Origin: Chthoniobacter flavus
Lineage (GTDB): Bacteria; Verrucomicrobiota; Verrucomicrobiia; Chthoniobacterales; Chthoniobacteraceae
Reading direction: 5' to 3'
Assembly (NCBI GenBank): GCA_945861435.1
Contig: CAMAUX010000012.1
Location: 1-64,000, forward strand
DNA: 64,000 nucleotides
Below, one piece after another: positions 1 to 64,000 of the stretch. Positions within the stretch are counted from its first letter, which is position 1. The number at the start of each line of letters is the position of its first letter. The notes beneath the pieces are model-generated. The model saw only the letters and a list, made by a program, of their open reading frames with translations. It was not told where the DNA came from and did not search any database. The position numbers and the translations under genes are program-made.

Positions 1-148
1 GGGCTCTACGCGATGAACCAAGCGACCACTGGCCGGGCCGTATAAGCGAACCGACTAAAGAATATTCGGAAAGCCGTGTGCGGGAAAACCGCCTGCACGG
101 TTTGATGAGAGGGGGCGCTGCGATAACACGCGGCGCCCCCTACTCTAC
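1..148 (+). mobile_element. Group II intron, 3' end only (window cuts it)
   Basis: The first 148 bases read as the 3' terminus of a bacterial group II intron on the plus strand. A domain V hairpin (70-103) is followed by a domain VI hairpin with a single bulged A (142), and the element ends in the expected ..AC at 148. Bases 1-45 form a short open frame ending in TAA, which could be the last residues of the intron-encoded reverse transcriptase, but too little is present to confirm this. The insertion point lies at the 3' end of the HNH nuclease gene, in the opposite orientation to it. The 5' part of the intron is outside the window, so its class cannot be assigned. Confidence 0.82.
70..148 (+). 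ncRNA. Group II intron domains V and VI (catalytic hairpin and branch-point hairpin)
   Basis: Domain V spans 70-103. It has the AGC catalytic triad at 72-74, a GAAA tetraloop near 84-87, and a lower stem pairing AAAGCCG with CGGTTT. The 34-nt length matches the family. Domain VI spans about 107-145: GAG at 107-109 pairs with CTC at 143-145, and A110-G115-CGC pairs with GCG-C136-C140-T141. This leaves A142 unpaired seven bases from the 3' end, where the lariat branch point belongs. Both assignments come from pairing I traced by eye. Confidence 0.85.
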
Positions 149-478
149 ACGGCGCTGGCCGCCGCGTTCGTTGATGGCGGCGTGCAGGAGGAGGAGCCGT
201 TGGACGAGGAGCTCCCTCGATGGAGCACGCCCGCGCTGGATGCACTCTGCGAGCCAGAGACCGGGCGATAGGTGGCCGCGTTTGGCATTGCAGGTGCGGC
301 ATGCAGCGACCTCGTTCTCAGTCCATGCGGGACCGCCCTTGAGTTTGGGAACGAGGTGGTCAATCGATGCGTTGGCGAGCGAGTGTTCGAAGGGGTGCGC
401 GCACCAAAAGCACCGGGCTCCATCGCGGGCGATGGCGAGAGCGAGCCGCTGCGGGCGGGGGAGATGGGCGCCGGGCAT
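140..478 (-). CDS. Small HNH endonuclease, 3' end disrupted by the intron
   Basis: This 112-residue protein carries a complete HNH nuclease core. It has a CxxC pair at C23/C26, the catalytic D40-H41 in an 'IDHLVP' motif, and a second CxxC-N at C60-C63-N64. Such proteins are metal-dependent DNA nicking or cleaving enzymes, either stand-alone or linked to mobile elements; the substrate cannot be inferred here. The last two residues and the stop codon come from the group II intron 3' end (140-148), so the native C-terminus has been replaced. The catalytic core is intact, so the product may still be active. It starts at an ATG at 478, with no clear ribosome binding site, and is divergent from the downstream haem-binding protein gene. 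Confidence 0.75.
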   Translation of the reverse strand: MPGAHLPRPQRLALAIARDGARCFWCAHPFEHSLANASIDHLVPKLKGGPAWTENEVAACRTCNAKRGHLSPGLWLAECIQRGRAPSRELLVQRLLLLHAAINERGGQRRVE

Positions 479-581
479 CGTGGGATGGTAATGGGGTGCT
501 CATGCGATGGGGAGGAGGTTTCCAAGGACGGCTCCTACTCGGGTCTTGCCAAGGGCGGTGTCGGGGCGTGGGGTGTTGTGG

Positions 582-3032
582 ATGAAGTCCCCCCTTCGGC
601 TGATGATGCTGGTTATCCCTGTGTGCAGCTTTGCAGCGCCTGAGGCGCCCCGGCCCATGGATCCTGAGTTGAAGGTGCAATTGGTGGCGTGCGAACCGGA
701 GGTGCGGACGCCGACGGCGGTGCAGGTGGATGCGCGAGGGCGTGTGTGGGTTTTGGAGAACAACACGCATTTTCGGCCGAAGGAATACGCCGCTCCCAGC
801 TTGGATCGTGTGCTGGTGCTGGACGAGTTTGGAGAAGATGGGCGCGCGCGCAAAGTCACCGAGTTTGCCGCGGGATTTCGGGACGGGATGGGGTTGCTGG
901 TGCTGGGGCCGGGCGAGGTGGTGGTGGCGACGCGTTCAGAGGTGCTGCGTATCCGCGACCGGGATGGAGATGGGAAAGGGGAGGCGAGAGAGAGTTTGCT
1001 GACGCTCAAGACGGAGGGGGCTTATCCGCACAACGGGATGTCGGGGCTCTCTCGCGATGCGGAGGGCCATCTTTATGTGGGGCTTGGGGAAAACTTCGGC
1101 AAACCGTGGGAGCTGCGAGGCAGCGACGGGAGCACTCTTTATGGGTCTGATCATGGGGGTGTATTCCGGTTTGAGCGTGATGGATCGGGATTGGTGTGGT
1201 GGGCGCTCGGGTTTTGGAATCCGTTCGGATCGACGGTGACGCAGGCCGGGGAGCTCTTCGTTCTCGATAATGATCCCGGTGGTGGCTCGCTTTGCCGGCT
1301 GCTCCATGTGGTCCCGGGGGGCGATTACGGCTTCCGCTACCGATACGGGCGCACGACGCGGCATCCGTTTGTTTCGTGGCTTGGAGAGCTGCCCGGCACG
1401 TTGCCACCTGTGTGCCTGAGTGGTGAGGCGCCGACAGGGCTTCTGCAGTTCAACTCAAGCGGGCTTGGAAAGGCGAACGAGGGGCAGTTGCTGGGCGCAA
1501 CGTGGAGCGACCACGGGGTGCAGCGGTTCCCCCTTGTGCGGCGCGGCGTGTCGTATGGATCGAAACCGGAGTGGCTGCTTCAGGGTGGCGCGGATTTCCG
1601 GCCGAGCGGTCTTGCGGAGGCGCCCGATGGTTCTTTGGTCATTAGCGACTGGGGTGATGGTGCGTATGAGGTGCATGGGAAGGGACGGGTGTGGCGGGTC
1701 AGAGGATCTCGAAGAGAGGCGTCCCGCGTGGCGGTGACCACGCAGCCCGTGGATGCGAATGCCTCGGCTCGTTACGAGCGGCTGATTGCAGGAGGAGCGC
1801 CGCTCCAGCAGGCCGTGGATGCGTTGGCAGATGGCGACCCATTCATCGTGGCTGCGGCGATCCGGCTTCTTTCCCGGGAACGGTCTGAGGAACTGCTTTC
1901 GCGCCTCGAGAAGGCGGGGGAGGCAAAGGTCCGCGCGGGGCTTCTGCTGGCGTTACGACGCGGCGGGTCCGATGTGGGGTTGGGGCCGATTGGGGCCGCG
2001 TTGCGCGATCCGGATCCGATGGTGAGGTGTGTGGCTCTCCAATGGGCGAGCGAGGCGGGGAAGTCGGCGGTCGTGCAGGTGCTGGACAGGGCGCTGGAGG
2101 GCGAGCCGACGCGCGAGGTTTTCCAAGCGTATCTTGCCGCTGTGGAGATGCTGACTGCGGGCAAGCCCGATCCCAAGGCGTCCGTGCAAAAGAGCGTGGC
2201 GATGGCATTGGATGGCGCGCGTCCGGCGGGTCTGCGCGCCTTGGCGCTGCGACTCATCGCGCCATCGGATGCAGCATTATCGGCGGAGGCACTCCACGCG
2301 CTCGTTGGGGAGAAAACGCCAGCGGTGCAGCGGGAGGCGGTGCGCATCGCTGCGGCGCGTCCGGGAGAGGGACCGCAGGCTGATCTGCGCGCACTCGCAC
2401 TGGACGGTTCCTTGGATGCCGGGGTGAGGGCGGAGGCGGTGGCGGGGCTTGCGTCTTCGTCCACTGATCCCGCAACGCAAAAGGTACTTCGTGCCATTGT
2501 GGGCGATGGAGATTCCAGTGTGCGGCGGGAGGCGGTGAGGGCGCTGGGCGAGCCGAGAGAGGGATTTGTTACGGCGTCCGGGGCGGGTGCGGACGAGGTG
2601 TTTTTCAAGAAGGGCGACGCGGCCGCCGGTCGTCGGCTGTTCTACTCGCCGAAGGGGCCCGGTTGTTCCTCCTGCCATGCGGTGGATGGGCGCGGAGGTG
2701 CGGTCGGGCCGGACCTGACACAGGTGGGGCGGTTGGGGCCGCAGAAGTTGTTGGAGGCAATCCGGCTTCCGAGCGCCGAGATTGCGCCCGCCTACGGGAC
2801 ATGGAGGTTGAGGAAGAAGGATGGCATCGAGTTGCTCGGGATCGACCAGTTTGAGGACAACAAGAGTCACATGGTGCTGATGGATGCCACGGGCAAGAGG
2901 ACACGGGTGGCGTTTGCAGAGTTGGCGGAGCGCGAGCCTGTGCCGGTGTCGTTGATGCCGCCCGGGCTGGACGCGACGCTCTCGGTGGAGGAGTTGCGCG
3001 ACCTGCTGGCGTTCCTTGGCGATGCGCGTTGA
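582..3032 (+). CDS. PVC-type membrane-bound dehydrogenase-like propeller with HEAT repeats and cytochrome c domain
   Basis: An exported protein of 816 residues. I chose the ATG at 582 because it begins a normal signal peptide (MKSPLRLMMLVIPVCSFAAP); longer upstream starts give an arginine-rich leader. Residues ~30-380 form a six-bladed-propeller domain of the sugar/sorbosone-dehydrogenase-like type abundant in Planctomycetes and Verrucomicrobia, with calcium-site-like 'RDRDGDG' and 'HNGMSGL'. An Ala/Leu-rich HEAT-like solenoid covers ~400-660. The C-terminal cytochrome c domain has CSSCH at 695-699 and a candidate distal Met in 'SLMPPGL' near residue 794. The family is thought to oxidise sugars or alcohols in the periplasm and pass electrons through the haem; the substrate is unknown. 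The next gene starts 3 bases downstream, so the two are probably co-transcribed. Confidence 0.85.
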   Translation: MKSPLRLMMLVIPVCSFAAPEAPRPMDPELKVQLVACEPEVRTPTAVQVDARGRVWVLENNTHFRPKEYAAPSLDRVLVLDEFGEDGRARKVTEFAAGFRDGMGLLVLGPGEVVVATRSEVLRIRDRDGDGKGEARESLLTLKTEGAYPHNGMSGLSRDAEGHLYVGLGENFGKPWELRGSDGSTLYGSDHGGVFRFERDGSGLVWWALGFWNPFGSTVTQAGELFVLDNDPGGGSLCRLLHVVPGGDYGFRYRYGRTTRHPFVSWLGELPGTLPPVCLSGEAPTGLLQFNSSGLGKANEGQLLGATWSDHGVQRFPLVRRGVSYGSKPEWLLQGGADFRPSGLAEAPDGSLVISDWGDGAYEVHGKGRVWRVRGSRREASRVAVTTQPVDANASARYERLIAGGAPLQQAVDALADGDPFIVAAAIRLLSRERSEELLSRLEKAGEAKVRAGLLLALRRGGSDVGLGPIGAALRDPDPMVRCVALQWASEAGKSAVVQVLDRALEGEPTREVFQAYLAAVEMLTAGKPDPKASVQKSVAMALDGARPAGLRALALRLIAPSDAALSAEALHALVGEKTPAVQREAVRIAAARPGEGPQADLRALALDGSLDAGVRAEAVAGLASSSTDPATQKVLRAIVGDGDSSVRREAVRALGEPREGFVTASGAGADEVFFKKGDAAAGRRLFYSPKGPGCSSCHAVDGRGGAVGPDLTQVGRLGPQKLLEAIRLPSAEIAPAYGTWRLRKKDGIELLGIDQFEDNKSHMVLMDATGKRTRVAFAELAEREPVPVSLMPPGLDATLSVEELRDLLAFLGDAR

Positions 3033-3035
3033 GAC

Positions 3036-3884
3036 ATGAGAGCGCTCCGAGCGAACGGCAAAGGCAGTCGGTGGATGGCGGGTCACGCTTCCGGCCGCTG
3101 GACCTCTTGGAGACTCGTACTCTGCGCGTTGTTGCTGAGCGCTTCGGTACAGGCTGGGGATTTTGGATTTTCGGAATGGCTGTTGGCGCCGGTGCGGGTG
3201 CACCTCTGGACCTCGGTGGACGGCGACGATCTGCACACCACCCTTTCCGAGGCGGATGTGGAGCGGATCGTGGGTAAGGTGAACAAGGTGTGGGCGCAGG
3301 CGGGACTCGCTTTCTATGTGGAGTCGGTGGTGCGCGAAGCGCCCGTTCAGAGGAATCGATTGGACGGCAATCCGGGATCCGTGGATCGGAGTGCGGAGGG
3401 CCTGCCTGAACCGTCGCCGATGCGGTACGTGGACCGGGCGCACTGGAGTGGGGCGGTTTTTAATGTGTATTACCTGAAGCGTTTCAAACCGAACGGTCTG
3501 TACGCGGGAGGGACGGTGTTTGTGAAGGACACGGCGTCGCTTCGGCCAGTGGAGGGCGGGATTGAGGAACCTCTACCGCGTGTGACATCGCATGAACTCG
3601 GGCATGCTCTCGGGTTGGTGCACCGTCAGGACACCTTCAACCTCATGGCATCGGGGACAACGGGCACCTTGCTCAACGGGGATGAAATTTCCGCGGCCCG
3701 TGCGCGTGCAGTGGAGCTTGGACGGTTTGTGGGCGCGGACGCTCTGCTCGACGAAGCTCAGCGACTGGCGGGGGAGGGGAAGGTGGGAGCGGCGCGGGAA
3801 CGGTACGCGCGCCTTGTGGAACTGCCGATGGACTCCGCGAAGCTGTCGAGGTTGCGTGAGTGGCTTCAGCAGCACCCGCGTTGA
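3036..3884 (+). CDS. Secreted metzincin-like zinc metalloprotease
   Basis: A 282-residue protein with an N-terminal hydrophobic segment (about residues 25-40, WRLVLCALLLSASVQA) that reads as a signal peptide. The zinc motif HELGHALGLVH lies at 186-196, giving HExxHxxGxxH with three His ligands and catalytic Glu187. It is followed by a Met-turn-like 'NLMASG' at ~202-207, as in matrixins and other metzincins. The C-terminal ~70 residues form a helical tail. The ATG at 3036 lies just past the stop of the haem-binding protein; M14 (3075) would give a more usual signal peptide length. Likely role: extracellular or periplasmic peptide cleavage. The natural substrate cannot be inferred. Confidence 0.8.
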   Translation: MRALRANGKGSRWMAGHASGRWTSWRLVLCALLLSASVQAGDFGFSEWLLAPVRVHLWTSVDGDDLHTTLSEADVERIVGKVNKVWAQAGLAFYVESVVREAPVQRNRLDGNPGSVDRSAEGLPEPSPMRYVDRAHWSGAVFNVYYLKRFKPNGLYAGGTVFVKDTASLRPVEGGIEEPLPRVTSHELGHALGLVHRQDTFNLMASGTTGTLLNGDEISAARARAVELGRFVGADALLDEAQRLAGEGKVGAARERYARLVELPMDSAKLSRLREWLQQHPR

Positions 3885-3933
3885 CGCCCTCGGTGGGCGA
3901 ACAAGGCGGAATAGGATAGCCTCTGGAAAAGGC

Positions 3934-4311
3934 TCAGGATTTGGTGTTGGGGAGCTGGACGATGACCCGTTGGGTCTGTCCCGTGAGGTCGTGGTCTGAA
4001 TGGGACGTATGTTTGGAGACGTAGTCCTCAAGCAGTGTCATGGCCTGCGTGGCAGTCATGACATCCTGATAATTGGTGAGTTCGAAACGTTCGGTGTAGT
4101 TACGAAACACGACCTCGACCTTACCGCGGGTGAGCAATTGGCCGACGATGCCTTTGATATGGGCACTTGTGTAACCCATTTTCATGAGCCAGTGGTCGAG
4201 AAGCTCAAGGAGCGTGCTGCTCGTCTTCTCAGAAGTGGATAGCTCCCCATTGGTTCCGGAGCGCTTCGTGAGTTCGATGGTGATCTGATCAGCTGGCTTG
4301 GGGTGGCTCAT
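3934..4311 (-). CDS. Small hypothetical protein (125 aa), last gene of the serA-pepA block
   Basis: I do not recognise the family. From the ATG at 4311 the product is 125 residues, soluble, without signal peptide or membrane segment. It has a helical stretch (LLELLDHWLMKMGY, then HIKGIVGQLL) followed by a beta-rich part (VEVVFRNYTERFEL) and a polar tail ending in a short hydrophobic strand (RVIVQL). The open frame extends upstream to 4719, but that extension is low-complexity and overlaps pepA, so the internal ATG is preferred. A possible pepA terminator and 236 bases separate it from pepA, so it probably has its own promoter. No function is proposed. Confidence 0.6.
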   Translation of the reverse strand: MSHPKPADQITIELTKRSGTNGELSTSEKTSSTLLELLDHWLMKMGYTSAHIKGIVGQLLTRGKVEVVFRNYTERFELTNYQDVMTATQAMTLLEDYVSKHTSHSDHDLTGQTQRVIVQLPNTKS

Positions 4312-4529
4312 GGAAATACTCGTGTGTTTTGCGGAGCAGCCAGAGGGGCGCTGGTTGCACAGGGAAAAACTTGGGGGGGAAATCCTAACGGGCCCGCCGA
4401 TGGGCGGTAAGAAGACATTAGTTTTGAGTCCCATTTCGGGCAATATAAAATGCGGATTCTGGAGGGAATCGGAGCCCTGTGCCCCGCTCGTCCTGACAGC
4501 GCCAAACGCCAGAATCGCTCTGGTCCCGC

Positions 4530-4555
4530 AAAAAACGCCGCGCGGTATTACGCGG
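4530..4555 (-). terminator. Possible intrinsic terminator after pepA
   Basis: Read on the minus strand, CCGCG (4555-4551) and CGCGG (4542-4538) form a short GC hairpin overlapping the pepA stop codon, followed by CG and six T residues. The stem is only five pairs, so strength is uncertain. Confidence 0.4.
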
Positions 4556-5957
4556 TGGCGACCGCCTCGAGGAGGACGCTGAGGAGGCGGATGCCAAATC
4601 CAGTGGCACCGCGCGCGATGTGCGGTTGGTCTCGGTCGCGGTGTGACGTATAAGCGATGTCGATGTGGGCCCAAGGCGTCGGGCGGGCGAACTCCTCGAG
4701 GAAGGCTGCAGCGGTGCACGCGCCTCCGAGCCGGCCTCCGCTGTTTTTAAGAAGTGCGACCTTGCTACGGATTTGGTGGCGGTACTCGGGAAAGCTGGGC
4801 ATGGGCCACAGACGTTCACCGGAGTGAGCGGAGGCGGTCATGAGTTGATCCCGGAGAAGATCGTTGTTGGACCAGAGGCCTGCGGCGTGTTCGCCGAGGG
4901 CGACCCCGCAAGCGCCCGTGAGAGTGGCGAGGTCGATGAGGGCTGAAGGGCGATACTTGGCGTTGGCGAAAGCGAGGGCGTCGGCGAGAAGGAGGCGTCC
5001 CTCTGCGTCGGTATTGACGACCTCAATGTGCTTGCCGCCATAGGTGGTGATGATGTCTCCCGGCCTGTAGGCGGAGTGGCTGGGGAGGTTTTCAGCGCTG
5101 GGGATGAGGCCGATGAGGTTGGTCTTGATCCCAAGGCGCGCGGCAGCGATGAGAGTGCCGAGGACTGCGATACCGCCGCATTTATCGAAAATCATGTCCT
5201 CCATGTTGGCGGCGGGTTTGATGGAGATGCCACCGCTGTCGAAGGTGACAGCCTTTCCGACGAGGGCGATCGGGGCCTTGCGCTTGGGGCCGCCGCGGTG
5301 CTCGAGGAGGATGAGGCGGGGGCCCTTCTGGCTGCCCGACCCCACGGCGAGCAGGCCGCCGAACTTACCTGCACGCAACTGAGGTTCAGCGAGAATGGTG
5401 CAGCGGAGGCCGAAGCGTTTGGCGAGTGCAGCCACTTTCCGTGCGAGGGTCTCCGGGTAAAGGAGGTTGCCTGGCAGGTTGCCAATGGCTCGGGCTTGGT
5501 TGATGGAGTCGGCGAGGATATGGGCGCGGTGCCCACTCCTTGTGGCGCTCTTGAGAGCACCCGCGAGGACAAGGATGCGCGCGGACTCCAGGGGAGTGTT
5601 CTTGCGCGGGGTGAACTGGTCGAACTGGTAATCCGCCAGGAGGGCGCCTTCGACGACTTGATCGGTCCACTGGGGCCATTGCTCAAGGTGGAATGCGAGC
5701 CTGAGACGTCCTATGGACTTGAGGTGGCGCGCGGCGGTGCCTGCGGCTTCGCGAAGGCGGATGGAATCGAGGGAAGCCTCGTCGCCGAGGCCCACGTAGA
5801 GCGTGGAACTCTCTCTGAGGAAGAGGAGCGCGTTTGGAGAGGCGCTGAACTCCTGACTCGGGATGCCCGGTGGAAGCTGGGGGAGTTGCTCCGTTGTGAG
5901 GAATCGTACGGCGGTCTCGCCTCGTTTCGGAGGTCCCTGATGGAAGCCGAGCTTCAC
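4548..5957 (-). CDS. pepA: Leucyl aminopeptidase (M17 family)
   Basis: A cytosolic dinuclear-metal aminopeptidase releasing N-terminal residues from peptides. The 469-residue length fits the family: a variable N-terminal macro-like domain (~1-170) and the catalytic domain after it. Signature stretches are 'GKAVTFDSGGISIKP' (first metal-binding Lys/Asp region), 'MEDMIFDKCGG', and the family pattern 'NTDAEGRLLLADAL' with the bridging Asp and Glu. The start is a GTG whose last two bases are shared with the TGA of serA (GTGA overlap), implying translational coupling. The M17 assignment is firm; whether it has PepA-like DNA-binding or regulatory functions cannot be told. Confidence 0.93.
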   Translation of the reverse strand: MKLGFHQGPPKRGETAVRFLTTEQLPQLPPGIPSQEFSASPNALLFLRESSTLYVGLGDEASLDSIRLREAAGTAARHLKSIGRLRLAFHLEQWPQWTDQVVEGALLADYQFDQFTPRKNTPLESARILVLAGALKSATRSGHRAHILADSINQARAIGNLPGNLLYPETLARKVAALAKRFGLRCTILAEPQLRAGKFGGLLAVGSGSQKGPRLILLEHRGGPKRKAPIALVGKAVTFDSGGISIKPAANMEDMIFDKCGGIAVLGTLIAAARLGIKTNLIGLIPSAENLPSHSAYRPGDIITTYGGKHIEVVNTDAEGRLLLADALAFANAKYRPSALIDLATLTGACGVALGEHAAGLWSNNDLLRDQLMTASAHSGERLWPMPSFPEYRHQIRSKVALLKNSGGRLGGACTAAAFLEEFARPTPWAHIDIAYTSHRDRDQPHIARGATGFGIRLLSVLLEAVATA

Positions 5958-7546
5958 AGTTGGACCACCTGAGCGGAGGAGATGTCGTCGTGCGAGAGAA
6001 GCTCCTTGAGCAGGTTTTCCTGCGGCACGGAGTCCAGATTAAGGACGGTCAGAGCCTGACCTCCGAACTCATTTCGGCTCAGTGACATTCCGGCGATGTT
6101 GACGCCGTGCTTGCCGAACAGGCTGCCGACGTGGCCGACGATGCCCGGACGGTCGCGGTTTTCGAGGAGGAAGAGGACGCCCTCGGGCTTGGCCTCGACG
6201 TGACGCCCGTTGATTTTGACGATCCGCGGGCTGTTACCGAAGAAGGTTCCCGCGACGGACACCCAGCCGGTTTCACCAGCGGCGGTGAGTTCGATCAGTT
6301 CAGCGTAGTCGCTGAGCGCGCTGTCGCGCGATTCAGTAACCTTGAGGCCGAGACCTTCTGCGAAGGCGGGAGCGTTGACGACGTTGACCTCGCCGCCGCC
6401 GGCCTGGGAGAGGAAGCCCTTGAGGATGGAGCGTGTGACGGCGGTGGTGTCGACCTCGTTGATCTTGCCGCTGAAGTTGATGTTGAGACCGTCGCAGCGT
6501 TTCGCGGCGATTTGGGAGAGGAAGCGGCCGAGTTTTTCGCCGAGGGCGAGGTGGGGCCCGATGATGGCGAGCGTTTTGGCGTCGATGCTCGGGCTGTTGA
6601 CCGCGTTGCGGATTTCGCCGTCGAGGAGGTAGGCGCGGATCTGCTCTGCGACTTCGATGCCTACGCCTTCCTGAGCTTCTGCGGTGGAAGCGCCGAGGTG
6701 GGGGGTGAAGATGATGTTTGGAGCGGAGCGCAACGGAGAGTCAGCAGGCAGCGGCTCCTGTTCGAAGACATCAAGCGCGGCGGCGGCGATGTGCTTGGAC
6801 TTGAGGGATTCGATGAGGGCGAGTTCGTCGATGAGGCCGCCGCGAGCGCAGTTGACGATGCGTGCGCCTTTTTTGGTGATCGAAAGGCGCGGAGTATTGA
6901 GCATGTGCTTGGTCTCCGGCGTGAGAGGCATGTGCATCGTGATGAAATCCGAGAGGGGAAGGATGTCATCGAGCTTCTCGATGAGTTCGACCTGAAGGGA
7001 GCGCGCGCGGGCAGCCGAGAGGTAGGGGTCGTAGGCGAGGACACGCATTCCGAAGGCGAGTGCGCGCTTGGCGATCTCGGTACCGATGCGGCCCATGCCG
7101 AGGATGGCGAGGGTTTTGCCATAGAGTTCCACGCCGACGAAGGCCTTGCGATCCCACTTGGCGGCCTTCACGGAGGCGTCCGCTTGGGGGATGTTGCGGG
7201 CGGTGGAGACGAGGAGTGAGAAGGCGTGCTCGGCGGTGGAAATGGTGTTTCCGCCCGGGGTGTTCATGACGACGACGCCCCGTTTGGTGGCGGCATCGAC
7301 GTCCACGTTGTCGACGCCAACCCCTGCGCGACCGACGACACGCAATTTGGTCGCGGCCTCGATGACGCGTGCATTCACCTTCGTCTCGCTGCGGACGACC
7401 AAGCCTGAGAATTCGCCGATGATCTTGAGGAGTTCGTCCTCTTTGAGGCCGGTTTGGACGGTAACATCCAAGGCTCCACCCGACTGGAGCTCCTTGATCC
7501 CGCGTTCAGCAATGGGATCGGCGACGAGGACTTTGGGCTTGGTCAT
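5954..7546 (-). CDS. serA: D-3-phosphoglycerate dehydrogenase
   Basis: The first committed step of serine biosynthesis: NAD-dependent oxidation of 3-phosphoglycerate to 3-phosphohydroxypyruvate in the cytosol. The 530-residue protein is the long form. It has a substrate-binding domain split around a Rossmann fold with 'LGMGRIG', the catalytic Arg/Glu/His set (arginine in 'NCARGGLIDE', His in 'FTPHLGAST'), an intervening allosteric-substrate-binding domain (~320-450), and a C-terminal ACT domain ('NRDRPGIVGHVGSLFGKHGVNIAGM') for serine feedback. The ATG at 7546 follows a pyrimidine-rich leader without a Shine-Dalgarno. It overlaps pepA by four bases. Confidence 0.95.
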   Translation of the reverse strand: MTKPKVLVADPIAERGIKELQSGGALDVTVQTGLKEDELLKIIGEFSGLVVRSETKVNARVIEAATKLRVVGRAGVGVDNVDVDAATKRGVVVMNTPGGNTISTAEHAFSLLVSTARNIPQADASVKAAKWDRKAFVGVELYGKTLAILGMGRIGTEIAKRALAFGMRVLAYDPYLSAARARSLQVELIEKLDDILPLSDFITMHMPLTPETKHMLNTPRLSITKKGARIVNCARGGLIDELALIESLKSKHIAAAALDVFEQEPLPADSPLRSAPNIIFTPHLGASTAEAQEGVGIEVAEQIRAYLLDGEIRNAVNSPSIDAKTLAIIGPHLALGEKLGRFLSQIAAKRCDGLNINFSGKINEVDTTAVTRSILKGFLSQAGGGEVNVVNAPAFAEGLGLKVTESRDSALSDYAELIELTAAGETGWVSVAGTFFGNSPRIVKINGRHVEAKPEGVLFLLENRDRPGIVGHVGSLFGKHGVNIAGMSLSRNEFGGQALTVLNLDSVPQENLLKELLSHDDISSAQVVQL

Positions 7547-7985
7547 AAAAAGGAAGAAAAAGGGGGGTGAGATTGTTCGCAGCAGGGCGCTGAGGGCAAA
7601 CTAAAAACCGGGGCAGGGCTGGGGCATTGAAGTGCGCGTGGAATCCGGGGCCCATGGATCGAGCGCATTCAGGGGACGGGCGGTTGAAGGGGCGTCCCGT
7701 GAGATGATGGGAATGCGATCCAGGCTTTGGAAGCTGCCCTTGCCCGGGATGGGCGGGGTGAAAGGGGGTGAGCGATGCCGGATGGTGAGGGCCTGCTACA
7801 AGTTCAGGCGTGGTTTCAATCGTTGGTCAAATAAGACTCATTGCGGGTCACCGCAGCGCAGCGGGCTCAACAGAGGGCGCAGTATCGAAGCCGATCACAG
7901 CGATAGCGTGGAAGCCAGAGGCCCCCGTTTCATCTGGCTGGCTGTTTGGCTGGGTTGGTCTTTCACCGGTCGGGCTACAGAGTGT
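7547..7985. other. Intergenic region upstream of serA
   Basis: About 440 bases without a convincing gene. It must hold the serA promoter (minus strand) and the 3' end of the phytase-like gene. Open frames crossing it show no recognisable domain. I see no clear repeat, riboswitch or terminator. Confidence 0.5.
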
Positions 7986-9254
7986 TCAGCGTGCAAGGTT
8001 GAGTTCAAAGAGCAGCAACTGGGTGGGTTGGGGGCGCTCCACGTGCCGGTTGGCGATGGTGTTTCCACCAATATGCAGGGTGGGGGTACGGAAATCATTG
8101 TCGGAGGCAAGCAGTAGCAGGGGGTGCGACTGGTCGCGTCCGGGAGCGAGCGCCATACCCTCCCATTTTTCCGCAAGCTGGGCGCGGGAGAACGCACCCT
8201 TTGTGGAACTGGCGGAGACGAGATCGAGGACACTCCTTTTTTTTACAGGAACCAAATCTCGGATGGTGTTCAGAGCTCCGGCATGCCCGAGCACGTTGGT
8301 GGCACCCTTGAGATCCACCACATAGACTCGCTTGTGCTGCGCAGGGGAGGGGGACTCGGTGCCATCGGCGCCACGGTTGTCCCTTTCCAGTACGAGAAAT
8401 GTGCCATCCCGGAGGGCGGCCAATTCACAGGCACCGAGGTCGTTTTGCTTGAGAACCTTTTCCCGTGGATAGGCGAGCTTGAGCAATCCGACCGGCCCCA
8501 TTTCGTAGGGATACTCGGCGACCGGATTCCCGCTGGTGAGATCGACAACGAGGATTCTGCTGAAGCGCCCATCGCGCCCGCCATCCTGTGCGAGCGGGCT
8601 TTGAAGGATCATCACGGCGCGGCTGCCATCGAGGGTGAGTGCCATTCCCTCGAAGCCGCGGTTGGGCACACGCCCGGCGGCCACGTGTTCCTCCGCGGAA
8701 AAGACTACGCGGCCGGTTTGGTTTCGAGGGAGGTAATAGGGCGGTGGCTTGAGGCAGCGCAACATCCGCCCGCCCGTATCGAACTGGTAAAGGAAGGGTC
8801 CGAGCTCTTCGGCCAAGTAAAGGCTCCCATCCGGGGCGACAGCGATGGCCTCTGGGCTGAGGCAGCGGCGACCATCCTTTCTGCGTGGCACTTCGGTGTC
8901 GTCGCCGGTCGGGTGCTGGCTGGAAAAAAATTCTCCGGCTGGATCCACAAACCAAACGCTGCGGACGAGTTCAAACGAGAGTCCCTGCCCTTGTACATCG
9001 ACTACGGCCTCGTGGAAACGCGGCCGATAATCGCCGTGCTTGGAACCGGAGCTCCCATCAGCTGCAAAGTAGTAATGGCCGGGGGAGCCTGCATAGGTGG
9101 CGGCGGAGCCAAATCCGCCGAGAGTGTCGCCCTTGCAGTCCAATGCATCGGCCGTAACAGTTCCCCATGCGAGGAGTTGGGCTTGCTGCGCCTGGAGGGG
9201 CCTGAGCGGGAGGGTGGCTGCAGAGGCAAGGGCGATGAGCAAGGCAGCGCGCAC
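7986..9254 (-). CDS. Secreted phytase-like esterase domain protein
   Basis: A 422-residue exported protein with a GTG start at 9254 and an Ala/Leu-rich signal peptide ending near 'RPLQAQQAQ'. The body matches the 'esterase-like activity of phytase' propeller family: 'SPEAIAVAPDGSLYLAEE', 'NRGFEGMALTLDG' and 'FLVLERDNRG' are its typical blade motifs. These proteins are periplasmic or extracellular beta-propellers presumed to act on phosphoesters or related esters, but biochemical evidence for the family is thin. It starts two bases after the TolC-like gene stops, so the pair forms an operon. A link to phosphate acquisition is possible but is not shown by the sequence. Confidence 0.75.
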   Translation of the reverse strand: MRAALLIALASAATLPLRPLQAQQAQLLAWGTVTADALDCKGDTLGGFGSAATYAGSPGHYYFAADGSSGSKHGDYRPRFHEAVVDVQGQGLSFELVRSVWFVDPAGEFFSSQHPTGDDTEVPRRKDGRRCLSPEAIAVAPDGSLYLAEELGPFLYQFDTGGRMLRCLKPPPYYLPRNQTGRVVFSAEEHVAAGRVPNRGFEGMALTLDGSRAVMILQSPLAQDGGRDGRFSRILVVDLTSGNPVAEYPYEMGPVGLLKLAYPREKVLKQNDLGACELAALRDGTFLVLERDNRGADGTESPSPAQHKRVYVVDLKGATNVLGHAGALNTIRDLVPVKKRSVLDLVSASSTKGAFSRAQLAEKWEGMALAPGRDQSHPLLLLASDNDFRTPTLHIGGNTIANRHVERPQPTQLLLFELNLAR

Positions 9255-9256
9255 GT

Positions 9257-11137
9257 TCAGTGGAAGCGCATCGACTGGAGACGGCCGGCTTGAAAATCGC
9301 CCGTGGAACGTTGGAGTTCGTGGCGGGCCACTTGGAGATCAAACCCGCGCTCGATCAGGATTGTGCGAGCGGCGTTGAGATCGCGAAGAGCGACAAGCGT
9401 TTCGAGGCTGGTAGCAGTGCCTGCGGAATACTGGCGTTCAAGATCCTGGTAATTCTGTTCGGCCGCAGCCACCTGAGCACGCACAGCGGTGAGGGACTGC
9501 TCAAAGGTGTGCACGGCGAGCCATGCATTGTGGACTTCCTCCTCGATGCGCTTGGCATGGCGCTCCTGATCGAGTTCGACACTGGTGAGGTCGAGGTTCT
9601 GAACGCGGGCATCCAGCGTCCGGGCCCCCCACAGCGGCATCTCCACTGCAATCACAGCCTCCCAGCTCGTGGCCGACTGGGAGTAACGCGAGCGGCTGCT
9701 TGTCGCGAACCTCTCACGCCCGTCGGAAAATGTGCTCCGCGAGACGCCGGAGGCGGGGTCGGTTTGCGAATCGACGGTGGTGGTGGTGGTGCCCGTGGAA
9801 TTCGACAGGGAGCTGTCACTGCGCACGCCATTCTCCGTCTCCCGTGTACTCCCGTCTTGGTTTACTGCTTCGGCGCGCAGTTGCGCCACGATGCGCGGCG
9901 CGAACGCCGCCTTGGCCCCGCGCAGCCGTTGCTCCTGCTGGGCGGTGCGAAGGGCACTCACCTTGTAGTCTTCCCGCTGCCGGAAAGCGCAGGTGAGCGC
10001 CTCCGTGAGGCTGCCGGGTATGGGAATACTGCCACCTGGATCGGCGACACGGTAGGAAGTGCCACGGTCGAGATTGAGAATGTTGTTGAGTGCGTTGCGG
10101 TGGACGAGGGTGGCGGCGCGGGACTCGATCGCCTTGCGCCGCGCGGCCTCCAAATCGCCCTCCGCGCGCAGGAGGTCGGTGCGCAGGGACTCACCGGCTT
10201 CGAACCGGGCCTTGGCATCGCGCACTTGGTTGAGCGTGAGACGGACCGTCTCCTCATCCACAGCGGCGAAGCCCTCACTCTTGAGGACCGCATAGTAAGC
10301 CCTCGCAACGCCGAAGAGGACCTCGCGCGTCACATGCCTGCACTCGAGCTCCGATGCTTGAGCGGCGAGTTTTCCCAGCTTCCATGCAGGAAAGACCGTC
10401 ATGTCCAAAAGCGGTTGCTCGAGGACGATTGCGGCCTTGTTGCTGCGTGTTGTCCGTTCGAAAAAATTGTTAGGGAGCGTGCGCTCTCTTTGGCTGCTGC
10501 CGGTGATCACTCCCGACTCCGTGGTTGTCTCCGGTTGCTCCACGGAATTGATCCCGCTGCGAGTGTTGGAGTAGGAGCCTTCGGAGACGGCGCTGCTGAT
10601 ATCGGATGCCGACCCCGTGCGCTCGGTTCGCGCATTCTCCCGCCCAATCATCCCCACCACGCGGGGCTCCATTTTTGTGAGAGCGAAGAGGGGCTGCAGC
10701 GACTGCTTGCGGATGGCGACGTAAGCGAGCCGGATCGACTGGTCGCTGACCAGCGCGCGGTCGTACGCATGCTCCAGCGTCATCAAGGGAGGGCGGTTGT
10801 TCGGGGGCGCCGGCACGCTCAAGCGCCGCACGACCTCACCCGGATTGGGGGCGGTGGCACCGCTCACCGCAGCGCCGTCAAGCCAGGGCAAGCCGGTTCG
10901 CAAAGCAGGGGGGCGCACGACGGGTGTCGGTTTTTCTTGGGAAACGGACTTGGACTCTCCATTTGGTGTGGTGGTGGTCCGAAAACTCGGCTTCGTGGAT
11001 GCACTGGCCTCCGCCGCAATTGGCAGAGGTGCCCGCAAAACCGGGGCAGGGGAGGAAGGATCCGACTGGGATTGGGCGAAGGCGCTTAAAGGAAACAGCC
11101 AGCACCCCATGAGCAAAGCCCGACAAGGGCGCGACAC
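9257..11137 (-). CDS. TolC-like outer membrane efflux protein
   Basis: An outer membrane factor of 626 residues from the preferred GTG at 11137, which gives the signal peptide VSRPCRALLMGCWLFPLSAFAQ. An ATG at 11110 would leave no charged n-region, and a TTG at 11257 gives an odd leader. The C-terminal 450 residues show the two long alpha-helical repeats of the TolC/OEP family: 'LEHAYDRALVSDQSIRLAYVAI', 'ARFEAGESLRTDLLRAEGDLEAARR' and 'LERQYSAGTATSLETLVALRDLNAAR'. An unusual Ser/Thr/Gly-rich insertion sits between the repeats (around 10470-10640 and 9700-9860). No inner-membrane pump or periplasmic adaptor gene is adjacent, so the partner is unknown. The phytase-like gene follows directly. 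Confidence 0.85.
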   Translation of the reverse strand: MSRPCRALLMGCWLFPLSAFAQSQSDPSSPAPVLRAPLPIAAEASASTKPSFRTTTTPNGESKSVSQEKPTPVVRPPALRTGLPWLDGAAVSGATAPNPGEVVRRLSVPAPPNNRPPLMTLEHAYDRALVSDQSIRLAYVAIRKQSLQPLFALTKMEPRVVGMIGRENARTERTGSASDISSAVSEGSYSNTRSGINSVEQPETTTESGVITGSSQRERTLPNNFFERTTRSNKAAIVLEQPLLDMTVFPAWKLGKLAAQASELECRHVTREVLFGVARAYYAVLKSEGFAAVDEETVRLTLNQVRDAKARFEAGESLRTDLLRAEGDLEAARRKAIESRAATLVHRNALNNILNLDRGTSYRVADPGGSIPIPGSLTEALTCAFRQREDYKVSALRTAQQEQRLRGAKAAFAPRIVAQLRAEAVNQDGSTRETENGVRSDSSLSNSTGTTTTTVDSQTDPASGVSRSTFSDGRERFATSSRSRYSQSATSWEAVIAVEMPLWGARTLDARVQNLDLTSVELDQERHAKRIEEEVHNAWLAVHTFEQSLTAVRAQVAAAEQNYQDLERQYSAGTATSLETLVALRDLNAARTILIERGFDLQVARHELQRSTGDFQAGRLQSMRFH

Positions 11138-11356
11138 GCAGCCACGCGCGGGAACGTGAACGCGGAGGGAGCATTCGTCCGGACAGTGGGGCACGGGAGC
11201 TGATGCGGGGTGGCTCAGAGAAGCCGACTTGTGGCACAAAGCGGAAACCTGCCACAAACCTTTTCGGCACTCACGGAGGAGGGCAATTTGGTCTTCCGGG
11301 AGACTCGCTTGCGCGGTAGTGTCGCGTTTTGTGTGCCTAGCCTATTCGGCAGGCTC
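11138..11356. promoter_or_regulatory. Divergent promoter region between the TolC-like gene and the beta-helix surface protein
   Basis: About 220 bases separate the chosen starts of the two divergent genes. Transcription in both directions must begin here. I cannot pick a convincing -35/-10 pair by eye. Alternative longer starts for both genes would overlap inside this stretch, which is one reason to prefer the internal starts. Confidence 0.35.
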
Positions 11357-13039
11357 ATGCCGCGCATCATGCCTCTGCCGCCTATTGCCCCACGCAGTAC
11401 TGCCTCCAGCGTTGAAGCGCTTGAAGCGCGCATCGCCCCGGCCGTGGTGACGGCGCGTCTGGTCACTTACACCGACACGGATGGAGACCTGGTGGAACTC
11501 AGGGCAAGCCAGTCTGTGTTCACGGCGGCCAACCTCGCATTCGTCCCGGGTGTGGCTGGGGGCGAAACTCTTGAGTTACTCGCGCTGGGAACGGTCGCCA
11601 AAGGGGCTCAGATTACCTTCAAAGCCACCACTCCAGCGGGTTCGGCCGGAGACGGCTTTGTGGCGGTAGGCGTGATTGATGCGCATGGCGTCGACCTGCG
11701 CAGCATCGTGGTGGATGGCGCCCTCGCTGCGGTGAAGGCAGGGGACGCAAATCCAAAGACCCCCGCATTGCGCAGCATCACCGTGGAATCCTTCGGAGCC
11801 ACGGGGGATGGTTTGGCGATGGCTGCGCCGCTGAGTGTCCTTGTCGGCGGCGTCAGCTCTCTCAACGTCCTCGGCGACTTCGGTCACGCAAAACTCACGT
11901 GTACTTCCACCATCGGCTTCATGCGCATTGGCGGCTCAGTGTTGGGAAACACGAGCACTTCCAACTACAGTGGCTTTATCGAAGCCGACGCATTCGGCCG
12001 TGTTCTGGTAGCCGGTGACATCCGCGGTGGCGCCGGAGATTCCTCCGGATGCATCGTTGCAGACCATAACCTTGCGGTGCTTCTGGTGGGGGGCTCCGTG
12101 CGCGGCGGTGCGGGTCTGGAGAGCGGCGTGGTTTCTTCGCTCCTCAACGCGGGTGTCGTGCGCATTGGCGGAGATCTGCAGGGTGGCACGGGTCCCCAGA
12201 CAGGGAGAGTGACCATCGGCAATGCAGTGTCATTGTTGGAAGTGGTGGGTTCCGTGATCGGGAGCGGCCATGATTTCACTGGGGAGATTCGCGTTACAAA
12301 GCAGATCGAGTTGCTGCGAATCGGCGGCGATCTGCGCGGCGGCAATGCCTCAGGGTCCGATGACGTACTCAACACCGGCTTCGTGAAGGCGGATTCCATC
12401 AAGGCCTTTCTCGTGCGGGGATCCATCAATGCCGGGACGAACGACAGCACAGGGCAACTCATCAACAGCGGATCCATTCGCACCGCAGATGAAATCCGGC
12501 TTGGGAGGGTGGTGGGTGACTTGAGAGGCACCACTAGTCTTGTGACTGGAAAAACGACGCCCGCGGTCATCTCCGCGGAGGACAGTGAATACCACGACGC
12601 ATCTCCGGCGAGCGACGTGGCTCTCATCCGCCTGACTGTGGACGGTTCAGTCGTCGACTCCAGGATCGAAGCCGGTTACGGCACGGATGGACTCCCTGTG
12701 GACGGCAACGCAAAGATCGGAACGCTGGTGGTGAAGGGAGACTGGATCAATTCCACCTTGGTGGCTGGCGTGCAGAGTTCCAATGCAAGCTTTGGCGACA
12801 ACGATGGCTCCGACAGCCTGATCCCGGGGCGGTTTCCGTCGAACTTCTCGAAAATCCGCTCTGTGGTGATCGGGGGTGAGGTGCGCGGGGGAATCGATTT
12901 GACCCAACCCTCCGGATTTATGGCTCACGTGATCGACCGGATCACGGTGAAGGGAGTCCCTGTGGCTCTCTCTGGAGCACTGGACAACATTCTCATTGGT
13001 TCGGCAGGCACGGCCAACGTCCGTGTCCAGGAACTCTAG
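11357..13039 (+). CDS. Surface protein with LEPR-like 'LEARIAPA' N-terminal tag and beta-helix repeats
   Basis: A 560-residue protein from the ATG at 11357. The N-terminus carries 'SSVEALEARIAPAVV', resembling the LEPR-XLL-type tag found on large Verrucomicrobiota and Planctomycete surface proteins, followed by 'VTYTDTDGDLVEL'. From about residue 200 the protein is built of repeats of roughly 26 residues of the form 'L(V/I)GG(S/D)(V/L)RGG...SG.(I/V)', for example 'VLVAGDIRGGAG', 'LLVGGSVRGGAG' and 'VRIGGDLQGGTG', consistent with a right-handed parallel beta-helix. There is no classical signal peptide and no PEP-CTERM or autotransporter domain, so the export route is unclear. It is divergent from the TolC-like gene. 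Function unknown; a structural or adhesive surface role is inferred. Confidence 0.75.
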   Translation: MPRIMPLPPIAPRSTASSVEALEARIAPAVVTARLVTYTDTDGDLVELRASQSVFTAANLAFVPGVAGGETLELLALGTVAKGAQITFKATTPAGSAGDGFVAVGVIDAHGVDLRSIVVDGALAAVKAGDANPKTPALRSITVESFGATGDGLAMAAPLSVLVGGVSSLNVLGDFGHAKLTCTSTIGFMRIGGSVLGNTSTSNYSGFIEADAFGRVLVAGDIRGGAGDSSGCIVADHNLAVLLVGGSVRGGAGLESGVVSSLLNAGVVRIGGDLQGGTGPQTGRVTIGNAVSLLEVVGSVIGSGHDFTGEIRVTKQIELLRIGGDLRGGNASGSDDVLNTGFVKADSIKAFLVRGSINAGTNDSTGQLINSGSIRTADEIRLGRVVGDLRGTTSLVTGKTTPAVISAEDSEYHDASPASDVALIRLTVDGSVVDSRIEAGYGTDGLPVDGNAKIGTLVVKGDWINSTLVAGVQSSNASFGDNDGSDSLIPGRFPSNFSKIRSVVIGGEVRGGIDLTQPSGFMAHVIDRITVKGVPVALSGALDNILIGSAGTANVRVQEL

Positions 13040-13060
13040 CTCGAACAGGGGAGGGGCAGT

Positions 13061-13714
13061 TTAGCCTTCGCGAAGCAGGTTTGCGACTGCCCCGGGGTAA
13101 ACTTCCGAAGCCTGTTGCTGGGAGGCCACGGTCACCCCGAGATCCCGCACCAACCCGTCGCGGAGATCGTAGGTCCATCCGTGCACGCTGACCTCCTGCC
13201 CACGCTCCCATGCGTCGCGAACGACGGTGGTCTGCGATACGTTGAGCGCCTGCTCGAGCGCGTTGAGCTCGCAGAGCCTGTTGGCCCGTACCTCCGGGTC
13301 CTGCACGCGGTCCAACAAGGCGGAGTGTTTGACATGGACGTCCTCCACATGGCGCAGCCAGTTGTCCGCGAGTCCGATCTTCTGCCTGCGAAGAGCGGCG
13401 CCGACGCCGCTGCACCCGTAATGCCCGCACACAATGATGTGCTTCACCTTCAGTACATCCACCGCAAACTGGATCACTGAGAGACAGTTGAGGTCCGTGT
13501 GCGCAACCACGTTGGCGACATTCCGGTGCACGAAAATCTCGCCGGGCAACAACCCGATAATCTGATTGGCCGGCACCCGACTATCGGAGCACCCGATCCA
13601 TAAATATTCCGGCGACTGTTGCTTTGCCAATATCCGGAAAAAGTCCGGCTCCTGAGCAGTGATGCTCGCAGCCCAGCGGCGGTTTTTCTCAAACAGATGG
13701 TCAAGGTTAGGCAT
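13061..13714 (-). CDS. can: Beta-carbonic anhydrase
   Basis: Zinc enzyme interconverting CO2 and bicarbonate in the cytosol. From the ATG at 13714 the protein has 217 residues, and its zinc ligands fall at Cys42, His98 and Cys101, with the Asp44-Arg46 dyad in 'GCSDSRVPANQI' and the 'CGHYGCSG' loop. These positions coincide with those I recall for Escherichia coli Can. A 13-residue upstream extension is possible but adds nothing conserved. The neighbour upstream is the SprT-like gene, 73 bases away, and the surface protein gene converges from the other side with a 21-base gap. Confidence 0.94.
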   Translation of the reverse strand: MPNLDHLFEKNRRWAASITAQEPDFFRILAKQQSPEYLWIGCSDSRVPANQIIGLLPGEIFVHRNVANVVAHTDLNCLSVIQFAVDVLKVKHIIVCGHYGCSGVGAALRRQKIGLADNWLRHVEDVHVKHSALLDRVQDPEVRANRLCELNALEQALNVSQTTVVRDAWERGQEVSVHGWTYDLRDGLVRDLGVTVASQQQASEVYPGAVANLLREG

Positions 13715-13786
13715 GGGCGCTTTGTCAACGCACACGACCGACAACGCAACCATTTTCCCGGCGCGTTGGTCTCTGAGACCGTCCGT

Positions 13787-14410
13787 TCAGGAGCGGCTGA
13801 GCTTCACGAATTTGAAGCGCTCATCGTAACGCCCCCCGGCATGGGCGCGACAGCAGGCAAGGCATGCGGACTTGCGCTGCAATGGACGCACCCTCGGCAG
13901 TTCGGTGCGGCAGTTCGGGCACTCGTAAAAATGGCGCCTGGTGACCACGCGCTTCGGCAGAGCGAGGTTGTGACAGCGAGTTTCATCCACAAGACCGAGG
14001 TCCGCGCAGGCCTTCCTCCATTCCTTTCCATGAGCGGCGATGCGCCGGCGCCCTGCACGCTCGTGGGCAACCAAATGTGCCAGTTCATGCTTGAGCGTCC
14101 TGTCCAACTCGCCGCGACCAAACGCAAGCAGCCTTGGGTTGAGTGTCACCAGCGCCTTGCTCGGATATGCCATGCCGGCAGTGCTGCGCATCCGAGCGTT
14201 CCAACGTACCTCGACCCTTGATGCGAGTGTCCGGCACTCCACGTTGGCGAGCAACCTGCGCGCATAAACCTGAAGTTGGGCTGCGTCATGCAGGGCCTCG
14301 GCTGCGGTTTTACCCGCCACGTTGGACTGGAGTTTAGGAAAGAAATCGAGCTGCATCCGATTCGAAAAATGAGTCTCCCCGACTATGGATGGCACGCCGT
14401 CGCTTTGCAT
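13787..14410 (-). CDS. SprT-like zinc metalloprotein
   Basis: A 207-residue cytosolic protein of the SprT/Spartan-like family. It shows 'TLKHELAHLVAHE' (H108-E109-xx-H112) with a likely third ligand in 'AAHGKEW' (H127), then a C-terminal zinc ribbon with 'YECPNC' and 'SACLACC'. Eukaryotic Spartan cleaves DNA-protein crosslinks; the bacterial members are poorly characterised. M19 (14356) is an alternative start. It lies 90 bases downstream of the cysteine desulfurase and may be part of the same minus-strand transcript. Confidence 0.8.
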   Translation of the reverse strand: MQSDGVPSIVGETHFSNRMQLDFFPKLQSNVAGKTAAEALHDAAQLQVYARRLLANVECRTLASRVEVRWNARMRSTAGMAYPSKALVTLNPRLLAFGRGELDRTLKHELAHLVAHERAGRRRIAAHGKEWRKACADLGLVDETRCHNLALPKRVVTRRHFYECPNCRTELPRVRPLQRKSACLACCRAHAGGRYDERFKFVKLSRS

Positions 14411-14500
14411 CCACCGAAACGCGCGCCCATCTATTTTTCAGGGGCTTCCCGAGGCCGGGAAGCTTTGTGCGCATGCAGACCTACAAAGCCTCATCCCCGC

Positions 14501-15631
14501 TCAACCACACACCAATGAGCGAATGGGGCCCATGCGTGCCGCCGTCTCGTCCACCTCTGCTTCCGTGGTCAGACGCCCGAGGGAAAAACGCACAGCGGCA
14601 CGGGCAAGCGCCGGTTCCAATCCCATCGCCGCCAGCACATGTGAGGGTTCAAGGGATCCCACCATGCACGCAGCACCGCTCGACGCACAAATTCCAGCCA
14701 GATCGAGATTCATCAGGAGTGCCTCGCCGTCGGCTCCGGGAAAACTCACATTGAGAGTGTTAGCCAAGCCATCTCGCTCGGATCCATTGCGTCTTGCTTC
14801 CGGCCATGCATGCAGAATCCCGTCCCACAGACGATCTCGCAACCGGGCCAAGCGCGGCTGCTCCTTTTCGCGATCGCACTCTGCGAGTTCCGCTGCAGCC
14901 GCCATCCCCACGATGCCTGCCACGTTCTCGGTGCCTGGCCTGCGCTGGTTCTCGTGGGCGCCGCCATGCTGGAGTCGCTCGACTCCCACTCCGGCCCGCA
15001 CATACAGCATCCCCACACCCTTCGGCCCATAGAACTTGTGTGCAGCGAGTGAGACCGCATCGAAGCGCTGGCAGAGAATAGGCTCCTTCCCGAAAGACTG
15101 GATTGCATCGCAGTGAAAGAGCACGCCTTTCTCGCGGCAGAGGAGGCTGATTTCCTCCACAGGTTGAAGGGTTCCTGTCTCATTGTTCGCACTCATCAAC
15201 GAGACCAGCGTGGTCTGGCTGGTGAGCGACCTGGCGCACTCCCCGGGATCCACGCGCCCGTCGCCGTCCACTGCCAGCCACGTGACCTGGAACCCTTCCT
15301 TCGCCTCCAGATACTCCAGAGCGTTTAGCACGGCATGATGTTCCGTGCGCGCGCTGATGATGTGCCTGCCCTTGTCTCGCTGCGCTCGGGCCAGGCCCAG
15401 CACCGCAAGATTGTCCGCCTCTGTGCCCCCGGCCGTGAAAATCACCTCGTGCGACTTGATCCCCAGGACAGCGGCCATGCGGTCGCGCGCCGAATCTACT
15501 GCCGCCCTCGCCTGCCTCCCCTCGCCATGAACGCTGGATGGGTTGCCGTGGTGCTCACGCAGATAGGGCAGCATGGCCTCGAGAGCCTGCGGCGCGAGGG
15601 GAGTTGTCGCGTTGTAATCCAGATAGATCAT
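14501..15631 (-). CDS. Cysteine desulfurase (NifS/IscS class V aminotransferase)
   Basis: A PLP enzyme removing sulfur from cysteine for Fe-S cluster or thiocofactor assembly. The chosen start (15631) gives the classic N-terminus 'MIYLDYNATTPLAP' and 376 residues. Key features are 'SLMSANNETGTLQP', the PLP lysine in 'SLAAHKFYGPKGVGMLYV', and the persulfide-forming cysteine in the flexible 'SSGAACMVGSLEPSHVL' loop. It follows cysE by 46 bases, so serine acetylation (cysteine supply) and sulfur mobilisation look co-transcribed. No IscU- or IscA-like scaffold is nearby, so the sulfur acceptor is not evident. Confidence 0.92.
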   Translation of the reverse strand: MIYLDYNATTPLAPQALEAMLPYLREHHGNPSSVHGEGRQARAAVDSARDRMAAVLGIKSHEVIFTAGGTEADNLAVLGLARAQRDKGRHIISARTEHHAVLNALEYLEAKEGFQVTWLAVDGDGRVDPGECARSLTSQTTLVSLMSANNETGTLQPVEEISLLCREKGVLFHCDAIQSFGKEPILCQRFDAVSLAAHKFYGPKGVGMLYVRAGVGVERLQHGGAHENQRRPGTENVAGIVGMAAAAELAECDREKEQPRLARLRDRLWDGILHAWPEARRNGSERDGLANTLNVSFPGADGEALLMNLDLAGICASSGAACMVGSLEPSHVLAAMGLEPALARAAVRFSLGRLTTEAEVDETAARMGPIRSLVCG

Positions 15632-15677
15632 GGAAACGGGGCGTGGGCAGAGAGCGGGAAAGGGCTGGGAAGCCTGC

Positions 15678-16583
15678 TCAGATAACCCAATCGTCCGCGC
15701 GGCCTCCGCGGCGATCCTTGTCGAGAATGTGAAGAGACTTCTCCTCAAAAAACACCAGCGACCGCGCCGGAACGCTGTGCGTCAGAAACACGCTCGCCCC
15801 AATCGTGCTGCCTGCGCCGACCACTGTGTCTCCACCCATGATCGTCGTGCCCGCGTAAACTGTCACATGGTCTTCGAGGGTGGGATGCCGACGCTTGCCG
15901 CGCAGGCTCTGCCCACCGGCCAGCGACCGTGCAATGAGGGACACCCCTTGGTAGAGCTTCACATGGGTGCCGATCACCGCCGTCTCACCAATCACCACAC
16001 CCGTCCCGTGATCGATGAAGAAGTGGGATCCGATTTGCGCCCCGGGGTGAATGTCGATCCCCGTGCGCGCATGCGCCCACTCCGTCATGATCCGCGGAAT
16101 GAGGGGCAGCCCCAGCTGGTAGAACACATGAGCACACCGCTGGATGGCTACCGCTTCCACGTAGGGGTACGCCAGAATCACCTCGTCGAGCCCGGCCGCT
16201 GCAGGATCTCCCTGAAAGGCCGCCTCCACATCCGTGCGCAACGCCGCTCGGACACCCGGCAGCGCACGCAGAAACCCGAGGGTTAATGATTGCGCAGCGC
16301 CGGAGGAACTCGCCGCATCACGCATGCGCAGGCTCTTCGAAACCTCCTCCTGCAGGCGTTCGCTGATCGAGAAAACGCGGTGCGAAGTCACCCGGGTCAG
16401 GTGCGAGGAGTGGATTGGCTCCTGATCATGAAACCCTGGGAAGAGAAGTTGAAGCAGGTCTTCGCAAATGAGCGCCAGAGCCCTCTTCGAGGGAAGATTG
16501 GTGCCGTCAATATGATTGATGCCCCCCCCGGTCTCGTAGGAGCCGAGGATTTCTTCAGTGATCTTGCCGAGGTCCTGATCCAT
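15678..16583 (-). CDS. cysE: Serine O-acetyltransferase
   Basis: Transfers acetyl from acetyl-CoA to L-serine, giving O-acetylserine for cysteine synthesis. The ATG at 16583 (MDQDLGKITEEIL) yields 301 residues, in keeping with the EpsC/CysE long form; the open frame continues upstream without family features. The N-terminal ~170 residues are the helical SATase domain. The rest is a left-handed beta-helix of hexapeptide repeats with 'GIDIHPGAQIGSHFFIDHGTGVVIG', containing the catalytic Asp-His region, and 'RHPTLEDHVTVYAGTTIMGG'. It heads the minus-strand series cysE, cysteine desulfurase, SprT-like. Confidence 0.93.
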   Translation of the reverse strand: MDQDLGKITEEILGSYETGGGINHIDGTNLPSKRALALICEDLLQLLFPGFHDQEPIHSSHLTRVTSHRVFSISERLQEEVSKSLRMRDAASSSGAAQSLTLGFLRALPGVRAALRTDVEAAFQGDPAAAGLDEVILAYPYVEAVAIQRCAHVFYQLGLPLIPRIMTEWAHARTGIDIHPGAQIGSHFFIDHGTGVVIGETAVIGTHVKLYQGVSLIARSLAGGQSLRGKRRHPTLEDHVTVYAGTTIMGGDTVVGAGSTIGASVFLTHSVPARSLVFFEEKSLHILDKDRRGGRADDWVI

Positions 16584-16836
16584 CTGCCCGACAACTTCAA
16601 CGCTCACGAGGGTGCGTGCAACGCCGAAACACCACTCCCTGCCATTCGAATTGATTCGAACTCGTAACCAAGCGCTTGGGCATTTGGTCACCAGCGTCAT
16701 GCATGCCGCCGTTGGATTGGTCTGCCGGGCCCCCTCAAATGCGAAAACGGAGGAGTGGAGGGCAAACATGCTCTCCCCATGCACGCGTCCACACCACCTC
16801 CGCCGATTTTATCAATGGATGCAGATGCCCGCTCTA

Positions 16837-16860
16837 CCAATGCCAATGCCAATGCCGATG
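16837..16860. repeat. Short tandem repeat, 6-bp unit x4
   Basis: The unit CCAATG occurs three times perfectly (16837-16854) and once as CCGATG (16855-16860). No gene uses this stretch with confidence. Confidence 0.8.
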
Positions 16861-16986
16861 CTTACGTTAGCCTCAGCCTCAGTATCAGGCAGATGACGGG
16901 CTTCCGCAGGGAACATTGGAGCCACATTGGATCATTGGGCCAAGAGACTTCCGCAGGCCCCGATGACGCTGGGACATTTGGAGCAG

Positions 16987-17016
16987 GGGAGCATGGGAGC
17001 ATGAGAGCATGGGAGC
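16987..17016. repeat. Short tandem repeat, 8-bp unit GGGAGCAT, nearly four copies
   Basis: Copies at 16987-16994, 16995-17002, 17003-17010 (GAGAGCAT) and a partial one at 17011-17016. It could be a slippage-prone tract; no function is apparent. Confidence 0.7.
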
Positions 17017-17256
17017 CGGCGGGCGCGGGCCTACCTCGCGCTGCTAGCACGGCGCGGGCCGGGCCGCTGATCCACAACTATACACAACTAAAGGGGAGAG
17101 ATGCTCGGGCAAGCCACGTCGACCCGCGCGCCGGATGCAGGCTTATCTGGGGCAGGGGCGGGCGACGAAAACGTCCATGCGAGCAGGGGACCTCACAGGG
17201 AGGAAGACCGTTCATGGAATCCAAGAACAAACCAAACGCACCGCAGGACCCTACCT

Positions 17257-17694
17257 ATGAACCACACACAAGCGAACGAACACATCCACCTAGGAAAGAT
17301 TGAAATCGCAGGCGAAGGCCTTGGAGCCCCGGATGAGCGATCGGTCCAGATCCGGGCCAATGAACTAGCCCGCATTCGGGGGCGCTCGACTCCCGAAGCT
17401 GGTGACTTTGACGAGGCACTGAGCGAACTCACCGGCGCCATCGAACTGCCAGCATCGACAGCGCTCCTTCCGCCCACGACGGGAGCCCCCTCAAGCCAGT
17501 GGGACACCCTCGTGCAAGACCTCTGCTCCGGGTCAGAGAATGGTGGATCTTCCGAAACCACCGGTACGGAGGCAACCAAATGGGAGGAAGAGGACGAGCA
17601 AGCGGTCCCAGAGCAACTTGTTGAAGAAGGGGTGGCTGAGGCCGATCATCAGCAACGTCTCGCGGCGAGTGACAGACTTGAGGAGCGCGAGTAG
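17257..17694 (+). CDS. Small acidic hypothetical protein, possibly DUF2934-like
   Basis: From the ATG at 17257 the product is 145 residues and acidic. Residues ~28-55 ('SVQIRANELARIRGRSTPEAGDFDEALSELTG') resemble the short DUF2934 motif, in which an 'AxELaxxRG' helix is followed by 'D...A..EL'. The match is by eye and incomplete. The C-terminal half is Glu-rich and low-complexity, with no membrane segment. The open frame can be extended to 17101, but that part runs through compositionally odd DNA. It sits alone between gene-poor stretches. Function unknown. Confidence 0.45.
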   Translation: MNHTQANEHIHLGKIEIAGEGLGAPDERSVQIRANELARIRGRSTPEAGDFDEALSELTGAIELPASTALLPPTTGAPSSQWDTLVQDLCSGSENGGSSETTGTEATKWEEEDEQAVPEQLVEEGVAEADHQQRLAASDRLEERE

Positions 17695-18572
17695 GAAGAA
17701 GGGGACGTCACCTGATTCGTTCCGGTTGACTTTTTGGGAACGAGGTTTGCCGGGGCCGATCGGCGCGCGCCAGCAGTCACCCGGCGGCAACCCCATTTTT
17801 GACGGATCCTCATCATCACGCTCATCGGAGACCTTTCGGCCCGCCGTATACGAGATGGAGAAATCTGAGGAATTCGTATGCGCGATGGCTGGCGCTTCGA
17901 ATGGGTGAACAGTGAAATGACTTGAGCCTCAATGCGGCGATGAAAACTCGGCGGATCTGATGTGAGTTTCTTTTGAAACGGAATTTGCAGCTTAAAACCA
18001 TCCCGTTTCAGGCTTACCTGTTGGGTGAGTCTCTTTGAGCGATCTTCAAAGTCTGTAATGACATGGCTGTTATCCTCAAGTACCCAGACATTGAGAGAGC
18101 TGAGCGGTCGCCTGAGCCCGGAGAGTTCCCAATGGCCCACGGAACGCACTGAATGCACGGACCACGCAACAGCCTCCTCATTACCCCTCTTTCCTTCCGT
18201 GCCTGGATTCCGTGGGCCGTCCATTTGCGTTTCTAGTTTGAGAACAACCTTCAGGGGGCGCTGAGTGTTCAAAAGCTTCCTTTGAGATGGGGAACCCGAC
18301 GTCCGGAGGGTTCGTTCCGCGGCAGCGGCGTTGAGGGCTGGGTGCTGTGTGAGTTCGGGCCTACAGAGTCTCGCGACTCGGACTCTGCCCTCCTTACTGG
18401 GGCCCGTCTGCTCGAGCCCCTGAACTCTTCAACGAACGAAGAGTGCGGATGGCTCCCGCTCTCACAGCGTCCTTTCTCTGCTGCCTTGGATCCTGTGGAG
18501 AATAACGACCCGAAAACACAAGGCTCTGTCGGCAGCAACGAGCGAGTTTCCCGTTCCTTCTCGGCTCCTTGT
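17695..18572. other. Gene-poor region with a REP-like palindrome; no convincing CDS
   Basis: Nearly 880 bases downstream of the small acidic gene, reaching the 3' end of the kinase gene. A minus-strand open frame (17649-18272) and shorter frames on both strands exist, but none shows a domain, their composition is uneven, and the longest reads through the palindrome at 18134-18218. I regard the stretch as non-coding or decayed DNA. Confidence 0.5.
18134..18218. repeat. REP-like imperfect palindrome
   Basis: GGCCCACGGAA (18134-18144) is exactly inverted as TTCCGTGGGCC (18208-18218). Inside it GCACGGA (18155-18161) is inverted as TCCGTGC (18196-18202), and the bases between are partly complementary. 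The arms span about 23-28 bases around a 34-base loop. This could form a long hairpin in DNA or RNA. The shape resembles repetitive extragenic palindromes; whether it is repeated elsewhere in the genome cannot be seen here. Confidence 0.6.
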
Positions 18573-20363
18573 TCAGCGTCCGACTGGAGTTGGGCTGGGG
18601 GCGGGCTTCGGCGCGGTGGATTCGAACGCCTCCTTCACCCTTGAGGAGAGCGGGGGTCCAAATTTGCGCAACTCGTCCGCGAACGCCCGCCTCTTGTCGC
18701 CGTTATCCGCCGCCCTCATCTGATCGACCGTCATCTTGAACCGTGTGAAGTCCTCCACGCGAGTCTCCGCGAGCGGCTTCAACTCCGCGATCCAACGGAA
18801 GTTATCGTTTGGCTTGCAGGCCCTGAACTCCCTCAACAGGGGTATGGAATCCTCAATGCGCCCATCCTGCCACAGCCGCAGTGCGTACGCGATGAGCAGC
18901 AAATTCTCCGGACCTGAAACGACTACCGTTCCGATGGCCTCGCGATTCAAGTCCTCGGCCCCAGACAGCAACCCGGCGACACGCACCAGTGTCGAGCCGA
19001 AGGAAGGCGATGAGGGAAAGACCTCGGGCTTGCTGCGAGCCACTGCTTTGAAATGTGTGCGCGCCTGCTCCATGCGTCCCTCTGCCAGCCGAGTGATGCC
19101 GAGGCAGAAAAGCGTGAGTTGTTTTTGGGGGGCTGCAGCGCCCTTGTCGGAAACCAGCACTTCAAGTGCAGCCGTACAAGCGGCCATGTCACCGCGCCCC
19201 AAAGGCTGAACCGCGGCCTCCAGCGGTGAAACCGTTCTAGCGGCTGATCCCACCGCGGACTTCGCCGCACGCTGACTCGTACGGATGTAGAATGCGATGC
19301 CGCCGAGGGTCAGCAGGAGCATCACCAACGCGCCCAAGCCGAGGACTCGCCCTTGAGCGCCGCCTTCAAACACAAATGGGGACTTCGACCTGCGCCTTCC
19401 GGCTGAAGCAAGCAGCTCCGTTCGCGCGTACTCCAGATGCGTGATCAAGTCGTCGTAGCTCTGGTACCGCTTCTCTGGATCCTTCGCGAGTGAACGGTTA
19501 ATAACGTAGGCTGTCCGTCCAGAAACTCCCGGCGCAAAAGTCTGAATGCTGACTGGCTGGGCCTTTAGGTGTTTGAGGGCCACAAGCGAGGCGCTCTCTG
19601 CCTCAAAGGGGGGGCGGCCTGTGAGCGCGTGGAATAGGGTGCCTCCTAAAGAGTAGATATCACTGCGCAGATCCTCCGGTTTGCCGTCCAGTTTCTCAGG
19701 CGCAATATAGTAGGGCGTTCCCCACACGTCACCGCGTGCCGCCGCCTCCTGCTCCAAGGTGAGCGCCAGACCGAAGTCCACGATTTTCGCGTCCGTCACC
19801 GATCCGAAAAGGATGTTGCCGGGTTTCACGTCCCGATGAATGAGCCCAAACTGATAGGCTGCCTTCAGCCCCGATGCGATTTGAATGCCGATCTGCAGCA
19901 CTTGGACCTCGGCAATGGGACCCTGCGCCGTGATCAAGTCGTCCAGCGAGCCTTTGTCCACCAGTTCCATCGCAATGTAGAACCGCCCGGCATCGTAGCC
20001 TGTCGAGTACACCTTCACCACATGCGGATGGTTGATCGCGGCCGTGATAGCCGCTTCACGAGCGAGTTTTTCGACCAACTCCGGCCCACCCGCATGATCC
20101 CTCCGCAGGACCTTAAGCGCTAAAGGTCGGTCCAGACTAGGGTCATACGCCTTGTAGACGACACCCATGCCACCGCTTCCTGCGATCTGGGAAAGGGTGA
20201 AGGGTCCCAAACGAGTCTGCGCCGTGAACTGTCCGCCGCATCCCGGGCAGATGATTTCCGAAAGAGGTTCCAGCTCGCTCACATCTACCAAGGCTCTGCA
20301 ATGGGGGCATGACTCAGGCGGGACGGTGGGCGCCGTGTCGTCATGATTTGCGAACGCTTCCAT
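18573..20363 (-). CDS. Serine/threonine protein kinase with N-terminal zinc ribbon and C-terminal membrane anchor
   Basis: A 596-residue Hanks-type kinase from the ATG at 20363. Residues 19-42 form a zinc ribbon (CPHC...CPGC). The kinase domain (~53-320) has the glycine loop 'AGSGGMGVVYKA', Lys84, the catalytic 'LIHRDVKPGN' (Asp178) and 'DFG' at 196-198, followed by 'GTPYYIAPE'. It therefore looks active. A single membrane helix near 355-375 (LGALVMLLLTLGGIAFYI) separates it from a C-terminal TPR-like domain (~400-560), presumably periplasmic. Such kinases are expanded in PVC bacteria; targets are unknown. It is divergent from the sugar transferase, which may be coincidental. Confidence 0.9.
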   Translation of the reverse strand: MEAFANHDDTAPTVPPESCPHCRALVDVSELEPLSEIICPGCGGQFTAQTRLGPFTLSQIAGSGGMGVVYKAYDPSLDRPLALKVLRRDHAGGPELVEKLAREAAITAAINHPHVVKVYSTGYDAGRFYIAMELVDKGSLDDLITAQGPIAEVQVLQIGIQIASGLKAAYQFGLIHRDVKPGNILFGSVTDAKIVDFGLALTLEQEAAARGDVWGTPYYIAPEKLDGKPEDLRSDIYSLGGTLFHALTGRPPFEAESASLVALKHLKAQPVSIQTFAPGVSGRTAYVINRSLAKDPEKRYQSYDDLITHLEYARTELLASAGRRRSKSPFVFEGGAQGRVLGLGALVMLLLTLGGIAFYIRTSQRAAKSAVGSAARTVSPLEAAVQPLGRGDMAACTAALEVLVSDKGAAAPQKQLTLFCLGITRLAEGRMEQARTHFKAVARSKPEVFPSSPSFGSTLVRVAGLLSGAEDLNREAIGTVVVSGPENLLLIAYALRLWQDGRIEDSIPLLREFRACKPNDNFRWIAELKPLAETRVEDFTRFKMTVDQMRAADNGDKRRAFADELRKFGPPLSSRVKEAFESTAPKPAPSPTPVGR

Positions 20364-20664
20364 GGCAGGTGGGTGGCGAGCCGAATGCAGGGGCAGACAT
20401 CTCACACACCCCTGATGATCCCGCCAAGCTCCAAGGGCGATCAATTCGCAACAAAGGGGGCGGGAAATGGGACTCACAAGTTGTTCACAGCAACCCAACG
20501 GGCACAGCTTCAGGCTTATATCCATAACATCACACAATATATGTCATATAAAGTCTGCATCTGGCGGAACTCGATGTTTCTGTTGCCGTTACGCCCCGCT
20601 CGCCACCCGCGCCGCTCACACGTGGGATTGTTCACCCCATTCCAACACCTCTGCCCTCGCGTGC
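20364..20664. promoter_or_regulatory. Divergent promoter region, kinase and sugar transferase
   Basis: About 300 bases between divergent genes. It contains an AT-rich island at roughly 20512-20555 (with TATATCC, AATATATG and CATATAAAG elements), unusual against the GC-rich surroundings and a likely promoter site for the plus-strand sugar transferase. The exact -35 and -10 hexamers are ambiguous. Confidence 0.4.
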
Positions 20665-21369
20665 ATGCTCGACCTCATGGAACCATCGGTTGCCTCGGAT
20701 CACCCGGATTCGAATCGGGCGCCACAAATCCACCGTGGCGCTCGCCTGAAGCGCGTTGCGGACGTGGTGATTTCGGTCCTGCTTCTCGCACTCGTGTTTC
20801 CGTGGTGCGTGCCGCTTGTCTGGTGCCTGCAGCGCGCTCAATGCCCGGGGCCCCTCTTTTTCCGCCAGCGCCGCATCGGACAGTCCGGCCGAAGCTTCAT
20901 CCTGTGGAAATTTCGCACAATGCATCCCGGTCCACTGAAGGAACGGACATTCCCGGCTGGTGCGTGGCTGCGGCGTAAGGGCTGCGACGAGTTCCCCCAA
21001 CTCTTCAATGTCGTTTGTGGTCAGATGAGCCTGATAGGACCCCGACCATACCTCCCCGAGGAACACGTCGTGCTCTGCACAGCCAATCCAGATTATATCA
21101 AGCGGTGCGCGGTGCGCCCCGGGATCACCGGCCTCGCCCAGGCCTGCGGCCTTCATCTGGACAGACGGGGTCCACTGCTCTACGAGCGGCGTCTTTTCTG
21201 CGATCTGCACTACGTCGAGCATTGGAGTTTCCGGCTGGACGCATGGATCCTGGCGCGCACCGCGTACATCCTTTTTGGGCGGACCGACCATTGCAGTGAC
21301 TCCATCCCGGGCGTAGCTGGTCGTGGAGACTCCGGATCGAAGAGCGATCAAGGGTGCTCTGAGCCCTGA
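20665..21369 (+). CDS. Polyprenyl-phosphate sugar-1-phosphate transferase (bacterial sugar transferase)
   Basis: Initiates exopolysaccharide or O-antigen repeat assembly by moving a sugar-1-phosphate from a nucleotide sugar to a lipid carrier at the inner membrane. The 234-residue product (ATG 20665; 20677 is also possible) has one N-terminal membrane segment (VVISVLLLALVFPWCVPLVWCL), then the family blocks 'GPLFFRQRRIG', 'FILWKFRTM', 'DEFPQLFNVVCGQMSLIGPRP' and 'RPGITGLAQ'. The short form lacks the N-terminal multi-helix part of WbaP-like enzymes. No glycosyltransferases or flippase lie next to it, so it is an orphan here. Confidence 0.88.
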   Translation: MLDLMEPSVASDHPDSNRAPQIHRGARLKRVADVVISVLLLALVFPWCVPLVWCLQRAQCPGPLFFRQRRIGQSGRSFILWKFRTMHPGPLKERTFPAGAWLRRKGCDEFPQLFNVVCGQMSLIGPRPYLPEEHVVLCTANPDYIKRCAVRPGITGLAQACGLHLDRRGPLLYERRLFCDLHYVEHWSFRLDAWILARTAYILFGRTDHCSDSIPGVAGRGDSGSKSDQGCSEP

Positions 21370-21453
21370 TGACCGGCCAGAGCCGTTTAACCTTGGGCCA
21401 AGCAGGTTTCTTAAGCGGCAAGAGGCATGTTGAAGAGACCCCCTGCCCCTTTG

Positions 21454-22941
21454 TTAACGGATTTTCTGATCCGGCAGTTCTTTCTTAACCCCCTCATCGA
21501 GCGGCATCCGATCGTCGGCTGGATTCAAACCGGAGGCGGTCATGAGCTCTCCGAGTCTCGTCTTGAGGGCCGGAAGGACGCCCGCAGCAGCCGGGGTGTC
21601 GATAAGATTGCGCCTTTCCTGCGGATCGCTTGCAAGATCGTAAAGTTCTGCGATGTGGCGGTCTGGTGATCCATCCCCGTGGGGATAGTGAATGTATTTC
21701 CAGCGATCCGTGCGAATTCCCCGCACGTTGGGTGTGTAAGGAAACTGCCGCTCGTAATTATATTCGTAGAACCAATCGCGTCGCCAGGCGGGATCACCCT
21801 TGCGGGCGAGATTCACCCATGACTTGCCATGGATTCCCGCCAGAGGGCGCGCCCCGCACAGCTCCAGAATACTCGGAGCCAGATCGATGGAGAGAACTTG
21901 TTGCTGTACGCGACGGCCTGCTCCGAGATTGGGATACCGAACCAAAAGCGGGACGCGGATACTGGGCTCGTGCATGGTGCGCTTGTCTACCATCCCGTTT
22001 TCTCCCTCTAGCAGTCCATTGTCCCCCATGAAAACGACGATCGTGCGCTCTAGTTCGCCTGTGTGCTCCAAGTGGTTCAGGAGGGCGCCGACGCTGTCGT
22101 CCACGGAGAGGATGGTTGACCAGTAGGCGCGCACCATTGCCTGAAAGTCCCGCACCGCTTCCGGACGCTCGTCGGGAAAGTTTTTGCGCCACTCAAACAG
22201 AGGGCCGTAGATGCCGTGCCAAGTGGACCGTCTTTCTCGGATCCAAGAGGGCTTGTCATCCAACTCAAATGCGCTGGGCGGGTACTTGACCTGCACATCA
22301 TCGAAGCGGTGGGCGTATTGCTCCTCAGGAGTGTAAAAGGAGTGGGGCGCCTTGTGTCCGAGGCACAGCGCCCATGGTTTTTCTGTGCGGGAGGGCGTAT
22401 TCAGCCATTCAAGGGCCATCTGCGTGACGACCGTTGTGTAGTAGCCTGGGTTCACCTCACGCCGCCCACCACCGAAGCTCCACTCCGTACCAAAGTACTT
22501 GCCCTGCCCCTTGTGACTCACAAACGTGTCGAATCCCACGCGCGGTTGGTCATTGTCCTCCCCCATGTGCCACTTGCCGAAGTACGCGGTCTGATAGCCG
22601 GATTCGTGAAGCCTCCCTGCCCAGTGAGGAAGACCGGCCGGGAGTTCGGTGAAATTGTCGCGGACTCCATGAGAGTGGGCGTACAGACCGGTAAGGATAC
22701 TGGCGCGACTGGGTGAACACAGAGACGTGGTGCAGAACGTGTTCATGAAGTGCACCCCTTCGCGCGCCAAACGGTCAATGTGCGGGGTCCTAATGTGCGG
22801 GTGCCCCGCGCACCCCACGCTGTCCCAGCGAAGGTCATCGCACAGAATAAAGAGGACATTAGGCGGCCGATCCTGAGCCGCAGCGTGCGTCACTGTCGCG
22901 GCCCATAGCAGCATCAGCAACCGCCGAGAGAATGTATTCAT
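21454..22941 (-). CDS. Exported sulfatase (formylglycine-type)
   Basis: A 495-residue type I sulfatase with a signal peptide (MNTFSRRLLMLLWAATVTHAAAQ). The active-site signature CSPSR lies at 75-79, with Cys75 the residue converted to formylglycine. Metal-binding Asp35-Asp36 occur in 'ILCDDLRWDS', and 'FMGDNG' further along supplies the other Asp/Asn ligands. The sequence is closest in style to the choline-sulfatase/iduronate-sulfatase-like enzymes that PVC bacteria use to desulfate polysaccharides; the substrate is not predictable. An upstream extension of the frame lacks family features. No maturase gene is present in the window. It converges on nothing and lies downstream of acpP, separated by a strong terminator. 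Confidence 0.9.
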   Translation of the reverse strand: MNTFSRRLLMLLWAATVTHAAAQDRPPNVLFILCDDLRWDSVGCAGHPHIRTPHIDRLAREGVHFMNTFCTTSLCSPSRASILTGLYAHSHGVRDNFTELPAGLPHWAGRLHESGYQTAYFGKWHMGEDNDQPRVGFDTFVSHKGQGKYFGTEWSFGGGRREVNPGYYTTVVTQMALEWLNTPSRTEKPWALCLGHKAPHSFYTPEEQYAHRFDDVQVKYPPSAFELDDKPSWIRERRSTWHGIYGPLFEWRKNFPDERPEAVRDFQAMVRAYWSTILSVDDSVGALLNHLEHTGELERTIVVFMGDNGLLEGENGMVDKRTMHEPSIRVPLLVRYPNLGAGRRVQQQVLSIDLAPSILELCGARPLAGIHGKSWVNLARKGDPAWRRDWFYEYNYERQFPYTPNVRGIRTDRWKYIHYPHGDGSPDRHIAELYDLASDPQERRNLIDTPAAAGVLPALKTRLGELMTASGLNPADDRMPLDEGVKKELPDQKIR

Positions 22942-23010
22942 GGAATGGGTGGGGGTATCAAGTCGTGCAAGCGGCAAGCCAATTGGTCCAATGCTGCTCT
23001 GGCGGCAGAC

Positions 23011-23043
23011 AAAAAAAGGGCGCGACACAAGTCGCGCCCTTTT
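23011..23043 (-). terminator. Intrinsic terminator after acpP (bidirectional shape)
   Basis: GGGCGCGAC (23018-23026) and GTCGCGCCC (23031-23039) form a perfect nine-pair stem with an ACAA loop, flanked by seven A residues on one side and four T residues on the other. Read on the minus strand it ends acpP transcription with a run of seven T residues. Confidence 0.9.
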
Positions 23044-23067
23044 CAAAGACTTCTTCGAGTTGTCCTC

Positions 23068-23313
23068 CTACTGCTGGAGTTTGTCCTCAACGTAGCGGAT
23101 GACATCCCCTACTTTTTCGAGTTTCTCGGCATCCTCGTCCGGCACTTCTACGGACAGTTCCTGCTCAATGGCCATGACCAGTTCCACCGTGTCCAAAGAG
23201 TCCGCACCAAGGTCCTCGATGAATTTTGCTTCCGGCGTCACCTGCTCGGGGTTGACTCCGAGTTCCTTGACGATGATGTCTTTGACTCTGTCCTCGATGG
23301 ATTTTTCTGACAT
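23068..23313 (-). CDS. acpP: Acyl carrier protein
   Basis: Carries growing acyl chains on a 4'-phosphopantetheine arm during fatty acid synthesis. From the ATG at 23313 the protein is 80 residues and strongly acidic, with the modification Ser39 in '[16 protein letters not shown]' and the normal four-helix pattern. A 15-residue upstream extension of the frame is not conserved in style. It stands alone here, without fab genes next to it. It is followed by a strong terminator and is divergent from the Arg/Gly-rich protein gene. Confidence 0.95.
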
Positions 23314-23477
23314 AGATAAGTGGACTTGGAGATGTGTGTTGGTTGGTCTGCGGATCACGCTTTAGTGAGCGGCCAAATTGTTGGCAACACATTATTCCCC
23401 GATTTTTTTCACCTCCGCTGCGTTGAATGAGGTCGCCCGCGTTTACATTTTCCAGAAAACCCCATAAGCAACATCTC
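23314..23477. promoter_or_regulatory. Divergent promoter region of acpP and the Arg/Gly-rich protein gene
   Basis: A small palindrome TGTTG-G-CAACA lies near 23379-23390 (TTGTTGGCAACA). On the minus strand TTGCCA, 17 bases, TAAAGC could be an acpP promoter. On the plus strand TTGGCA followed 17 bases later by a T-rich hexamer is a possible promoter for the other gene. The two -35 elements would overlap in the palindrome. Assigned by eye only. Confidence 0.35.
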
Positions 23478-25034
23478 ATGAGTGATTCGTCTTCCGATTT
23501 AGACCTGAAGTTTTTGCCCGACTGGCTGAAGGAGGGGGCATCGGAGAATCGCTATGCGAATTTTCAAGGCGAGAGCGAGCGTCGCCCACACGGCGCAGAC
23601 CGCATGGGCGGAGGCCGACGCGAGCGAGGAGACCAGAACTCCCGCACCGGCCGCCCCGGGCCCGGTGGTGGTCGCCCCGGCTCTGGTGGTGGAGGCAACC
23701 GTTCCAACAACCGCAACGAACGTGGACCGCGAAGTGGCGGCCCGCGTGAACGAGGGGGGGATACGCGGCCACCCCAGCGCCCGGCGGTTTCCAGTGAAGC
23801 ATCTGTCAATGTCCCACTCAGGGTAGACATCCTACCGGAGCCCAACGGTGCAGACGCCATCGCGAAGATGATCCGCTCGGGTTGCAAAGCGTATCCATTC
23901 AACTCCACGGCCAGACTTTTTCTGCAGAAGCCGGAGCGGCACCTGGTTCGGGTGACATCGCTGGACGCCCAGCGGCCTCTTTTCCAAGTGGGCGATGGCC
24001 CGGTGGACTTTGATCGGGCGCTGGTGGAACGGCGCGCATTCGATCGCGTTCGCGACGAGTATTACCGGGAGGAGCGTATCGAGACTGAGCCGGTGAAGGG
24101 GAATTTCTCCAACGTGGCGCGCTGCCGCAGCAGCGGCAAGATCCTCGGACCAACCAGCTACCACGGCTACCAACCCGCTCTACGCAAGCTCTACGAGGAA
24201 CGTTTCAGCAACCGCATGTCCTTCCAGCGCTTCCAGCAGGACGAGATCGAGGTGGCCACGGGAGAACTGGCGGTGAACGAGTGGAAGGAAAGTGTACGGT
24301 TTCACACCGTATTCCACACCATCCGCGAAGCCGAACCAGTGATGCTTAAAAACCCAGCTGAGGTGGAAGCGCATTTCCGTACGCATTACCTGCCAGGTCT
24401 TGTGCTCAGCGGCACGACTCTGGTGATGTCTGGCCCCGCTAGTCGCGCATGTGGCGATCAGCGGATTCTCGGTGCGATGCGCGACGCTTGGGAGCGTGAG
24501 TTCGGTTTTCCGGGCAGTCTCATGCACCATCTGCGCCAGCTCTTCGTCGATTCCGGCCTGCACTTTTTCAAGCACCGCAAGCGCGTCGTTTTTGTCAGTC
24601 CTATCCGGCCGCAGCGTCACGCATCAGACCAGACGTTCTCCGCAGGGGTCGACGCCATCATCACCCTGCTTCATAATGAGGGACGCCTCAACAAGCCCGA
24701 CCTCGCACTCAAACTATTGGGAGCTCCCGAGGAAGGAGCGGAGTTTGAGCTCACCGCGAAAAAGGCGGCCCTCGCATCCGATCTCCATTACCTCATCCAC
24801 GCCGGACAGGTGATCGAGTTTCAGGACGGGAGCTTGGAACTCCCTCTTCCCCCTAGGGCCGAGTCTCCTGTCGCTGACGAGATGGAAGCTCCTGAAAGCT
24901 GTGAAACTGAAGCTTCGGCCATTTCCGCGCCCGAGACGGTTGCCATCTCACAGCGCCCAGCAGAGGGATCGGACGCGTCGGGATTGTCAGACACAAACCC
25001 TTTGGTGGCGCCAGAAGACGCTAGTCCAAGCTAA
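23478..25034 (+). CDS. Conserved-looking hypothetical protein with Arg/Gly-rich N-terminal region
   Basis: I do not recognise a named family. From the ATG at 23478 the product is 518 residues with no signal peptide. The first ~25 residues (DLDLKFLPDWLKE) are followed by a disordered segment rich in RGG, GGGR and PGPGGGRPGSGGG patterns (~30-105), the type of composition seen in RNA-binding proteins. A folded, charged domain covers ~115-450 with many Arg/His, for example 'RCRSSGKILGPTSYHGY' and 'RFHTVFHTIREAEP'. The tail is acidic and Ser/Pro-rich. A nucleic-acid-related role is a guess from the RGG region only. Confidence 0.7.
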   Translation: MSDSSSDLDLKFLPDWLKEGASENRYANFQGESERRPHGADRMGGGRRERGDQNSRTGRPGPGGGRPGSGGGGNRSNNRNERGPRSGGPRERGGDTRPPQRPAVSSEASVNVPLRVDILPEPNGADAIAKMIRSGCKAYPFNSTARLFLQKPERHLVRVTSLDAQRPLFQVGDGPVDFDRALVERRAFDRVRDEYYREERIETEPVKGNFSNVARCRSSGKILGPTSYHGYQPALRKLYEERFSNRMSFQRFQQDEIEVATGELAVNEWKESVRFHTVFHTIREAEPVMLKNPAEVEAHFRTHYLPGLVLSGTTLVMSGPASRACGDQRILGAMRDAWEREFGFPGSLMHHLRQLFVDSGLHFFKHRKRVVFVSPIRPQRHASDQTFSAGVDAIITLLHNEGRLNKPDLALKLLGAPEEGAEFELTAKKAALASDLHYLIHAGQVIEFQDGSLELPLPPRAESPVADEMEAPESCETEASAISAPETVAISQRPAEGSDASGLSDTNPLVAPEDASPS

Positions 25035-25053
25035 GCGCGCGGAACGCCCGCCT

Positions 25054-25755
25054 TTATTCGACGGCGGAAATATCCTTGTCTACGCGCAGCGAGGGATGCG
25101 CAGGAAACCCGGCCTCAATGCGGTATCGCTCCCCGGCAGTCATTTCCCGAGTGGCGAGAGACACCTCGTATTCGAGGCGCTCTCCGGGATTGATGACAAC
25201 CACGGCCGCCTCGTTTTCAAATGCCCGATCCTCTGACCACTGCTGAATCGCGCTGCCTGAAGCGTTCCTGAGAAGAACATCGACACGCTGCGTCGTAGGG
25301 AAGTCGAGTCGCACCGCCTTGGGGCCCACGTTGCGAATCGTGAAAGTAACGTGGATCCGCCTGTCCTCCCCAACGCGAACCGGGTTGGGGTCCGCCTTAA
25401 TACGCAGCCTCAAGTCCTTGAATTTGGCGGGGAACTGTCCGGATCCATCAGCCGAAGCGGTTGTGGAGGTCGTCCTAAAAAGGCGGCCTAAAAAACCGGG
25501 CTTCGATGCACCGCTGTCCGGCCTCGCGTAGCCCTCATCCGAGCCCGCGCCGGCCTCAACAGGCCCTGTATCCGTCTTGCTCTTTCCGGCACCACTGCTC
25601 CATGGAGTGAACAAACGACGCATCCATCCTGGCTTTGATGCCTGTGTGTCCTCCATCGCGGGTTTTTCCGAAGCGCGGGCTTCGGCAGACGTAAAGGCGG
25701 CCATAGTTAGGGCACCTGCCAGAAAGACTCGCCGCGCATTAGTTGAGAAGGCCAT
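25054..25755 (-). CDS. Exported BsuPI-like domain protein
   Basis: A 233-residue protein with an N-terminal signal peptide (MAFSTNARRVFLAGALTMAAFTSAEA). A low-complexity linker contains two similar 'KPG(F/W)...RRLF' segments (~43-50 and ~86-95). The C-terminal ~110 residues form a beta-sandwich resembling the BsuPI intracellular-proteinase-inhibitor-like domain: 'VTFTIRNVGPKAVRLDF', then 'QWSEDRAFENEAAVVVINPGERLEYEV'. In most bacteria this domain occurs in exported proteins of unknown role. It converges with the Arg/Gly-rich protein gene (19-base gap) and is divergent from the small exported protein at 25830. Confidence 0.65.
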   Translation of the reverse strand: MAFSTNARRVFLAGALTMAAFTSAEARASEKPAMEDTQASKPGWMRRLFTPWSSGAGKSKTDTGPVEAGAGSDEGYARPDSGASKPGFLGRLFRTTSTTASADGSGQFPAKFKDLRLRIKADPNPVRVGEDRRIHVTFTIRNVGPKAVRLDFPTTQRVDVLLRNASGSAIQQWSEDRAFENEAAVVVINPGERLEYEVSLATREMTAGERYRIEAGFPAHPSLRVDKDISAVE

Positions 25756-25829
25756 TGGTGGAACCGTAATGCGGCCTGATGTCTGGTTGCAAATCGGTTT
25801 TGACAGGCGGACAATCAGCGACCGCATCC

Positions 25830-26318
25830 ATGAAACCCTTGCGCATCACCCTTATCCTGCTTGCTGCCCTCATCGGTCTCGCTATGGCACGGAAACCGCA
25901 AATGGTCCTGCGTTTCCACGTCGAGACCGATCCCAACAACGGAGGGGCGTTCGCTTCCTCCATTGTTTTTCCCGTGTCCAAGCGGAAGGGGGTTGTGGAG
26001 AAAATCCCATCACTCTCTGAGCGCGATGTGACGGCCATTTACCCCGTCGAAGCGGATGGCGGCACCTTTGGGTGCGTGTTCAAGTTCGATGCGCACGGCG
26101 TCATCGCATTGCGCACCCTAAGCACCACGCACCGCGGTCGCAGCTTGGTAGCCTTTGCCGGTGTCGGGGGGCGCGGACGCGAGATCGCTGAGTGGGTGAT
26201 CGACAAGCCCATCCACGATGGACTTCTCTTCATGCCTTCGGGTCTTTCCAAGGCTGAAATAGATCTGCTCCGCAAACGATTCCCCGTAGTTGGCGAACTC
26301 GGGAAATCAAAGTCCTGA
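25830..26318 (+). CDS. Small exported hypothetical protein
   Basis: Unrecognised family. The ATG at 25830 begins a signal peptide (MKPLRITLILLAALIGLAMA), giving 162 residues. The mature part is beta-rich, with 'QMVLRFHVETDPNNGGAFASSIVFP' and 'TFGCVFKFDAHGVIALRTLS' suggesting a compact sandwich. There are no Cys pairs or metal motifs. It is divergent from the BsuPI-like gene with 74 bases between starts. An upstream extension to 25779 is open but would remove the signal peptide from the N-terminus. Confidence 0.7.
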   Translation: MKPLRITLILLAALIGLAMARKPQMVLRFHVETDPNNGGAFASSIVFPVSKRKGVVEKIPSLSERDVTAIYPVEADGGTFGCVFKFDAHGVIALRTLSTTHRGRSLVAFAGVGGRGREIAEWVIDKPIHDGLLFMPSGLSKAEIDLLRKRFPVVGELGKSKS

Positions 26319-26388
26319 GGAGTTGTGCGTGGGTGCAGCCCCCACCAACGCATTTTCGTCCCGCCTCAGCCTGACTCGCCCACCGGGA

Positions 26389-26416
26389 GGCAAACTGAGA
26401 CCGGCAAACTGAGACC
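26389..26416. repeat. Perfect 14-bp tandem duplication
   Basis: GGCAAACTGAGACC occurs twice back to back (26389-26402, 26403-26416) in the 267-base gap after the small exported gene. This gap otherwise shows no gene. It could be a simple duplication. Confidence 0.8.
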
Positions 26417-26585
26417 GTCTTCTGTCTTCGTCACCGACTGACTCTCCATTGGTTTAACTTTCGCAGTGCAGAAAATCGGGCAGTTGCAGCCGAACTCGTT
26501 CCTGCCTCGATCGGTAGTTTTCCTTGTGGTTAAACCAGTTTTCCTCCAGCCCTCGCCTTTCGCTTTAGTGCTGGCCTCCGCTCTT

Positions 26586-27290
26586 TCAAGGGTGGGGATA
26601 TGCACCTTGTTTCAGACCGGGTCTGGAACGCACCTCCGCAGTCGTGGCAAATGACTTGATCACCGTGTCTTCGACAAGCGCGCCCAAAACTAACTGCGTG
26701 GAAAATGGCTGCAGAGTGCTGCCCGGAGTCACCACGATCTGATAATGCCTGCCCTCTTGAACTGTGCGGATCTGAGCCTGGACCCGAGGATCAGTGGCGA
26801 GTACTCGGTCAGGCCGGAGATTCACACCCGGCTGAACCAGCACATCGATTAGCTTGGCTCTGGGTTCCTCGCCTGTTTCCCACGACAGGCGCGATGGCTT
26901 CATCTCCAAGAGCTCCACCAAATGAGTCACCATCCGAAGCACCGTGGGCTCACCTGCACCGCGTAGTTTCACATAGATGTTCTTCGCCTGTACTCCCGAT
27001 GCCTGCCCGATCTTAAAGCGAGCGAAGAGCCTTGCGGATTCTCCCACAGGGAGAACCTTGCGGTCCACGGAGGCGCTCAGGCAGCAGCACCCCGCAATGA
27101 CCGATTCAATCACCACCTCGTCCGGCCCCGTGTTGGTGCACCGGAACTCCGCCGTGGCCTCGCTCTCGGTAAGTCCTGGATGAAGGTCCACCTGCTTGGA
27201 TCCCCATGCGAGATCACCCCACGCACTCCGCACCAAGAGCGCGCACCCCACACCCGCCCCCCACAGCCCCCTCCTCAATCTTGTTTTCAC
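26586..27290 (-). CDS. Exported DUF1573-like protein
   Basis: A 234-residue protein with a signal peptide ending near 'LLVRSAWG'. The N-terminal half matches the DUF1573 beta-sandwich style: 'ATAEFRCTNTGPDEVVIESVIAGCCCLSAS', where the cysteine cluster C68-C69-C70 takes the place of the usual 'SCGC' motif, followed by 'VGESARLFARFKIGQASGVQAKNIYVK'. These domains are common in exported Bacteroidetes and PVC proteins, with an Ig-like fold and unknown function. A second beta domain follows. It is divergent from the next gene (27455), with 164 bases between. Confidence 0.7.
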   Translation of the reverse strand: MKTRLRRGLWGAGVGCALLVRSAWGDLAWGSKQVDLHPGLTESEATAEFRCTNTGPDEVVIESVIAGCCCLSASVDRKVLPVGESARLFARFKIGQASGVQAKNIYVKLRGAGEPTVLRMVTHLVELLEMKPSRLSWETGEEPRAKLIDVLVQPGVNLRPDRVLATDPRVQAQIRTVQEGRHYQIVVTPGSTLQPFSTQLVLGALVEDTVIKSFATTAEVRSRPGLKQGAYPHP

Positions 27291-27454
27291 ATTCCTAAGT
27301 ACGCCGCCCCCTTCCTGTCCGGCCGCAAATCATCGATGGGCAGTTTCCAGCCTGATGCCTGCAGCGTGCCATCAACAGTCCGCTGCCACGCTGGCTACGA
27401 TCCTACAATTGGCTTGGACGCGAGGGTAATACGCAAGTAAGGACATCCCCACGG

Positions 27455-28018
27455 ATGAACAACCAGATTAGCAAACTTTGGCTTTTCGGCCCCCCCTTCG
27501 CCCTGTTGCTCACGGCGCTCTTCTACTACTCTCGGGTAGATACATTCCGCCAGTGGGCGGACAGCAATTTTCCGTGGGTGAAGAGAAACATTGGCGTCCA
27601 CATCCGTTCCAATTCGCACCCTGCCCCTGCGTCGGCCTCACCGTCTGCGTCCCGCATGCCAGACGATGCCGCCCCCCCAACGACCATCCAGCCAGAACCC
27701 ACTCCAAGTCCCGCTCTCGCTCCCGCGCCCGAACCACCTGCTCCACCAGCGAAACCCATTTACGTCCAGAAGGATGGAACCGTCGACCTCGAGACCCTCG
27801 CGGCAAATCAAGGGGACTGGCCTAAGAAGCTACGGCTCAGAAAACCAGTTCCCTTCCCGGCGGTGATTGATGGCAAGGTGGTCGGCGAACTCACCGCACC
27901 TGCAGGTACGGAGGTGACCCTGCGTCGCGTGAACCGTGAGAAAATCGGTGTCGAATACAAGGGAGGCGGTGGATGGATCGCCCCCGAAGACACCGATATC
28001 CGCCAGCGTCTCCAGTAA
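27455..28018 (+). CDS. Membrane-anchored Pro-rich protein with SH3-like C-terminus
   Basis: A 187-residue protein with an N-terminal membrane helix (about residues 8-25). A Pro/Ala/Ser-rich linker (~55-100) probably spans the periplasm. The C-terminal ~75 residues contain an SH3-like beta barrel pattern ('AVIDGKVVGELTAPAGTEVTLRRVNREKIGVEYKGGGGWI'). Such proteins often hold envelope ligands, but no function is known here. Its 3' end overlaps the longest frame of the acetyltransferase gene. Confidence 0.65.
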   Translation: MNNQISKLWLFGPPFALLLTALFYYSRVDTFRQWADSNFPWVKRNIGVHIRSNSHPAPASASPSASRMPDDAAPPTTIQPEPTPSPALAPAPEPPAPPAKPIYVQKDGTVDLETLAANQGDWPKKLRLRKPVPFPAVIDGKVVGELTAPAGTEVTLRRVNREKIGVEYKGGGGWIAPEDTDIRQRLQ

Positions 28019-28701
28019 CTCGGCGGACCTGCCATTCCTGCTTGTCTCCCCTCCCCTTTCCTCTCCCGCCTGCCTCTTTCCGGTCCACCTTGGGCGACGT
28101 AGCCATCTGCTTCGCGCCTTCAACTTCCTCCACCGCTCCCGCCTCTTTCCCCGATCAATTCCCAGTCTTGGACGGTTTGCTCCTCGCGCGACTGGCCCCC
28201 TCTCATGCACCTGAGTTTCACGCGCTCGTGGAACGAGAACGCGCCCGACTCAAGCGACGTCTACCGTGGCTAGACCAGTGCACGTCGCCGTCAGAGGCAG
28301 CAGACTTTCTCCGTGCCATTGACGCCCAATGGCGGGCCGGCACCGGAATGCAGATGGGCATCTGGTGGAACCAACGGCTCATGGGAATGTGCGGGTTCCA
28401 CCTCTTCAATCCGATCCAGCGCTCCGCGACCATGGCTTACTGGTTGGGGCTCGAGGCTGAGGGGCGCGGACTCCTGTCGGCCTGTGCCTCCGCTCTTGTG
28501 GAATGGGCTTTTTTCACCGCCCACCTGAAGACTCTCGAGATTCATTGTGCCACGCAAAACCACCGGAGCCGTGCCACGGCTTTGCGCTTGGGATTCCATG
28601 AGGAGCGGAGCGTGGCTGCGGCCGAATGGCTCTACGACCACTTCGTTGACCACGTCGTCTATGTACGCCACGCGTCCGAAATTCGGAAATCTTTGACATG
28701 A
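27973..28701 (+). CDS. GNAT acetyltransferase (RimJ/RimL-like)
   Basis: The C-terminal ~170 residues follow the RimL pattern: 'GLLLARLAPSHAPEFHALVERER', 'MQMGIWWNQRLMGMCGFHLF', 'ATMAYWLGLEAEGRGLLSACASALVEWAF' (acetyl-CoA loop region) and 'LEIHCATQNHRSRATALRLGF'. The family acetylates N-terminal or small-molecule amines; the substrate is unknown. The start is uncertain. The ATG at 27973 overlaps the previous gene by 46 bases and gives a Pro/Ser-rich leader of ~60 residues foreign to the family. A TTG at 28090 would give ~203 residues and is more family-like, but has no ribosome binding site. Confidence 0.8.
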   Translation: MDRPRRHRYPPASPVTRRTCHSCLSPLPFPLPPASFRSTLGDVAICFAPSTSSTAPASFPDQFPVLDGLLLARLAPSHAPEFHALVERERARLKRRLPWLDQCTSPSEAADFLRAIDAQWRAGTGMQMGIWWNQRLMGMCGFHLFNPIQRSATMAYWLGLEAEGRGLLSACASALVEWAFFTAHLKTLEIHCATQNHRSRATALRLGFHEERSVAAAEWLYDHFVDHVVYVRHASEIRKSLT

Positions 28702-29018
28702 AAACCGCGCACTCTCCGGTCGCGCCGCCGTTGGATCAAAGCCATCCCTTGTAGATGGGCTCACGATCATACGAAAAAACCTCTGAATGCGGGGGGGCGG
28801 AGGTTTGAGGAGGCAGGCAGTGAGGCTCGTAATCAATCTGAGCACGGATGGCACCAATGGGGCCGGTTTCTGATTGACGGGACCCGCTGCCCGCCATTTC
28901 ACGTGACCTGTCAGGCCGCGCGATCGAACGGATCACGGTTGCCATGCGAACCATGTGTTTCCATGGCGAAATCGCTGGAATTTGGAAGCGCATAAACTCT
29001 AGGGTAAGGGCACACCCC

Positions 29019-29639
29019 ATGGCCGAACGCACACGCTCAGACGACCCTTACCTTAACCTGCCGGAAGACGCTTCCCTTTCCGGAGAATTACTCGACACGC
29101 AGGTTCAGAAAGCCCAGGAGCAACTCGTCGCTCTCAAGCGACAACAGGACATCATCGAGCGCCAAAAGCGTGAGCTTGAGGAACTCAGCCGCCGTCAGGA
29201 TCAACTCCACTCCGGCAAAACGGAAATGATCGAGAAACTCACGCGCGCCCTCGTTGTCCTCGAGCGCGAGCACTTGGAGACCCAGCGACGGGTGGATTTG
29301 CTCACATCTATCAACGATTCGTTCAACGGCCATCTCGATCAACTCGAGGCCATCAACCCCAAAGCGTGGGAGGGACTCGACATCAACAAGGAACTCGCCA
29401 AGGCCCTGAGCGCCGTGGACGACGCGCGATCTGAATTCGCGCGATCACTCCCCAAGATCGGCACCACACCAAGCGACGAAGCTGATCTCGCTGGCGCAGC
29501 AGGCCCTTTCCATGCCGATTACGAAGCCACCTCCGCAAAGGACTTCCTTTACTGGCTCAAGGCCGGGGTGGCATTCACCCTCCCACTCGTCGTCATCGGT
29601 CTCCTCCTCGTGTGGGCCATCTCCAACGCGAAAGCCTGA
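29019..29639 (+). CDS. Coiled-coil protein with C-terminal membrane anchor
   Basis: A 206-residue protein. Residues ~25-110 are a long charged coiled coil (KAQEQLVALKRQQDIIERQ, RELEELSRRQDQL), then a second helical part, then one membrane helix near the C-terminus (GVAFTLPLVVIGLLLVWAI). It is thus a tail-anchored cytoplasmic coiled coil. The ATG at 29019 is preferred over the upstream 28944, whose extension is compositionally different. The next gene, four bases downstream, encodes a smaller protein of the same layout; the two may act together at the membrane. I do not recognise the family. Confidence 0.75.
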   Translation: MAERTRSDDPYLNLPEDASLSGELLDTQVQKAQEQLVALKRQQDIIERQKRELEELSRRQDQLHSGKTEMIEKLTRALVVLEREHLETQRRVDLLTSINDSFNGHLDQLEAINPKAWEGLDINKELAKALSAVDDARSEFARSLPKIGTTPSDEADLAGAAGPFHADYEATSAKDFLYWLKAGVAFTLPLVVIGLLLVWAISNAKA

Positions 29640-29643
29640 TCCC

Positions 29644-30027
29644 ATGAGCTTGGGTCGTTCCAAAAAAAACACGCAGTCGTCAAAGACCCCGCTCGATGCG
29701 CAGAAGGTCTCCTTGGTCAAGGAACAGGAGAGGCTGAAGGCGGAAATCCAGCGCAACCAGAAACTCATCGAGGAAGCCCCTCGCCTCGCCGAAGAAGCAC
29801 GCCAAAAAAAGCGTCTTCAATCCATCCAGGCCATGAGTCGTGTGGGCTCGCGCGGAGAGAGCCCGCTCGCCATCCGCGACCCTCGCCAAAAGCTGCGTGC
29901 CGACCCGTCCCCTGCTCGCCCCCTACGCAGGGAGCGCAGCAAGGAAAAGTACGTCTTCCTTTTCCTGTGCGCGGCCCTGCTTGCCTGCCTGTATTACCTC
30001 TACTTCCACTTCATGGCGAGTATCTGA
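29644..30027 (+). CDS. Small coiled-coil protein with C-terminal membrane anchor
   Basis: A 127-residue protein with a Lys/Glu-rich helix (~20-60, including 'LVKEQERLKAEIQRNQKLIEE'), a basic linker with 'PLRRERSKEKY', and a terminal membrane helix (VFLFLCAALLACLYYLYFHF). It starts four bases after the larger coiled-coil gene and shares its topology, so a co-transcribed pair is likely. The frame extends upstream inside that gene, but this extension is a shadow. Function unknown. Confidence 0.72.
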   Translation: MSLGRSKKNTQSSKTPLDAQKVSLVKEQERLKAEIQRNQKLIEEAPRLAEEARQKKRLQSIQAMSRVGSRGESPLAIRDPRQKLRADPSPARPLRRERSKEKYVFLFLCAALLACLYYLYFHFMASI

Positions 30028-30050
30028 GGGGGCTGTGATCAGTTCCTCGG

Positions 30051-30503
30051 ATGGAGTGTAAAGCCATTAGAGTGGGCCCTCTCCAACTCGACCTCCTCTT
30101 CAACGAGCGCCGCAGTGTCTGTGGGGTCAGGCTTCCCGTCACGCCCCCGCTGAAACTGACGCGCCGGCACCTGTTCTCTGCTCTGGACCAACTCGCCACG
30201 TTTCCGATCGAGCCCACAAACCATAGCTCTTTTCTCCGCGACGTCTGGCGTGCAATCTCCCTCATCGAGCCCGGTTCCACGCTCACCTACGGCCAGATCG
30301 CTCAGCGGATCGGAAAACGAGGCGCCGCTCGCGCGGTGGGGTTCGCATGCAAATCCAATCCACTCCTTCTCGCAGTACCCTGCCACCGAGTGGTCGCCGC
30401 GCACGCCATCGGAGGCTACTCCGCAGGCCCCGCGTGGAAGAGCCTCCTCCTCGCCCTTGAGGCGGAGAAAGCGGCATTGCACTTTGGCCCCGGCACGCTT
30501 TGA
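30051..30503 (+). CDS. ogt: Methylated-DNA--protein-cysteine methyltransferase
   Basis: Suicide repair protein that removes alkyl groups from O6-alkylguanine onto its own cysteine. The 150-residue length fits the Ogt/MGMT family. The catalytic domain (~55-140) has 'TYGQIAQRIG' (helix-turn-helix), 'ARAVGFACKSNPL' and the active site 'VPCHRVVA' with Cys111. The usual second-residue pattern 'GY..G...K..LL.LE' is also present. It sits directly upstream of gatC (14-base gap), an unusual neighbour. Confidence 0.9.
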   Translation: MECKAIRVGPLQLDLLFNERRSVCGVRLPVTPPLKLTRRHLFSALDQLATFPIEPTNHSSFLRDVWRAISLIEPGSTLTYGQIAQRIGKRGAARAVGFACKSNPLLLAVPCHRVVAAHAIGGYSAGPAWKSLLLALEAEKAALHFGPGTL

Positions 30504-30517
30504 ATCCGCACCCGCCT

Positions 30518-30802
30518 ATGAGTGAAGCCTTCGATGTCCGCTACACCGCCAAGCTGGCCCGATTGGAACTGACCGAGGAGGAGGTCGCCAAATTTCAGGC
30601 TCAACTTTCCCAGGTTCTCCACTATGTGGAAAAACTCGCCTCCGTGGACGTCACCCACGTGGAACCCATGGCCCACGCCAACCCTGTGGTGAACGTATTC
30701 CGCGATGATGCGGCCGCCCCGTGGTTCAACACCACGCAAGCCCTGGCCAACGCTCCCCGGCAGGCTGGCCAGCTCTTCGTCGTTCCGAAGGTCATCGAAT
30801 AA
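30518..30802 (+). CDS. gatC: Asp-tRNA(Asn)/Glu-tRNA(Gln) amidotransferase subunit C
   Basis: A small subunit (94 residues) that stabilises the GatCAB complex, which converts misacylated Glu-tRNA(Gln) and Asp-tRNA(Asn). It matches the family throughout: '[37 protein letters not shown]' followed by '[17 protein letters not shown]'. The ATG at 30518 is the natural start. gatA follows after 23 bases; gatB is not in the window. Confidence 0.95.
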
Positions 30803-30825
30803 CAACGCCCACGCACCCCGGCAGC

Positions 30826-32271
30826 ATGTCCCTCACCTCCCTTTCGATCTCCGAACTTCAGCAGAAGCTGCGTTCTCGCGAAGCCAGCCCGCTCGACGCC
30901 ATCAATGCCCTCGAGGCTCGCATCGCCACGGTGGACGGTCGCGTCGGCGGCTACCTTTCCCGCAACCTCGAGGCAGCCCGCCAACTCGCCGCAACCGCCG
31001 ACGTCAACCTTCCCTTGGGCGGCGTTCCCATCGCCATCAAAGACGTCATCAACGTCTCCGGCGAACCCTGCACCTGCGCCTCCAAGATCCTAAAAGGCTA
31101 CGTATCGCCGTACGACGCCACGGTCATCACCAAACTCAGGCAGGCGGGAGCAATTCCTTTTGGGCGCACCAACATGGATGAGTTCGCCATGGGATCTTCC
31201 TGCGAAAATTCCGCACTCCAGAGAACCGCCAACCCGTGGGATCTTACCCGCACGCCAGGCGGCTCAAGCGGAGGCTCCGCCGCGGTCGTCGCAGCCGATG
31301 AAGCCTTCGCTGCGCTTGGATCCGACACCGGGGGCTCTATCCGTCAACCGGCCGCACTCTGCGGCTGCGTAGGCCTGAAGCCCACCTACGGCAGGGTCTC
31401 CCGCTTCGGCCTTGTCGCCTTTGCCTCCTCCCTGGACCAAGTCGGTCCCTTTACAAAAACCGTCCGCGACGCCGCCCTCGTCCTCAACGTCATCTCAGGC
31501 CGCGATCCACGCGACTCCACAAGCATCGACCAATCGGTGCCAGACCACACAACGCACCTCGGCGAGGACATCAAGGGAATTAGAATCGGGGTCCCCAAGG
31601 AATACTTCGTCGATGGCATTGATCCTCAGGTCCGCTCCGCCGTCGATGCCGCCCTTCGCCAGTACGAGAGCCTCGGCGCTGAAGTCGTCGAAGTCTCCCT
31701 TCCCCACACGGAGCACGCGGTCGGCGTTTACTACATCCTTGCCACCGCGGAGGCCTCCGCCAACCTCGCGCGTTTCGACGGAGTACGCTACGGCCACCGC
31801 GCCGCATCCGCCAATCTGCTCGAACAATACCAACGCACGCGCGCCGAGGGCTTCGGTCCTGAAGTGAAGCGCCGCATCATCCTCGGCACCTACGTACTAA
31901 GCAGCGGGTACTACGATGCCTTCTACCTTCGTGCCCAGAAGGTGCGGACTCTCATCCGAAGGGATTTCACCCAAGTGTTTGAAAAGGTGGACGTCCTCCT
32001 GAGCCCCACTTCTCCAGAGGCCGCCTTCAAGCTCGGCGATCGCACGGATGATCCCCTCAAGATGTACCTCGCGGACATCTTCACCATCGCAGCGAACCTC
32101 GCGGGCATCTCTGGAATCAGCATCCCCTGCGGCTTCGCCCATGTCGGCGAGAGCCGCCTGCCTGTTGGCCTGCAGCTTCTCGGCCGCCCCTTCGAGGAGT
32201 CTACCCTCCTTAAAATCGCTCACGCTTACGAGCAGGCCACGCAGTGGCACAAGGAACGCCCTGCTCTGTAA
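30826..32271 (+). CDS. gatA: Asp-tRNA(Asn)/Glu-tRNA(Gln) amidotransferase subunit A
   Basis: The glutaminase subunit of GatCAB, producing ammonia for transamidation. From the ATG at 30826 it has 481 residues, normal for GatA. The amidase-signature catalytic triad is visible: Lys72 in 'IAIKDVINV', cis-Ser147 in '[11 protein letters not shown]' and nucleophile Ser171 in '[12 protein letters not shown]', with the family spacing (75 and 24 residues). The C-terminal substrate region '[21 protein letters not shown]' is typical. The GatB partner must be encoded elsewhere. Confidence 0.96.
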
Positions 32272-32607
32272 GCCTGCTGTCCTCGCAAAAGTCTCCCCGG
32301 GGCCCGCGCGTCGGGCTCCTGCTCCCGATCCGGGGCATCCATCCCCTCGTCAAAGCACGATGGGGGAGGAGAAATCGCTGGTGAAACACATCAGCCCACC
32401 CCCATCGACAATAAAATCCAGCGAACAGGAGAGCCTCTGTACTCATGCGCCAACCGACTCCAAGTCGCGCCATACGGGGGGCTCTTCCAGGAGACGCAAG
32501 CGCGGCCCGCCCCGGTTTAGTCCAGCCGGGGTGGGTCCCAGCTCCTCATGGTTCCTTCTGCGTCCTCAGGAACAACGAACTCAAACCCGGCGCTTCGCAC
32601 GAAAGCA
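32272..32607. other. Intergenic region, possible remnant of a reductase C-terminus
   Basis: About 335 bases between the gatA stop and the convergent small membrane-protein gene. On the minus strand near 32350-32425 one frame reads 'LDFIVDGGGLM', which resembles the 'xxDGG' ending of short-chain dehydrogenases but is not supported by anything around it. No other gene or clear terminator was found. Confidence 0.3.
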
Positions 32608-33114
32608 CTAACGTTCAAACGCGGGCGCCATCTCCTGTTCCGCTGCGCCCTCGCTCTGCTTGCCGGACTCCGGCCTGACTCGCGTACGAATCGCATCCAC
32701 CAACTCGCGACAGCCCAGCTTCTCGGCGCCCTTTTGCTGGTAGTCGCCCACCATGGTCCAACTGCACAACAGCAACTCCGTCCCACGGGTCCGTATGTAA
32801 ACGGAGAACCGGCTCGCGCGCCGCATGTGCGCCTTGCTCTGATAGCGGTCCAGCGCTGCATAAGCCCAGCCACCACAGGCAAGAAATAGCAGCACCGGCC
32901 CCCAGTCCTCACGGAACGCAAACCAAACAGCCGGGGCCAGCGCCAAAACCACCAGCGCAGCCTGCAGCAGCACCATCCTCGAGCGCCCAGCCTTCCGATC
33001 CACAATCTCGTAACGCGCGTCTTCCACCTCGCCCATCGCAATCCTGCGAGTCCCGTATACCAGTTCGCTATCGCTCACACTGACCGATCGGAATGTGAAG
33101 ACGGGTGAGGACAT
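32608..33114 (-). CDS. Small hypothetical membrane protein
   Basis: From the ATG at 33114 the protein has 168 residues. A beta-rich N-terminus (VFTFRSVSVSDSELVYG) is followed by two adjacent membrane helices (~46-62, MVLLQAALVVLALAPAVWFAF, and ~68-82, VLLFLACGGWAYAALD). A soluble C-terminal part has 'SVYIRTRGTELLLCSWTMVGDYQQKGAEKL' and ends in an acidic tail. The layout resembles small DUF-type membrane proteins carrying a PH-like domain, but I cannot name the family. It lies 55 bases downstream of the DUF6797-like gene on the same strand. Confidence 0.65.
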   Translation of the reverse strand: MSSPVFTFRSVSVSDSELVYGTRRIAMGEVEDARYEIVDRKAGRSRMVLLQAALVVLALAPAVWFAFREDWGPVLLFLACGGWAYAALDRYQSKAHMRRASRFSVYIRTRGTELLLCSWTMVGDYQQKGAEKLGCRELVDAIRTRVRPESGKQSEGAAEQEMAPAFER

Positions 33115-33168
33115 GGGGAACAATACCGCGAGTAAAGCAGCGCCTCTTTCAGCGAACAAGCCCAGGCC

Positions 33169-35421
33169 TCATTCACCAAGCCGGTGGATCGAATTCACCA
33201 CTTCGCCACGCGCCTCTACACCCGCAGCACTCCGCAGCCGGTACTGGACGCTCATCTGCATCACAGGCGTGAGTTCCGGGATCTCCAGAAAAACCCTGCG
33301 CTCATCCGTGGACACCACCGCCGCCCGCACCTTAAGCGTGTCATGCTGGCTCTGGCCGATCCGTGCCTTGCTGAACTGCGGCTCGCCAGTCTTCCCCATC
33401 GCATCCGGCTTGAGCTCCGGCTCTCGCGTGGAAAATTCCGGCGAACCGTAGGCTGCCGACCACAGGTAATTCCACACCTCCACCTGGTAATTGTCCGGAT
33501 CCGCAGCCACCTGCGTGTCGAGATCGCTGCTGAAGGTGATCTCGATGCCGCCCTTTTTTGCAGAAAGCTCCAACGGCTGGCAAAGCGGCGCCCCCGTGTA
33601 GCGCACTCGCTGGATACAACCGTCCTTAAGCGCCGAAGTCTGCCACCCCCGCAATCCCGCCACATAGAGCTGCCCGTCCACCGGGCTGAACCTCGCCCTC
33701 ATGATCCCACTTTGGAACCGAAGCGGGAACTTCGTGACGCCCCCCTGTACCACACCACCCACCTCCTCCTTGAGTACTCCGAAGAGGCTGCAGGTCCCGT
33801 AGCTCATGTGCAGCATCTTGCCGCTCCATGGCCCCCAACCCTCCGCCGGCGCCCAAACCTGCCCGCCGCTCGAATTATCCACCCGCTTGGGCAGCCAGCA
33901 CAGAGGGCGATCGTAATCCACGGGCGCAGGCTCGCGATGCGCCAGATCCACCACTCCGTAAAAGCCGCCCTGCTTGATCCAGTTGAGCCGGCACACGGGC
34001 GTCCACGTTCCCTCGTTGTCCCCGCTCGAGAGCTCCCCGCCCGGGCCGCACCCAATCCCGTTGGGCGCGCGCAATCCGCTCGCCACTGTCTCCATGCGCG
34101 CCCCGTCTGCACTCACTCGCAGAAGGGCGCCGTGATGCGCCACCACCTGGTCGAACCCCCTGCCCCCGTTCTTCACAGGCCCCGCTTTCGCAAAGTAGAA
34201 ACTGCCATCCGGGCCCGTTTGCAGGTCGAACACAAACTCGTGGAAACTTTTGGTCACCATCACCTCGTGATTGAAGGCCTCATAGAAATCCGCCTCCCCA
34301 TCGCCGTTGCGGTCCACCAACCGCGTGATCCCGTCGCGCCCGCACACGTACACCTCCCCATTCACAATTCGCAGACCCAGTGGATGATAAAGCCCGCTCG
34401 CAAACCGCTTCCACTCGATGCGCGAAAGATCCCGGTCAATCCCCGAGCCGATCCACACGTCCCCGTGAAACGTGCAGAACGCGATGCGGCCGTCCTTGAA
34501 GAAGTCGATCCCGCCCACATACATCGGCGCATTCCACGGATTCTTTTCCGGGAGCTTCACGGTATCCACCACGTACGCGGCCGCCGTGTCCGATGCGCAC
34601 TCGCCGCTTACCACCACCGACTCCGGCCAGTGTGCGGGACCGCCCCCGAGCAGGCTGCCGATTGATGGCTGCTTTGCCACAGCGCCCTGCACGGGCGCGG
34701 GAGTCCCAGCGCGCCAAAGGGCCACCGTCACCTCGCGTTCCACCGCGCCTTCTGCACAGCGCAACTGCCACGACCCATCCGCTCTGTGCAAACCGATTTG
34801 CTCATGCGCACCCGCCAATATCTGCGCATCCATCCCACTCGCCAGATCCAGCATCACCGTTCCTTTCCGGGGGCCAAACCGGAATGTGCGCAGGAGCACC
34901 TCGCTGCCATCCACGCGCTCAAACCATGGGCATTCCAGCACCTCGACACCGTCCACCCGCCACTCAAGAACCACCCGCGCCCCGTGCACGTGAAATCCCC
35001 GGTGCCTCGCATACTCCGCGGGAAGCGGTCCGAACAGTTCCGGCCGCGGATCCCCCCAGCCACGCACGGCCGATGCCATGCCGGGACGCTCTGCGCCGGT
35101 GAATAGCACGCTTCCAAGAGAAGAGGGATACTCCCCCCGAGACATCAGGTTCATCGGACTCACAAACTTGCCCGTCCACGCACCCGCCATCCGACACAGG
35201 TCCAGATCATAGGCCACGGACGCCTCACCTTGCGGCCCGACTTTCAGCGCAAGCCCCCTCAAGGCGGTGGTCGCCGGGCTGCCATCCGCCTGCTTGCCAA
35301 CCCCCACGGTGGCGCACATCCATGCACCGGGCGCCTCCCCTGTCGCAGTGGCATCCTTGAACTGGCCCAACGCAACGGCCGCGCCCATGAGAAAGAAAAA
35401 CAAAACCCGTATCATTCCCAC
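33169..35421 (-). CDS. Exported beta-propeller protein of the DUF6797/PVC haem-binding-associated type
   Basis: A 750-residue protein with a signal peptide (MGMIRVLFFFLMGAAVALG). The N-terminal ~240 residues look like the DUF6797 domain found on large PVC exported proteins ('LALKVGPQGEASVAYDLDLCRMAGAWTG', 'HVHGARVVLEWRVDGVEVLE'). Residues ~270-600 form a propeller with 'HPLGLRIVNGEVYVCGRDGITRLVDRNGDGEADFYE' and 'GLRAPNGIGCGPGGE'. The C-terminal part is beta-rich. No CxxCH motif is present, so this copy lacks the cytochrome domain usual for related proteins. The substrate is unknown, presumably a carbohydrate. Confidence 0.75.
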   Translation of the reverse strand: MGMIRVLFFFLMGAAVALGQFKDATATGEAPGAWMCATVGVGKQADGSPATTALRGLALKVGPQGEASVAYDLDLCRMAGAWTGKFVSPMNLMSRGEYPSSLGSVLFTGAERPGMASAVRGWGDPRPELFGPLPAEYARHRGFHVHGARVVLEWRVDGVEVLECPWFERVDGSEVLLRTFRFGPRKGTVMLDLASGMDAQILAGAHEQIGLHRADGSWQLRCAEGAVEREVTVALWRAGTPAPVQGAVAKQPSIGSLLGGGPAHWPESVVVSGECASDTAAAYVVDTVKLPEKNPWNAPMYVGGIDFFKDGRIAFCTFHGDVWIGSGIDRDLSRIEWKRFASGLYHPLGLRIVNGEVYVCGRDGITRLVDRNGDGEADFYEAFNHEVMVTKSFHEFVFDLQTGPDGSFYFAKAGPVKNGGRGFDQVVAHHGALLRVSADGARMETVASGLRAPNGIGCGPGGELSSGDNEGTWTPVCRLNWIKQGGFYGVVDLAHREPAPVDYDRPLCWLPKRVDNSSGGQVWAPAEGWGPWSGKMLHMSYGTCSLFGVLKEEVGGVVQGGVTKFPLRFQSGIMRARFSPVDGQLYVAGLRGWQTSALKDGCIQRVRYTGAPLCQPLELSAKKGGIEITFSSDLDTQVAADPDNYQVEVWNYLWSAAYGSPEFSTREPELKPDAMGKTGEPQFSKARIGQSQHDTLKVRAAVVSTDERRVFLEIPELTPVMQMSVQYRLRSAAGVEARGEVVNSIHRLGE

Positions 35422-35598
35422 GGTCTAAGCCCCCGGCCACGACAGCAGCAAGGAGGGAAGTGCCGCACCGCTTTGCTCCCCGCACCAGAAGTGGAACGCC
35501 TCCCACGTGCCGCTGGAAATTTGTGCATATCATCCGCTAAGGTTCCGCCACTGTTTGGGACTCCCTTTCAAACAACTCACCCTCCAAGCGATCGCCTC

Positions 35599-36072
35599 AT
35601 GCAAACTCTCTTCCCATCGAAACAACAGTTACCCAAGCTCGCCGCAACACTTCTCCTCATGATGCATCCCCATCCCACCTTCTGCGCCCCGCCAGAAAAA
35701 GGCGTGCCAACGACTGCCACTCCCTCACCGGCCGCGGCCACGCGAGCGCGCAATGTCACCCCTGACGAGGCCCAGAAGCGCATCGACGACAAGGACCCAG
35801 CCCGCAGACCCCTCGTCCTCGACGTCCGCACCCCGGAGGAATTCGCCGACGGCCACATCAAGGGCGCCGTCAACATCGACTCCTTCGACCCCGCCTTTCA
35901 GGAAAAACTCGCAAAACTGGACCGCTCAAAACCCGTCCTCGTCCACTGCGCCGCCGGCGGACGCAGCGGCCGAGCACTTCCCGCCATCGAAGCCCTCCAC
36001 TTTTCAGAGGTTCTCCATCTTCAGGCCGGTTTCAACGGATGGCGCGACGCTGGAAAACCGGTGACCAAGTAA
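35599..36072 (+). CDS. Exported rhodanese-like sulfurtransferase
   Basis: A 157-residue protein. The ATG at 35599 begins a hydrophobic N-terminus (~10-30, LAATLLLMMHPHPTFCA) that may be a signal peptide or a lipoprotein-like leader. The single rhodanese domain (~55-155) has 'LVLDVRTPEEFADGHIKGAVNID' and the active-site loop 'VHCAAGGRSGRA' with Cys117. It transfers sulfane sulfur, or acts as a periplasmic thiol protein. The next gene begins 36 bases downstream, so a link to the FAD oxidoreductase is plausible. The long in-frame upstream extension is a shadow of the propeller gene. Confidence 0.85.
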   Translation: MQTLFPSKQQLPKLAATLLLMMHPHPTFCAPPEKGVPTTATPSPAAATRARNVTPDEAQKRIDDKDPARRPLVLDVRTPEEFADGHIKGAVNIDSFDPAFQEKLAKLDRSKPVLVHCAAGGRSGRALPAIEALHFSEVLHLQAGFNGWRDAGKPVTK

Positions 36073-36108
36073 CCCTCTCTCACTCCGTTAATCCCTCCAA
36101 TTGATCTC

Positions 36109-38391
36109 ATGAAATCCAGACTCCTCCTGCTCAGTGCAGCACTCGCAGCATCCCTCCACACCGCCACGGGCGCCGACTCTCTTCTGGTCGAAGGCGAAAG
36201 TTTCAAGGACCACGGTGGCTGGGTCCTCGACACCCAATTCATCTCCATCATGGGTTCCCCGTATCTCATGGCCCATGGGCTCGGTCGTCCGGTGTCCGAC
36301 GCCACCACCACCATCACCCTTCCCTCAGCCGGCAAGTACCACGTCTATGTTCGCACCATGGACTGGGTCGCCCATTGGAAAGCACCCGGCGCACCCGGCA
36401 AGTTTCAGCTCCTGATCAATGGCAAACCCCTTGAAGCGACCTTCGGCACCAAGGGCGAAAACTGGTCATGGCACGACGGAGGTTCGATCGAAGCCACCTC
36501 CCCATCCCTCACCCTCGCTCTCCACGACCTCACCGGTTTCAACGGCCGCTGCGATGCCGTGTATTTCGTCAAAGAAGGCGGCACCCCACCTCCCCAAGAC
36601 CCCAAGCTCACCGACTGGCGTCGCAAGGCACTCGGTCTCCCTGATCAACCCGAGAACGCCGGCGAATACGACCTCGTCGTCGTTGGCGGTGGCTACGCCG
36701 GAGTAGGCGCAGCCATCTCCGCAGCGCGCATGGGATGCAAGGTTGCACTCATTCAAGACCGACCCGTGCTCGGCGGCAACGGCTCCAGCGAGGTCCGCGT
36801 CTGGGCCAAGGGCGGCGTCCGTCGCGGCCTCTACCCGAACCTTGGCGAGATCGTTGAGGAGTTCGCAGATCAAGCCAAGTCATCTCCGGGAACCTTTGAG
36901 GAGTTCGGCGACATGAAGAAGGAAACGGTGGTGCGTGCGGAGAAGAACATCGCCCTCTTCTTCAACAACTACGTGCTCGAAACCGAGATGCACGATGCCA
37001 CCCACATCAAGTCGGTCATCTCCCTCGACACCCGCACCAGCCAGCGCCGCCGCTTCTCCGGCCGCTACTTCGTCGACTCCACAGGCCACGCCAGCGTCGG
37101 TGCGCTCGCCAAGGCGGACCTCACCATCCGTGAGGAAAAACATCTTGGCATGAGCAACATGTGGCGTTGGGAAAACAAAGAAATCCCGCAGGCCTTCCCC
37201 GAGACCCCATGGGCGCTCCCCCTCACCATGGAGGACTTCCCTTACCCGCGCCGCAATCACGCCGAGTGGTTCTGGGAGAGCGGCTTCGACGTCCATCCCA
37301 TCGAGGGCCTGGAGCGCACGCGCGACTGGAACCTGCGCGCCGCATTCGGCGCCTTCAACGCCATGAAAAACGGCAACGGCAAAGCCGAACACGCAAACGC
37401 CACCCTCCAGTGGCTCGCCTACATCGGCGGCACCCGCGAATCGCGCCAACTCATGGGAGACGTCGTCCTTAACCGCGAAGACATCTCCACCAAGAAAGCG
37501 TTCCCGGATGGCACAGTCCCCACCACATGGGACATCGACCTCCATTATCCCAAGGAGCAGTACGCCGCGAAATTCCCCGAAAACCCCTTCATCTCCAAGG
37601 CCGTCTTCGACAACGCCGTCGACCGCCAGCACGGATATCCCGTCCCCTACCGCTGCTTCTACTCGCGCAACATCTCCAATCTCTTCATGGCCGGGCGCAA
37701 CGTCAGCGTCACCCACGAGGCCCTCGGCACCGTGCGCGTGATGAAGACCGGCGGCATGATCGGTGAGGTCGTCGGAAAAGCCGCATCCCTCTGCATCAAG
37801 CACCAATGCACCCCGCGCGACATCTACGAGCGCTACCTCCCGGAACTCAAGGAACTCCTCGTTCTCAACGGCGCCGCACGCCGGGAAACCGTGGACAGCC
37901 CCATCCGCCTTCCGGAAGGTTTCACTCCGCCCGCCCCCATCATTGAGAAGGCCCATTCAGCACCCGGTGTCCCACTCAAGACATTGAAGGGCCTCGTCAA
38001 GGATGATGCCCAAGCCGTGTACAGCGGCAAATGGACGGGCGGCGCCGGCCTCGATGGCTACTTCGGCGACGGTTACCATTACCGCACCGCAAATGAGACG
38101 GGCACCGCACGCTACGATTTTGAGATCCCGGCACGCGCCCGCTACGAAGTGCGCATCAGCCATCAGCCTCACCAGAACCGGGCAACCAACGCCTCCGTCA
38201 CCGTCGAGAGCGCCTCGGGATCCAAGACCCTCACCATCAACCAGCGGGTCCCTGCGACGCTGCCCCAAGGCTTCGTCTCGCTTGGAGAATTCGAGTTCGC
38301 TCCCGGCAAGCCTGCCGCCGTCGTCATCGGCAGCGCTCCCGCCGATGGCAACGTCCACGCCGATGTGGTCCAACTGATCCCGATCCCCTGA
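36109..38391 (+). CDS. Exported FAD-dependent oxidoreductase with N- and C-terminal beta domains
   Basis: A 760-residue protein with a signal peptide (MKSRLLLLSAALAASLHTATGA). Residues ~22-155 form a carbohydrate-binding-like beta sandwich ('LLVEGESFKDHGGWVLD'). The FAD module starts at ~187 with 'YDLVVVGGGYAGVGAAISAARMG' (GGGYAG 193-198), continues through 'LGGNGSSEVR', and shows 'NLFMAGRNVSVTHEALGTVRVMKTGG' near the C-terminal end of the cofactor domain. A last beta domain (~640-760) resembles the golvesin/xanthan-lyase-like module. Enzymes of this type are common in polysaccharide-degrading PVC and Bacteroidetes strains, but the reaction is unknown. The FMN/Fe-S membrane protein follows 19 bases later. 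Confidence 0.8.
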   Translation: MKSRLLLLSAALAASLHTATGADSLLVEGESFKDHGGWVLDTQFISIMGSPYLMAHGLGRPVSDATTTITLPSAGKYHVYVRTMDWVAHWKAPGAPGKFQLLINGKPLEATFGTKGENWSWHDGGSIEATSPSLTLALHDLTGFNGRCDAVYFVKEGGTPPPQDPKLTDWRRKALGLPDQPENAGEYDLVVVGGGYAGVGAAISAARMGCKVALIQDRPVLGGNGSSEVRVWAKGGVRRGLYPNLGEIVEEFADQAKSSPGTFEEFGDMKKETVVRAEKNIALFFNNYVLETEMHDATHIKSVISLDTRTSQRRRFSGRYFVDSTGHASVGALAKADLTIREEKHLGMSNMWRWENKEIPQAFPETPWALPLTMEDFPYPRRNHAEWFWESGFDVHPIEGLERTRDWNLRAAFGAFNAMKNGNGKAEHANATLQWLAYIGGTRESRQLMGDVVLNREDISTKKAFPDGTVPTTWDIDLHYPKEQYAAKFPENPFISKAVFDNAVDRQHGYPVPYRCFYSRNISNLFMAGRNVSVTHEALGTVRVMKTGGMIGEVVGKAASLCIKHQCTPRDIYERYLPELKELLVLNGAARRETVDSPIRLPEGFTPPAPIIEKAHSAPGVPLKTLKGLVKDDAQAVYSGKWTGGAGLDGYFGDGYHYRTANETGTARYDFEIPARARYEVRISHQPHQNRATNASVTVESASGSKTLTINQRVPATLPQGFVSLGEFEFAPGKPAAVVIGSAPADGNVHADVVQLIPIP

Positions 38392-38410
38392 GCCGACCCG
38401 CCATCATCCC

Positions 38411-39673
38411 GTGAAGCGCGCGGCCCTGCAGCTCTACCGGCTCGCGGTCCTCGTTGCCATCGCATGGACAATCCACCAGCACCATCTCCGGCTGCGGATT
38501 CAGGGAAACGACCCCGTCAGCCTTGACGAAGTCCGCCGGATTTTCCCGGCCGCGGCAGAATTGGTGCCGGACCCCGGTGAACGCGCTGGGCTTTTTGTGC
38601 GCGATGAAAAGGGCAGCCCTCTCGGCTACGTACTGCGCACATCACCCGTCGGCGACCGCGTGATTGGCTACCGCGGGTGGACCGATTCCCTCGTTGCATT
38701 CGACCCGGCAATGAAGGTGGTCGGTGTGCGCATCCATCTCAGCCAAGACACGCGCGAGCATGTCGAGGACGTGCAGACCGACCGCTCTTTTCTCAAGACT
38801 TGGAACGGCAAGACCTGGGAACAAGTCGCCGGAGTCACTCCTGAACAAGCCGGCATCGAAGGCGTCAGCGGCGCCTCCATGACCAGCATGGCAATTGCCG
38901 AAGCCATCATGCTCCGGCTGCGCTCCACCACCGACGCGGCAGCCCAACCCCGCAACACCCTGCGCTGGCGCTCCGAAGACATCGGCCTCGGCCTTCTCAC
39001 CTGTCTGGGCACCGTCCTCGCATTCACCGGTTCCCACGGCCGCCCGTGGATCCGGCGCGGATTCCAAATCCTCGTCATCTCCTACATCGGCTTCTGGTGC
39101 GCCGCGCCTCTGGCCCAAAGCCTTTTCGTGGGATGGACCCAAAGCAGTGCCCCATGGCAGACCGCGCCCGGTCTCGTTCTCATGGCGGCCGCTGCCCTCG
39201 CTCTCCCGTGGGCCACCGGCAAGCCCGTCTACTGCCAGCAACTCTGTCCCCATGGAGCCGCGCAAGAGCTGCTCTCACGGCTCCGTCCCAAACGCTGGAA
39301 ACTCGCGCTTCCCAAGGATGTCGATGCCGGACTGCGCTGGCTGCCCGGCCTTCTTCTCGGACTCGTGCTCATCGTCAGCTTTCTCGTTCTGCCCCTCGAC
39401 CTCGCAAGCGTCGAGCCCTTCGACGCCTATTCTCTACGGGCCGCCGGCACCGCCACGCTCGCCATCGCCGCAATCGGCCTCATCGCCTCCTGCTTCCTCC
39501 CCATGGCCTACTGCCACTACGGCTGCCCCACGGGATTCCTCCTCACCCTCGTGCGCAGTCGCGGTGCCGCGGATCGGTTCAACAGGCGCGATGCCGCCGC
39601 ACTCACCCTGCTCCTGCTCGCCCAACTCCTCAGCGCCAATTACCACGCGATCCACGCATGGGCGCTGTCCTGA
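38411..39673 (+). CDS. NosR/RnfG-like FMN-binding and 4Fe-4S membrane protein
   Basis: A 420-residue protein with a GTG start. After an N-terminal membrane helix, residues ~60-165 form the periplasmic FMN-binding domain. The motif 'GVSGASMTSMAIA' places Thr158 as the residue that covalently carries FMN in NosR/RnfG homologues. Five or so membrane helices follow, with the ferredoxin-like cysteine motifs 'YCQQLCPHGAAQEL' and 'YCHYGCPTGFL' on the cytoplasmic side. This is an electron-transfer device across the inner membrane. It lies directly after the FAD oxidoreductase, suggesting that it feeds or drains electrons from that protein. No nitrous-oxide reductase or Rnf genes are nearby, so neither canonical role fits. 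Confidence 0.82.
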   Translation: MKRAALQLYRLAVLVAIAWTIHQHHLRLRIQGNDPVSLDEVRRIFPAAAELVPDPGERAGLFVRDEKGSPLGYVLRTSPVGDRVIGYRGWTDSLVAFDPAMKVVGVRIHLSQDTREHVEDVQTDRSFLKTWNGKTWEQVAGVTPEQAGIEGVSGASMTSMAIAEAIMLRLRSTTDAAAQPRNTLRWRSEDIGLGLLTCLGTVLAFTGSHGRPWIRRGFQILVISYIGFWCAAPLAQSLFVGWTQSSAPWQTAPGLVLMAAAALALPWATGKPVYCQQLCPHGAAQELLSRLRPKRWKLALPKDVDAGLRWLPGLLLGLVLIVSFLVLPLDLASVEPFDAYSLRAAGTATLAIAAIGLIASCFLPMAYCHYGCPTGFLLTLVRSRGAADRFNRRDAAALTLLLLAQLLSANYHAIHAWALS

Positions 39674-39740
39674 CGCCGCACGCTTTGGAATCGGCTTGCA
39701 CCTGCCCGTCCATCCCGATTCAGCCCCCCGTCCGCCCTCC

Positions 39741-40961
39741 CTACTTGAGCGTGGCTTGAGCGGCTGAGATGTACTGGATAATCTTCCCGCGCTGCACATC
39801 GTCGAGATGCGCCCGGCGTGCCATCCCGCCGACCACGCCCTCCCACTTCGTCATCGTACGCGAATCGAGCAACTCCAGATCGTGGCACTCCGTGCAGCGC
39901 GTTGTGTAAAGCTTTCGTCCCTCCTCAAGCACGTCCTTGCCTGCCCCGCCCCCGATCATCGCAGCCGTCACCTGCGGTGATGTTCGCTCCTCGAATGCCG
40001 ATTCCATCTCCTTCTTCAGCGCCTTGAGCCGCGGATCGTCCACACAACGCTTGAGTCCGCGCTCAAGCGCCGTCAGCGCATGCACCGTCCCGCCCGCAAA
40101 TTTGCGCATCCGCTCAGCCGCTTTAAGGTCATCCTCCGCGTCCGCGATTTCCTTCTCCACACGCGCCTGCAACGCCTTGAGCTCGGGCCGGGCAGGCTCC
40201 GCCTTCAACCCCTCGTCCAGCTGCCGTTTGGCCTCCACCATCTTGTGCAGCGCCACTGCCTGACGGCACCGGTTCACCGCACGCGTCGACGCCGTAACCC
40301 GCTTCACGATCTCCCCACGATCCAGCTTCGAAGGCGCAATCGCCCCGCCGCCCGCCACCTGCTTGCCGAGACGATCCACCCCCTCTTCAAGTGCCAGCGC
40401 AAGGCTCGGATACCCCATCTTGTCGAGTTGCACCGCCGTATCTCGCAGCGTCGGCACCATCGAGACCAACGACTGCGGCTTCCCCGCACTCGCCTGCGAA
40501 GCCGCCGCCAGAGCCCCGTTGATACGCGCTTGAAGGCTCGCCCCCAGATTTTTGAAAACCGGATCCTGCGCAGCTGCCGCCAATCCCCTGCGCGCCTCGT
40601 CCGCGCGCTGATCCCGGAACGCCTCCATCCCCCGCAACAACTCCCCCCATCCGTCGCGTGGGGCGACCTCCAGAGCCTCCGCAGGCAGGGTCACAGCCAC
40701 CATGCTGTCGTCCTCCTTGAAATACGCCACATACACCTGCTGCTGAGCCGCGTCGTTCTTCAGCACGCTGAATTCCTGCCCCTTCGGCGCAGGCATGAAA
40801 TTCTGCCCCTTGAAAAGCAACGTCTCGCTCCTGTTCAGGCGCACCCAGTCCCCGGCGTTGAAGGAAGGCGCCGCCCCGTGCGCAATATGAGCGGCAAAAG
40901 CCAGAAGGCTGAACATCAGCGAGCGACGTACGCAGGCAGAAAAGTAAGGACGAAATTTCAT
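39741..40961 (-). CDS. Exported c-type cytochrome with long helical N-terminal region
   Basis: A 406-residue protein from the ATG at 40961 with a signal peptide (MKFRPYFSACVRRSLMFSLLAFAAHIAHGA). An SH3-like beta region (~30-100, 'DWVRLNRSETLLF...EFSVLKNDAAQQQVYVAYF') is followed by a long Lys/Glu/Ala-rich helical part (~110-340). A single C-terminal haem site CTECH begins at residue 356, followed by 'W..VVGGMARRAHL', which may supply the distal Met. It converges with the FMN/Fe-S protein gene (67-base gap), so the two are unlinked in transcription but may be linked in electron flow. The longer upstream extension of the frame is a shadow. Confidence 0.82.
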   Translation of the reverse strand: MKFRPYFSACVRRSLMFSLLAFAAHIAHGAAPSFNAGDWVRLNRSETLLFKGQNFMPAPKGQEFSVLKNDAAQQQVYVAYFKEDDSMVAVTLPAEALEVAPRDGWGELLRGMEAFRDQRADEARRGLAAAAQDPVFKNLGASLQARINGALAAASQASAGKPQSLVSMVPTLRDTAVQLDKMGYPSLALALEEGVDRLGKQVAGGGAIAPSKLDRGEIVKRVTASTRAVNRCRQAVALHKMVEAKRQLDEGLKAEPARPELKALQARVEKEIADAEDDLKAAERMRKFAGGTVHALTALERGLKRCVDDPRLKALKKEMESAFEERTSPQVTAAMIGGGAGKDVLEEGRKLYTTRCTECHDLELLDSRTMTKWEGVVGGMARRAHLDDVQRGKIIQYISAAQATLK

Positions 40962-41088
40962 GGGGAGTAAGGGGCGGCCGAAACTGCGGTAAACCTCTAA
41001 AATGAGAAATGCCATCCCCGCGGGCAAGAACGGAGCCCGGCCCCGGAGAAATCCGTCTTCGACCCAATCAGCGAACCTAACGCGTCGT

Positions 41089-41137
41089 TTGTGACATTTT
41101 CCCTTCAATTGTGACGCCGCAGCCATCTGGTTGTAAC
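41089..41137. promoter_or_regulatory. TTGTGAC-type repeats between the cytochrome and porin genes
   Basis: TTGTGAC occurs at 41089-41095 and 41109-41115, with TTGTAAC at 41131-41137. Spacings are 20 and 22 bases, about two helical turns. The heptamers resemble those in the 61 kb divergent region, which keep an exact 11-bp register. Here only the last pair fits that register (22 bases), so I rate the site lower. It lies ~90-135 bases upstream of the OprO/P-like porin start. Confidence 0.4.
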
Positions 41138-41224
41138 AATCGGCATCCAGCCTCGGCTCCGCCTCGCAGCGATTATCCCCGAATTGGGAGTCCGCCCGGC
41201 AGAACCACACCCAACCAAAAAACC

Positions 41225-42388
41225 ATGCCCAAACTGATTCGTCTCCCCTTTGCCCTCGGCGCGGCCGCCGTTCTGCTCGCCTCCGCGGGCACAGCCAGCG
41301 CCGGTCCCGACGCCACACTCTCCACTGCCGCGCCCGCAAAGGAGGCCAGCATTTTTGATGAAATCTGGAGCTGGCCCTCGATCTACAAAAACAACGAGGC
41401 GGAGATTCTCAATGAGATCCGGTTCGTCGGCCGCTTCCAAGTCGACCAGTACAACGTCGACTCCGACCTCGGGCATGATCAGGACTGGATCGTTCGCCGC
41501 CTCCGCCTCGGTCTCAAGGTCGACCTCTTCCAGCGCCATCTCCAGTTGCATGTGGAGACCGACATCGACCCGCAGAACGACAACCCCGCCTACCGCAGGC
41601 TCACCGACGCCTACCTCGCATGGAAGTTCAGCGAGGCCCTCAAGCTCACCGTCGGCAAGCAGGGAGCCAAGTTCACCCTCGATGGTGCCACCTCGTCCAC
41701 CGAACTCATCACCATCGACCGCAGCAACCTCGCCAACAACTTCTGGTTCACCGAGGAGTACGTCCCGGGTGTCAGCCTCAGCGGCAAGTACGACCACTGG
41801 CTCTACAACGCCGGCTTCTTCAGCGGCGGTACAAAGACCCCCGAATTCGGCAACTTCGACGCCGGCAACTTCGGCCTCGCAAGCCTTGGCTACGACTTCG
41901 GCAGCGTTCTCGGCGTCAAGAAAGCCGTCCTCCGCGGAGACTACGTCTACAATCAGCGCAACAAGGAGAGCACCTTCACACGCTCCTTCGAGAACCTCGG
42001 CTCCCTTGTCTTCATGCTCGATAACAAGAACTGGGGACTCTCCACCGACTTCACCCGCGGCCAAGGTTTCGGCAGCCAGGGCGACGCCTTCGGCCTCCAA
42101 GTGATGCCTTGGTACAACATCACCGAGAAGCTCCAAGCCGTCTTCCGTTACACCTACCTCAGCGGCGACGAACCCAACAGCATCCGGTTCGCCCGCTACG
42201 AAAACACCCTCACCGGTGGCAAGGGCGATGAGTTCAACGAGATCTACGGCGGCCTCAACTACTACTTCTACGGACACCGCCTCAAGCTGCAGACCGGCCT
42301 GAGCTACGCCACCATGCACGACCGCGCCAACGACGGCGGTCAGTACGAAGGCTGGTCTTGGACCACCGGCGTGCGCATCAGCTGGTAA
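41225..42388 (+). CDS. Phosphate-selective porin O/P-like outer membrane protein
   Basis: A 387-residue exported beta-barrel with a signal peptide (MPKLIRLPFALGAAAVLLASAGTASA). The family is the OprO/OprP porins, which import phosphate or pyrophosphate across the outer membrane. Supporting stretches are 'LNEIRFVGRFQVDQYNVDSD', 'DWIVRRLRLGLKVDLF', 'YRRLTDAYLAWKFSEALKLTVGKQGAKFT', and a closing aromatic strand 'GWSWTTGVRISW'. In other bacteria such porins are induced by phosphate limitation. Family-level annotation often does not prove phosphate selectivity. The gene converges with the giant exoprotein gene and has a terminator in between. Confidence 0.85.
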   Translation: MPKLIRLPFALGAAAVLLASAGTASAGPDATLSTAAPAKEASIFDEIWSWPSIYKNNEAEILNEIRFVGRFQVDQYNVDSDLGHDQDWIVRRLRLGLKVDLFQRHLQLHVETDIDPQNDNPAYRRLTDAYLAWKFSEALKLTVGKQGAKFTLDGATSSTELITIDRSNLANNFWFTEEYVPGVSLSGKYDHWLYNAGFFSGGTKTPEFGNFDAGNFGLASLGYDFGSVLGVKKAVLRGDYVYNQRNKESTFTRSFENLGSLVFMLDNKNWGLSTDFTRGQGFGSQGDAFGLQVMPWYNITEKLQAVFRYTYLSGDEPNSIRFARYENTLTGGKGDEFNEIYGGLNYYFYGHRLKLQTGLSYATMHDRANDGGQYEGWSWTTGVRISW

Positions 42389-42415
42389 GCCTCCCCCTCA
42401 CTGTTTCGGAAAGGT

Positions 42416-42461
42416 TGCCTCCGGGGTCTGCTGCTCACGCGGCAGGCCCCGGTTGGCTTTT
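42416..42461 (+). terminator. Intrinsic terminator after the OprO/P-like porin
   Basis: GCC-TCCGGGGTCTGC (42417-42431) pairs, with small mismatches, with GCAGGCCCCGGTTGGC (42442-42457), followed by TTTT. The hairpin lies between the convergent porin and exoprotein genes. Confidence 0.75.
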
Positions 42462-42492
42462 AGACTCCCCTTCAACGAGAAACTTCAACCCC

Positions 42493-45400
42493 TCACAGCG
42501 CGGAAGGACCCGCCTCCTCCACCCGCCGCTTCTTCTCTGCATCCTCCTCGTCCGGCCCTCCGAAGCCCACCACCTCCACATCCACGATCGAAGGCGAATC
42601 ACCCGCGCCATTCCCCTGCCCTCGGGCCTGCTTGCCGGCCTCCGTCGCTGCGTTGGAAGCCGCCACCGCACTCGAACTCGCCGTTCCCATCGAGCCCAGA
42701 CTCGGCGCCGCCGCCGAGGCCCCGGAAGGTGCACCTGCGCTCGACCCACTCACCTGGATATTCTCCGCATTCAAAATCCTTGCCGCCGCGAGATTGAGGT
42801 TCCCAGACACCCGGATGCCCGCGTCCCCTGCATCGATACTACCCTGCGGCGCGATGAGATCGATATTCCCGGGAGGCAACCCCTGCACCGTGGCCAGCAC
42901 GCCAATACCACCGCCCGTGGCAAGACCCGCAAGGTCCGTCTTCAAATCGCCGCTCTGTGGATCAATGAGCACACGGGTCGGCGGTGCGGCAGCCACAGTC
43001 TTCGACGCACTGCCCGCCGCAATGTCCCCACGCGTCGCCCAGATGATCTCATCCCCTCCACGCAGCGTGAAGATGCGCGAGGTGCCCACACTCACCCCAT
43101 CCGAGGTGAATAGTGAGATCGAACCTCCGGATTCTGTCAGAATCCCTTGATCCAGCGGATTGCTCCCGGCCACGTCGAGGCCCACCAGCACCCTGCCCCC
43201 GGGCGCAAACAGGTTCAGGCTGCCGCCGCTCTGTGTCTTGATCCCGCGAGCGGTCAGCGACAGATCCCCATGCCACGTATCCCCGGGAAATAGCGCAGAG
43301 ATGGCATCAAAACCGGCCTTGTACGTCCCGTACGCCGCACTCGCCGCATCCCCATAATCCCGGCCCGCATCCCGCAGGACCCGGAAAAACACCTCCATCA
43401 AGATCTGCGCCCGTCTTCCCTCACCCAGCAGATCAAAGGCAGCCACCGTAACGTCCGGTTCCACCTCATCCAAGTACCCCGCCAGCGTTGGTTCACCTAG
43501 CAGGGTGCGCAAACCATCGAATTTGATGGAACTCTGCGACAGCCCGCTCACCGGCCCCAGACCCGCTCCCACAAAAAGCTCCGAGCCTGTCAACGGCAGC
43601 GCGGGATTGCGTGCATTGCCGACACTCACAATGCCCAGACCCGTGCCATCCCCATTGGAAACCGAGGGCCCGAGATCCAAGTCGCGTCCCGCCAGCACCT
43701 CCAGAACTCCCGGACCGCTAATCTGCAAATCACCGGCCGCCGGCAACGACCCAGTCGTGAGCAGATTGCCGGTCGTCTGCGCAGCGACCCGCAGGGGCGA
43801 GTTGGGAGCCGCTGGCACCATGTCCCGCCCGCTGGCCACCACACTCACATCGCTATCCCGCGTGTTTTGAATGTAGAGGGCAACGTCCGTCATATCCCGT
43901 CCCGCCAAAACCCGCGCCGCTTTGGGCGAGAAAAGTGTGATCCCCGACAGGTTTCCTTCACCGGCATAAATGCGCAGCGGTTCGGTGTCCTCGGCATGGA
44001 GCAAGCCAGCGGCGTGGAGGGTGAGCTGCACCCCGAGTACAGCCTTCGTCCCCTGCGTGGCACCCGTCTCACTGAAAAGCCCGTCGATTGCCTGAAGAAA
44101 GCTCAACCTCGTCTCCGTGGCTGCCGGCCCCGTGCCCGCCACCCCTTGGTATCCGTAAGGAGACGTCAAGCTGGGCAGCAGAGCCGGACTCGCATCGGAA
44201 ACATTGATCGTCCCCATTCCCCAGTTGGCAAAGCGATCCGTGCTGCCTGTGTCGCCCGTCACCCCGCCGCCCGTGAAGCCCGTCACCTGAAGGCCCGAAA
44301 CAGATCCGGCCGCCAGCAATTCCAGCGTCCCCTTGGGCGAGGGCGCCAGAGTGAGACCGCCAGCCAAGGAGATGCTCCCGCTGTATGCTGTGGCATGCAG
44401 CGTCCCGGCCATCACCGTGCTCATGGTCGAAAACGGTGTCGCCAACGTCTCGTTGAGCCTCAACGCTTCATAGGCCGGCCCAGTCGCCGTATCGCCACTT
44501 GTGACGAGCACATTCTGGAGCCACGCCTGCAACATCGGCAGCATCCCACCCACCGAACTCACCGGCAGCGTCAACGCATTGCGCAGTGTCACCGTCCCCC
44601 CGATGGAAGCCGCCTCCACGCTGGCATCCGCGCTGTAGGTGGAGAAGTACGTCTTGTACCACGGCGTGTTCCCCTGCCCGCCAGGCAGCAGAAACGGATT
44701 CGCCACGGGTCCCAGCAGGAGGTCCCGCCCCGCTCTCACCTCAAAGCTGCTCTTGCCCACAAAGAGCGTCGTCGGCAGCCACGTCTGCGGCGCGTATTCG
44801 CTAAAATCCACACCAGTATCCAGCAGCTTGTTCAGGGACGGACTCCGAGTCGCGTTCGTCTTGATCTCGTTCCCAGCCTCCAGCACCCCTTTTCCGCGCT
44901 CCACGTAGTACACGCCCCCGTCGATGTCGCGCCCCGCGCGCACCAAGAGGTCCCCGCCGCCCAACTCCACCAGCGCACCCTCCGAGGGTTTGCCCTTCGG
45001 CATCCGGGCATTGGTGGGAACCACTGCATCCACATTGCTCACGTTGCGCCCCGCCAGCAGGCTCACATTTCCACCACCCAGTGCCCCGACTCCCTCGAAG
45101 AAGTTGCTGAAGTCGATCCACCACGTGGTGGATGCCTTGTCGCCGTACTTCGCCGTCCCGAATTCTCCCGTCACAGAGTCCACATAGCCCCGGCGGTAAA
45201 GCCAGTTCATCGGCAACTGCCTTTGGGACTCTGGAGTCTCCACAAGGTTGGTCAGAGTCTGGTGCAGGATGTCGTTCTGCGCCTCAATGCGCACGCTCCC
45301 CCCCCCGGTGCTGTACTGCGCCGGATACAACGCCAACCCGGTCTCCTCCGAAAAAAGCCGGGGCGTCTCAAACTCCGCCACCGTAGCGCTCCGCGCACCC

Positions 45401-48400
45401 GCCGTGTAAATCGTGGCGAACTGATTGAGCAACCGCACGTCTCTCCCCGCATTAATCTCAATGTCACCCGTCCCCGTCCGGATGACTTGGAAGAGCGTCG
45501 ACAGGCTCGCACTCGGGGTCTTCTGGTACGTCCCCACCAGCACCGAACCCGTGCTCACTCCAGTACCCGTCCCCAGCAAAGCCAAGGGCCGCACCCGACG
45601 CGCATCGGCTGCCCCAAAGTCCGCTCCACTGGTGATCCGATAACTCCAAGACTCCTGGGCGCTCCCATCCGCAAACACCGGCAGCAGCTCCTCCTTCCAG
45701 CGGGCAAGCTTGTTAAAGCCCACTTTGGGAACGTCGGCCAGCAGACCGCTGCCGATACCGAAGCCGTCTGTGAGGCTGCCATTAAAGGTGATCGACCCAA
45801 GGGCCCGCAGTGTCAGCACACCAGGCTCCGAGCCCGGAGTAATCGCCTGACCAAGTGCGTTGAATAGTGCCGCCCCACTGTTGCCCACGACCGACCGAGT
45901 GCTCCCGTAACGCAGCGAGGCCAGATCCCAATCCGCCTTCAACGTAAGGCTGCCGCTCGAGTTCACAATCTCTTCTCCGGGGCGCACACGAAGCACCCCG
46001 CTTCCATCCAAACCATCCCCCCTCACTCCAACGCCCAGAAGTTTGGTACGGATCCCTCCGGCATTCGCCATGAACGCGGATGCGTTGGCAATGGCGTTGC
46101 TCTTGTAATCGTCGATGAACGCTCCCGAGGCGCTGTTCGCGTCTTCGGTGTGAAACCCCTCCACCAACACCCTGCCACTGCCAGTGACCGTCCCCGCGAT
46201 GGGCGCAATCGCCACATCAGTCACCCCGGCAGTCTGTGGTGCACGCAGTTGCAGCGTTCCCCCCACACCCGCCCCAACCCCCAGACGGATGATTGAGCCG
46301 GACAGGAGACCGATCCCCGTGCTAGTCGCACGCGTCTGCAGCAACACGAATCCCCCCAGACCAGCCGCGTCCAATTTCTGCCCAGATGCATCGAGAGTCG
46401 CCCCCGCGAGAAGCGTCAACGCGCCACCAGCCGAAAGCCGGATCTGCCCTCCGGTGGTACCCGACACATCCACACTCCCCGTCACACGCAGCGCACCCGT
46501 ATCGGCCGCAAGGTCATAGACACGGCTCTTGGCCGCAACGCTGTCCAGTTGCACGTCGCCCGTACGCACCCGCAGGACGCGGGATGTCGTGAACCCGGCT
46601 CCATCGAGCACCAAATCAAGACCCGCCGTGCGCCCGAGATCGTGCGTATCGAGCGAGAAACTTCCTCCACCCTGTGCCTTGAGTGTCCCTCCAAAATCAA
46701 ACTGTCCAAGGATTGTGACCACGCTCAGGGAACCGGCCGCTGCGGCGCCACCGCCCGACACATCCAGCACACTGCCCGGCGCGAGCTGTACACTGCCCGC
46801 ATCGGCCTGGAGCACCACACCACCACCGCGGATGGAACGTTCCGCATCAAAGAAACTCCGAGTGACACCGGCAACATCCAGCTTGGCATTGCCCCTCATC
46901 GCGACATTCCCACTCGTTGCCTTCAGCGAAAGCTGTCCTCCCGGAAGCCGCACCACGCTGTCCACAGTCACCGACGTTCCCTGCACCGCAAGGCCGACGC
47001 CCAATCCCGGCACCGGACCCGAACCTGTCCCCGACCCCGTTCCCGCACCGGCGCTCAATTCGAAAGCGCCGCCTGCCTGCAGGGAGTACGCAACCCCGTT
47101 GGTGCCCGTGACCACGGGCGCAACCAATCGCATCGCCCCTTGGGAAACCAAGGCACCCGTTCCCTCAATCACCACGCCACCCTCCGATCCCAGCTGAACA
47201 GAGCTCATCAGATCGATACCCACAGTGTTGGATCCCAGCCGCAGCAATCCAGCGTCCACAACCAGCGATCCAGACAGTGAACCCGCACTGGTCAGTGCCG
47301 TGCCCGCGGCTCGATTGCCCAGACTCAACTCCCCAGCCGCAATCGTGACCTCCCCTCCGGACAGCCCGATGCCACGCACCGAGCCCGCCTGAAGAGAAAG
47401 ACGCTCAAGGCTGCGGCTGCCAAGCTGCCCAGCTCCGCATAGGTCGATGGAGCTGTAACTCAAAAGCGAAAGCGACCGCGCTTGCGTGAGAACATCGAGC
47501 ACCTGCCTTTCCAACACCAGCCCGCCTGAAGACGCTGCACCGGAGTCCAGCTGCAGGCTGATCTGGAATGCGCTGAGCCCAACAGCCGCGGTGTCAAAAC
47601 GCACGGATGACGCGAAAACCGCCCCCGCACTCGAATCCACCGTCACGCTTCCCCCCGCCAGATGCGCGCCGGCATCGATCTGCGCGATGATGCCGCTCGC
47701 AGCCGTCGCACTCACCCCACTCCGCTCAAACACGGCATCCGCACTCGCGCTCACTCGCACGAGCACCCCGTCTCCACTCCCGGCCGAGGCCGCATCCCCC
47801 ACCCTCAAAACCTCCGCCCCCTGCGGTAGAAGGCCAGTGCCCGAAATCTCGGAATTCTCAGCCATCGTCAGCGTGCTGCTGGCGGCAAGGATGATGTCCG
47901 CACCCACCAAGGGCGTCCCCTTGTTGTCGACGATCAAGTTGCTTGTGGTCACCGTCACCAGAGACCCATCCGATGCACCGGAACGCCTGCCTCCGATGAG
48001 CAGACTCTCCGCCCCGAAAGCGCTGAGCTGTCCCGCATCCAACACCAGTCCGCTGAACCCCTCCGTGTTCGCCTGGCTTCCTGCAACGAAAATGTCCACG
48101 GGGCTGCTGATGTCCACCGCACCTCCGCGCCCTGCACTGAGCGTCGTGGAGACCACACTCCCGCGCAGCTGCATGGCCGCCGTTGCCTGCAGCAGCAAAC
48201 GGCCCGCGTCATTGGGCAGGCGCGGCAACACCGCGTCGTTCGCCAGCGCCCCGTCGCGCAGGAAAGTGCTCGCGGTGTAATCCCGATAATCCGCGCGCGT
48301 GCGCACCACGCTCCCAGGCGACACCTCGAAGGGCTTGTTGAGCACAGTTCCGCTGGGTGCACCCCCCAACCCGTTAAACCGATAGCCCGCCACAATCGAC

Positions 48401-51400
48401 GCCCCGTCCGCTTTCGAACCCGTTGAGGTAGCCGATCCGGACCTTGGCGTCACAAGGAACGCCCCGGGCAGTAGCGCGTAGCGCGCCGGAAGCAGCGTGT
48501 ACGTCCCGGCCGCCAGGCCCGGACTCGCCCCCAGCGTGATCACGTCGCCGAGCGCAAGCTTGCTGCTGGTGTAACCGCGATCCCCACCCAGACTGCCGGA
48601 AGGATCCGCCGGATTGAAGGCGCCGTAAGGCGCGTAATCGAACCCGAGGTCCGGAAGCACCGCAAAAATATCCGCGCTCGAGAGGATATCCTTCGATCCC
48701 CCCGGCCCTTTCACGAACCGGTACGCATAGAGGTCGCCCCCCCCCTGAATGTCGACCTGCGATCCCGGTCCAAGATCCACCGACTGCCCCGCCACAGTCA
48801 CCGCCTTGGTCGGCACCCCGCCGGCCGTGATGTCCGTCCCCGTCGGATCGATCCACGCCGTGTTGTTGGAGTTGAGCCCATACGGAATCAGCAAGCCAAG
48901 CCCCGTACGAGGATCCACCCCAGACACCGACGTCACGCTCCCCGCACCAAGCACCACCGTTCGCGCCTGCGGAACCACCGCCCCGCTGATCGTATCCACG
49001 GGCGCTGTCCCCGACCCATCCCATCCAATCTGAATCGTCCCCAACGGCGCACGTAAAACCCCACCCTGCCGGATCGCATCCGCGTACAGCGCAAGCTCCC
49101 CTCCCGCCGACAGCGGCACCGAACGCGTCGCACCGCCCACCACAGTGATTGAACCGCGGTTGGTCGGGCTGATGTCAATCGCACTGATCGTGAAGCGGGC
49201 TCCGGTCGTCGGATACACCTGCCCCGCTGTCAGCGTCAGACTGCCTTGAATGTCGAACGTCCCGTTTCCACGAACATCCCCGGCCGGCGCTGCAATCGAA
49301 GCGGTCCCGATGTTCTGCAACGAGAGATGGCCCAGATCCACCAACTGGGCCTGCACCCTCAGATCCCCGTCCCCACTCTTCGGAGCGATGAGCACGCGGT
49401 TGCGCTCCGAATTCCTGAAAAGGCTCCCCCGCTCCTGCTCCTGCTCCACACTCAACGGCGCAAGGAATGCCATGCCAAGACTTACGTAGGGTGCCTCGAG
49501 CTTCAGCACACCGTCCGTGCTGAGAACCCCGGTCTCGCCCACCGCGATGCTGCGCTGCGCCCGCAATTCCACCGCCCCGGAAAACTGCACGCCCCCCTTG
49601 AGCGCGAGCGCCCCGAATCCCCCTTGAGAAAAACGATCGGCGACAAACTGGCCGCCACCCGTCAGCGCCCGACCGGAACCGTCGCGCACCGGCAATCCCA
49701 CCAGTTGCTGCCCCGCCGTAAACGCCTGCTGCAGCGTGGAGCCCGTCTGGCGCACCACCAACGCAAGATCCAGCGGACTCAGCGGCTCCGTCTCCTTCGG
49801 CAACTGACCGGACGACACGGTAAGACTCCCCGCTTGCGCCGAGGCCCCACCCGCGGCCCCAAGAAGCGTCGCATCCGGGAAAAGCATCTGCCCCCCTGAA
49901 AGCGTGATTCCGCCCCCATTGCTCGAGAGTCTCGCCGCCACCAAGTCCATCCCGCCTGCTGCCTCCGCCGCAGATCCCGCCACAGACAACGCACTCGGCG
50001 CCACATCCACCACGCCTGAAGTCCCCGAGACGTCGATGCGCCCGCCAGCCTGCGTCACAATATTGCCCGACAGGGTCACCTGCCCACCTCCCAAGACTGA
50101 CCCCACCCGGTTGCCGCGCGCATCAGGAACAATCAGCGTGGTACCTGCAGCGGACAGACTCGCATCCGGCCCCAAATGCAGCGTGCACAATGCCTGTGCA
50201 CGGTTGGCAAAGAGGGGGAGTGAATTGCGCGCTGCCTGCAGACTGATGCTCCCACCGGGAACCAAAATCGTCCCGTCCACCGCAAGCGTATCCGCCTTCA
50301 ACGTCACCCCACCCAGCGGATCCGTGCTGATTCGCGCCCCTTTCTCCATCACCAGATCTCCGCGCAAGAGAAGCAGATTGTTTTGGAACGAATCCACCAC
50401 GTTGAGCGCCCCAAAGCTGAGCACAGCAGGCGCACGCACACCCACCGGCTTGAGACCCGCCACCAACTGGATCTCGTCCTCCGACAACGACCCCACTCCC
50501 ACCCAACTGTGCACCTGCGGCGCTACAATCGTCCCGCTTGCAATGACAAGCCCCGGGCCAAAGTTGAACGTCCCGCCGCCAGACGTGCCGATCCCCACCA
50601 AGCTAATACTGCCAAAACCCTGTTCGCTGAAAGATGCCGGATTCAACGCAAGCCCGCTCCCGGCCACACCACCCACTCGAATGAGCGGCGCCTGCACCGA
50701 GACCACTCCTGCACTCGTCCCTCCCGAATACCCTCGCAACTCCGCACCCAGCTGCAATCCCCCTCCCAACACCGACGTGAGGCTGAGATCCTGCCCAGCC
50801 TTCAGGTTCAGCGCACCCGCACGACCATAAGTGATCCGCCGCAGCGCGCTGACACGCACCCCGCCCGAAACGTCAAGCAGCGCCCCATGAGCCAGCTCAA
50901 GATCCAAGGCATTGAGAGACAACGTCCCTCCATGAATCGCTAGGGAGGACGTGCGAACCGCCTCGCTTCCCGAACGCTCATCCACCTGCAACCCCGCCAC
51001 ACTCAGCACTGCCCCGTCTGCCACCGTCACTTTCCCCCGGCCCACACTCACCGGCGGTGTGCTCATCCCTTCCGGCGCTGCGGTGAGCTTCGCAGCCAGT
51101 GAGGGAGAAATATTGAAAGCCGAAAGCTGGAGCCGCCCGCCGGGAGCCGATAACTGGCCGCCCACGGTGATGTTCTTCCCCGCAAGCGACAGCTGCCCAC
51201 CCGGTGCCGCCGCCAGAACCACTCCCGCCGGCACCGACACATCCCCGTCCACATTCTCCAACTTCAGCGATCCAAATCCCAGAGTCCCCAGCACCCCAGG
51301 CGCGAACACCGCGTCGTCCTTGCGCTCCTGTCTCAATGCATCCGGCTCGCCGCCCACTCCAAGCGCAAATGCCGCCGGCTCCACTTGGATGGCACCTGTC

Positions 51401-53727
51401 TCAAAGCGCACCTTCGGCGCGGCGGGTGAGTAGCTCACAAACCCTGAGCCAAACCGTTGCTGTGCAGAGAACGACACCTCCAAAAGCCCGGGGGTTGGAG
51501 CCGCACTTCTCTGGCGCGGCCCGCTCACCGTCGTCCCCACCAGCACACCATCCAGCGCAGCAGATCCCGCGCTGATTCGCAGCACTCCGCCCGCAGCTCC
51601 CTGCTGATATCCCGCCTCATAATAGCCGCCCGTGGACAGCAGGCTGCGCGAGAAACTCTCCTGCACCCCGTGACGTGCGTCCTTGAGCACAAGACTCGGG
51701 GTGAGAATCCCATCGTAAACCCTTTCAGGTGTCGCTTTGGCAATGTCGTACACCACCCCGTTGGAAACCAACCGGGTGGTCGCCATCATTCCCCCCTCAT
51801 ACTGGATCCATCCCCCGGAAACATCGATACGTGCCCCCTCCCGCACGACCACCGCTTCGCCGGCATTAAACACCGCCCTCCCACCAGCCGTCATCAACTC
51901 GCCCACCCCCCGCTCCACCAGCCCCACATAGCCCGAAGCATTCGCCAACGGCGTCCCCACCCAAGCCACGCCGTTGTAGACCCCGCTCTCACGCATATCC
52001 ACCGTCACCGTCTTCCCCCTCAACACCCCGGAGCGCTGCAACGGCGAGTCCGCAAGCTCCGAGCCTCGCAGCTGCACCGCAACAAGATTGCGCGCCACCG
52101 GAATGCGCACATCGCGCGATCCCGACAGATCGATCGTGGCCCCTTGGTCCACATAGATCTGCCCGCCATCAAAAACCAACTGATACCCCCCGGGCACCGC
52201 CTGCCAGCTGCCCGCATTCACCGTCAAATCCGCGGAGGGCGCCCAGAGGAGCGCATTCTCGTCCACATGCACACTGTGTCCCTGGAGCACCACCGCTGAG
52301 TTGAGCGCAAGCTGGGTGCCCACCACCGTCTTGGCGCTCTCCCACTCCGGCACCACCTGTGTGAGGCTCTCTTTGGCCAGATGCACGTGACCCGTCGCCG
52401 TGAACGCCACACCCACCTTTTGCGTCAGCGGATCGGTCACCCGCGTTGCATTGTACTCGGCACGAAGGTCGAGCCGCCCGTTGAGCGACACCGAAGTGGT
52501 GCTCAGCAGTGCACCGGCCTGCTCCAACGTGCTCCCCACCATCGTCACGTTGCCCCGCGGCGCCTCAATCACCCCCTCGTTGGTCACCGTCCCGCCTGCG
52601 GTTCCAGCCGCAGCCAGTGGATCCACCACCTTCCCCACAAAAACATCCAACCCACGCAGCGAAGGGTCCGTGCTCGCGTGCCCCACAAACCCGACCTGCT
52701 CACCCGCAGCGAGAATCGTCTGCCCGTCCGGAGTCGAGATCGTCCCCCGGTTCGTCACCACGGGCCCTATCAGCGCCACCCGCCCGCCCACACTGTCCGC
52801 TCCCGTCGGGGCCGAGATCTGCGCACCACGCTCCACCACCACATCGCCGCTGTGCCCATCCGCCAATAGCGAGCGCACCGGGTCGAAGGCGGGCACCGTG
52901 CTCCCCGAGAGCTGCTCCACCTTCAGGCTCGAGAAAAGAAACTGAAAGTCCGGATTATTCAGCAACCCGCTGCTCACGAGGTTGTCGTTGATGGGAAGCG
53001 ACGACGCCACCAGCGTGTGCGTGTTCACCTGACTGCCCCCGCCAAAAATAATCCCGTTCTGGTTGATCACATACACCTGCCCGGGCGCTTCAATCTTACC
53101 GAGAATCTGCGACGGACTCTGACTCGGATCGCTCACCTTGTTGAAAGCCACCCAGCGACGATTCCCGTCCCCACCCGCACTCTGGTCAAATTTCAGCGTT
53201 GTCGCTGAGCCCACGTTGAACGTCTTCCAATTCAACACCGCCTGCTGGCTGGTCTGCTCCACCGTCACCACCTTCCGAGCGGATAAGCCGGCGCCGACAT
53301 TCGTTTCCACGGGAAGCTTCGCTCCATTCCAAAGGGGAGTGTTCACCGCCGCCCCGGGCGCCACCTCCAAACCGCCCGTCACCAAACCGTTGGGCACCGC
53401 GGACACACTGGCGCGCGCCGTCGCCCTCGCCGAGTCCTGCAACGCCTTCAGCGATGTCAGCACCTGCGACGAGCGCGTCACCGCATCCCCTCCCGCCACC
53501 ACCCCAGCACCACCACCCGAACTCGCTGAAAACGCCGCATCCGGAGCCTTCACCCCACCAGAAACCCTGCCACCCGACCCGCGATACAACCCACCGCCTC
53601 CCACGCGCGTGTCACCCGCCTGCGCCGAAAGCGCAAACGCCGCGGTGCAACATGCACCCACGATCGCCGCGCGCCGCAACAGACAGTCCGTTGTCCCGCG
53701 CCGCACTGTGGAAGGGAGGCGCATCAT
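42493..53727 (-). CDS. Giant haemagglutinin-like exoprotein (two-partner secretion TpsA, 3744 aa)
   Basis: A secreted surface protein passed through the outer membrane by an FhaC/ShlB-type partner. A signal peptide (cleavage near 'SAQA|GD', residue ~37) and a Gly-rich spacer (~40-150) precede the TPS secretion domain (~150-330). That domain contains 'QQAVLNWKTFNVG', 'SQILGKIEAPGQVYVINQNGIIFGGGSQVNTHTLVAS' (normally NPNGI; Gln223 replaces Pro) and 'GRVALIGPVVTNRGTIS'. The rest is a long right-handed beta-helix of GxLxL-type repeats with hardly any cysteine. The C-terminus is charged ('GGPDEEDAEKKRRVEEAGPSAL'), with no toxin, autotransporter or sorting domain. The start overlaps the previous gene's stop (ATGATGA), so translation is coupled. 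Likely role: adhesin or surface filament; the ligand is unknown. Confidence 0.9.
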   Translation of the reverse strand: MMRLPSTVRRGTTDCLLRRAAIVGACCTAAFALSAQAGDTRVGGGGLYRGSGGRVSGGVKAPDAAFSASSGGGAGVVAGGDAVTRSSQVLTSLKALQDSARATARASVSAVPNGLVTGGLEVAPGAAVNTPLWNGAKLPVETNVGAGLSARKVVTVEQTSQQAVLNWKTFNVGSATTLKFDQSAGGDGNRRWVAFNKVSDPSQSPSQILGKIEAPGQVYVINQNGIIFGGGSQVNTHTLVASSLPINDNLVSSGLLNNPDFQFLFSSLKVEQLSGSTVPAFDPVRSLLADGHSGDVVVERGAQISAPTGADSVGGRVALIGPVVTNRGTISTPDGQTILAAGEQVGFVGHASTDPSLRGLDVFVGKVVDPLAAAGTAGGTVTNEGVIEAPRGNVTMVGSTLEQAGALLSTTSVSLNGRLDLRAEYNATRVTDPLTQKVGVAFTATGHVHLAKESLTQVVPEWESAKTVVGTQLALNSAVVLQGHSVHVDENALLWAPSADLTVNAGSWQAVPGGYQLVFDGGQIYVDQGATIDLSGSRDVRIPVARNLVAVQLRGSELADSPLQRSGVLRGKTVTVDMRESGVYNGVAWVGTPLANASGYVGLVERGVGELMTAGGRAVFNAGEAVVVREGARIDVSGGWIQYEGGMMATTRLVSNGVVYDIAKATPERVYDGILTPSLVLKDARHGVQESFSRSLLSTGGYYEAGYQQGAAGGVLRISAGSAALDGVLVGTTVSGPRQRSAAPTPGLLEVSFSAQQRFGSGFVSYSPAAPKVRFETGAIQVEPAAFALGVGGEPDALRQERKDDAVFAPGVLGTLGFGSLKLENVDGDVSVPAGVVLAAAPGGQLSLAGKNITVGGQLSAPGGRLQLSAFNISPSLAAKLTAAPEGMSTPPVSVGRGKVTVADGAVLSVAGLQVDERSGSEAVRTSSLAIHGGTLSLNALDLELAHGALLDVSGGVRVSALRRITYGRAGALNLKAGQDLSLTSVLGGGLQLGAELRGYSGGTSAGVVSVQAPLIRVGGVAGSGLALNPASFSEQGFGSISLVGIGTSGGGTFNFGPGLVIASGTIVAPQVHSWVGVGSLSEDEIQLVAGLKPVGVRAPAVLSFGALNVVDSFQNNLLLLRGDLVMEKGARISTDPLGGVTLKADTLAVDGTILVPGGSISLQAARNSLPLFANRAQALCTLHLGPDASLSAAGTTLIVPDARGNRVGSVLGGGQVTLSGNIVTQAGGRIDVSGTSGVVDVAPSALSVAGSAAEAAGGMDLVAARLSSNGGGITLSGGQMLFPDATLLGAAGGASAQAGSLTVSSGQLPKETEPLSPLDLALVVRQTGSTLQQAFTAGQQLVGLPVRDGSGRALTGGGQFVADRFSQGGFGALALKGGVQFSGAVELRAQRSIAVGETGVLSTDGVLKLEAPYVSLGMAFLAPLSVEQEQERGSLFRNSERNRVLIAPKSGDGDLRVQAQLVDLGHLSLQNIGTASIAAPAGDVRGNGTFDIQGSLTLTAGQVYPTTGARFTISAIDISPTNRGSITVVGGATRSVPLSAGGELALYADAIRQGGVLRAPLGTIQIGWDGSGTAPVDTISGAVVPQARTVVLGAGSVTSVSGVDPRTGLGLLIPYGLNSNNTAWIDPTGTDITAGGVPTKAVTVAGQSVDLGPGSQVDIQGGGDLYAYRFVKGPGGSKDILSSADIFAVLPDLGFDYAPYGAFNPADPSGSLGGDRGYTSSKLALGDVITLGASPGLAAGTYTLLPARYALLPGAFLVTPRSGSATSTGSKADGASIVAGYRFNGLGGAPSGTVLNKPFEVSPGSVVRTRADYRDYTASTFLRDGALANDAVLPRLPNDAGRLLLQATAAMQLRGSVVSTTLSAGRGGAVDISSPVDIFVAGSQANTEGFSGLVLDAGQLSAFGAESLLIGGRRSGASDGSLVTVTTSNLIVDNKGTPLVGADIILAASSTLTMAENSEISGTGLLPQGAEVLRVGDAASAGSGDGVLVRVSASADAVFERSGVSATAASGIIAQIDAGAHLAGGSVTVDSSAGAVFASSVRFDTAAVGLSAFQISLQLDSGAASSGGLVLERQVLDVLTQARSLSLLSYSSIDLCGAGQLGSRSLERLSLQAGSVRGIGLSGGEVTIAAGELSLGNRAAGTALTSAGSLSGSLVVDAGLLRLGSNTVGIDLMSSVQLGSEGGVVIEGTGALVSQGAMRLVAPVVTGTNGVAYSLQAGGAFELSAGAGTGSGTGSGPVPGLGVGLAVQGTSVTVDSVVRLPGGQLSLKATSGNVAMRGNAKLDVAGVTRSFFDAERSIRGGGVVLQADAGSVQLAPGSVLDVSGGGAAAAGSLSVVTILGQFDFGGTLKAQGGGSFSLDTHDLGRTAGLDLVLDGAGFTTSRVLRVRTGDVQLDSVAAKSRVYDLAADTGALRVTGSVDVSGTTGGQIRLSAGGALTLLAGATLDASGQKLDAAGLGGFVLLQTRATSTGIGLLSGSIIRLGVGAGVGGTLQLRAPQTAGVTDVAIAPIAGTVTGSGRVLVEGFHTEDANSASGAFIDDYKSNAIANASAFMANAGGIRTKLLGVGVRGDGLDGSGVLRVRPGEEIVNSSGSLTLKADWDLASLRYGSTRSVVGNSGAALFNALGQAITPGSEPGVLTLRALGSITFNGSLTDGFGIGSGLLADVPKVGFNKLARWKEELLPVFADGSAQESWSYRITSGADFGAADARRVRPLALLGTGTGVSTGSVLVGTYQKTPSASLSTLFQVIRTGTGDIEINAGRDVRLLNQFATIYTAGARSATVAEFETPRLFSEETGLALYPAQYSTGGGSVRIEAQNDILHQTLTNLVETPESQRQLPMNWLYRRGYVDSVTGEFGTAKYGDKASTTWWIDFSNFFEGVGALGGGNVSLLAGRNVSNVDAVVPTNARMPKGKPSEGALVELGGGDLLVRAGRDIDGGVYYVERGKGVLEAGNEIKTNATRSPSLNKLLDTGVDFSEYAPQTWLPTTLFVGKSSFEVRAGRDLLLGPVANPFLLPGGQGNTPWYKTYFSTYSADASVEAASIGGTVTLRNALTLPVSSVGGMLPMLQAWLQNVLVTSGDTATGPAYEALRLNETLATPFSTMSTVMAGTLHATAYSGSISLAGGLTLAPSPKGTLELLAAGSVSGLQVTGFTGGGVTGDTGSTDRFANWGMGTINVSDASPALLPSLTSPYGYQGVAGTGPAATETRLSFLQAIDGLFSETGATQGTKAVLGVQLTLHAAGLLHAEDTEPLRIYAGEGNLSGITLFSPKAARVLAGRDMTDVALYIQNTRDSDVSVVASGRDMVPAAPNSPLRVAAQTTGNLLTTGSLPAAGDLQISGPGVLEVLAGRDLDLGPSVSNGDGTGLGIVSVGNARNPALPLTGSELFVGAGLGPVSGLSQSSIKFDGLRTLLGEPTLAGYLDEVEPDVTVAAFDLLGEGRRAQILMEVFFRVLRDAGRDYGDAASAAYGTYKAGFDAISALFPGDTWHGDLSLTARGIKTQSGGSLNLFAPGGRVLVGLDVAGSNPLDQGILTESGGSISLFTSDGVSVGTSRIFTLRGGDEIIWATRGDIAAGSASKTVAAAPPTRVLIDPQSGDLKTDLAGLATGGGIGVLATVQGLPPGNIDLIAPQGSIDAGDAGIRVSGNLNLAAARILNAENIQVSGSSAGAPSGASAAAPSLGSMGTASSSAVAASNAATEAGKQARGQGNGAGDSPSIVDVEVVGFGGPDEEDAEKKRRVEEAGPSAL

Positions 53728-54329
53728 GGCTTGATCCGCTGCTCCGAGATCTTGTCCGTGTAATCCTGGACGAGGTTCTGAAGCTTCACCCGCGTGATCC
53801 CAATGAAGGGCTCGCGCGCCGTAATCGCATCCCCAATCCCGAACTTCCGGTACCGCTCCAAAATCTCCGTGGCGATCTTGTGCAGCGCCACGTTCCGGGT
53901 TTGCTGCTCATCACACCGCCGCTCCAGCACCGCCGCCTTGTCCGTCATCCGCACCTTCTCCTTCTCCAGAGCGGTTGCGATCTCAGTCACCTTTTGATGA
54001 CCCGCCTTCCACTTATCCAGCGCCTCGGCGAGCCGGGCATTCTCGGCCGCACCAGCCCCCAGCTTCGCCTTCAAGGCCTTGAGCTCCTCCTGATCCGCAG
54101 CCGCCTGCTTCTTGATCTGCGCAAGGTCGGCCGCGGCCGCCTTGAGCTTTTGATCGTTCTCGGCCTGTGCCGCCTGCAGGTTCGCCTTCTCGGTCTCCGC
54201 CGATCGGAGCTGCAGCATCGTGTTGCGCAGAGCCTCCCGCATTTTCTGCTCCGCGGGATCCGCAGCGCGAGCCTGCATGAGGGCGACGCCGGACAGCACG
54301 AGGCCCAGCCAGAATGGGTTTTTTGCCAT
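53724..54329 (-). CDS. Periplasmic coiled-coil protein in the TPS operon
   Basis: A 201-residue protein with a signal peptide (MAKNPFWLGLVLSGVALMQARA). The mature part is almost wholly coiled coil ('LQLRSAETEKANLQAAQAENDQKLKAAAADLAQIKKQ', 'KAGHQKVTEIATALEKEKVRM'), with a short C-terminal part having 'RKFGIGDAITAREPFIGITRVKLQNLVQDYTDKI'. The gene starts two bases after the porin stop and its stop overlaps the start of the giant exoprotein, so it is translated with it. A periplasmic chaperone, tether or scaffold for exoprotein export is a reasonable inference, but I do not recognise the family. Confidence 0.8.
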   Translation of the reverse strand: MAKNPFWLGLVLSGVALMQARAADPAEQKMREALRNTMLQLRSAETEKANLQAAQAENDQKLKAAAADLAQIKKQAAADQEELKALKAKLGAGAAENARLAEALDKWKAGHQKVTEIATALEKEKVRMTDKAAVLERRCDEQQTRNVALHKIATEILERYRKFGIGDAITAREPFIGITRVKLQNLVQDYTDKISEQRIKP

Positions 54330-54331
54330 AG

Positions 54332-56314
54332 CTAGAATTTTCCTGAAAAGTCCACTTCCAACGTGTCGTTCTTGAAGGGCGCCCCAGCCACCTGCGTGGC
54401 ACTCATCCACTTCACCCCCACCGTCACCCGCGGCGAAAGTGCGAGCGAACTCCAGAGCATGAACCCCTTCATGTTCGTCCCACCCACCCCGAAGTCCGAA
54501 TCCACAAAGCCGTCAATCGCGGCGTCCGATTCCATGTACCGATAGTTCAGCCCCGCGCTCCAGTCCCAGCGCTTGTCCATCGTCGGACTCCCCACACGCA
54601 GCCCCAGCAGCCACGCCGTGTCGCCGCCGACAAATGCACCATCGTCGTACCGCACCACTCCACCCGCGTCTGCCACCCCAGCACGGTTGTTCACCGCCGC
54701 GCGCTTTCCATCCGGGTCCCTCCTGTCCATCGCCCCCCGATCAAAGGCAAGGTTCTTGGCATACTCGCCATAAAGCGAAATCTGGAAGGGCTCGAACTGG
54801 TTGAAGTCCACGCGAGCCGTCAGCGCCCCAGTCCGGAACGGCGTCGCCAGCCCGTAGTACTGGAACTGAAGGATCTGCCCATCGTTGTTGTCGGTGCCCT
54901 TCTGAATGTTCCGCAGCCGCCGATAGGTGTTCCCCTTCTGCGCAAATGTGGGACGCGTCGAGTCCGTGTTACCGGCGTCCTGCGCGGTGAGCGGCAGGTA
55001 GGGATCAGACAACCGTCCCTCCACCCCCTTGAAATCATAGAGCGCCGCACCCAGCTTCACGTCCACCTTCGGCCGCACCTTCCACTCCACCCCGAACTGA
55101 CCGCCGTAAAGCCACTTGTCTGTACTCGAGAATTTCTTCGACTCGTTCGTCGCAAAATTCAGGTCCGTGTTGAAAACCGGGAACATCCCTCCCGCCCCAA
55201 AGAGCGTCACCCCCTCCGCCACACGATACCGCCCCCTTGCTCCGATCCCGTCCAATCCCACGTCCTCGTCCCAAATAATGTCCGTGGAAAAGAACGGGTT
55301 GTCGAATCGGCCAGCCATCACCGCGAGCGTCCCCTCCGGCCGCCCACCCATCTCGTACTGCAGAAACCCGCGGTCCAGCCAGAGGCTGTACTTGCTGAAA
55401 TTACCGCCCTGCCCCGAACCCACAGCGCCCAGACTTTGGTTCGTGGACACCGGCGTGTTCGAATCCCCAGTCGCGATCCGCATCCCCATGCTGAACCCAT
55501 CCCCAAGATCCGCTGAAAGCCCACCCCGCGCACGAATCCGAAGCCGCGAACGCTCCTGATCCGCATTGAGATAGGGCGGATTCAACACTCCTGCCTCGTC
55601 GAAAGGCGAACCCGTGTTGATCGCGTTAAAGTTCGGGAAGATCCCAGCACCGCCGTTGTTCCCCGGATAAAACAAACCCTCACCACGGATGCGCACATCT
55701 CCAAACACCTTGAGGCGGGCAACCCAAGGCGGAAGCGTGTTCGGTGCCACCCATCCCTCCTTGCGCGCCAACTCCAGCACCTCCGCTCGGAGTTCATCCC
55801 GGATCTGGCTCTTCACCACCGGCGGCACATACGTCACACGCACCGTGTCCTCACCCGCCGCCGGCAAATCACCCGCACCGCCCTGCTGCGCAAGCGCCGC
55901 CCGAACCGCCGCATCCACAAAAACCTGCTGCTGTTGTGCCGAAGCCGCACGCGCATGCTCCGTGTCCTCCTCTGCCTGCTTCACCAATTCGTCAGCCTCG
56001 TCCTTCGCGAGCAAACCCTTGGCCACCATCCGACGGATCAGATTGAGCGTAAGACTCTCCGATGCACCAGCCCTGGAAGCCGAAGCCGAAGACACCGAAG
56101 CCGGAATACCCACCGGCAGCAGCTCGCCCACCGGATCAGCCGCCACCTCCGCTGGCACCGCCAGTTGACTCGCCACCGGACCCGGCCGCGCACCAGGCAA
56201 CTGCCCGGAGCCACCAGGCTCCACAGCCAGCAGCAGACTCGCCGGCCCCGCAAACAGCGGCCAGCTCATGCGGCGGACAAGACCGCCGGAACGAAGACTT
56301 GGGGTGGTTTTCAT
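54332..56314 (-). CDS. Large putative porin (Porin_5-like)
   Basis: A 660-residue outer membrane beta-barrel from the ATG at 56314, with an N-terminal export signal (RRMSWPLFAGPASLLLAVEPGG). An N-terminal periplasmic part (~90-190) carries an acidic helix 'MVAKGLLAKDEADELVKQAEEDTEHA' and an Ala/Gln-rich stretch. The barrel follows with 'LKVFGDVRIRGEGLFYPGNN', 'ERSRLRIRARGGLSADLGDGFSMGMRIATGD', 'DIIWDEDVGLDGIGARGRY' and a closing strand 'FKNDTLEVDFSGKF'. This matches the putative-porin family common in Verrucomicrobiota and Bacteroidetes. No TonB-dependent receptor plug is present. It is the only integral outer membrane channel inside the operon apart from the secretion partner. Confidence 0.85.
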   Translation of the reverse strand: MKTTPSLRSGGLVRRMSWPLFAGPASLLLAVEPGGSGQLPGARPGPVASQLAVPAEVAADPVGELLPVGIPASVSSASASRAGASESLTLNLIRRMVAKGLLAKDEADELVKQAEEDTEHARAASAQQQQVFVDAAVRAALAQQGGAGDLPAAGEDTVRVTYVPPVVKSQIRDELRAEVLELARKEGWVAPNTLPPWVARLKVFGDVRIRGEGLFYPGNNGGAGIFPNFNAINTGSPFDEAGVLNPPYLNADQERSRLRIRARGGLSADLGDGFSMGMRIATGDSNTPVSTNQSLGAVGSGQGGNFSKYSLWLDRGFLQYEMGGRPEGTLAVMAGRFDNPFFSTDIIWDEDVGLDGIGARGRYRVAEGVTLFGAGGMFPVFNTDLNFATNESKKFSSTDKWLYGGQFGVEWKVRPKVDVKLGAALYDFKGVEGRLSDPYLPLTAQDAGNTDSTRPTFAQKGNTYRRLRNIQKGTDNNDGQILQFQYYGLATPFRTGALTARVDFNQFEPFQISLYGEYAKNLAFDRGAMDRRDPDGKRAAVNNRAGVADAGGVVRYDDGAFVGGDTAWLLGLRVGSPTMDKRWDWSAGLNYRYMESDAAIDGFVDSDFGVGGTNMKGFMLWSSLALSPRVTVGVKWMSATQVAGAPFKNDTLEVDFSGKF

Positions 56315-56337
56315 CAGAATTCTCGAAAAAAATTGCG

Positions 56338-57012
56338 TTAGTTCGGGCGGCGCGCATTGAGCCGAAGAACGATCGGGGTCGGCATCCCCTCGGGAGGCGG
56401 TTCCTGCAGCTGCAATCCCTTGAGCACCTCGCCCGTCAGCGCTGCATCCAGCTGAGGATCTCCGGTCGAGGACGCCAGCGCAGCACGCGTGATGCGCCCC
56501 TCGCCGTCCGGCCATACCTTCACCTCCACGCGCAAACTCGCGCTGCGCAGCTTCGGATGACTGCGCAGGGCATCCGCAATGCGCCCCTGCACCTTGCTCC
56601 CGTAGCGCGCCCAACGCGCCTTCGCGCCTGCACCGCCAGGCCCCCCACCCATGCGGCCCATCCCGTTGCCGTGCGCCAGACCAAACCCGTCCGGAGGTCC
56701 GTCCCCCTTCAAATTCGTTCCCAACGCGCTGTCCGGCGGCTCATCCTTGGGCGAGTCGTCCGGCTTCTCCTCATTCTGATCCGCAGGATTGGGCTCTATC
56801 TTCGGCTGGTCCACTGGCGGCGGGGGCGGCGGTGGAGGCGGCGGCGTCGACGGCAGCGGGGTGATCCGCACCATGTTCATCTCGGGCGGCCTGCTCCGCG
56901 TCGAGTGGGAGGCGCTCGTGAGCTGCTGGTACGTGAAACCCATCAGCGCCAGAAGAGCCACTCCCACCACCACCCCAAGCCACTTGTGCTTCTTGAAAAT
57001 ACTCTCGTCCAT
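56338..57012 (-). CDS. tonB: TonB family energy transducer
   Basis: A 224-residue protein that transmits proton-motive energy from ExbB-ExbD to the outer membrane. It shows one N-terminal membrane helix (~12-28, GVVVGVALLALMGFT), a Pro-rich periplasm-spanning stretch (PPPPPPPPPP at ~57-66, then KIEPNPADQNEEKP), and a C-terminal TonB domain ('LRVEVKVWPDGEGRITRAALASSTGDPQLDAALTGEVLKGL'). A Gly/Met-rich segment (~108-130) precedes it. It begins 18 bases after exbD. No TonB-dependent receptor gene lies in the window, so its outer membrane client is not obvious. Confidence 0.88.
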   Translation of the reverse strand: MDESIFKKHKWLGVVVGVALLALMGFTYQQLTSASHSTRSRPPEMNMVRITPLPSTPPPPPPPPPPVDQPKIEPNPADQNEEKPDDSPKDEPPDSALGTNLKGDGPPDGFGLAHGNGMGRMGGGPGGAGAKARWARYGSKVQGRIADALRSHPKLRSASLRVEVKVWPDGEGRITRAALASSTGDPQLDAALTGEVLKGLQLQEPPPEGMPTPIVLRLNARRPN

Positions 57013-57030
57013 GTCCGTAATTCTACCCCC

Positions 57031-57438
57031 TCACTTCCCAGCCGCCTTCGTCGCCAGCCCCACCTGGCTGAGCCCGAGCCGCCCCAGCACGTCGAGCACA
57101 TCCATCACCCCTTGGTACTGCGTGAGACTGTCCCCTCGGATCACCGCCGGAAAATCCGGGTTGCTCGCCTTGTGCGCCGTCAGCCTCTGTTCGAGCTCCT
57201 GCAGCGTCACAGGAACCGTATCCAGAAAGATCTTCCCCTCGTTGTTCACCGTGATCGACTTCGTCTTCGGCTTCGCAAGGCTCGGCGTATTCGTGCTCGC
57301 CTTGGGCAGGTTCACCTTCATGCCCTGCACGGATGCCGTGCACATCAGGATGAAGATCACCAGCAGCACGAACACCAGATCCACCATCGGCGTGATGTTC
57401 ACCTGATCGTACGGTGCGTTGTCGTCTTGAAGTTGCAT
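57031..57438 (-). CDS. exbD: ExbD-like biopolymer transport protein
   Basis: A 135-residue component of the proton-driven motor. After a short cytoplasmic N-terminus, 'VNITPMVDLVFVLLVIFILM' forms the membrane helix, with Asp20 in the position of the proton-carrying Asp of ExbD. The periplasmic part has 'VNLPKASTNTP', 'KSITVNNEGKIFLD' and 'LEQRLTAHKASNPDFPAVIRGD', all typical. It is flanked by the ExbB fusion gene and tonB in the same operon. Confidence 0.92.
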   Translation of the reverse strand: MQLQDDNAPYDQVNITPMVDLVFVLLVIFILMCTASVQGMKVNLPKASTNTPSLAKPKTKSITVNNEGKIFLDTVPVTLQELEQRLTAHKASNPDFPAVIRGDSLTQYQGVMDVLDVLGRLGLSQVGLATKAAGK

Positions 57439-57499
57439 GATCTAATCCCCCGGTTATGCGTTCGCTGCGTTCTCTTGTCCCGTAATCTTGGTGCGCTCC

Positions 57500-59344
57500 C
57501 TAGTGGCCTCCGATGTCCACCATGTTCTCGTCCCCGTAGAACTCGGCCATCTTCGTCACAAACTCGTCCACGAAGACGTGCATGTCGTTGCTCGCCTCCT
57601 TCACCCGCGAGGTGAGGTAGTTGTAACCAAACAACGCAGGGATCGCCACGACCAGCCCCGCCACTGTCGCCACCAGCGCCGCCGCAATGCCGGGCGCAAT
57701 CGCGTTCACGTTCACATCCCCGGCCGCCGCAATCGCCGCAAACGTGATCATCACCCCCACCACCGTCCCCAGCAGCCCAAGAAACGGCCCACCCGAAATC
57801 GCGATGGTCAGAAACACCATGAGCTGGTTGAGCTTCTGCGTCTCGCGCACCATCCCCGCATCCATCGAAGCCCGGATCGCCTGAATCGAACGCGCGCTCA
57901 GCACCCGCGTATCCGGCGCCGCATCCCCCGCCACACGATGCCGGATCTCCTCCGCCCCGATGTGATAGATCCGGTACACGGAGGCGTGCCGCAGCAGCTT
58001 CTCCGCGTCGCTGTCCACACGCCCACCCACGCTTCGCACTTTGTCGGGATCTCCATGGTCCAGCGCCGTGAGGTCCGCCGCCAGATGCCGCCACTCGCTC
58101 ATGAAGAGCGCGTTCCCCTTCGCATTCGCGTTGAGGTAGGAGGTCTTGATCACCATCACCCACCAGCTGATCACCGCCATCACCGCCAGCACCCCGATGA
58201 CCACCCAACCGTCCACCGTCAGCGAACGCATCAGAATCCCGAACGTCCCACTCATCCACGTCGACGCCTGCTCGTCCGCCCCCAGCACCACCAGCCTCCC
58301 CGCCTTCTCCCCGCCCTGGCCATAAGCAACCATCTTCAGAAAACCCGCAGGCCGCGCCACCTTCGCAATCTGCAATTCGTCCATCTCCCCCACAAACCCC
58401 TCACCACCCGCCGTATCGCCGCCGATCGTCAACGGGCCGTTGAGCGCAGGCAACCCCGCTGCAAGACTCGCATACGGCTCGCCATCCACCAAAAGCTGGA
58501 TGCCGCCAGCCTCCGCAACCACCGACAAATGCTTCCATGCGCCGGGCGCCAGCGCCGCCCCCGCCCCGCTCTTCTGCGCCGCACCACCCGCCGCGACCGC
58601 CACGTACGGAACCCCGTTGCTCAGCCCCACCACAAAACTGTTCGCCCCCTCGCGCCTGCTCAAAATCACCGCCTCCGGCACAGGCGCCGATGGCTTGATC
58701 CAGAACGAAAGCGTCGCCGCACCGCCCGCCTTCCATAGCAACGAAGGGCTTGCCGGCACCGACACCGCAGTCTTTCCGGCCAGCTTCAGGCCGCGTCCGA
58801 TCATCGCCCCCTCCACGGCGGCTCCGGCGCTCTGCGCGTTATTTCCCGGGATCGAGAAATCCGCCGGCGCAGTCCCCTTCTCGTTGAAGTGATACACGAG
58901 CACGGTATCCACGTCGTAGGTCGCCTTGGCATCCTCCAGCTTCACCCCGGAGTTCCCTTGGTTGCCGTAGTAGAGCCAGAAGCTCGTCGCCTCGCCCGGC
59001 TTCACCTCCGGCACCTTCACCCATGCAAAGGCCTCGCCGAGCAACCCGTCGAATTTTTCAAGGTGATGCGTCAGCACCGTCTTCTCATCCTCACTGACAA
59101 AGCGCAGGTCGCTCCCATCCTCGCGCGCCGCCGCAAACTGAAAGTCCGCTTCGTGCAACCGCACAAGCACCGCCACGCTCCCACCCACGGGATCCGTAAT
59201 CGCCACCCCCTTCGAACTCGCATCCACCGTGATCTTCTTGCGCACGGTCCAGTCGTTGTTCCACCACGCCTGCGCACTCGCGCTCATGGCTTCAAGCCCG
59301 AGAAGGGCCATGCAGATGTACTTGCTGATGCTTCGAATCGTCAT
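57500..59344 (-). CDS. DUF2341-LamG-like-ExbB/TolQ fusion protein
   Basis: A 614-residue protein with a signal peptide (MTIRSISKYICMALLGLEAMSASA). The N-terminal DUF2341 module starts 'WWNNDWTVRKKITVD' and contains 'SFWLYYGNQGN'. A LamG-like jellyroll domain (~185-345) has 'AATLSFWIKPS', 'GAWKHLSVVAE' and 'DELQIAKVA'. The C-terminal ~240 residues are a MotA/TolQ/ExbB channel subunit with three membrane helices (VVIGVLAVMAVISWWVMVI; GPFLGLLGTVVGVMITFAAI; AAALVATVAGLVVAIPALFG). The motor subunit therefore has its own large periplasmic binding domain. This fusion is known from PVC and related genomes; what the ectodomain contacts is unknown. It is followed by exbD and tonB. Confidence 0.9.
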   Translation of the reverse strand: MTIRSISKYICMALLGLEAMSASAQAWWNNDWTVRKKITVDASSKGVAITDPVGGSVAVLVRLHEADFQFAAAREDGSDLRFVSEDEKTVLTHHLEKFDGLLGEAFAWVKVPEVKPGEATSFWLYYGNQGNSGVKLEDAKATYDVDTVLVYHFNEKGTAPADFSIPGNNAQSAGAAVEGAMIGRGLKLAGKTAVSVPASPSLLWKAGGAATLSFWIKPSAPVPEAVILSRREGANSFVVGLSNGVPYVAVAAGGAAQKSGAGAALAPGAWKHLSVVAEAGGIQLLVDGEPYASLAAGLPALNGPLTIGGDTAGGEGFVGEMDELQIAKVARPAGFLKMVAYGQGGEKAGRLVVLGADEQASTWMSGTFGILMRSLTVDGWVVIGVLAVMAVISWWVMVIKTSYLNANAKGNALFMSEWRHLAADLTALDHGDPDKVRSVGGRVDSDAEKLLRHASVYRIYHIGAEEIRHRVAGDAAPDTRVLSARSIQAIRASMDAGMVRETQKLNQLMVFLTIAISGGPFLGLLGTVVGVMITFAAIAAAGDVNVNAIAPGIAAALVATVAGLVVAIPALFGYNYLTSRVKEASNDMHVFVDEFVTKMAEFYGDENMVDIGGH

Positions 59345-59367
59345 AGGAAGATAAACAGGAAAAAGAC

Positions 59368-61017
59368 TCAGAACTCCGCCCAAACACGGAACGTGAAAAG
59401 CATGTCCCCGCGCTCCGTCGTCCCCACCCGCCGCAGCGGGAACCCCGCGTCCAGCGAGCCGTAGGAGTGCTCGAAAATCTGCAGCCGGCTCCCCGCCCCC
59501 ACGCTCGCCATCTCGATCACCGACGCCTGGTCCGGAAGCGCGTCGTTGATCCCAAGCACGCCCCCTTCCGCAAAAACATACACCCGCCAATCCTGCACCG
59601 GCTTCAACCCCGCGAGACGCCCGAGCGACGGACTCCGCAGCTCAAGCGAACCCACCAACGCATTATCCCCCAGCGCCGCCGATTCCAGATACCCGCGCAC
59701 CGTCCCCAAGCCACCCGCGCTGAACTGCTCGTTGTCCAGAAGCGCGCTCTGCGTCGCCTGCCCCTGCAACTTCATCTGCCCCTGAAAACCCGCAGGCAGA
59801 TCCCGCGTGTGGGAAAGCTCCGCTCGCGCGTAAAAGTAATCCCCATCAGCCTTGTAACGCTTCACCGCAAACTCCTCCGACGCACTCCCCGTCCCGCGGA
59901 AATGCATGTGCACACCGGCGCTCAACTCTGTGGTGGACGCCGCACTTGACCACGTCGCGTTATAGACCGCACTCAGCGGCCAGTAGGTCACCGGCGTCAC
60001 ATCGCTGAAATCCCCAATCGTAAGCGCCTGCAGGAAGTGCTTGTAGTCCAGCCCGAGACTCACCGAGTGGTAAAACCCCTCGGCCCCGGGCAGCGTCATC
60101 ATCAACCGCGCACCCCACACGTCCCCACGCCCCGCCACCGCCGCCCCGCCCAAAGTCGACACATTGCTGTCCTGCTTCACCCCCTGCAGCATCAGACTCA
60201 GCCAGCTCGCCTCCGGAAACCGGGCCAGATAAAAACCCGAGATCACCTTCGCATCCTCAGGCCGCTGCGGCGCATACTGGAGGTTCAACCCCAGCCCGTG
60301 CCCCTTCTGCCAGAGGTTCTGGTAACTCACCGAGGTGTTGAGCCGCAGATCCGTCGTCCCGCTGCTGTGCCGGTTGTTCAACTCCACGCTCCCGTGCAAC
60401 GGCAGCTTGTCTTCCACGCTCAACTCCACATCCACCGTCCCCGCCTCCCGCCCCGCACGCAGCGAGGGCGTCACCCGCATGTCCGGATGCTGGTTCAGCG
60501 CTAGAATCTCCGGAGACACCCGGTTGAAATCCACCACCGCCCCAGCGGCCAGCGACGGCGCCCGCCTCCGGATCTCCTCCAGCGAGAAATACCGCGAACC
60601 TTTCACCCGCATCTGCCCCACCCGATTTTCGATCACCTGCAAAACAAACACCCCGCGCCGGCCGCTCTGCTCGGGCAACTGCACCCCCACGGCCTGATAT
60701 CCCTTCGCCCGAAACGCCCCCTCCAGCGCCGCCCGCGCCCCCTCCACATCCTCCACACTGCGCCCCGGCCCGAGAAAGGGATACACAGCCTCGCCGATCT
60801 CCTGCTCACTCAGAAGCTTCGAGCCGGTGACGCGGAATTCACGGATCGAGAACCGCGGCGCGTCCGCCTCCCCCTGCGCTCGAAGCAACCCTCCACCCAA
60901 AACCATCCACCCGCTCAAGAGGACCCTCCCGAGACGCAGGCAGCCGCTTGCGCCGAGCCATGCTCGGTGGGCGAGTTGCTGCCTGTGGTTCTTCATCATG
61001 GGCGATGTTCTGCGCAT
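59368..61017 (-). CDS. Two-partner secretion outer membrane transporter (ShlB/FhaC/HecB family, TpsB)
   Basis: An Omp85-family pore that secretes the haemagglutinin-like exoprotein. The 549-residue product has a signal peptide (hydrophobic part 'GRVLLSGWMVLGGGLLRA'), two POTRA domains (~57-200; 'IREFRVTGSKLLSEQEIGEAVYPFLG', 'VGQMRVKGSRYFSLEEIRRR'), and a 16-strand barrel with the conserved loop-6 motif 'GLGTVRGYLE'. The last strand ends in the aromatic 'FTFRVWAEF'. ATGs at 60999 and 60996 are alternative starts. As the first gene of the seven-gene series it is closest to the divergent regulatory region. Confidence 0.92.
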   Translation of the reverse strand: MRRTSPMMKNHRQQLAHRAWLGASGCLRLGRVLLSGWMVLGGGLLRAQGEADAPRFSIREFRVTGSKLLSEQEIGEAVYPFLGPGRSVEDVEGARAALEGAFRAKGYQAVGVQLPEQSGRRGVFVLQVIENRVGQMRVKGSRYFSLEEIRRRAPSLAAGAVVDFNRVSPEILALNQHPDMRVTPSLRAGREAGTVDVELSVEDKLPLHGSVELNNRHSSGTTDLRLNTSVSYQNLWQKGHGLGLNLQYAPQRPEDAKVISGFYLARFPEASWLSLMLQGVKQDSNVSTLGGAAVAGRGDVWGARLMMTLPGAEGFYHSVSLGLDYKHFLQALTIGDFSDVTPVTYWPLSAVYNATWSSAASTTELSAGVHMHFRGTGSASEEFAVKRYKADGDYFYARAELSHTRDLPAGFQGQMKLQGQATQSALLDNEQFSAGGLGTVRGYLESAALGDNALVGSLELRSPSLGRLAGLKPVQDWRVYVFAEGGVLGINDALPDQASVIEMASVGAGSRLQIFEHSYGSLDAGFPLRRVGTTERGDMLFTFRVWAEF

Positions 61018-61097
61018 GGGAAACCAGCCCGGCCACTAAGCCACAACCAGCCCCATCCCCGAACTAACCGCGCCCCCTAAACCCAGCCACCCTTTTA

Positions 61098-61159
61098 CTG
61101 TGACATTCCCGTGAACGGCAGATGACGGAAATAAGGCGGGATTGTGACTTTCCTGTGTC
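61098..61159 (-). promoter_or_regulatory. Pho-box-like array facing the TPS operon
   Basis: Plus-strand heptamers CTGTGAC (61098), CCGTGAA (61109), AGATGAC (61120), TTGTGAC (61142) and CTGTGTC (61153) all keep an 11-bp register, with one slot (61131) degenerate. Read on the minus strand in the usual PhoB orientation they become NNGTCAY units such as CCGTCAT, CGTTCAC and ATGTCAC separated by four bases. The array ends ~80 bases from the TPS transporter start, a normal distance for an activator site. No binding evidence exists. Confidence 0.55.
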
Positions 61160-61247
61160 GCCCGCGGAACCCTGCATTCATCAGCATCCCCGGCCTGCCG
61201 CACACACGGACCCCCTCTTTGCCTTCGCGCCTGAAACCGTCGCGCCA

Positions 61248-61265
61248 GCGTCACCTGCTGGTCAC
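61248..61265 (+). promoter_or_regulatory. Pho-box-like pair facing the PstS-like gene
   Basis: GCGTCAC (61248-61254) and TGGTCAC (61259-61265) are spaced 11 bases apart, in the orientation of E. coli-type CTGTCAT units. A GTGAC (61272-61276) follows in opposite orientation, then an AT-rich CATTAT at 61281-61286 that could be a -10. The site is ~117 bases upstream of the ATG. Confidence 0.45.
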
Positions 61266-61381
61266 CGAAATGTGACGGTACATTATTTGCCTCCACGCGG
61301 CGTGCACCCCTAGCCTCCGCCCAGCCGCCACAGGGTACACACCCATCGGCAGCTGCCAAACCAACACATCCAACCAAAAAG

Positions 61382-62677
61382 ATGAAAGCCAACCAATTCA
61401 TTCTCACCGGGCTCATCGCCCTCGGCTCCCTAGTCGCTCACAGCGCACAGGCCGTCACCTCGGATCTCGTCCTCCGTATCACGGGTTCCACCGCCTTCCG
61501 CTCACAGACTCACAGCGGAATCATCGCTGCTTATGGTGGTTCCCAAGCGAGTGGTGGAATCACCTCCTACGCCTACGTAGGCACCAGCGCCTCCGGCGCT
61601 TCCCAAGCCATCTACTACGGCACGATCAGCGGCAAACTGGTCATCATCAAAACTTCCTGGTCCGGGTCCGAGGCAGGCGTGCGCACCGTCGCCGCCAACA
61701 GCAGCTCCGCTTCCGCGAACTTCCTCGCCGACACCATCCTCGATAACACCGGATCGGGTGTCGCCGCTCTCCAGACTGGTACCGCCTCCGTCACCGCCGG
61801 CACCACCGCCGAAATCCCCGACGTCGCAATGGCCGACAACTACCAGAGCTCTTCCGCGTTCTTTGGTTCCTACGGTGGAGTCACCTACCCAACCCTAACG
61901 GAAGTGACCCTCACCCCCAGTGGTGACCCTGTGGGCATCGTCGCCTTCCAGTTCGTCACAAGCGCAGCCTCCCCGATCACCGATATCACCACCGACCTCG
62001 CAAAGTCTCTCTTCAGCACCGGCGCCCTTCCGTTGTCCTTCTTCACCGGTGACTCCACCAGCACCGGCTACGTCTTCGCCACCGGCCGCGATCCGGATTC
62101 GGGCACCCGCTTGGATACCCTGGCCGTGATCGGCCTCGGCGCGCAGAGCGCCGTCAAGCAGTACCAGCCCTCGACTTCCGCTACCGGCGGGCAGGTCGCC
62201 GCAGCCGGCGGAAGCATCGCCTTCAACATCCCCGCACCGGCCGGCACGGTGAACGGCATTTCGGTGGCTCTCTACAACAACGGCTACAACAGCGGCGGTA
62301 ACCTTGGCAAAGCCCTTGCCAACGCCACCACAGCCATGGTGACCAAAGACTTCCCCACCACCGGCACCGACACCACCGGGGGATACTACGTCGGCTACAT
62401 GAGCACCGGCGACGCCTCAACAGCAGCAGGATTATCACCCGCCGCCATCCGCCTCACCTTCAACGGCGTCCCTTATACCGTAGCCAACGTGCTCACGGGT
62501 AAGTACCCGTTCTGGTCCTACGAGCACATGTACATCCGCTCCAGCATGAGCGTTACCGGCCAGGCCGTGGCACAAACCATCGCTAACGGCATCAACAGCG
62601 CCGTCACCAGCGGCCTCACACCCTCCGCCATGCTCGTGAAACGGTCCACCGACGGCGCACGCATCCTCACGAAGTAA
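61382..62677 (+). CDS. Exported PstS-like (type 2 periplasmic-binding fold) protein
   Basis: A 431-residue exported protein with a signal peptide (MKANQFILTGLIALGSLVAHSAQA). Several stretches recall the phosphate-binding protein family: 'VLRITGSTAFRSQTHSGI' near the N-terminus (anion-binding 'GST' loop), 'SWSGSEAGVRTVA', 'DVAMADNYQSSSAF', 'SGDPVGIVAFQFVTSAAS' and 'GRDPDSGTRLDTLAVIG' (the 'SGTR' helix-cap motif). The similarity is motif-level. The protein is longer and more Ser/Thr/Gly-rich than classical PstS. No pstCAB permease genes are in the window, so it may bind a solute for another purpose. It is divergent from the TPS operon and preceded by a Pho-box-like pair, which supports a phosphate link. 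Confidence 0.6.
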   Translation: MKANQFILTGLIALGSLVAHSAQAVTSDLVLRITGSTAFRSQTHSGIIAAYGGSQASGGITSYAYVGTSASGASQAIYYGTISGKLVIIKTSWSGSEAGVRTVAANSSSASANFLADTILDNTGSGVAALQTGTASVTAGTTAEIPDVAMADNYQSSSAFFGSYGGVTYPTLTEVTLTPSGDPVGIVAFQFVTSAASPITDITTDLAKSLFSTGALPLSFFTGDSTSTGYVFATGRDPDSGTRLDTLAVIGLGAQSAVKQYQPSTSATGGQVAAAGGSIAFNIPAPAGTVNGISVALYNNGYNSGGNLGKALANATTAMVTKDFPTTGTDTTGGYYVGYMSTGDASTAAGLSPAAIRLTFNGVPYTVANVLTGKYPFWSYEHMYIRSSMSVTGQAVAQTIANGINSAVTSGLTPSAMLVKRSTDGARILTK

Positions 62678-62698
62678 CACTCGGATCTCTTCCATCCC

Positions 62699-62735
62699 AA
62701 AGCCGGTGCGGGTTTACCCCGCACCGGCTTTTTCT
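62699..62735 (+). terminator. Strong intrinsic terminator after the PstS-like gene
   Basis: AGCCGGTGCGGG (62701-62712), loop TTTAC, then CCCGCACCGGCT (62718-62729), followed by TTTTTCTTTT. A perfect 12-pair GC stem with a T-rich tail. Confidence 0.92.
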
Positions 62736-63227
62736 TTTCCCCCAGATCGCCGCCTAGCGTCCTCTCCCCCGCAATCCACACCCCTCACACGACACCATCC
62801 CCACCCTCCATCTCCCCGCAACAAATCCGTATCAACGGCATGGAACCCGCCCCAGTTGATGGGGCTGTGTCGCGCACCCGGCCCCGAGCCTCAGCGCCCA
62901 AGAGCATCACGCATCTGACCACCGCTCTTCGATTCCCGCCGCTCCGGAGTCATCACCGAACGGGCTGCCTCCAAACTTCCCAACCTCGGCCGCGCCCTCA
63001 AACGAGCACACAACCTCCCCTCATTGAGAACCTGCTTTTCGGGTGGTGCGAGCGCCTCGGCAAGGCCACGCCTGTGGCCCGGGTCGGCCCCGTTCTCTAT
63101 GTCACCGGCCTCGTGGTCGGTGCGTAGGGCCCCAATCTTTCCCTCAGCGATGTCTGCCTCATCCGCTCCGCTCGCATTCCGGAGCCGATCCCGGCAGAGG
63201 TCGTGAGCTTTCCCACCAGTCCCGCAT
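62736..63227. other. Intergenic region containing an ATPase remnant
   Basis: About 490 bases between the terminator and the convergent aquaporin gene. A frame on the plus strand carries a decayed FliI/SctN-like segment (listed separately). Open frames on the opposite strand are shadows. Apart from this remnant nothing is recognised. Confidence 0.5.
63023..63211 (+). pseudogene. Remnant resembling the N-terminal domain of FliI/SctN-type secretion ATPase
   Basis: One plus-strand frame reads 'IENLLFGWCERLGKATPVARVGPVLYVTGLVVGA', a TAG stop at 63125-63127, and then continues in frame with 'GPNLSLSDVCLIRSARIPEPIPAEVVSF'. This is the pattern of the FliI/YscN N-terminal beta-barrel ('GxVxxVxGLVVEaxGPxxxxGDxCxI...AEVVGF'). 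The stop codon falls inside the 'EA-GP' joint, and no P-loop or catalytic domain follows, as the frame decays and the aquaporin gene begins. It therefore looks like a short relic of a flagellar or type III secretion ATPase gene. Assigned by eye; no other flagellar gene is in the window. Confidence 0.5.
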
Positions 63228-63884
63228 TCACTTCTGACAACACCCATCGCCCCGAACCGCTGAGCATGCCGGCACCGCAAGCAACACGCCCAGCACAGGC
63301 CCGGCCACATACACCCAGAGCGATTCCATCTGCCACCCCACCAACGCCGGCGCCAGCGATCGCGCGGGATTCATCGACGCACCACACACCGGCCCGGCGA
63401 ACATCGCCTCCAGTGCAATCACCGCTCCAATCGCCACGCCCGCCGTCACCCCCTTCTCCTTCGCACCGGTCGACACGCTCAGGATCACGAGCATCAGCAC
63501 GAACGTGAGGATGGTCTCAAACACCACACTCTGCACCGCACCGCCCGATGGCAGTGTACCTCCCAACGTCGTCGCAGCCGGAAACAGGAACCGCAGCGTC
63601 CCACTCGCAGCGCAAGCCCCCAGCACCTGCGCCGCCAGATAGCCGCCCACTTGTCCCCAAGGAAATCTCCCCGCCACCGCAAAGCCCAGCGTCACCGCGG
63701 GATTGAGGTGCGCACCGCTCACATCCCCAAACGTGTAGATCATCGCCAGCACCACCAACCCGAACGTCAGCGCCACCCCAGAATGCCCGATCGCCCCTCC
63801 GGATACCTGATCCACCACAATGGCACCGGTGCCCGCAAACAGCAGCGTGAAGGTTCCCAAAAACTCGGCAATGAGCGTTCTCAT
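63228..63884 (-). CDS. Aquaporin / glycerol-channel family protein (MIP)
   Basis: A 218-residue inner membrane channel from the ATG at 63884 (MRTLIAEFLGTFTLLFAGTGA). Both NPA signatures are present: 'GAHLNPAVTLG' (Asn61) and 'GASMNPARSLAPA' (Asn172), with six membrane helices and the duplicated hour-glass layout. The second motif 'NPARS' with its following Arg is typical of water-selective AqpZ-like channels, whereas glycerol facilitators usually have 'NPARD'. I therefore lean to a water channel without firm proof. It ends next to the ATPase remnant. Confidence 0.9.
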   Translation of the reverse strand: MRTLIAEFLGTFTLLFAGTGAIVVDQVSGGAIGHSGVALTFGLVVLAMIYTFGDVSGAHLNPAVTLGFAVAGRFPWGQVGGYLAAQVLGACAASGTLRFLFPAATTLGGTLPSGGAVQSVVFETILTFVLMLVILSVSTGAKEKGVTAGVAIGAVIALEAMFAGPVCGASMNPARSLAPALVGWQMESLWVYVAGPVLGVLLAVPACSAVRGDGCCQK

Positions 63885-64000
63885 AAGAGGTAAGAAAGTG
63901 AACGGTGAAAATGAATGGCGCTGACTGGCAGATGGTAAAATCAAGCGGATGCGTCAGCAGCGTCAGCTCACGCGCCCACGGGCACCGCGTTGATTATTCC

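Follow-up and report, generated by a model that had tools for sequence, protein, structure and literature searches.

Candidate Pho boxes of a clade-specific form at a two-partner secretion operon and a divergent PstS-like gene

Two arrays of short repeats lie between the gene for a two-partner secretion transporter and a divergently transcribed PstS-like gene. Are these arrays Pho boxes, and do they place the genes on both sides under phosphate control? The initial annotation had proposed so from five heptamers on the left, a pair on the right and an 11-bp register, all within the window, by which we mean the whole 64,000-nucleotide stretch of DNA analysed here. Its reading of the letters was confirmed throughout. 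The left heptamers are CTGTGAC (61098), CCGTGAA (61109), AGATGAC (61120), TTGTGAC (61142) and CTGTGTC (61153), and the right pair is GCGTCAC (61248) and TGGTCAC (61259). The 11-bp register is kept within each array, and the arrays stand 80 and 117 bases from the start codons at 61017 and 61382. Both arrays proved longer than had been described, with six units on the left and four on the right: the grid slot skipped at 61131 (ATAAGGC) is a weak left unit, and the right array has further units at 61237 (CCGTCGC) and 61270 (ATGTGAC).

Read on the minus strand, the left array (61100–61161) comprises six 7-mers with an 11-bp period facing tpsB: GCGACAC (61155–61161), AAGTCAC (61144–61150), the weak CCGCCTT (61133–61139), CCGTCAT (61122–61128), CGTTCAC (61111–61117) and ATGTCAC (61100–61106), separated in this order by the four-base spacers AGGA, AATC, ATTT, CTGC and GGGA. 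The right array (61237–61276, plus strand) faces the PstS-like gene and comprises four 7-mers of the same period, CCGTCGC, GCGTCAC, TGGTCAC and ATGTGAC, separated by GCCA, CTGC and CGAA. GTCAY occurs in AAGTCAC, CCGTCAT, ATGTCAC, GCGTCAC and TGGTCAC, with a leading T (TGTCAY) in ATGTCAC only. Because the core GTNAC is its own reverse complement, array orientation rests on the remaining letters; a motif scan placed the left array on the minus strand and the right array on the plus strand, each directed toward the adjoining gene, in line with the opposite facing first proposed. A sigma-70 promoter scan of the intergenic region found no promoter, and possible −10-type letters (TACATT/CATTAT) can be made out by eye at 61279–61286.

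The seven minus-strand genes from tpsB to tpsA are spaced by −4 to 61 bases and were therefore read as one operon. They are tpsB (59368–61017), encoding the two-partner secretion outer-membrane transporter with POTRA_2 and ShlB domains; an ExbB-like proton channel with DUF2341 and LamG domains fused to its N-terminus (57500–59344); ExbD (57031–57438); a TonB-like energy transducer (56338–57012); an outer-membrane porin (Porin_5; 54332–56314); a 201-aa exported protein without a family match, coiled-coil-like by eye (53724–54329); and tpsA (42493–53727), encoding a giant 3744-aa exoprotein that is conserved in relatives and, on reading its sequence, filamentous-haemagglutinin-like.

On the other side, the plus-strand gene at 61382–62677 encodes an exported protein of 431 aa of the phosphate-binding type. 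Pfam gave no match for it, it is absent among the PF12849 matches, and it falls below every PstS family cut-off (TIGR02136: 21.6 bits, cut-off 206.6); its only long named match comes from a Candidatus Methylacidiphilales genome, which makes a placement of the host in Verrucomicrobiota plausible. Its kind was settled by a fold search with the predicted structure (pLDDT 82, from a 15-sequence alignment), in which 4lat ranked first (E 5e-10, TM 0.77 on the target) and the 25 best matches were phosphate-binding proteins. The loops GSTAxR and GRDxDSGTR are conserved and, by analogy with PstS, would bind phosphate.

We derived a motif from the promoters of 11 phoU-arsC-pst operons, one from the own genome and ten from relatives. 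Unit pairs in these promoters lay 11 bp apart in 12 cases, 22 bp in seven and 33 bp in four, with at most two at any other distance, and 9 of the 11 promoters contained an 11-bp pair. The regular expression for the unit was picked after some promoters had been inspected; the peak at multiples of 11 is independent of that choice. The clade unit is G[TC][CA]A[CT] (GYMAY), the last position usually being C and the gene-proximal unit often GTAAC. The own pst operon, on contig C31, consists of a phoU-arsC fusion, pstS, pstC and pstA, with GTCAC-CCAATC-GTAAC directly upstream of phoU. Its promoter is weaker than the arrays of the window: it has two good units only and scores 12.3 with three units. 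The gene heading this operon, a PhoU fused to an arsenate-reductase/low-molecular-weight phosphatase domain (L003 10976–12073, G000:C31), is kept in ten relatives.

The orientation of these units bears on another explanation of the GTNAC words, namely that they are palindromic or everted sites of an unrelated CRP-type dimeric regulator, such as GTCAC-N6-GTGAC at 61261–61276. The self-complementary core would suit such a protein, and 61259–61276 is readable as an inverted pair. However, the phoU promoter units are asymmetric GYMAY words in one orientation, the sense strand having 12 of the 11-bp pairs and the other strand one, and a reader of inverted repeats would have no need for multiples of 22 and 33 bp. 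We regard a CRP-type regulator as highly improbable.

We built a position matrix from 23 units in the phoU/pst promoters of eight relatives, leaving out the own genome, and scored the window with it. The best distinct 3-unit scores were 20.3 at 41109 (plus strand), 15.6 at 61248 (plus), 14.5 at 20390 (minus) and 14.2 at 61100 (minus); with five units, the left array ranked first and the right array second. The left array scored 20.1 with five units and 20.8 with six; in the control, 400 kb of DNA taken unselected from the own genome, the highest 5-unit score was 13.9. The right array reached a 4-unit score of 16.9, with one control match at 18.8 and the next at 13.0. Among 2000 first-order Markov random 364-mers, scored with a matrix of 25 units of which two came from the own genome, the 4-unit score was reached by none for the right array and by 0.1% for the left. 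Two matches were set aside: the one at 20390 shares bases with the start codon of a kinase-like gene and is probably due to chance, and a control match on contig C3 (L187, 18.9) lies within an apparent RNA-polymerase coding sequence and was taken as chance, at about one per 400 kb at that score.

While the 400-kb sample served as the matrix background, the genome-wide view came from pattern searches. In the 5.35-Mb genome there is a single occurrence of the exact pattern GTNAC-N6-GTNAC-N6-GTNAC, at 61250–61276 in the right array; this count is weak by itself because about 0.3 are expected by simple counting. GTCAY-N6-GTCAY gave 11 matches genome-wide against 11 for the reversed control and, being unenriched, was not used as evidence. 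Three GYMAY units gave four matches genome-wide and the control gave none. No recognised Pho gene lies at any of the four; the match on contig C51 sits at a boundary between coding frames.

TpsB homologues were found in 36 of 57 related genomes. In the 550 bases upstream of 29 TpsB orthologues, the period-11 median was 13.2, compared with 1.1–5.1 at periods 8–10 and 12–14 (paired Wilcoxon 3e-5 to 6e-8), and 21 of the 29 regions reached p<0.05 against Markov sequence; these p-values are indicative, since the relatives share ancestry and are not statistically independent, and as the scan covers both strands, the box of a divergent gene may be counted. In a model-free comparison of 256 words, GTNAC had the most pairs at a distance of 11 bp upstream of TpsB (14 pairs at 12 loci), and no such pair inside the TpsB coding sequence. 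These results bear on chance or composition, that is, on the arrays being GC-rich intergenic DNA with a few look-alike heptamers. The expectation of about 0.3 exact triples per genome and the lack of genome-wide enrichment of two-unit patterns would fit such an origin, but the independent motif test, the period controls, the conservation in relatives and the period-specific enrichment upstream of TpsB orthologues argue against it. We therefore give chance very little credence and retain the Pho-box reading.

A third candidate Pho box, which has the best 3-unit score of the window, lies at the opposite end of the secretion cluster. It reads TTGTGAC-CAGCCAT-TTGTAAC with an 11-bp period (41109–41137, plus strand) and stands some 90 bases upstream of the start codon (ATG) of a gene for an OprP/OprO-type phosphate-selective porin (41225–42388, plus strand). 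This protein is the sole PF07396 match in the genome, at 59.4 bits against a curated cut-off of 20.9. Upstream of 13 OprP homologues of relatives, the period-11 median was 15.8, compared with at most 4.2 at other periods, and a strong period-11 box stood at a nearly constant distance in seven of them.

Among 19 separate pstS genes scored, eight had a clear dimer box, and a good box was absent from about half. The PstS-like operons were less even, with a period-11 median of 12.4 and scores of at least 15 at 6 of 15 loci. These operons are often headed by a PEP-CTERM-type gene, and in relatives too the PstS-like genes adjoin TpsA, TpsB or ExbB/ExbD genes. The initial annotation would have counted a lack of motif enrichment upstream of the pst and pho genes of related genomes against its reading; we found such enrichment at phoU-pst, TpsB, OprP, some pstS and phoB-type genes. 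The Pho-box reading of both arrays is supported, by sequence comparison only.

Several further features were observed. On contig C62 of the own genome (G000), L101 has a very strong four-unit box scoring 26.1 (3858–3897) between genes at 3016–3795 (minus strand) and 4098–7249 (plus strand), with a PhoB-type regulator nearby (2286–2978). The minus-strand gene is phosphoesterase-like and, judged only by its letters, may be PlcP/LpxH-like. The product of the plus-strand gene is a secreted Ig/Calx-beta protein belonging to the 'YSDGDLFLGFR' kind, which in relatives occurs next to PstS-like genes. A secreted family starting 'YxxGDLFLGFRxT...VNLG' separates the Pho box from the PstS-like gene, or is encoded near that gene, at L104, L109, L110, L114 and L118 (in addition to L101), and some of its members carry PEP-CTERM or Calx-beta domains. 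At L111 (6748–7545, G028:C42), a PstS gene is located about 2 kb downstream of the PstS-like gene, beside a giant TpsA-like gene.

Which regulator might read these boxes? The own genome has pst, phoU, phoB-type and phoR-type genes. One PhoB-type regulator, on contig C11, adjoins a PhoR/PnpS-type PAS histidine kinase (best models PnpS and phoR_proteo, at 346 and 304 bits, each slightly under its cut-off), and a second is encoded on C62. TIGR02154 (PhoB) is the best family for both, at 248.8 bits (C11) and 210.8 bits (C62); as both fall below the curated cut-off of 296.2, we call them PhoB-type. In 14 related genomes, PhoB-type genes lie within a few kb of the TpsB or PstS-like gene (L107, L108, L109, L112, L116, L117, L118, L158, L161, L162, L166, L175, L177, L178 and L179). 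Those at L109, L112 and L116 have period-11 boxes of their own, as expected under autoregulation.

The base-contacting residues of PhoB are T194, V197, R201 and R219 (PMC3264566). In E. coli PhoB numbering, T194, H198, R200, R201, R203, T217 and R219 are kept in both own regulators and in 13 of 15 locus-encoded ones; with a single exception, the PhoB-type proteins compared have T in place of V197. The own C11 regulator keeps T194, R201 and R219 and has T at position 197. This substitution (L100 7704–8408 and relatives) might accompany a shift of the half-site from TGTCAT to GYMAY. Regulators of the OmpR/PhoB family are known to occupy direct repeats in the form of tandem dimers, and for PhoP of M. 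tuberculosis the repeats tested had three and four units (PMC4832192). Arrays of four to six units agree with this.

Direct-repeat sites of such spacing are nevertheless common to the OmpR/PhoB family (PMC4832192), and the arrays could be sites for a paralogue of PhoB or for a different OmpR-family regulator that has the same 11-bp geometry and responds to an input other than phosphate. The candidates would be the second PhoB-type regulator (C62) and the regulators beside the relatives' clusters: the own genome encodes two or more PhoB-type regulators that agree in their contact residues, and a PhoB-type gene lies within the secretion locus in 14 relatives. However, the motif comes from phoU-pst promoters and is found again at OprP-type porin and pstS genes, so it is at least common to the phosphate regulon, and other OmpR-type regulators of the host lack the contact residues of PhoB. 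We consider control by such a paralogue unlikely, though less so than the CRP-type or chance explanations.

We conclude from these comparisons that the arrays represent a putative clade-specific form of the Pho box, with a GYMAY core, at a Pdt-like module. In all likelihood both arrays are Pho boxes, the left for the secretion operon and the right for the PstS-like gene, with the third box for the OprP-type gene. The secretion operon and the PstS-like gene are very probably switched on together at phosphate shortage, and the same predicted arrangement is recurrent across the bacterial order. In the mechanism that we propose, scarcity of phosphate would lead a phosphorylated PhoB-type protein to occupy the two arrays head to tail and to bring RNA polymerase to the divergent promoters on either side and, independently of these, to the OprP-type gene. 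The left array would activate the seven-gene operon tpsB-exbB-exbD-tonB-porin-small protein-tpsA, the right array the divergent PstS-like gene, and the third box, at 41109, the gene for the OprP-type porin at the cluster's opposite end. The 21-kb locus would form one phosphate-starvation module, combining export of a giant surface protein with phosphate-binding and outer-membrane uptake proteins. We infer PhoB binding, activation rather than repression, induction at low phosphate and the role of the secreted protein.

A literature search found no paper on a Pho-box motif for the bacterial group of the host, and the present result offers a testable clade consensus with several target genes. It would also link phosphate starvation, in a bacterium other than Pseudomonas, to a large operon for two-partner secretion that includes ExbB/ExbD/TonB and a porin of its own. 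Meeting such a module a second time, far from Pseudomonas and with partners of the PstS and OprP types, hints at the purpose that modules of this kind may serve. As a tentative idea, the locus might be a self-contained surface phosphate-acquisition module, in a gene order common to this Verrucomicrobia-like order and P. aeruginosa. A TonB/ExbBD-energised porin, a giant TPS protein and the PstS-type and OprP-type proteins would act together in capturing phosphate or polymers that bear it, with control by a PhoB-type regulator, which many members encode in the locus itself. If this is true, the Pdt system, known mainly by its nematode-virulence phenotype, would be primarily a nutrient-capture system.

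Compared with the E. coli-type Pho box (CTGTCAT-N4-CTGTCAT), the host sites share the 7-bp units, the 11-bp period, the head-to-tail arrangement and the GTCA core, and they too stand upstream of phosphate-acquisition genes. They differ in having the clade unit GYMAY instead of TGTCAT, four to six units and a spacer that is not A/T-rich. The host regulator keeps T194, R201, R203, T217 and R219 of E. coli PhoB, whereas position 197 is T rather than V in nearly all PhoB-type proteins of the clade. The PstS-like protein resembles the PstS of the Pst transporter in its predicted fold and phosphate-loop motifs, but it has 431 aa with insertions, scores below the family cut-off and is encoded in the window without PstC, PstA or PstB beside it, the pst operon being on contig C31. 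Similarly, the OprP-type porin has a PF07396 match and an upstream Pho box in common with the Pseudomonas OprP/OprO porins, although its match spans only positions 5–150 of the 370 in the profile.

The closest parallel in gene order is the Pdt/PUMA3 system. P. aeruginosa PhoB binds promoters of the pdt operon, whose genes are ordered pdtA-phdA-pdtB-exbB2-exbD2-tonB4-PA0696 (putative porin)-PA0697; exbB2-exbD2-tonB4 is a still uncharacterised putative TonB system, and the function of PA0696–PA0700 is unknown (PMC7035377). The host locus has the same TpsB-ExbB-ExbD-TonB-porin-small protein order, plus TpsA, the porin and small protein being alike by gene content and order, and it shares phosphate-starvation control through a PhoB box at the operon promoter, which on the host side is predicted from the letters. 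Both also have a PstS-type protein nearby, encoded in Pseudomonas by lapA, whose product we take to be PstS-like. The host locus differs in that no phdA was seen, TpsA is at the 3' end and ExbB carries DUF2341/LamG domains, and in many relatives of the host PhoB-type regulators are encoded in the locus itself.
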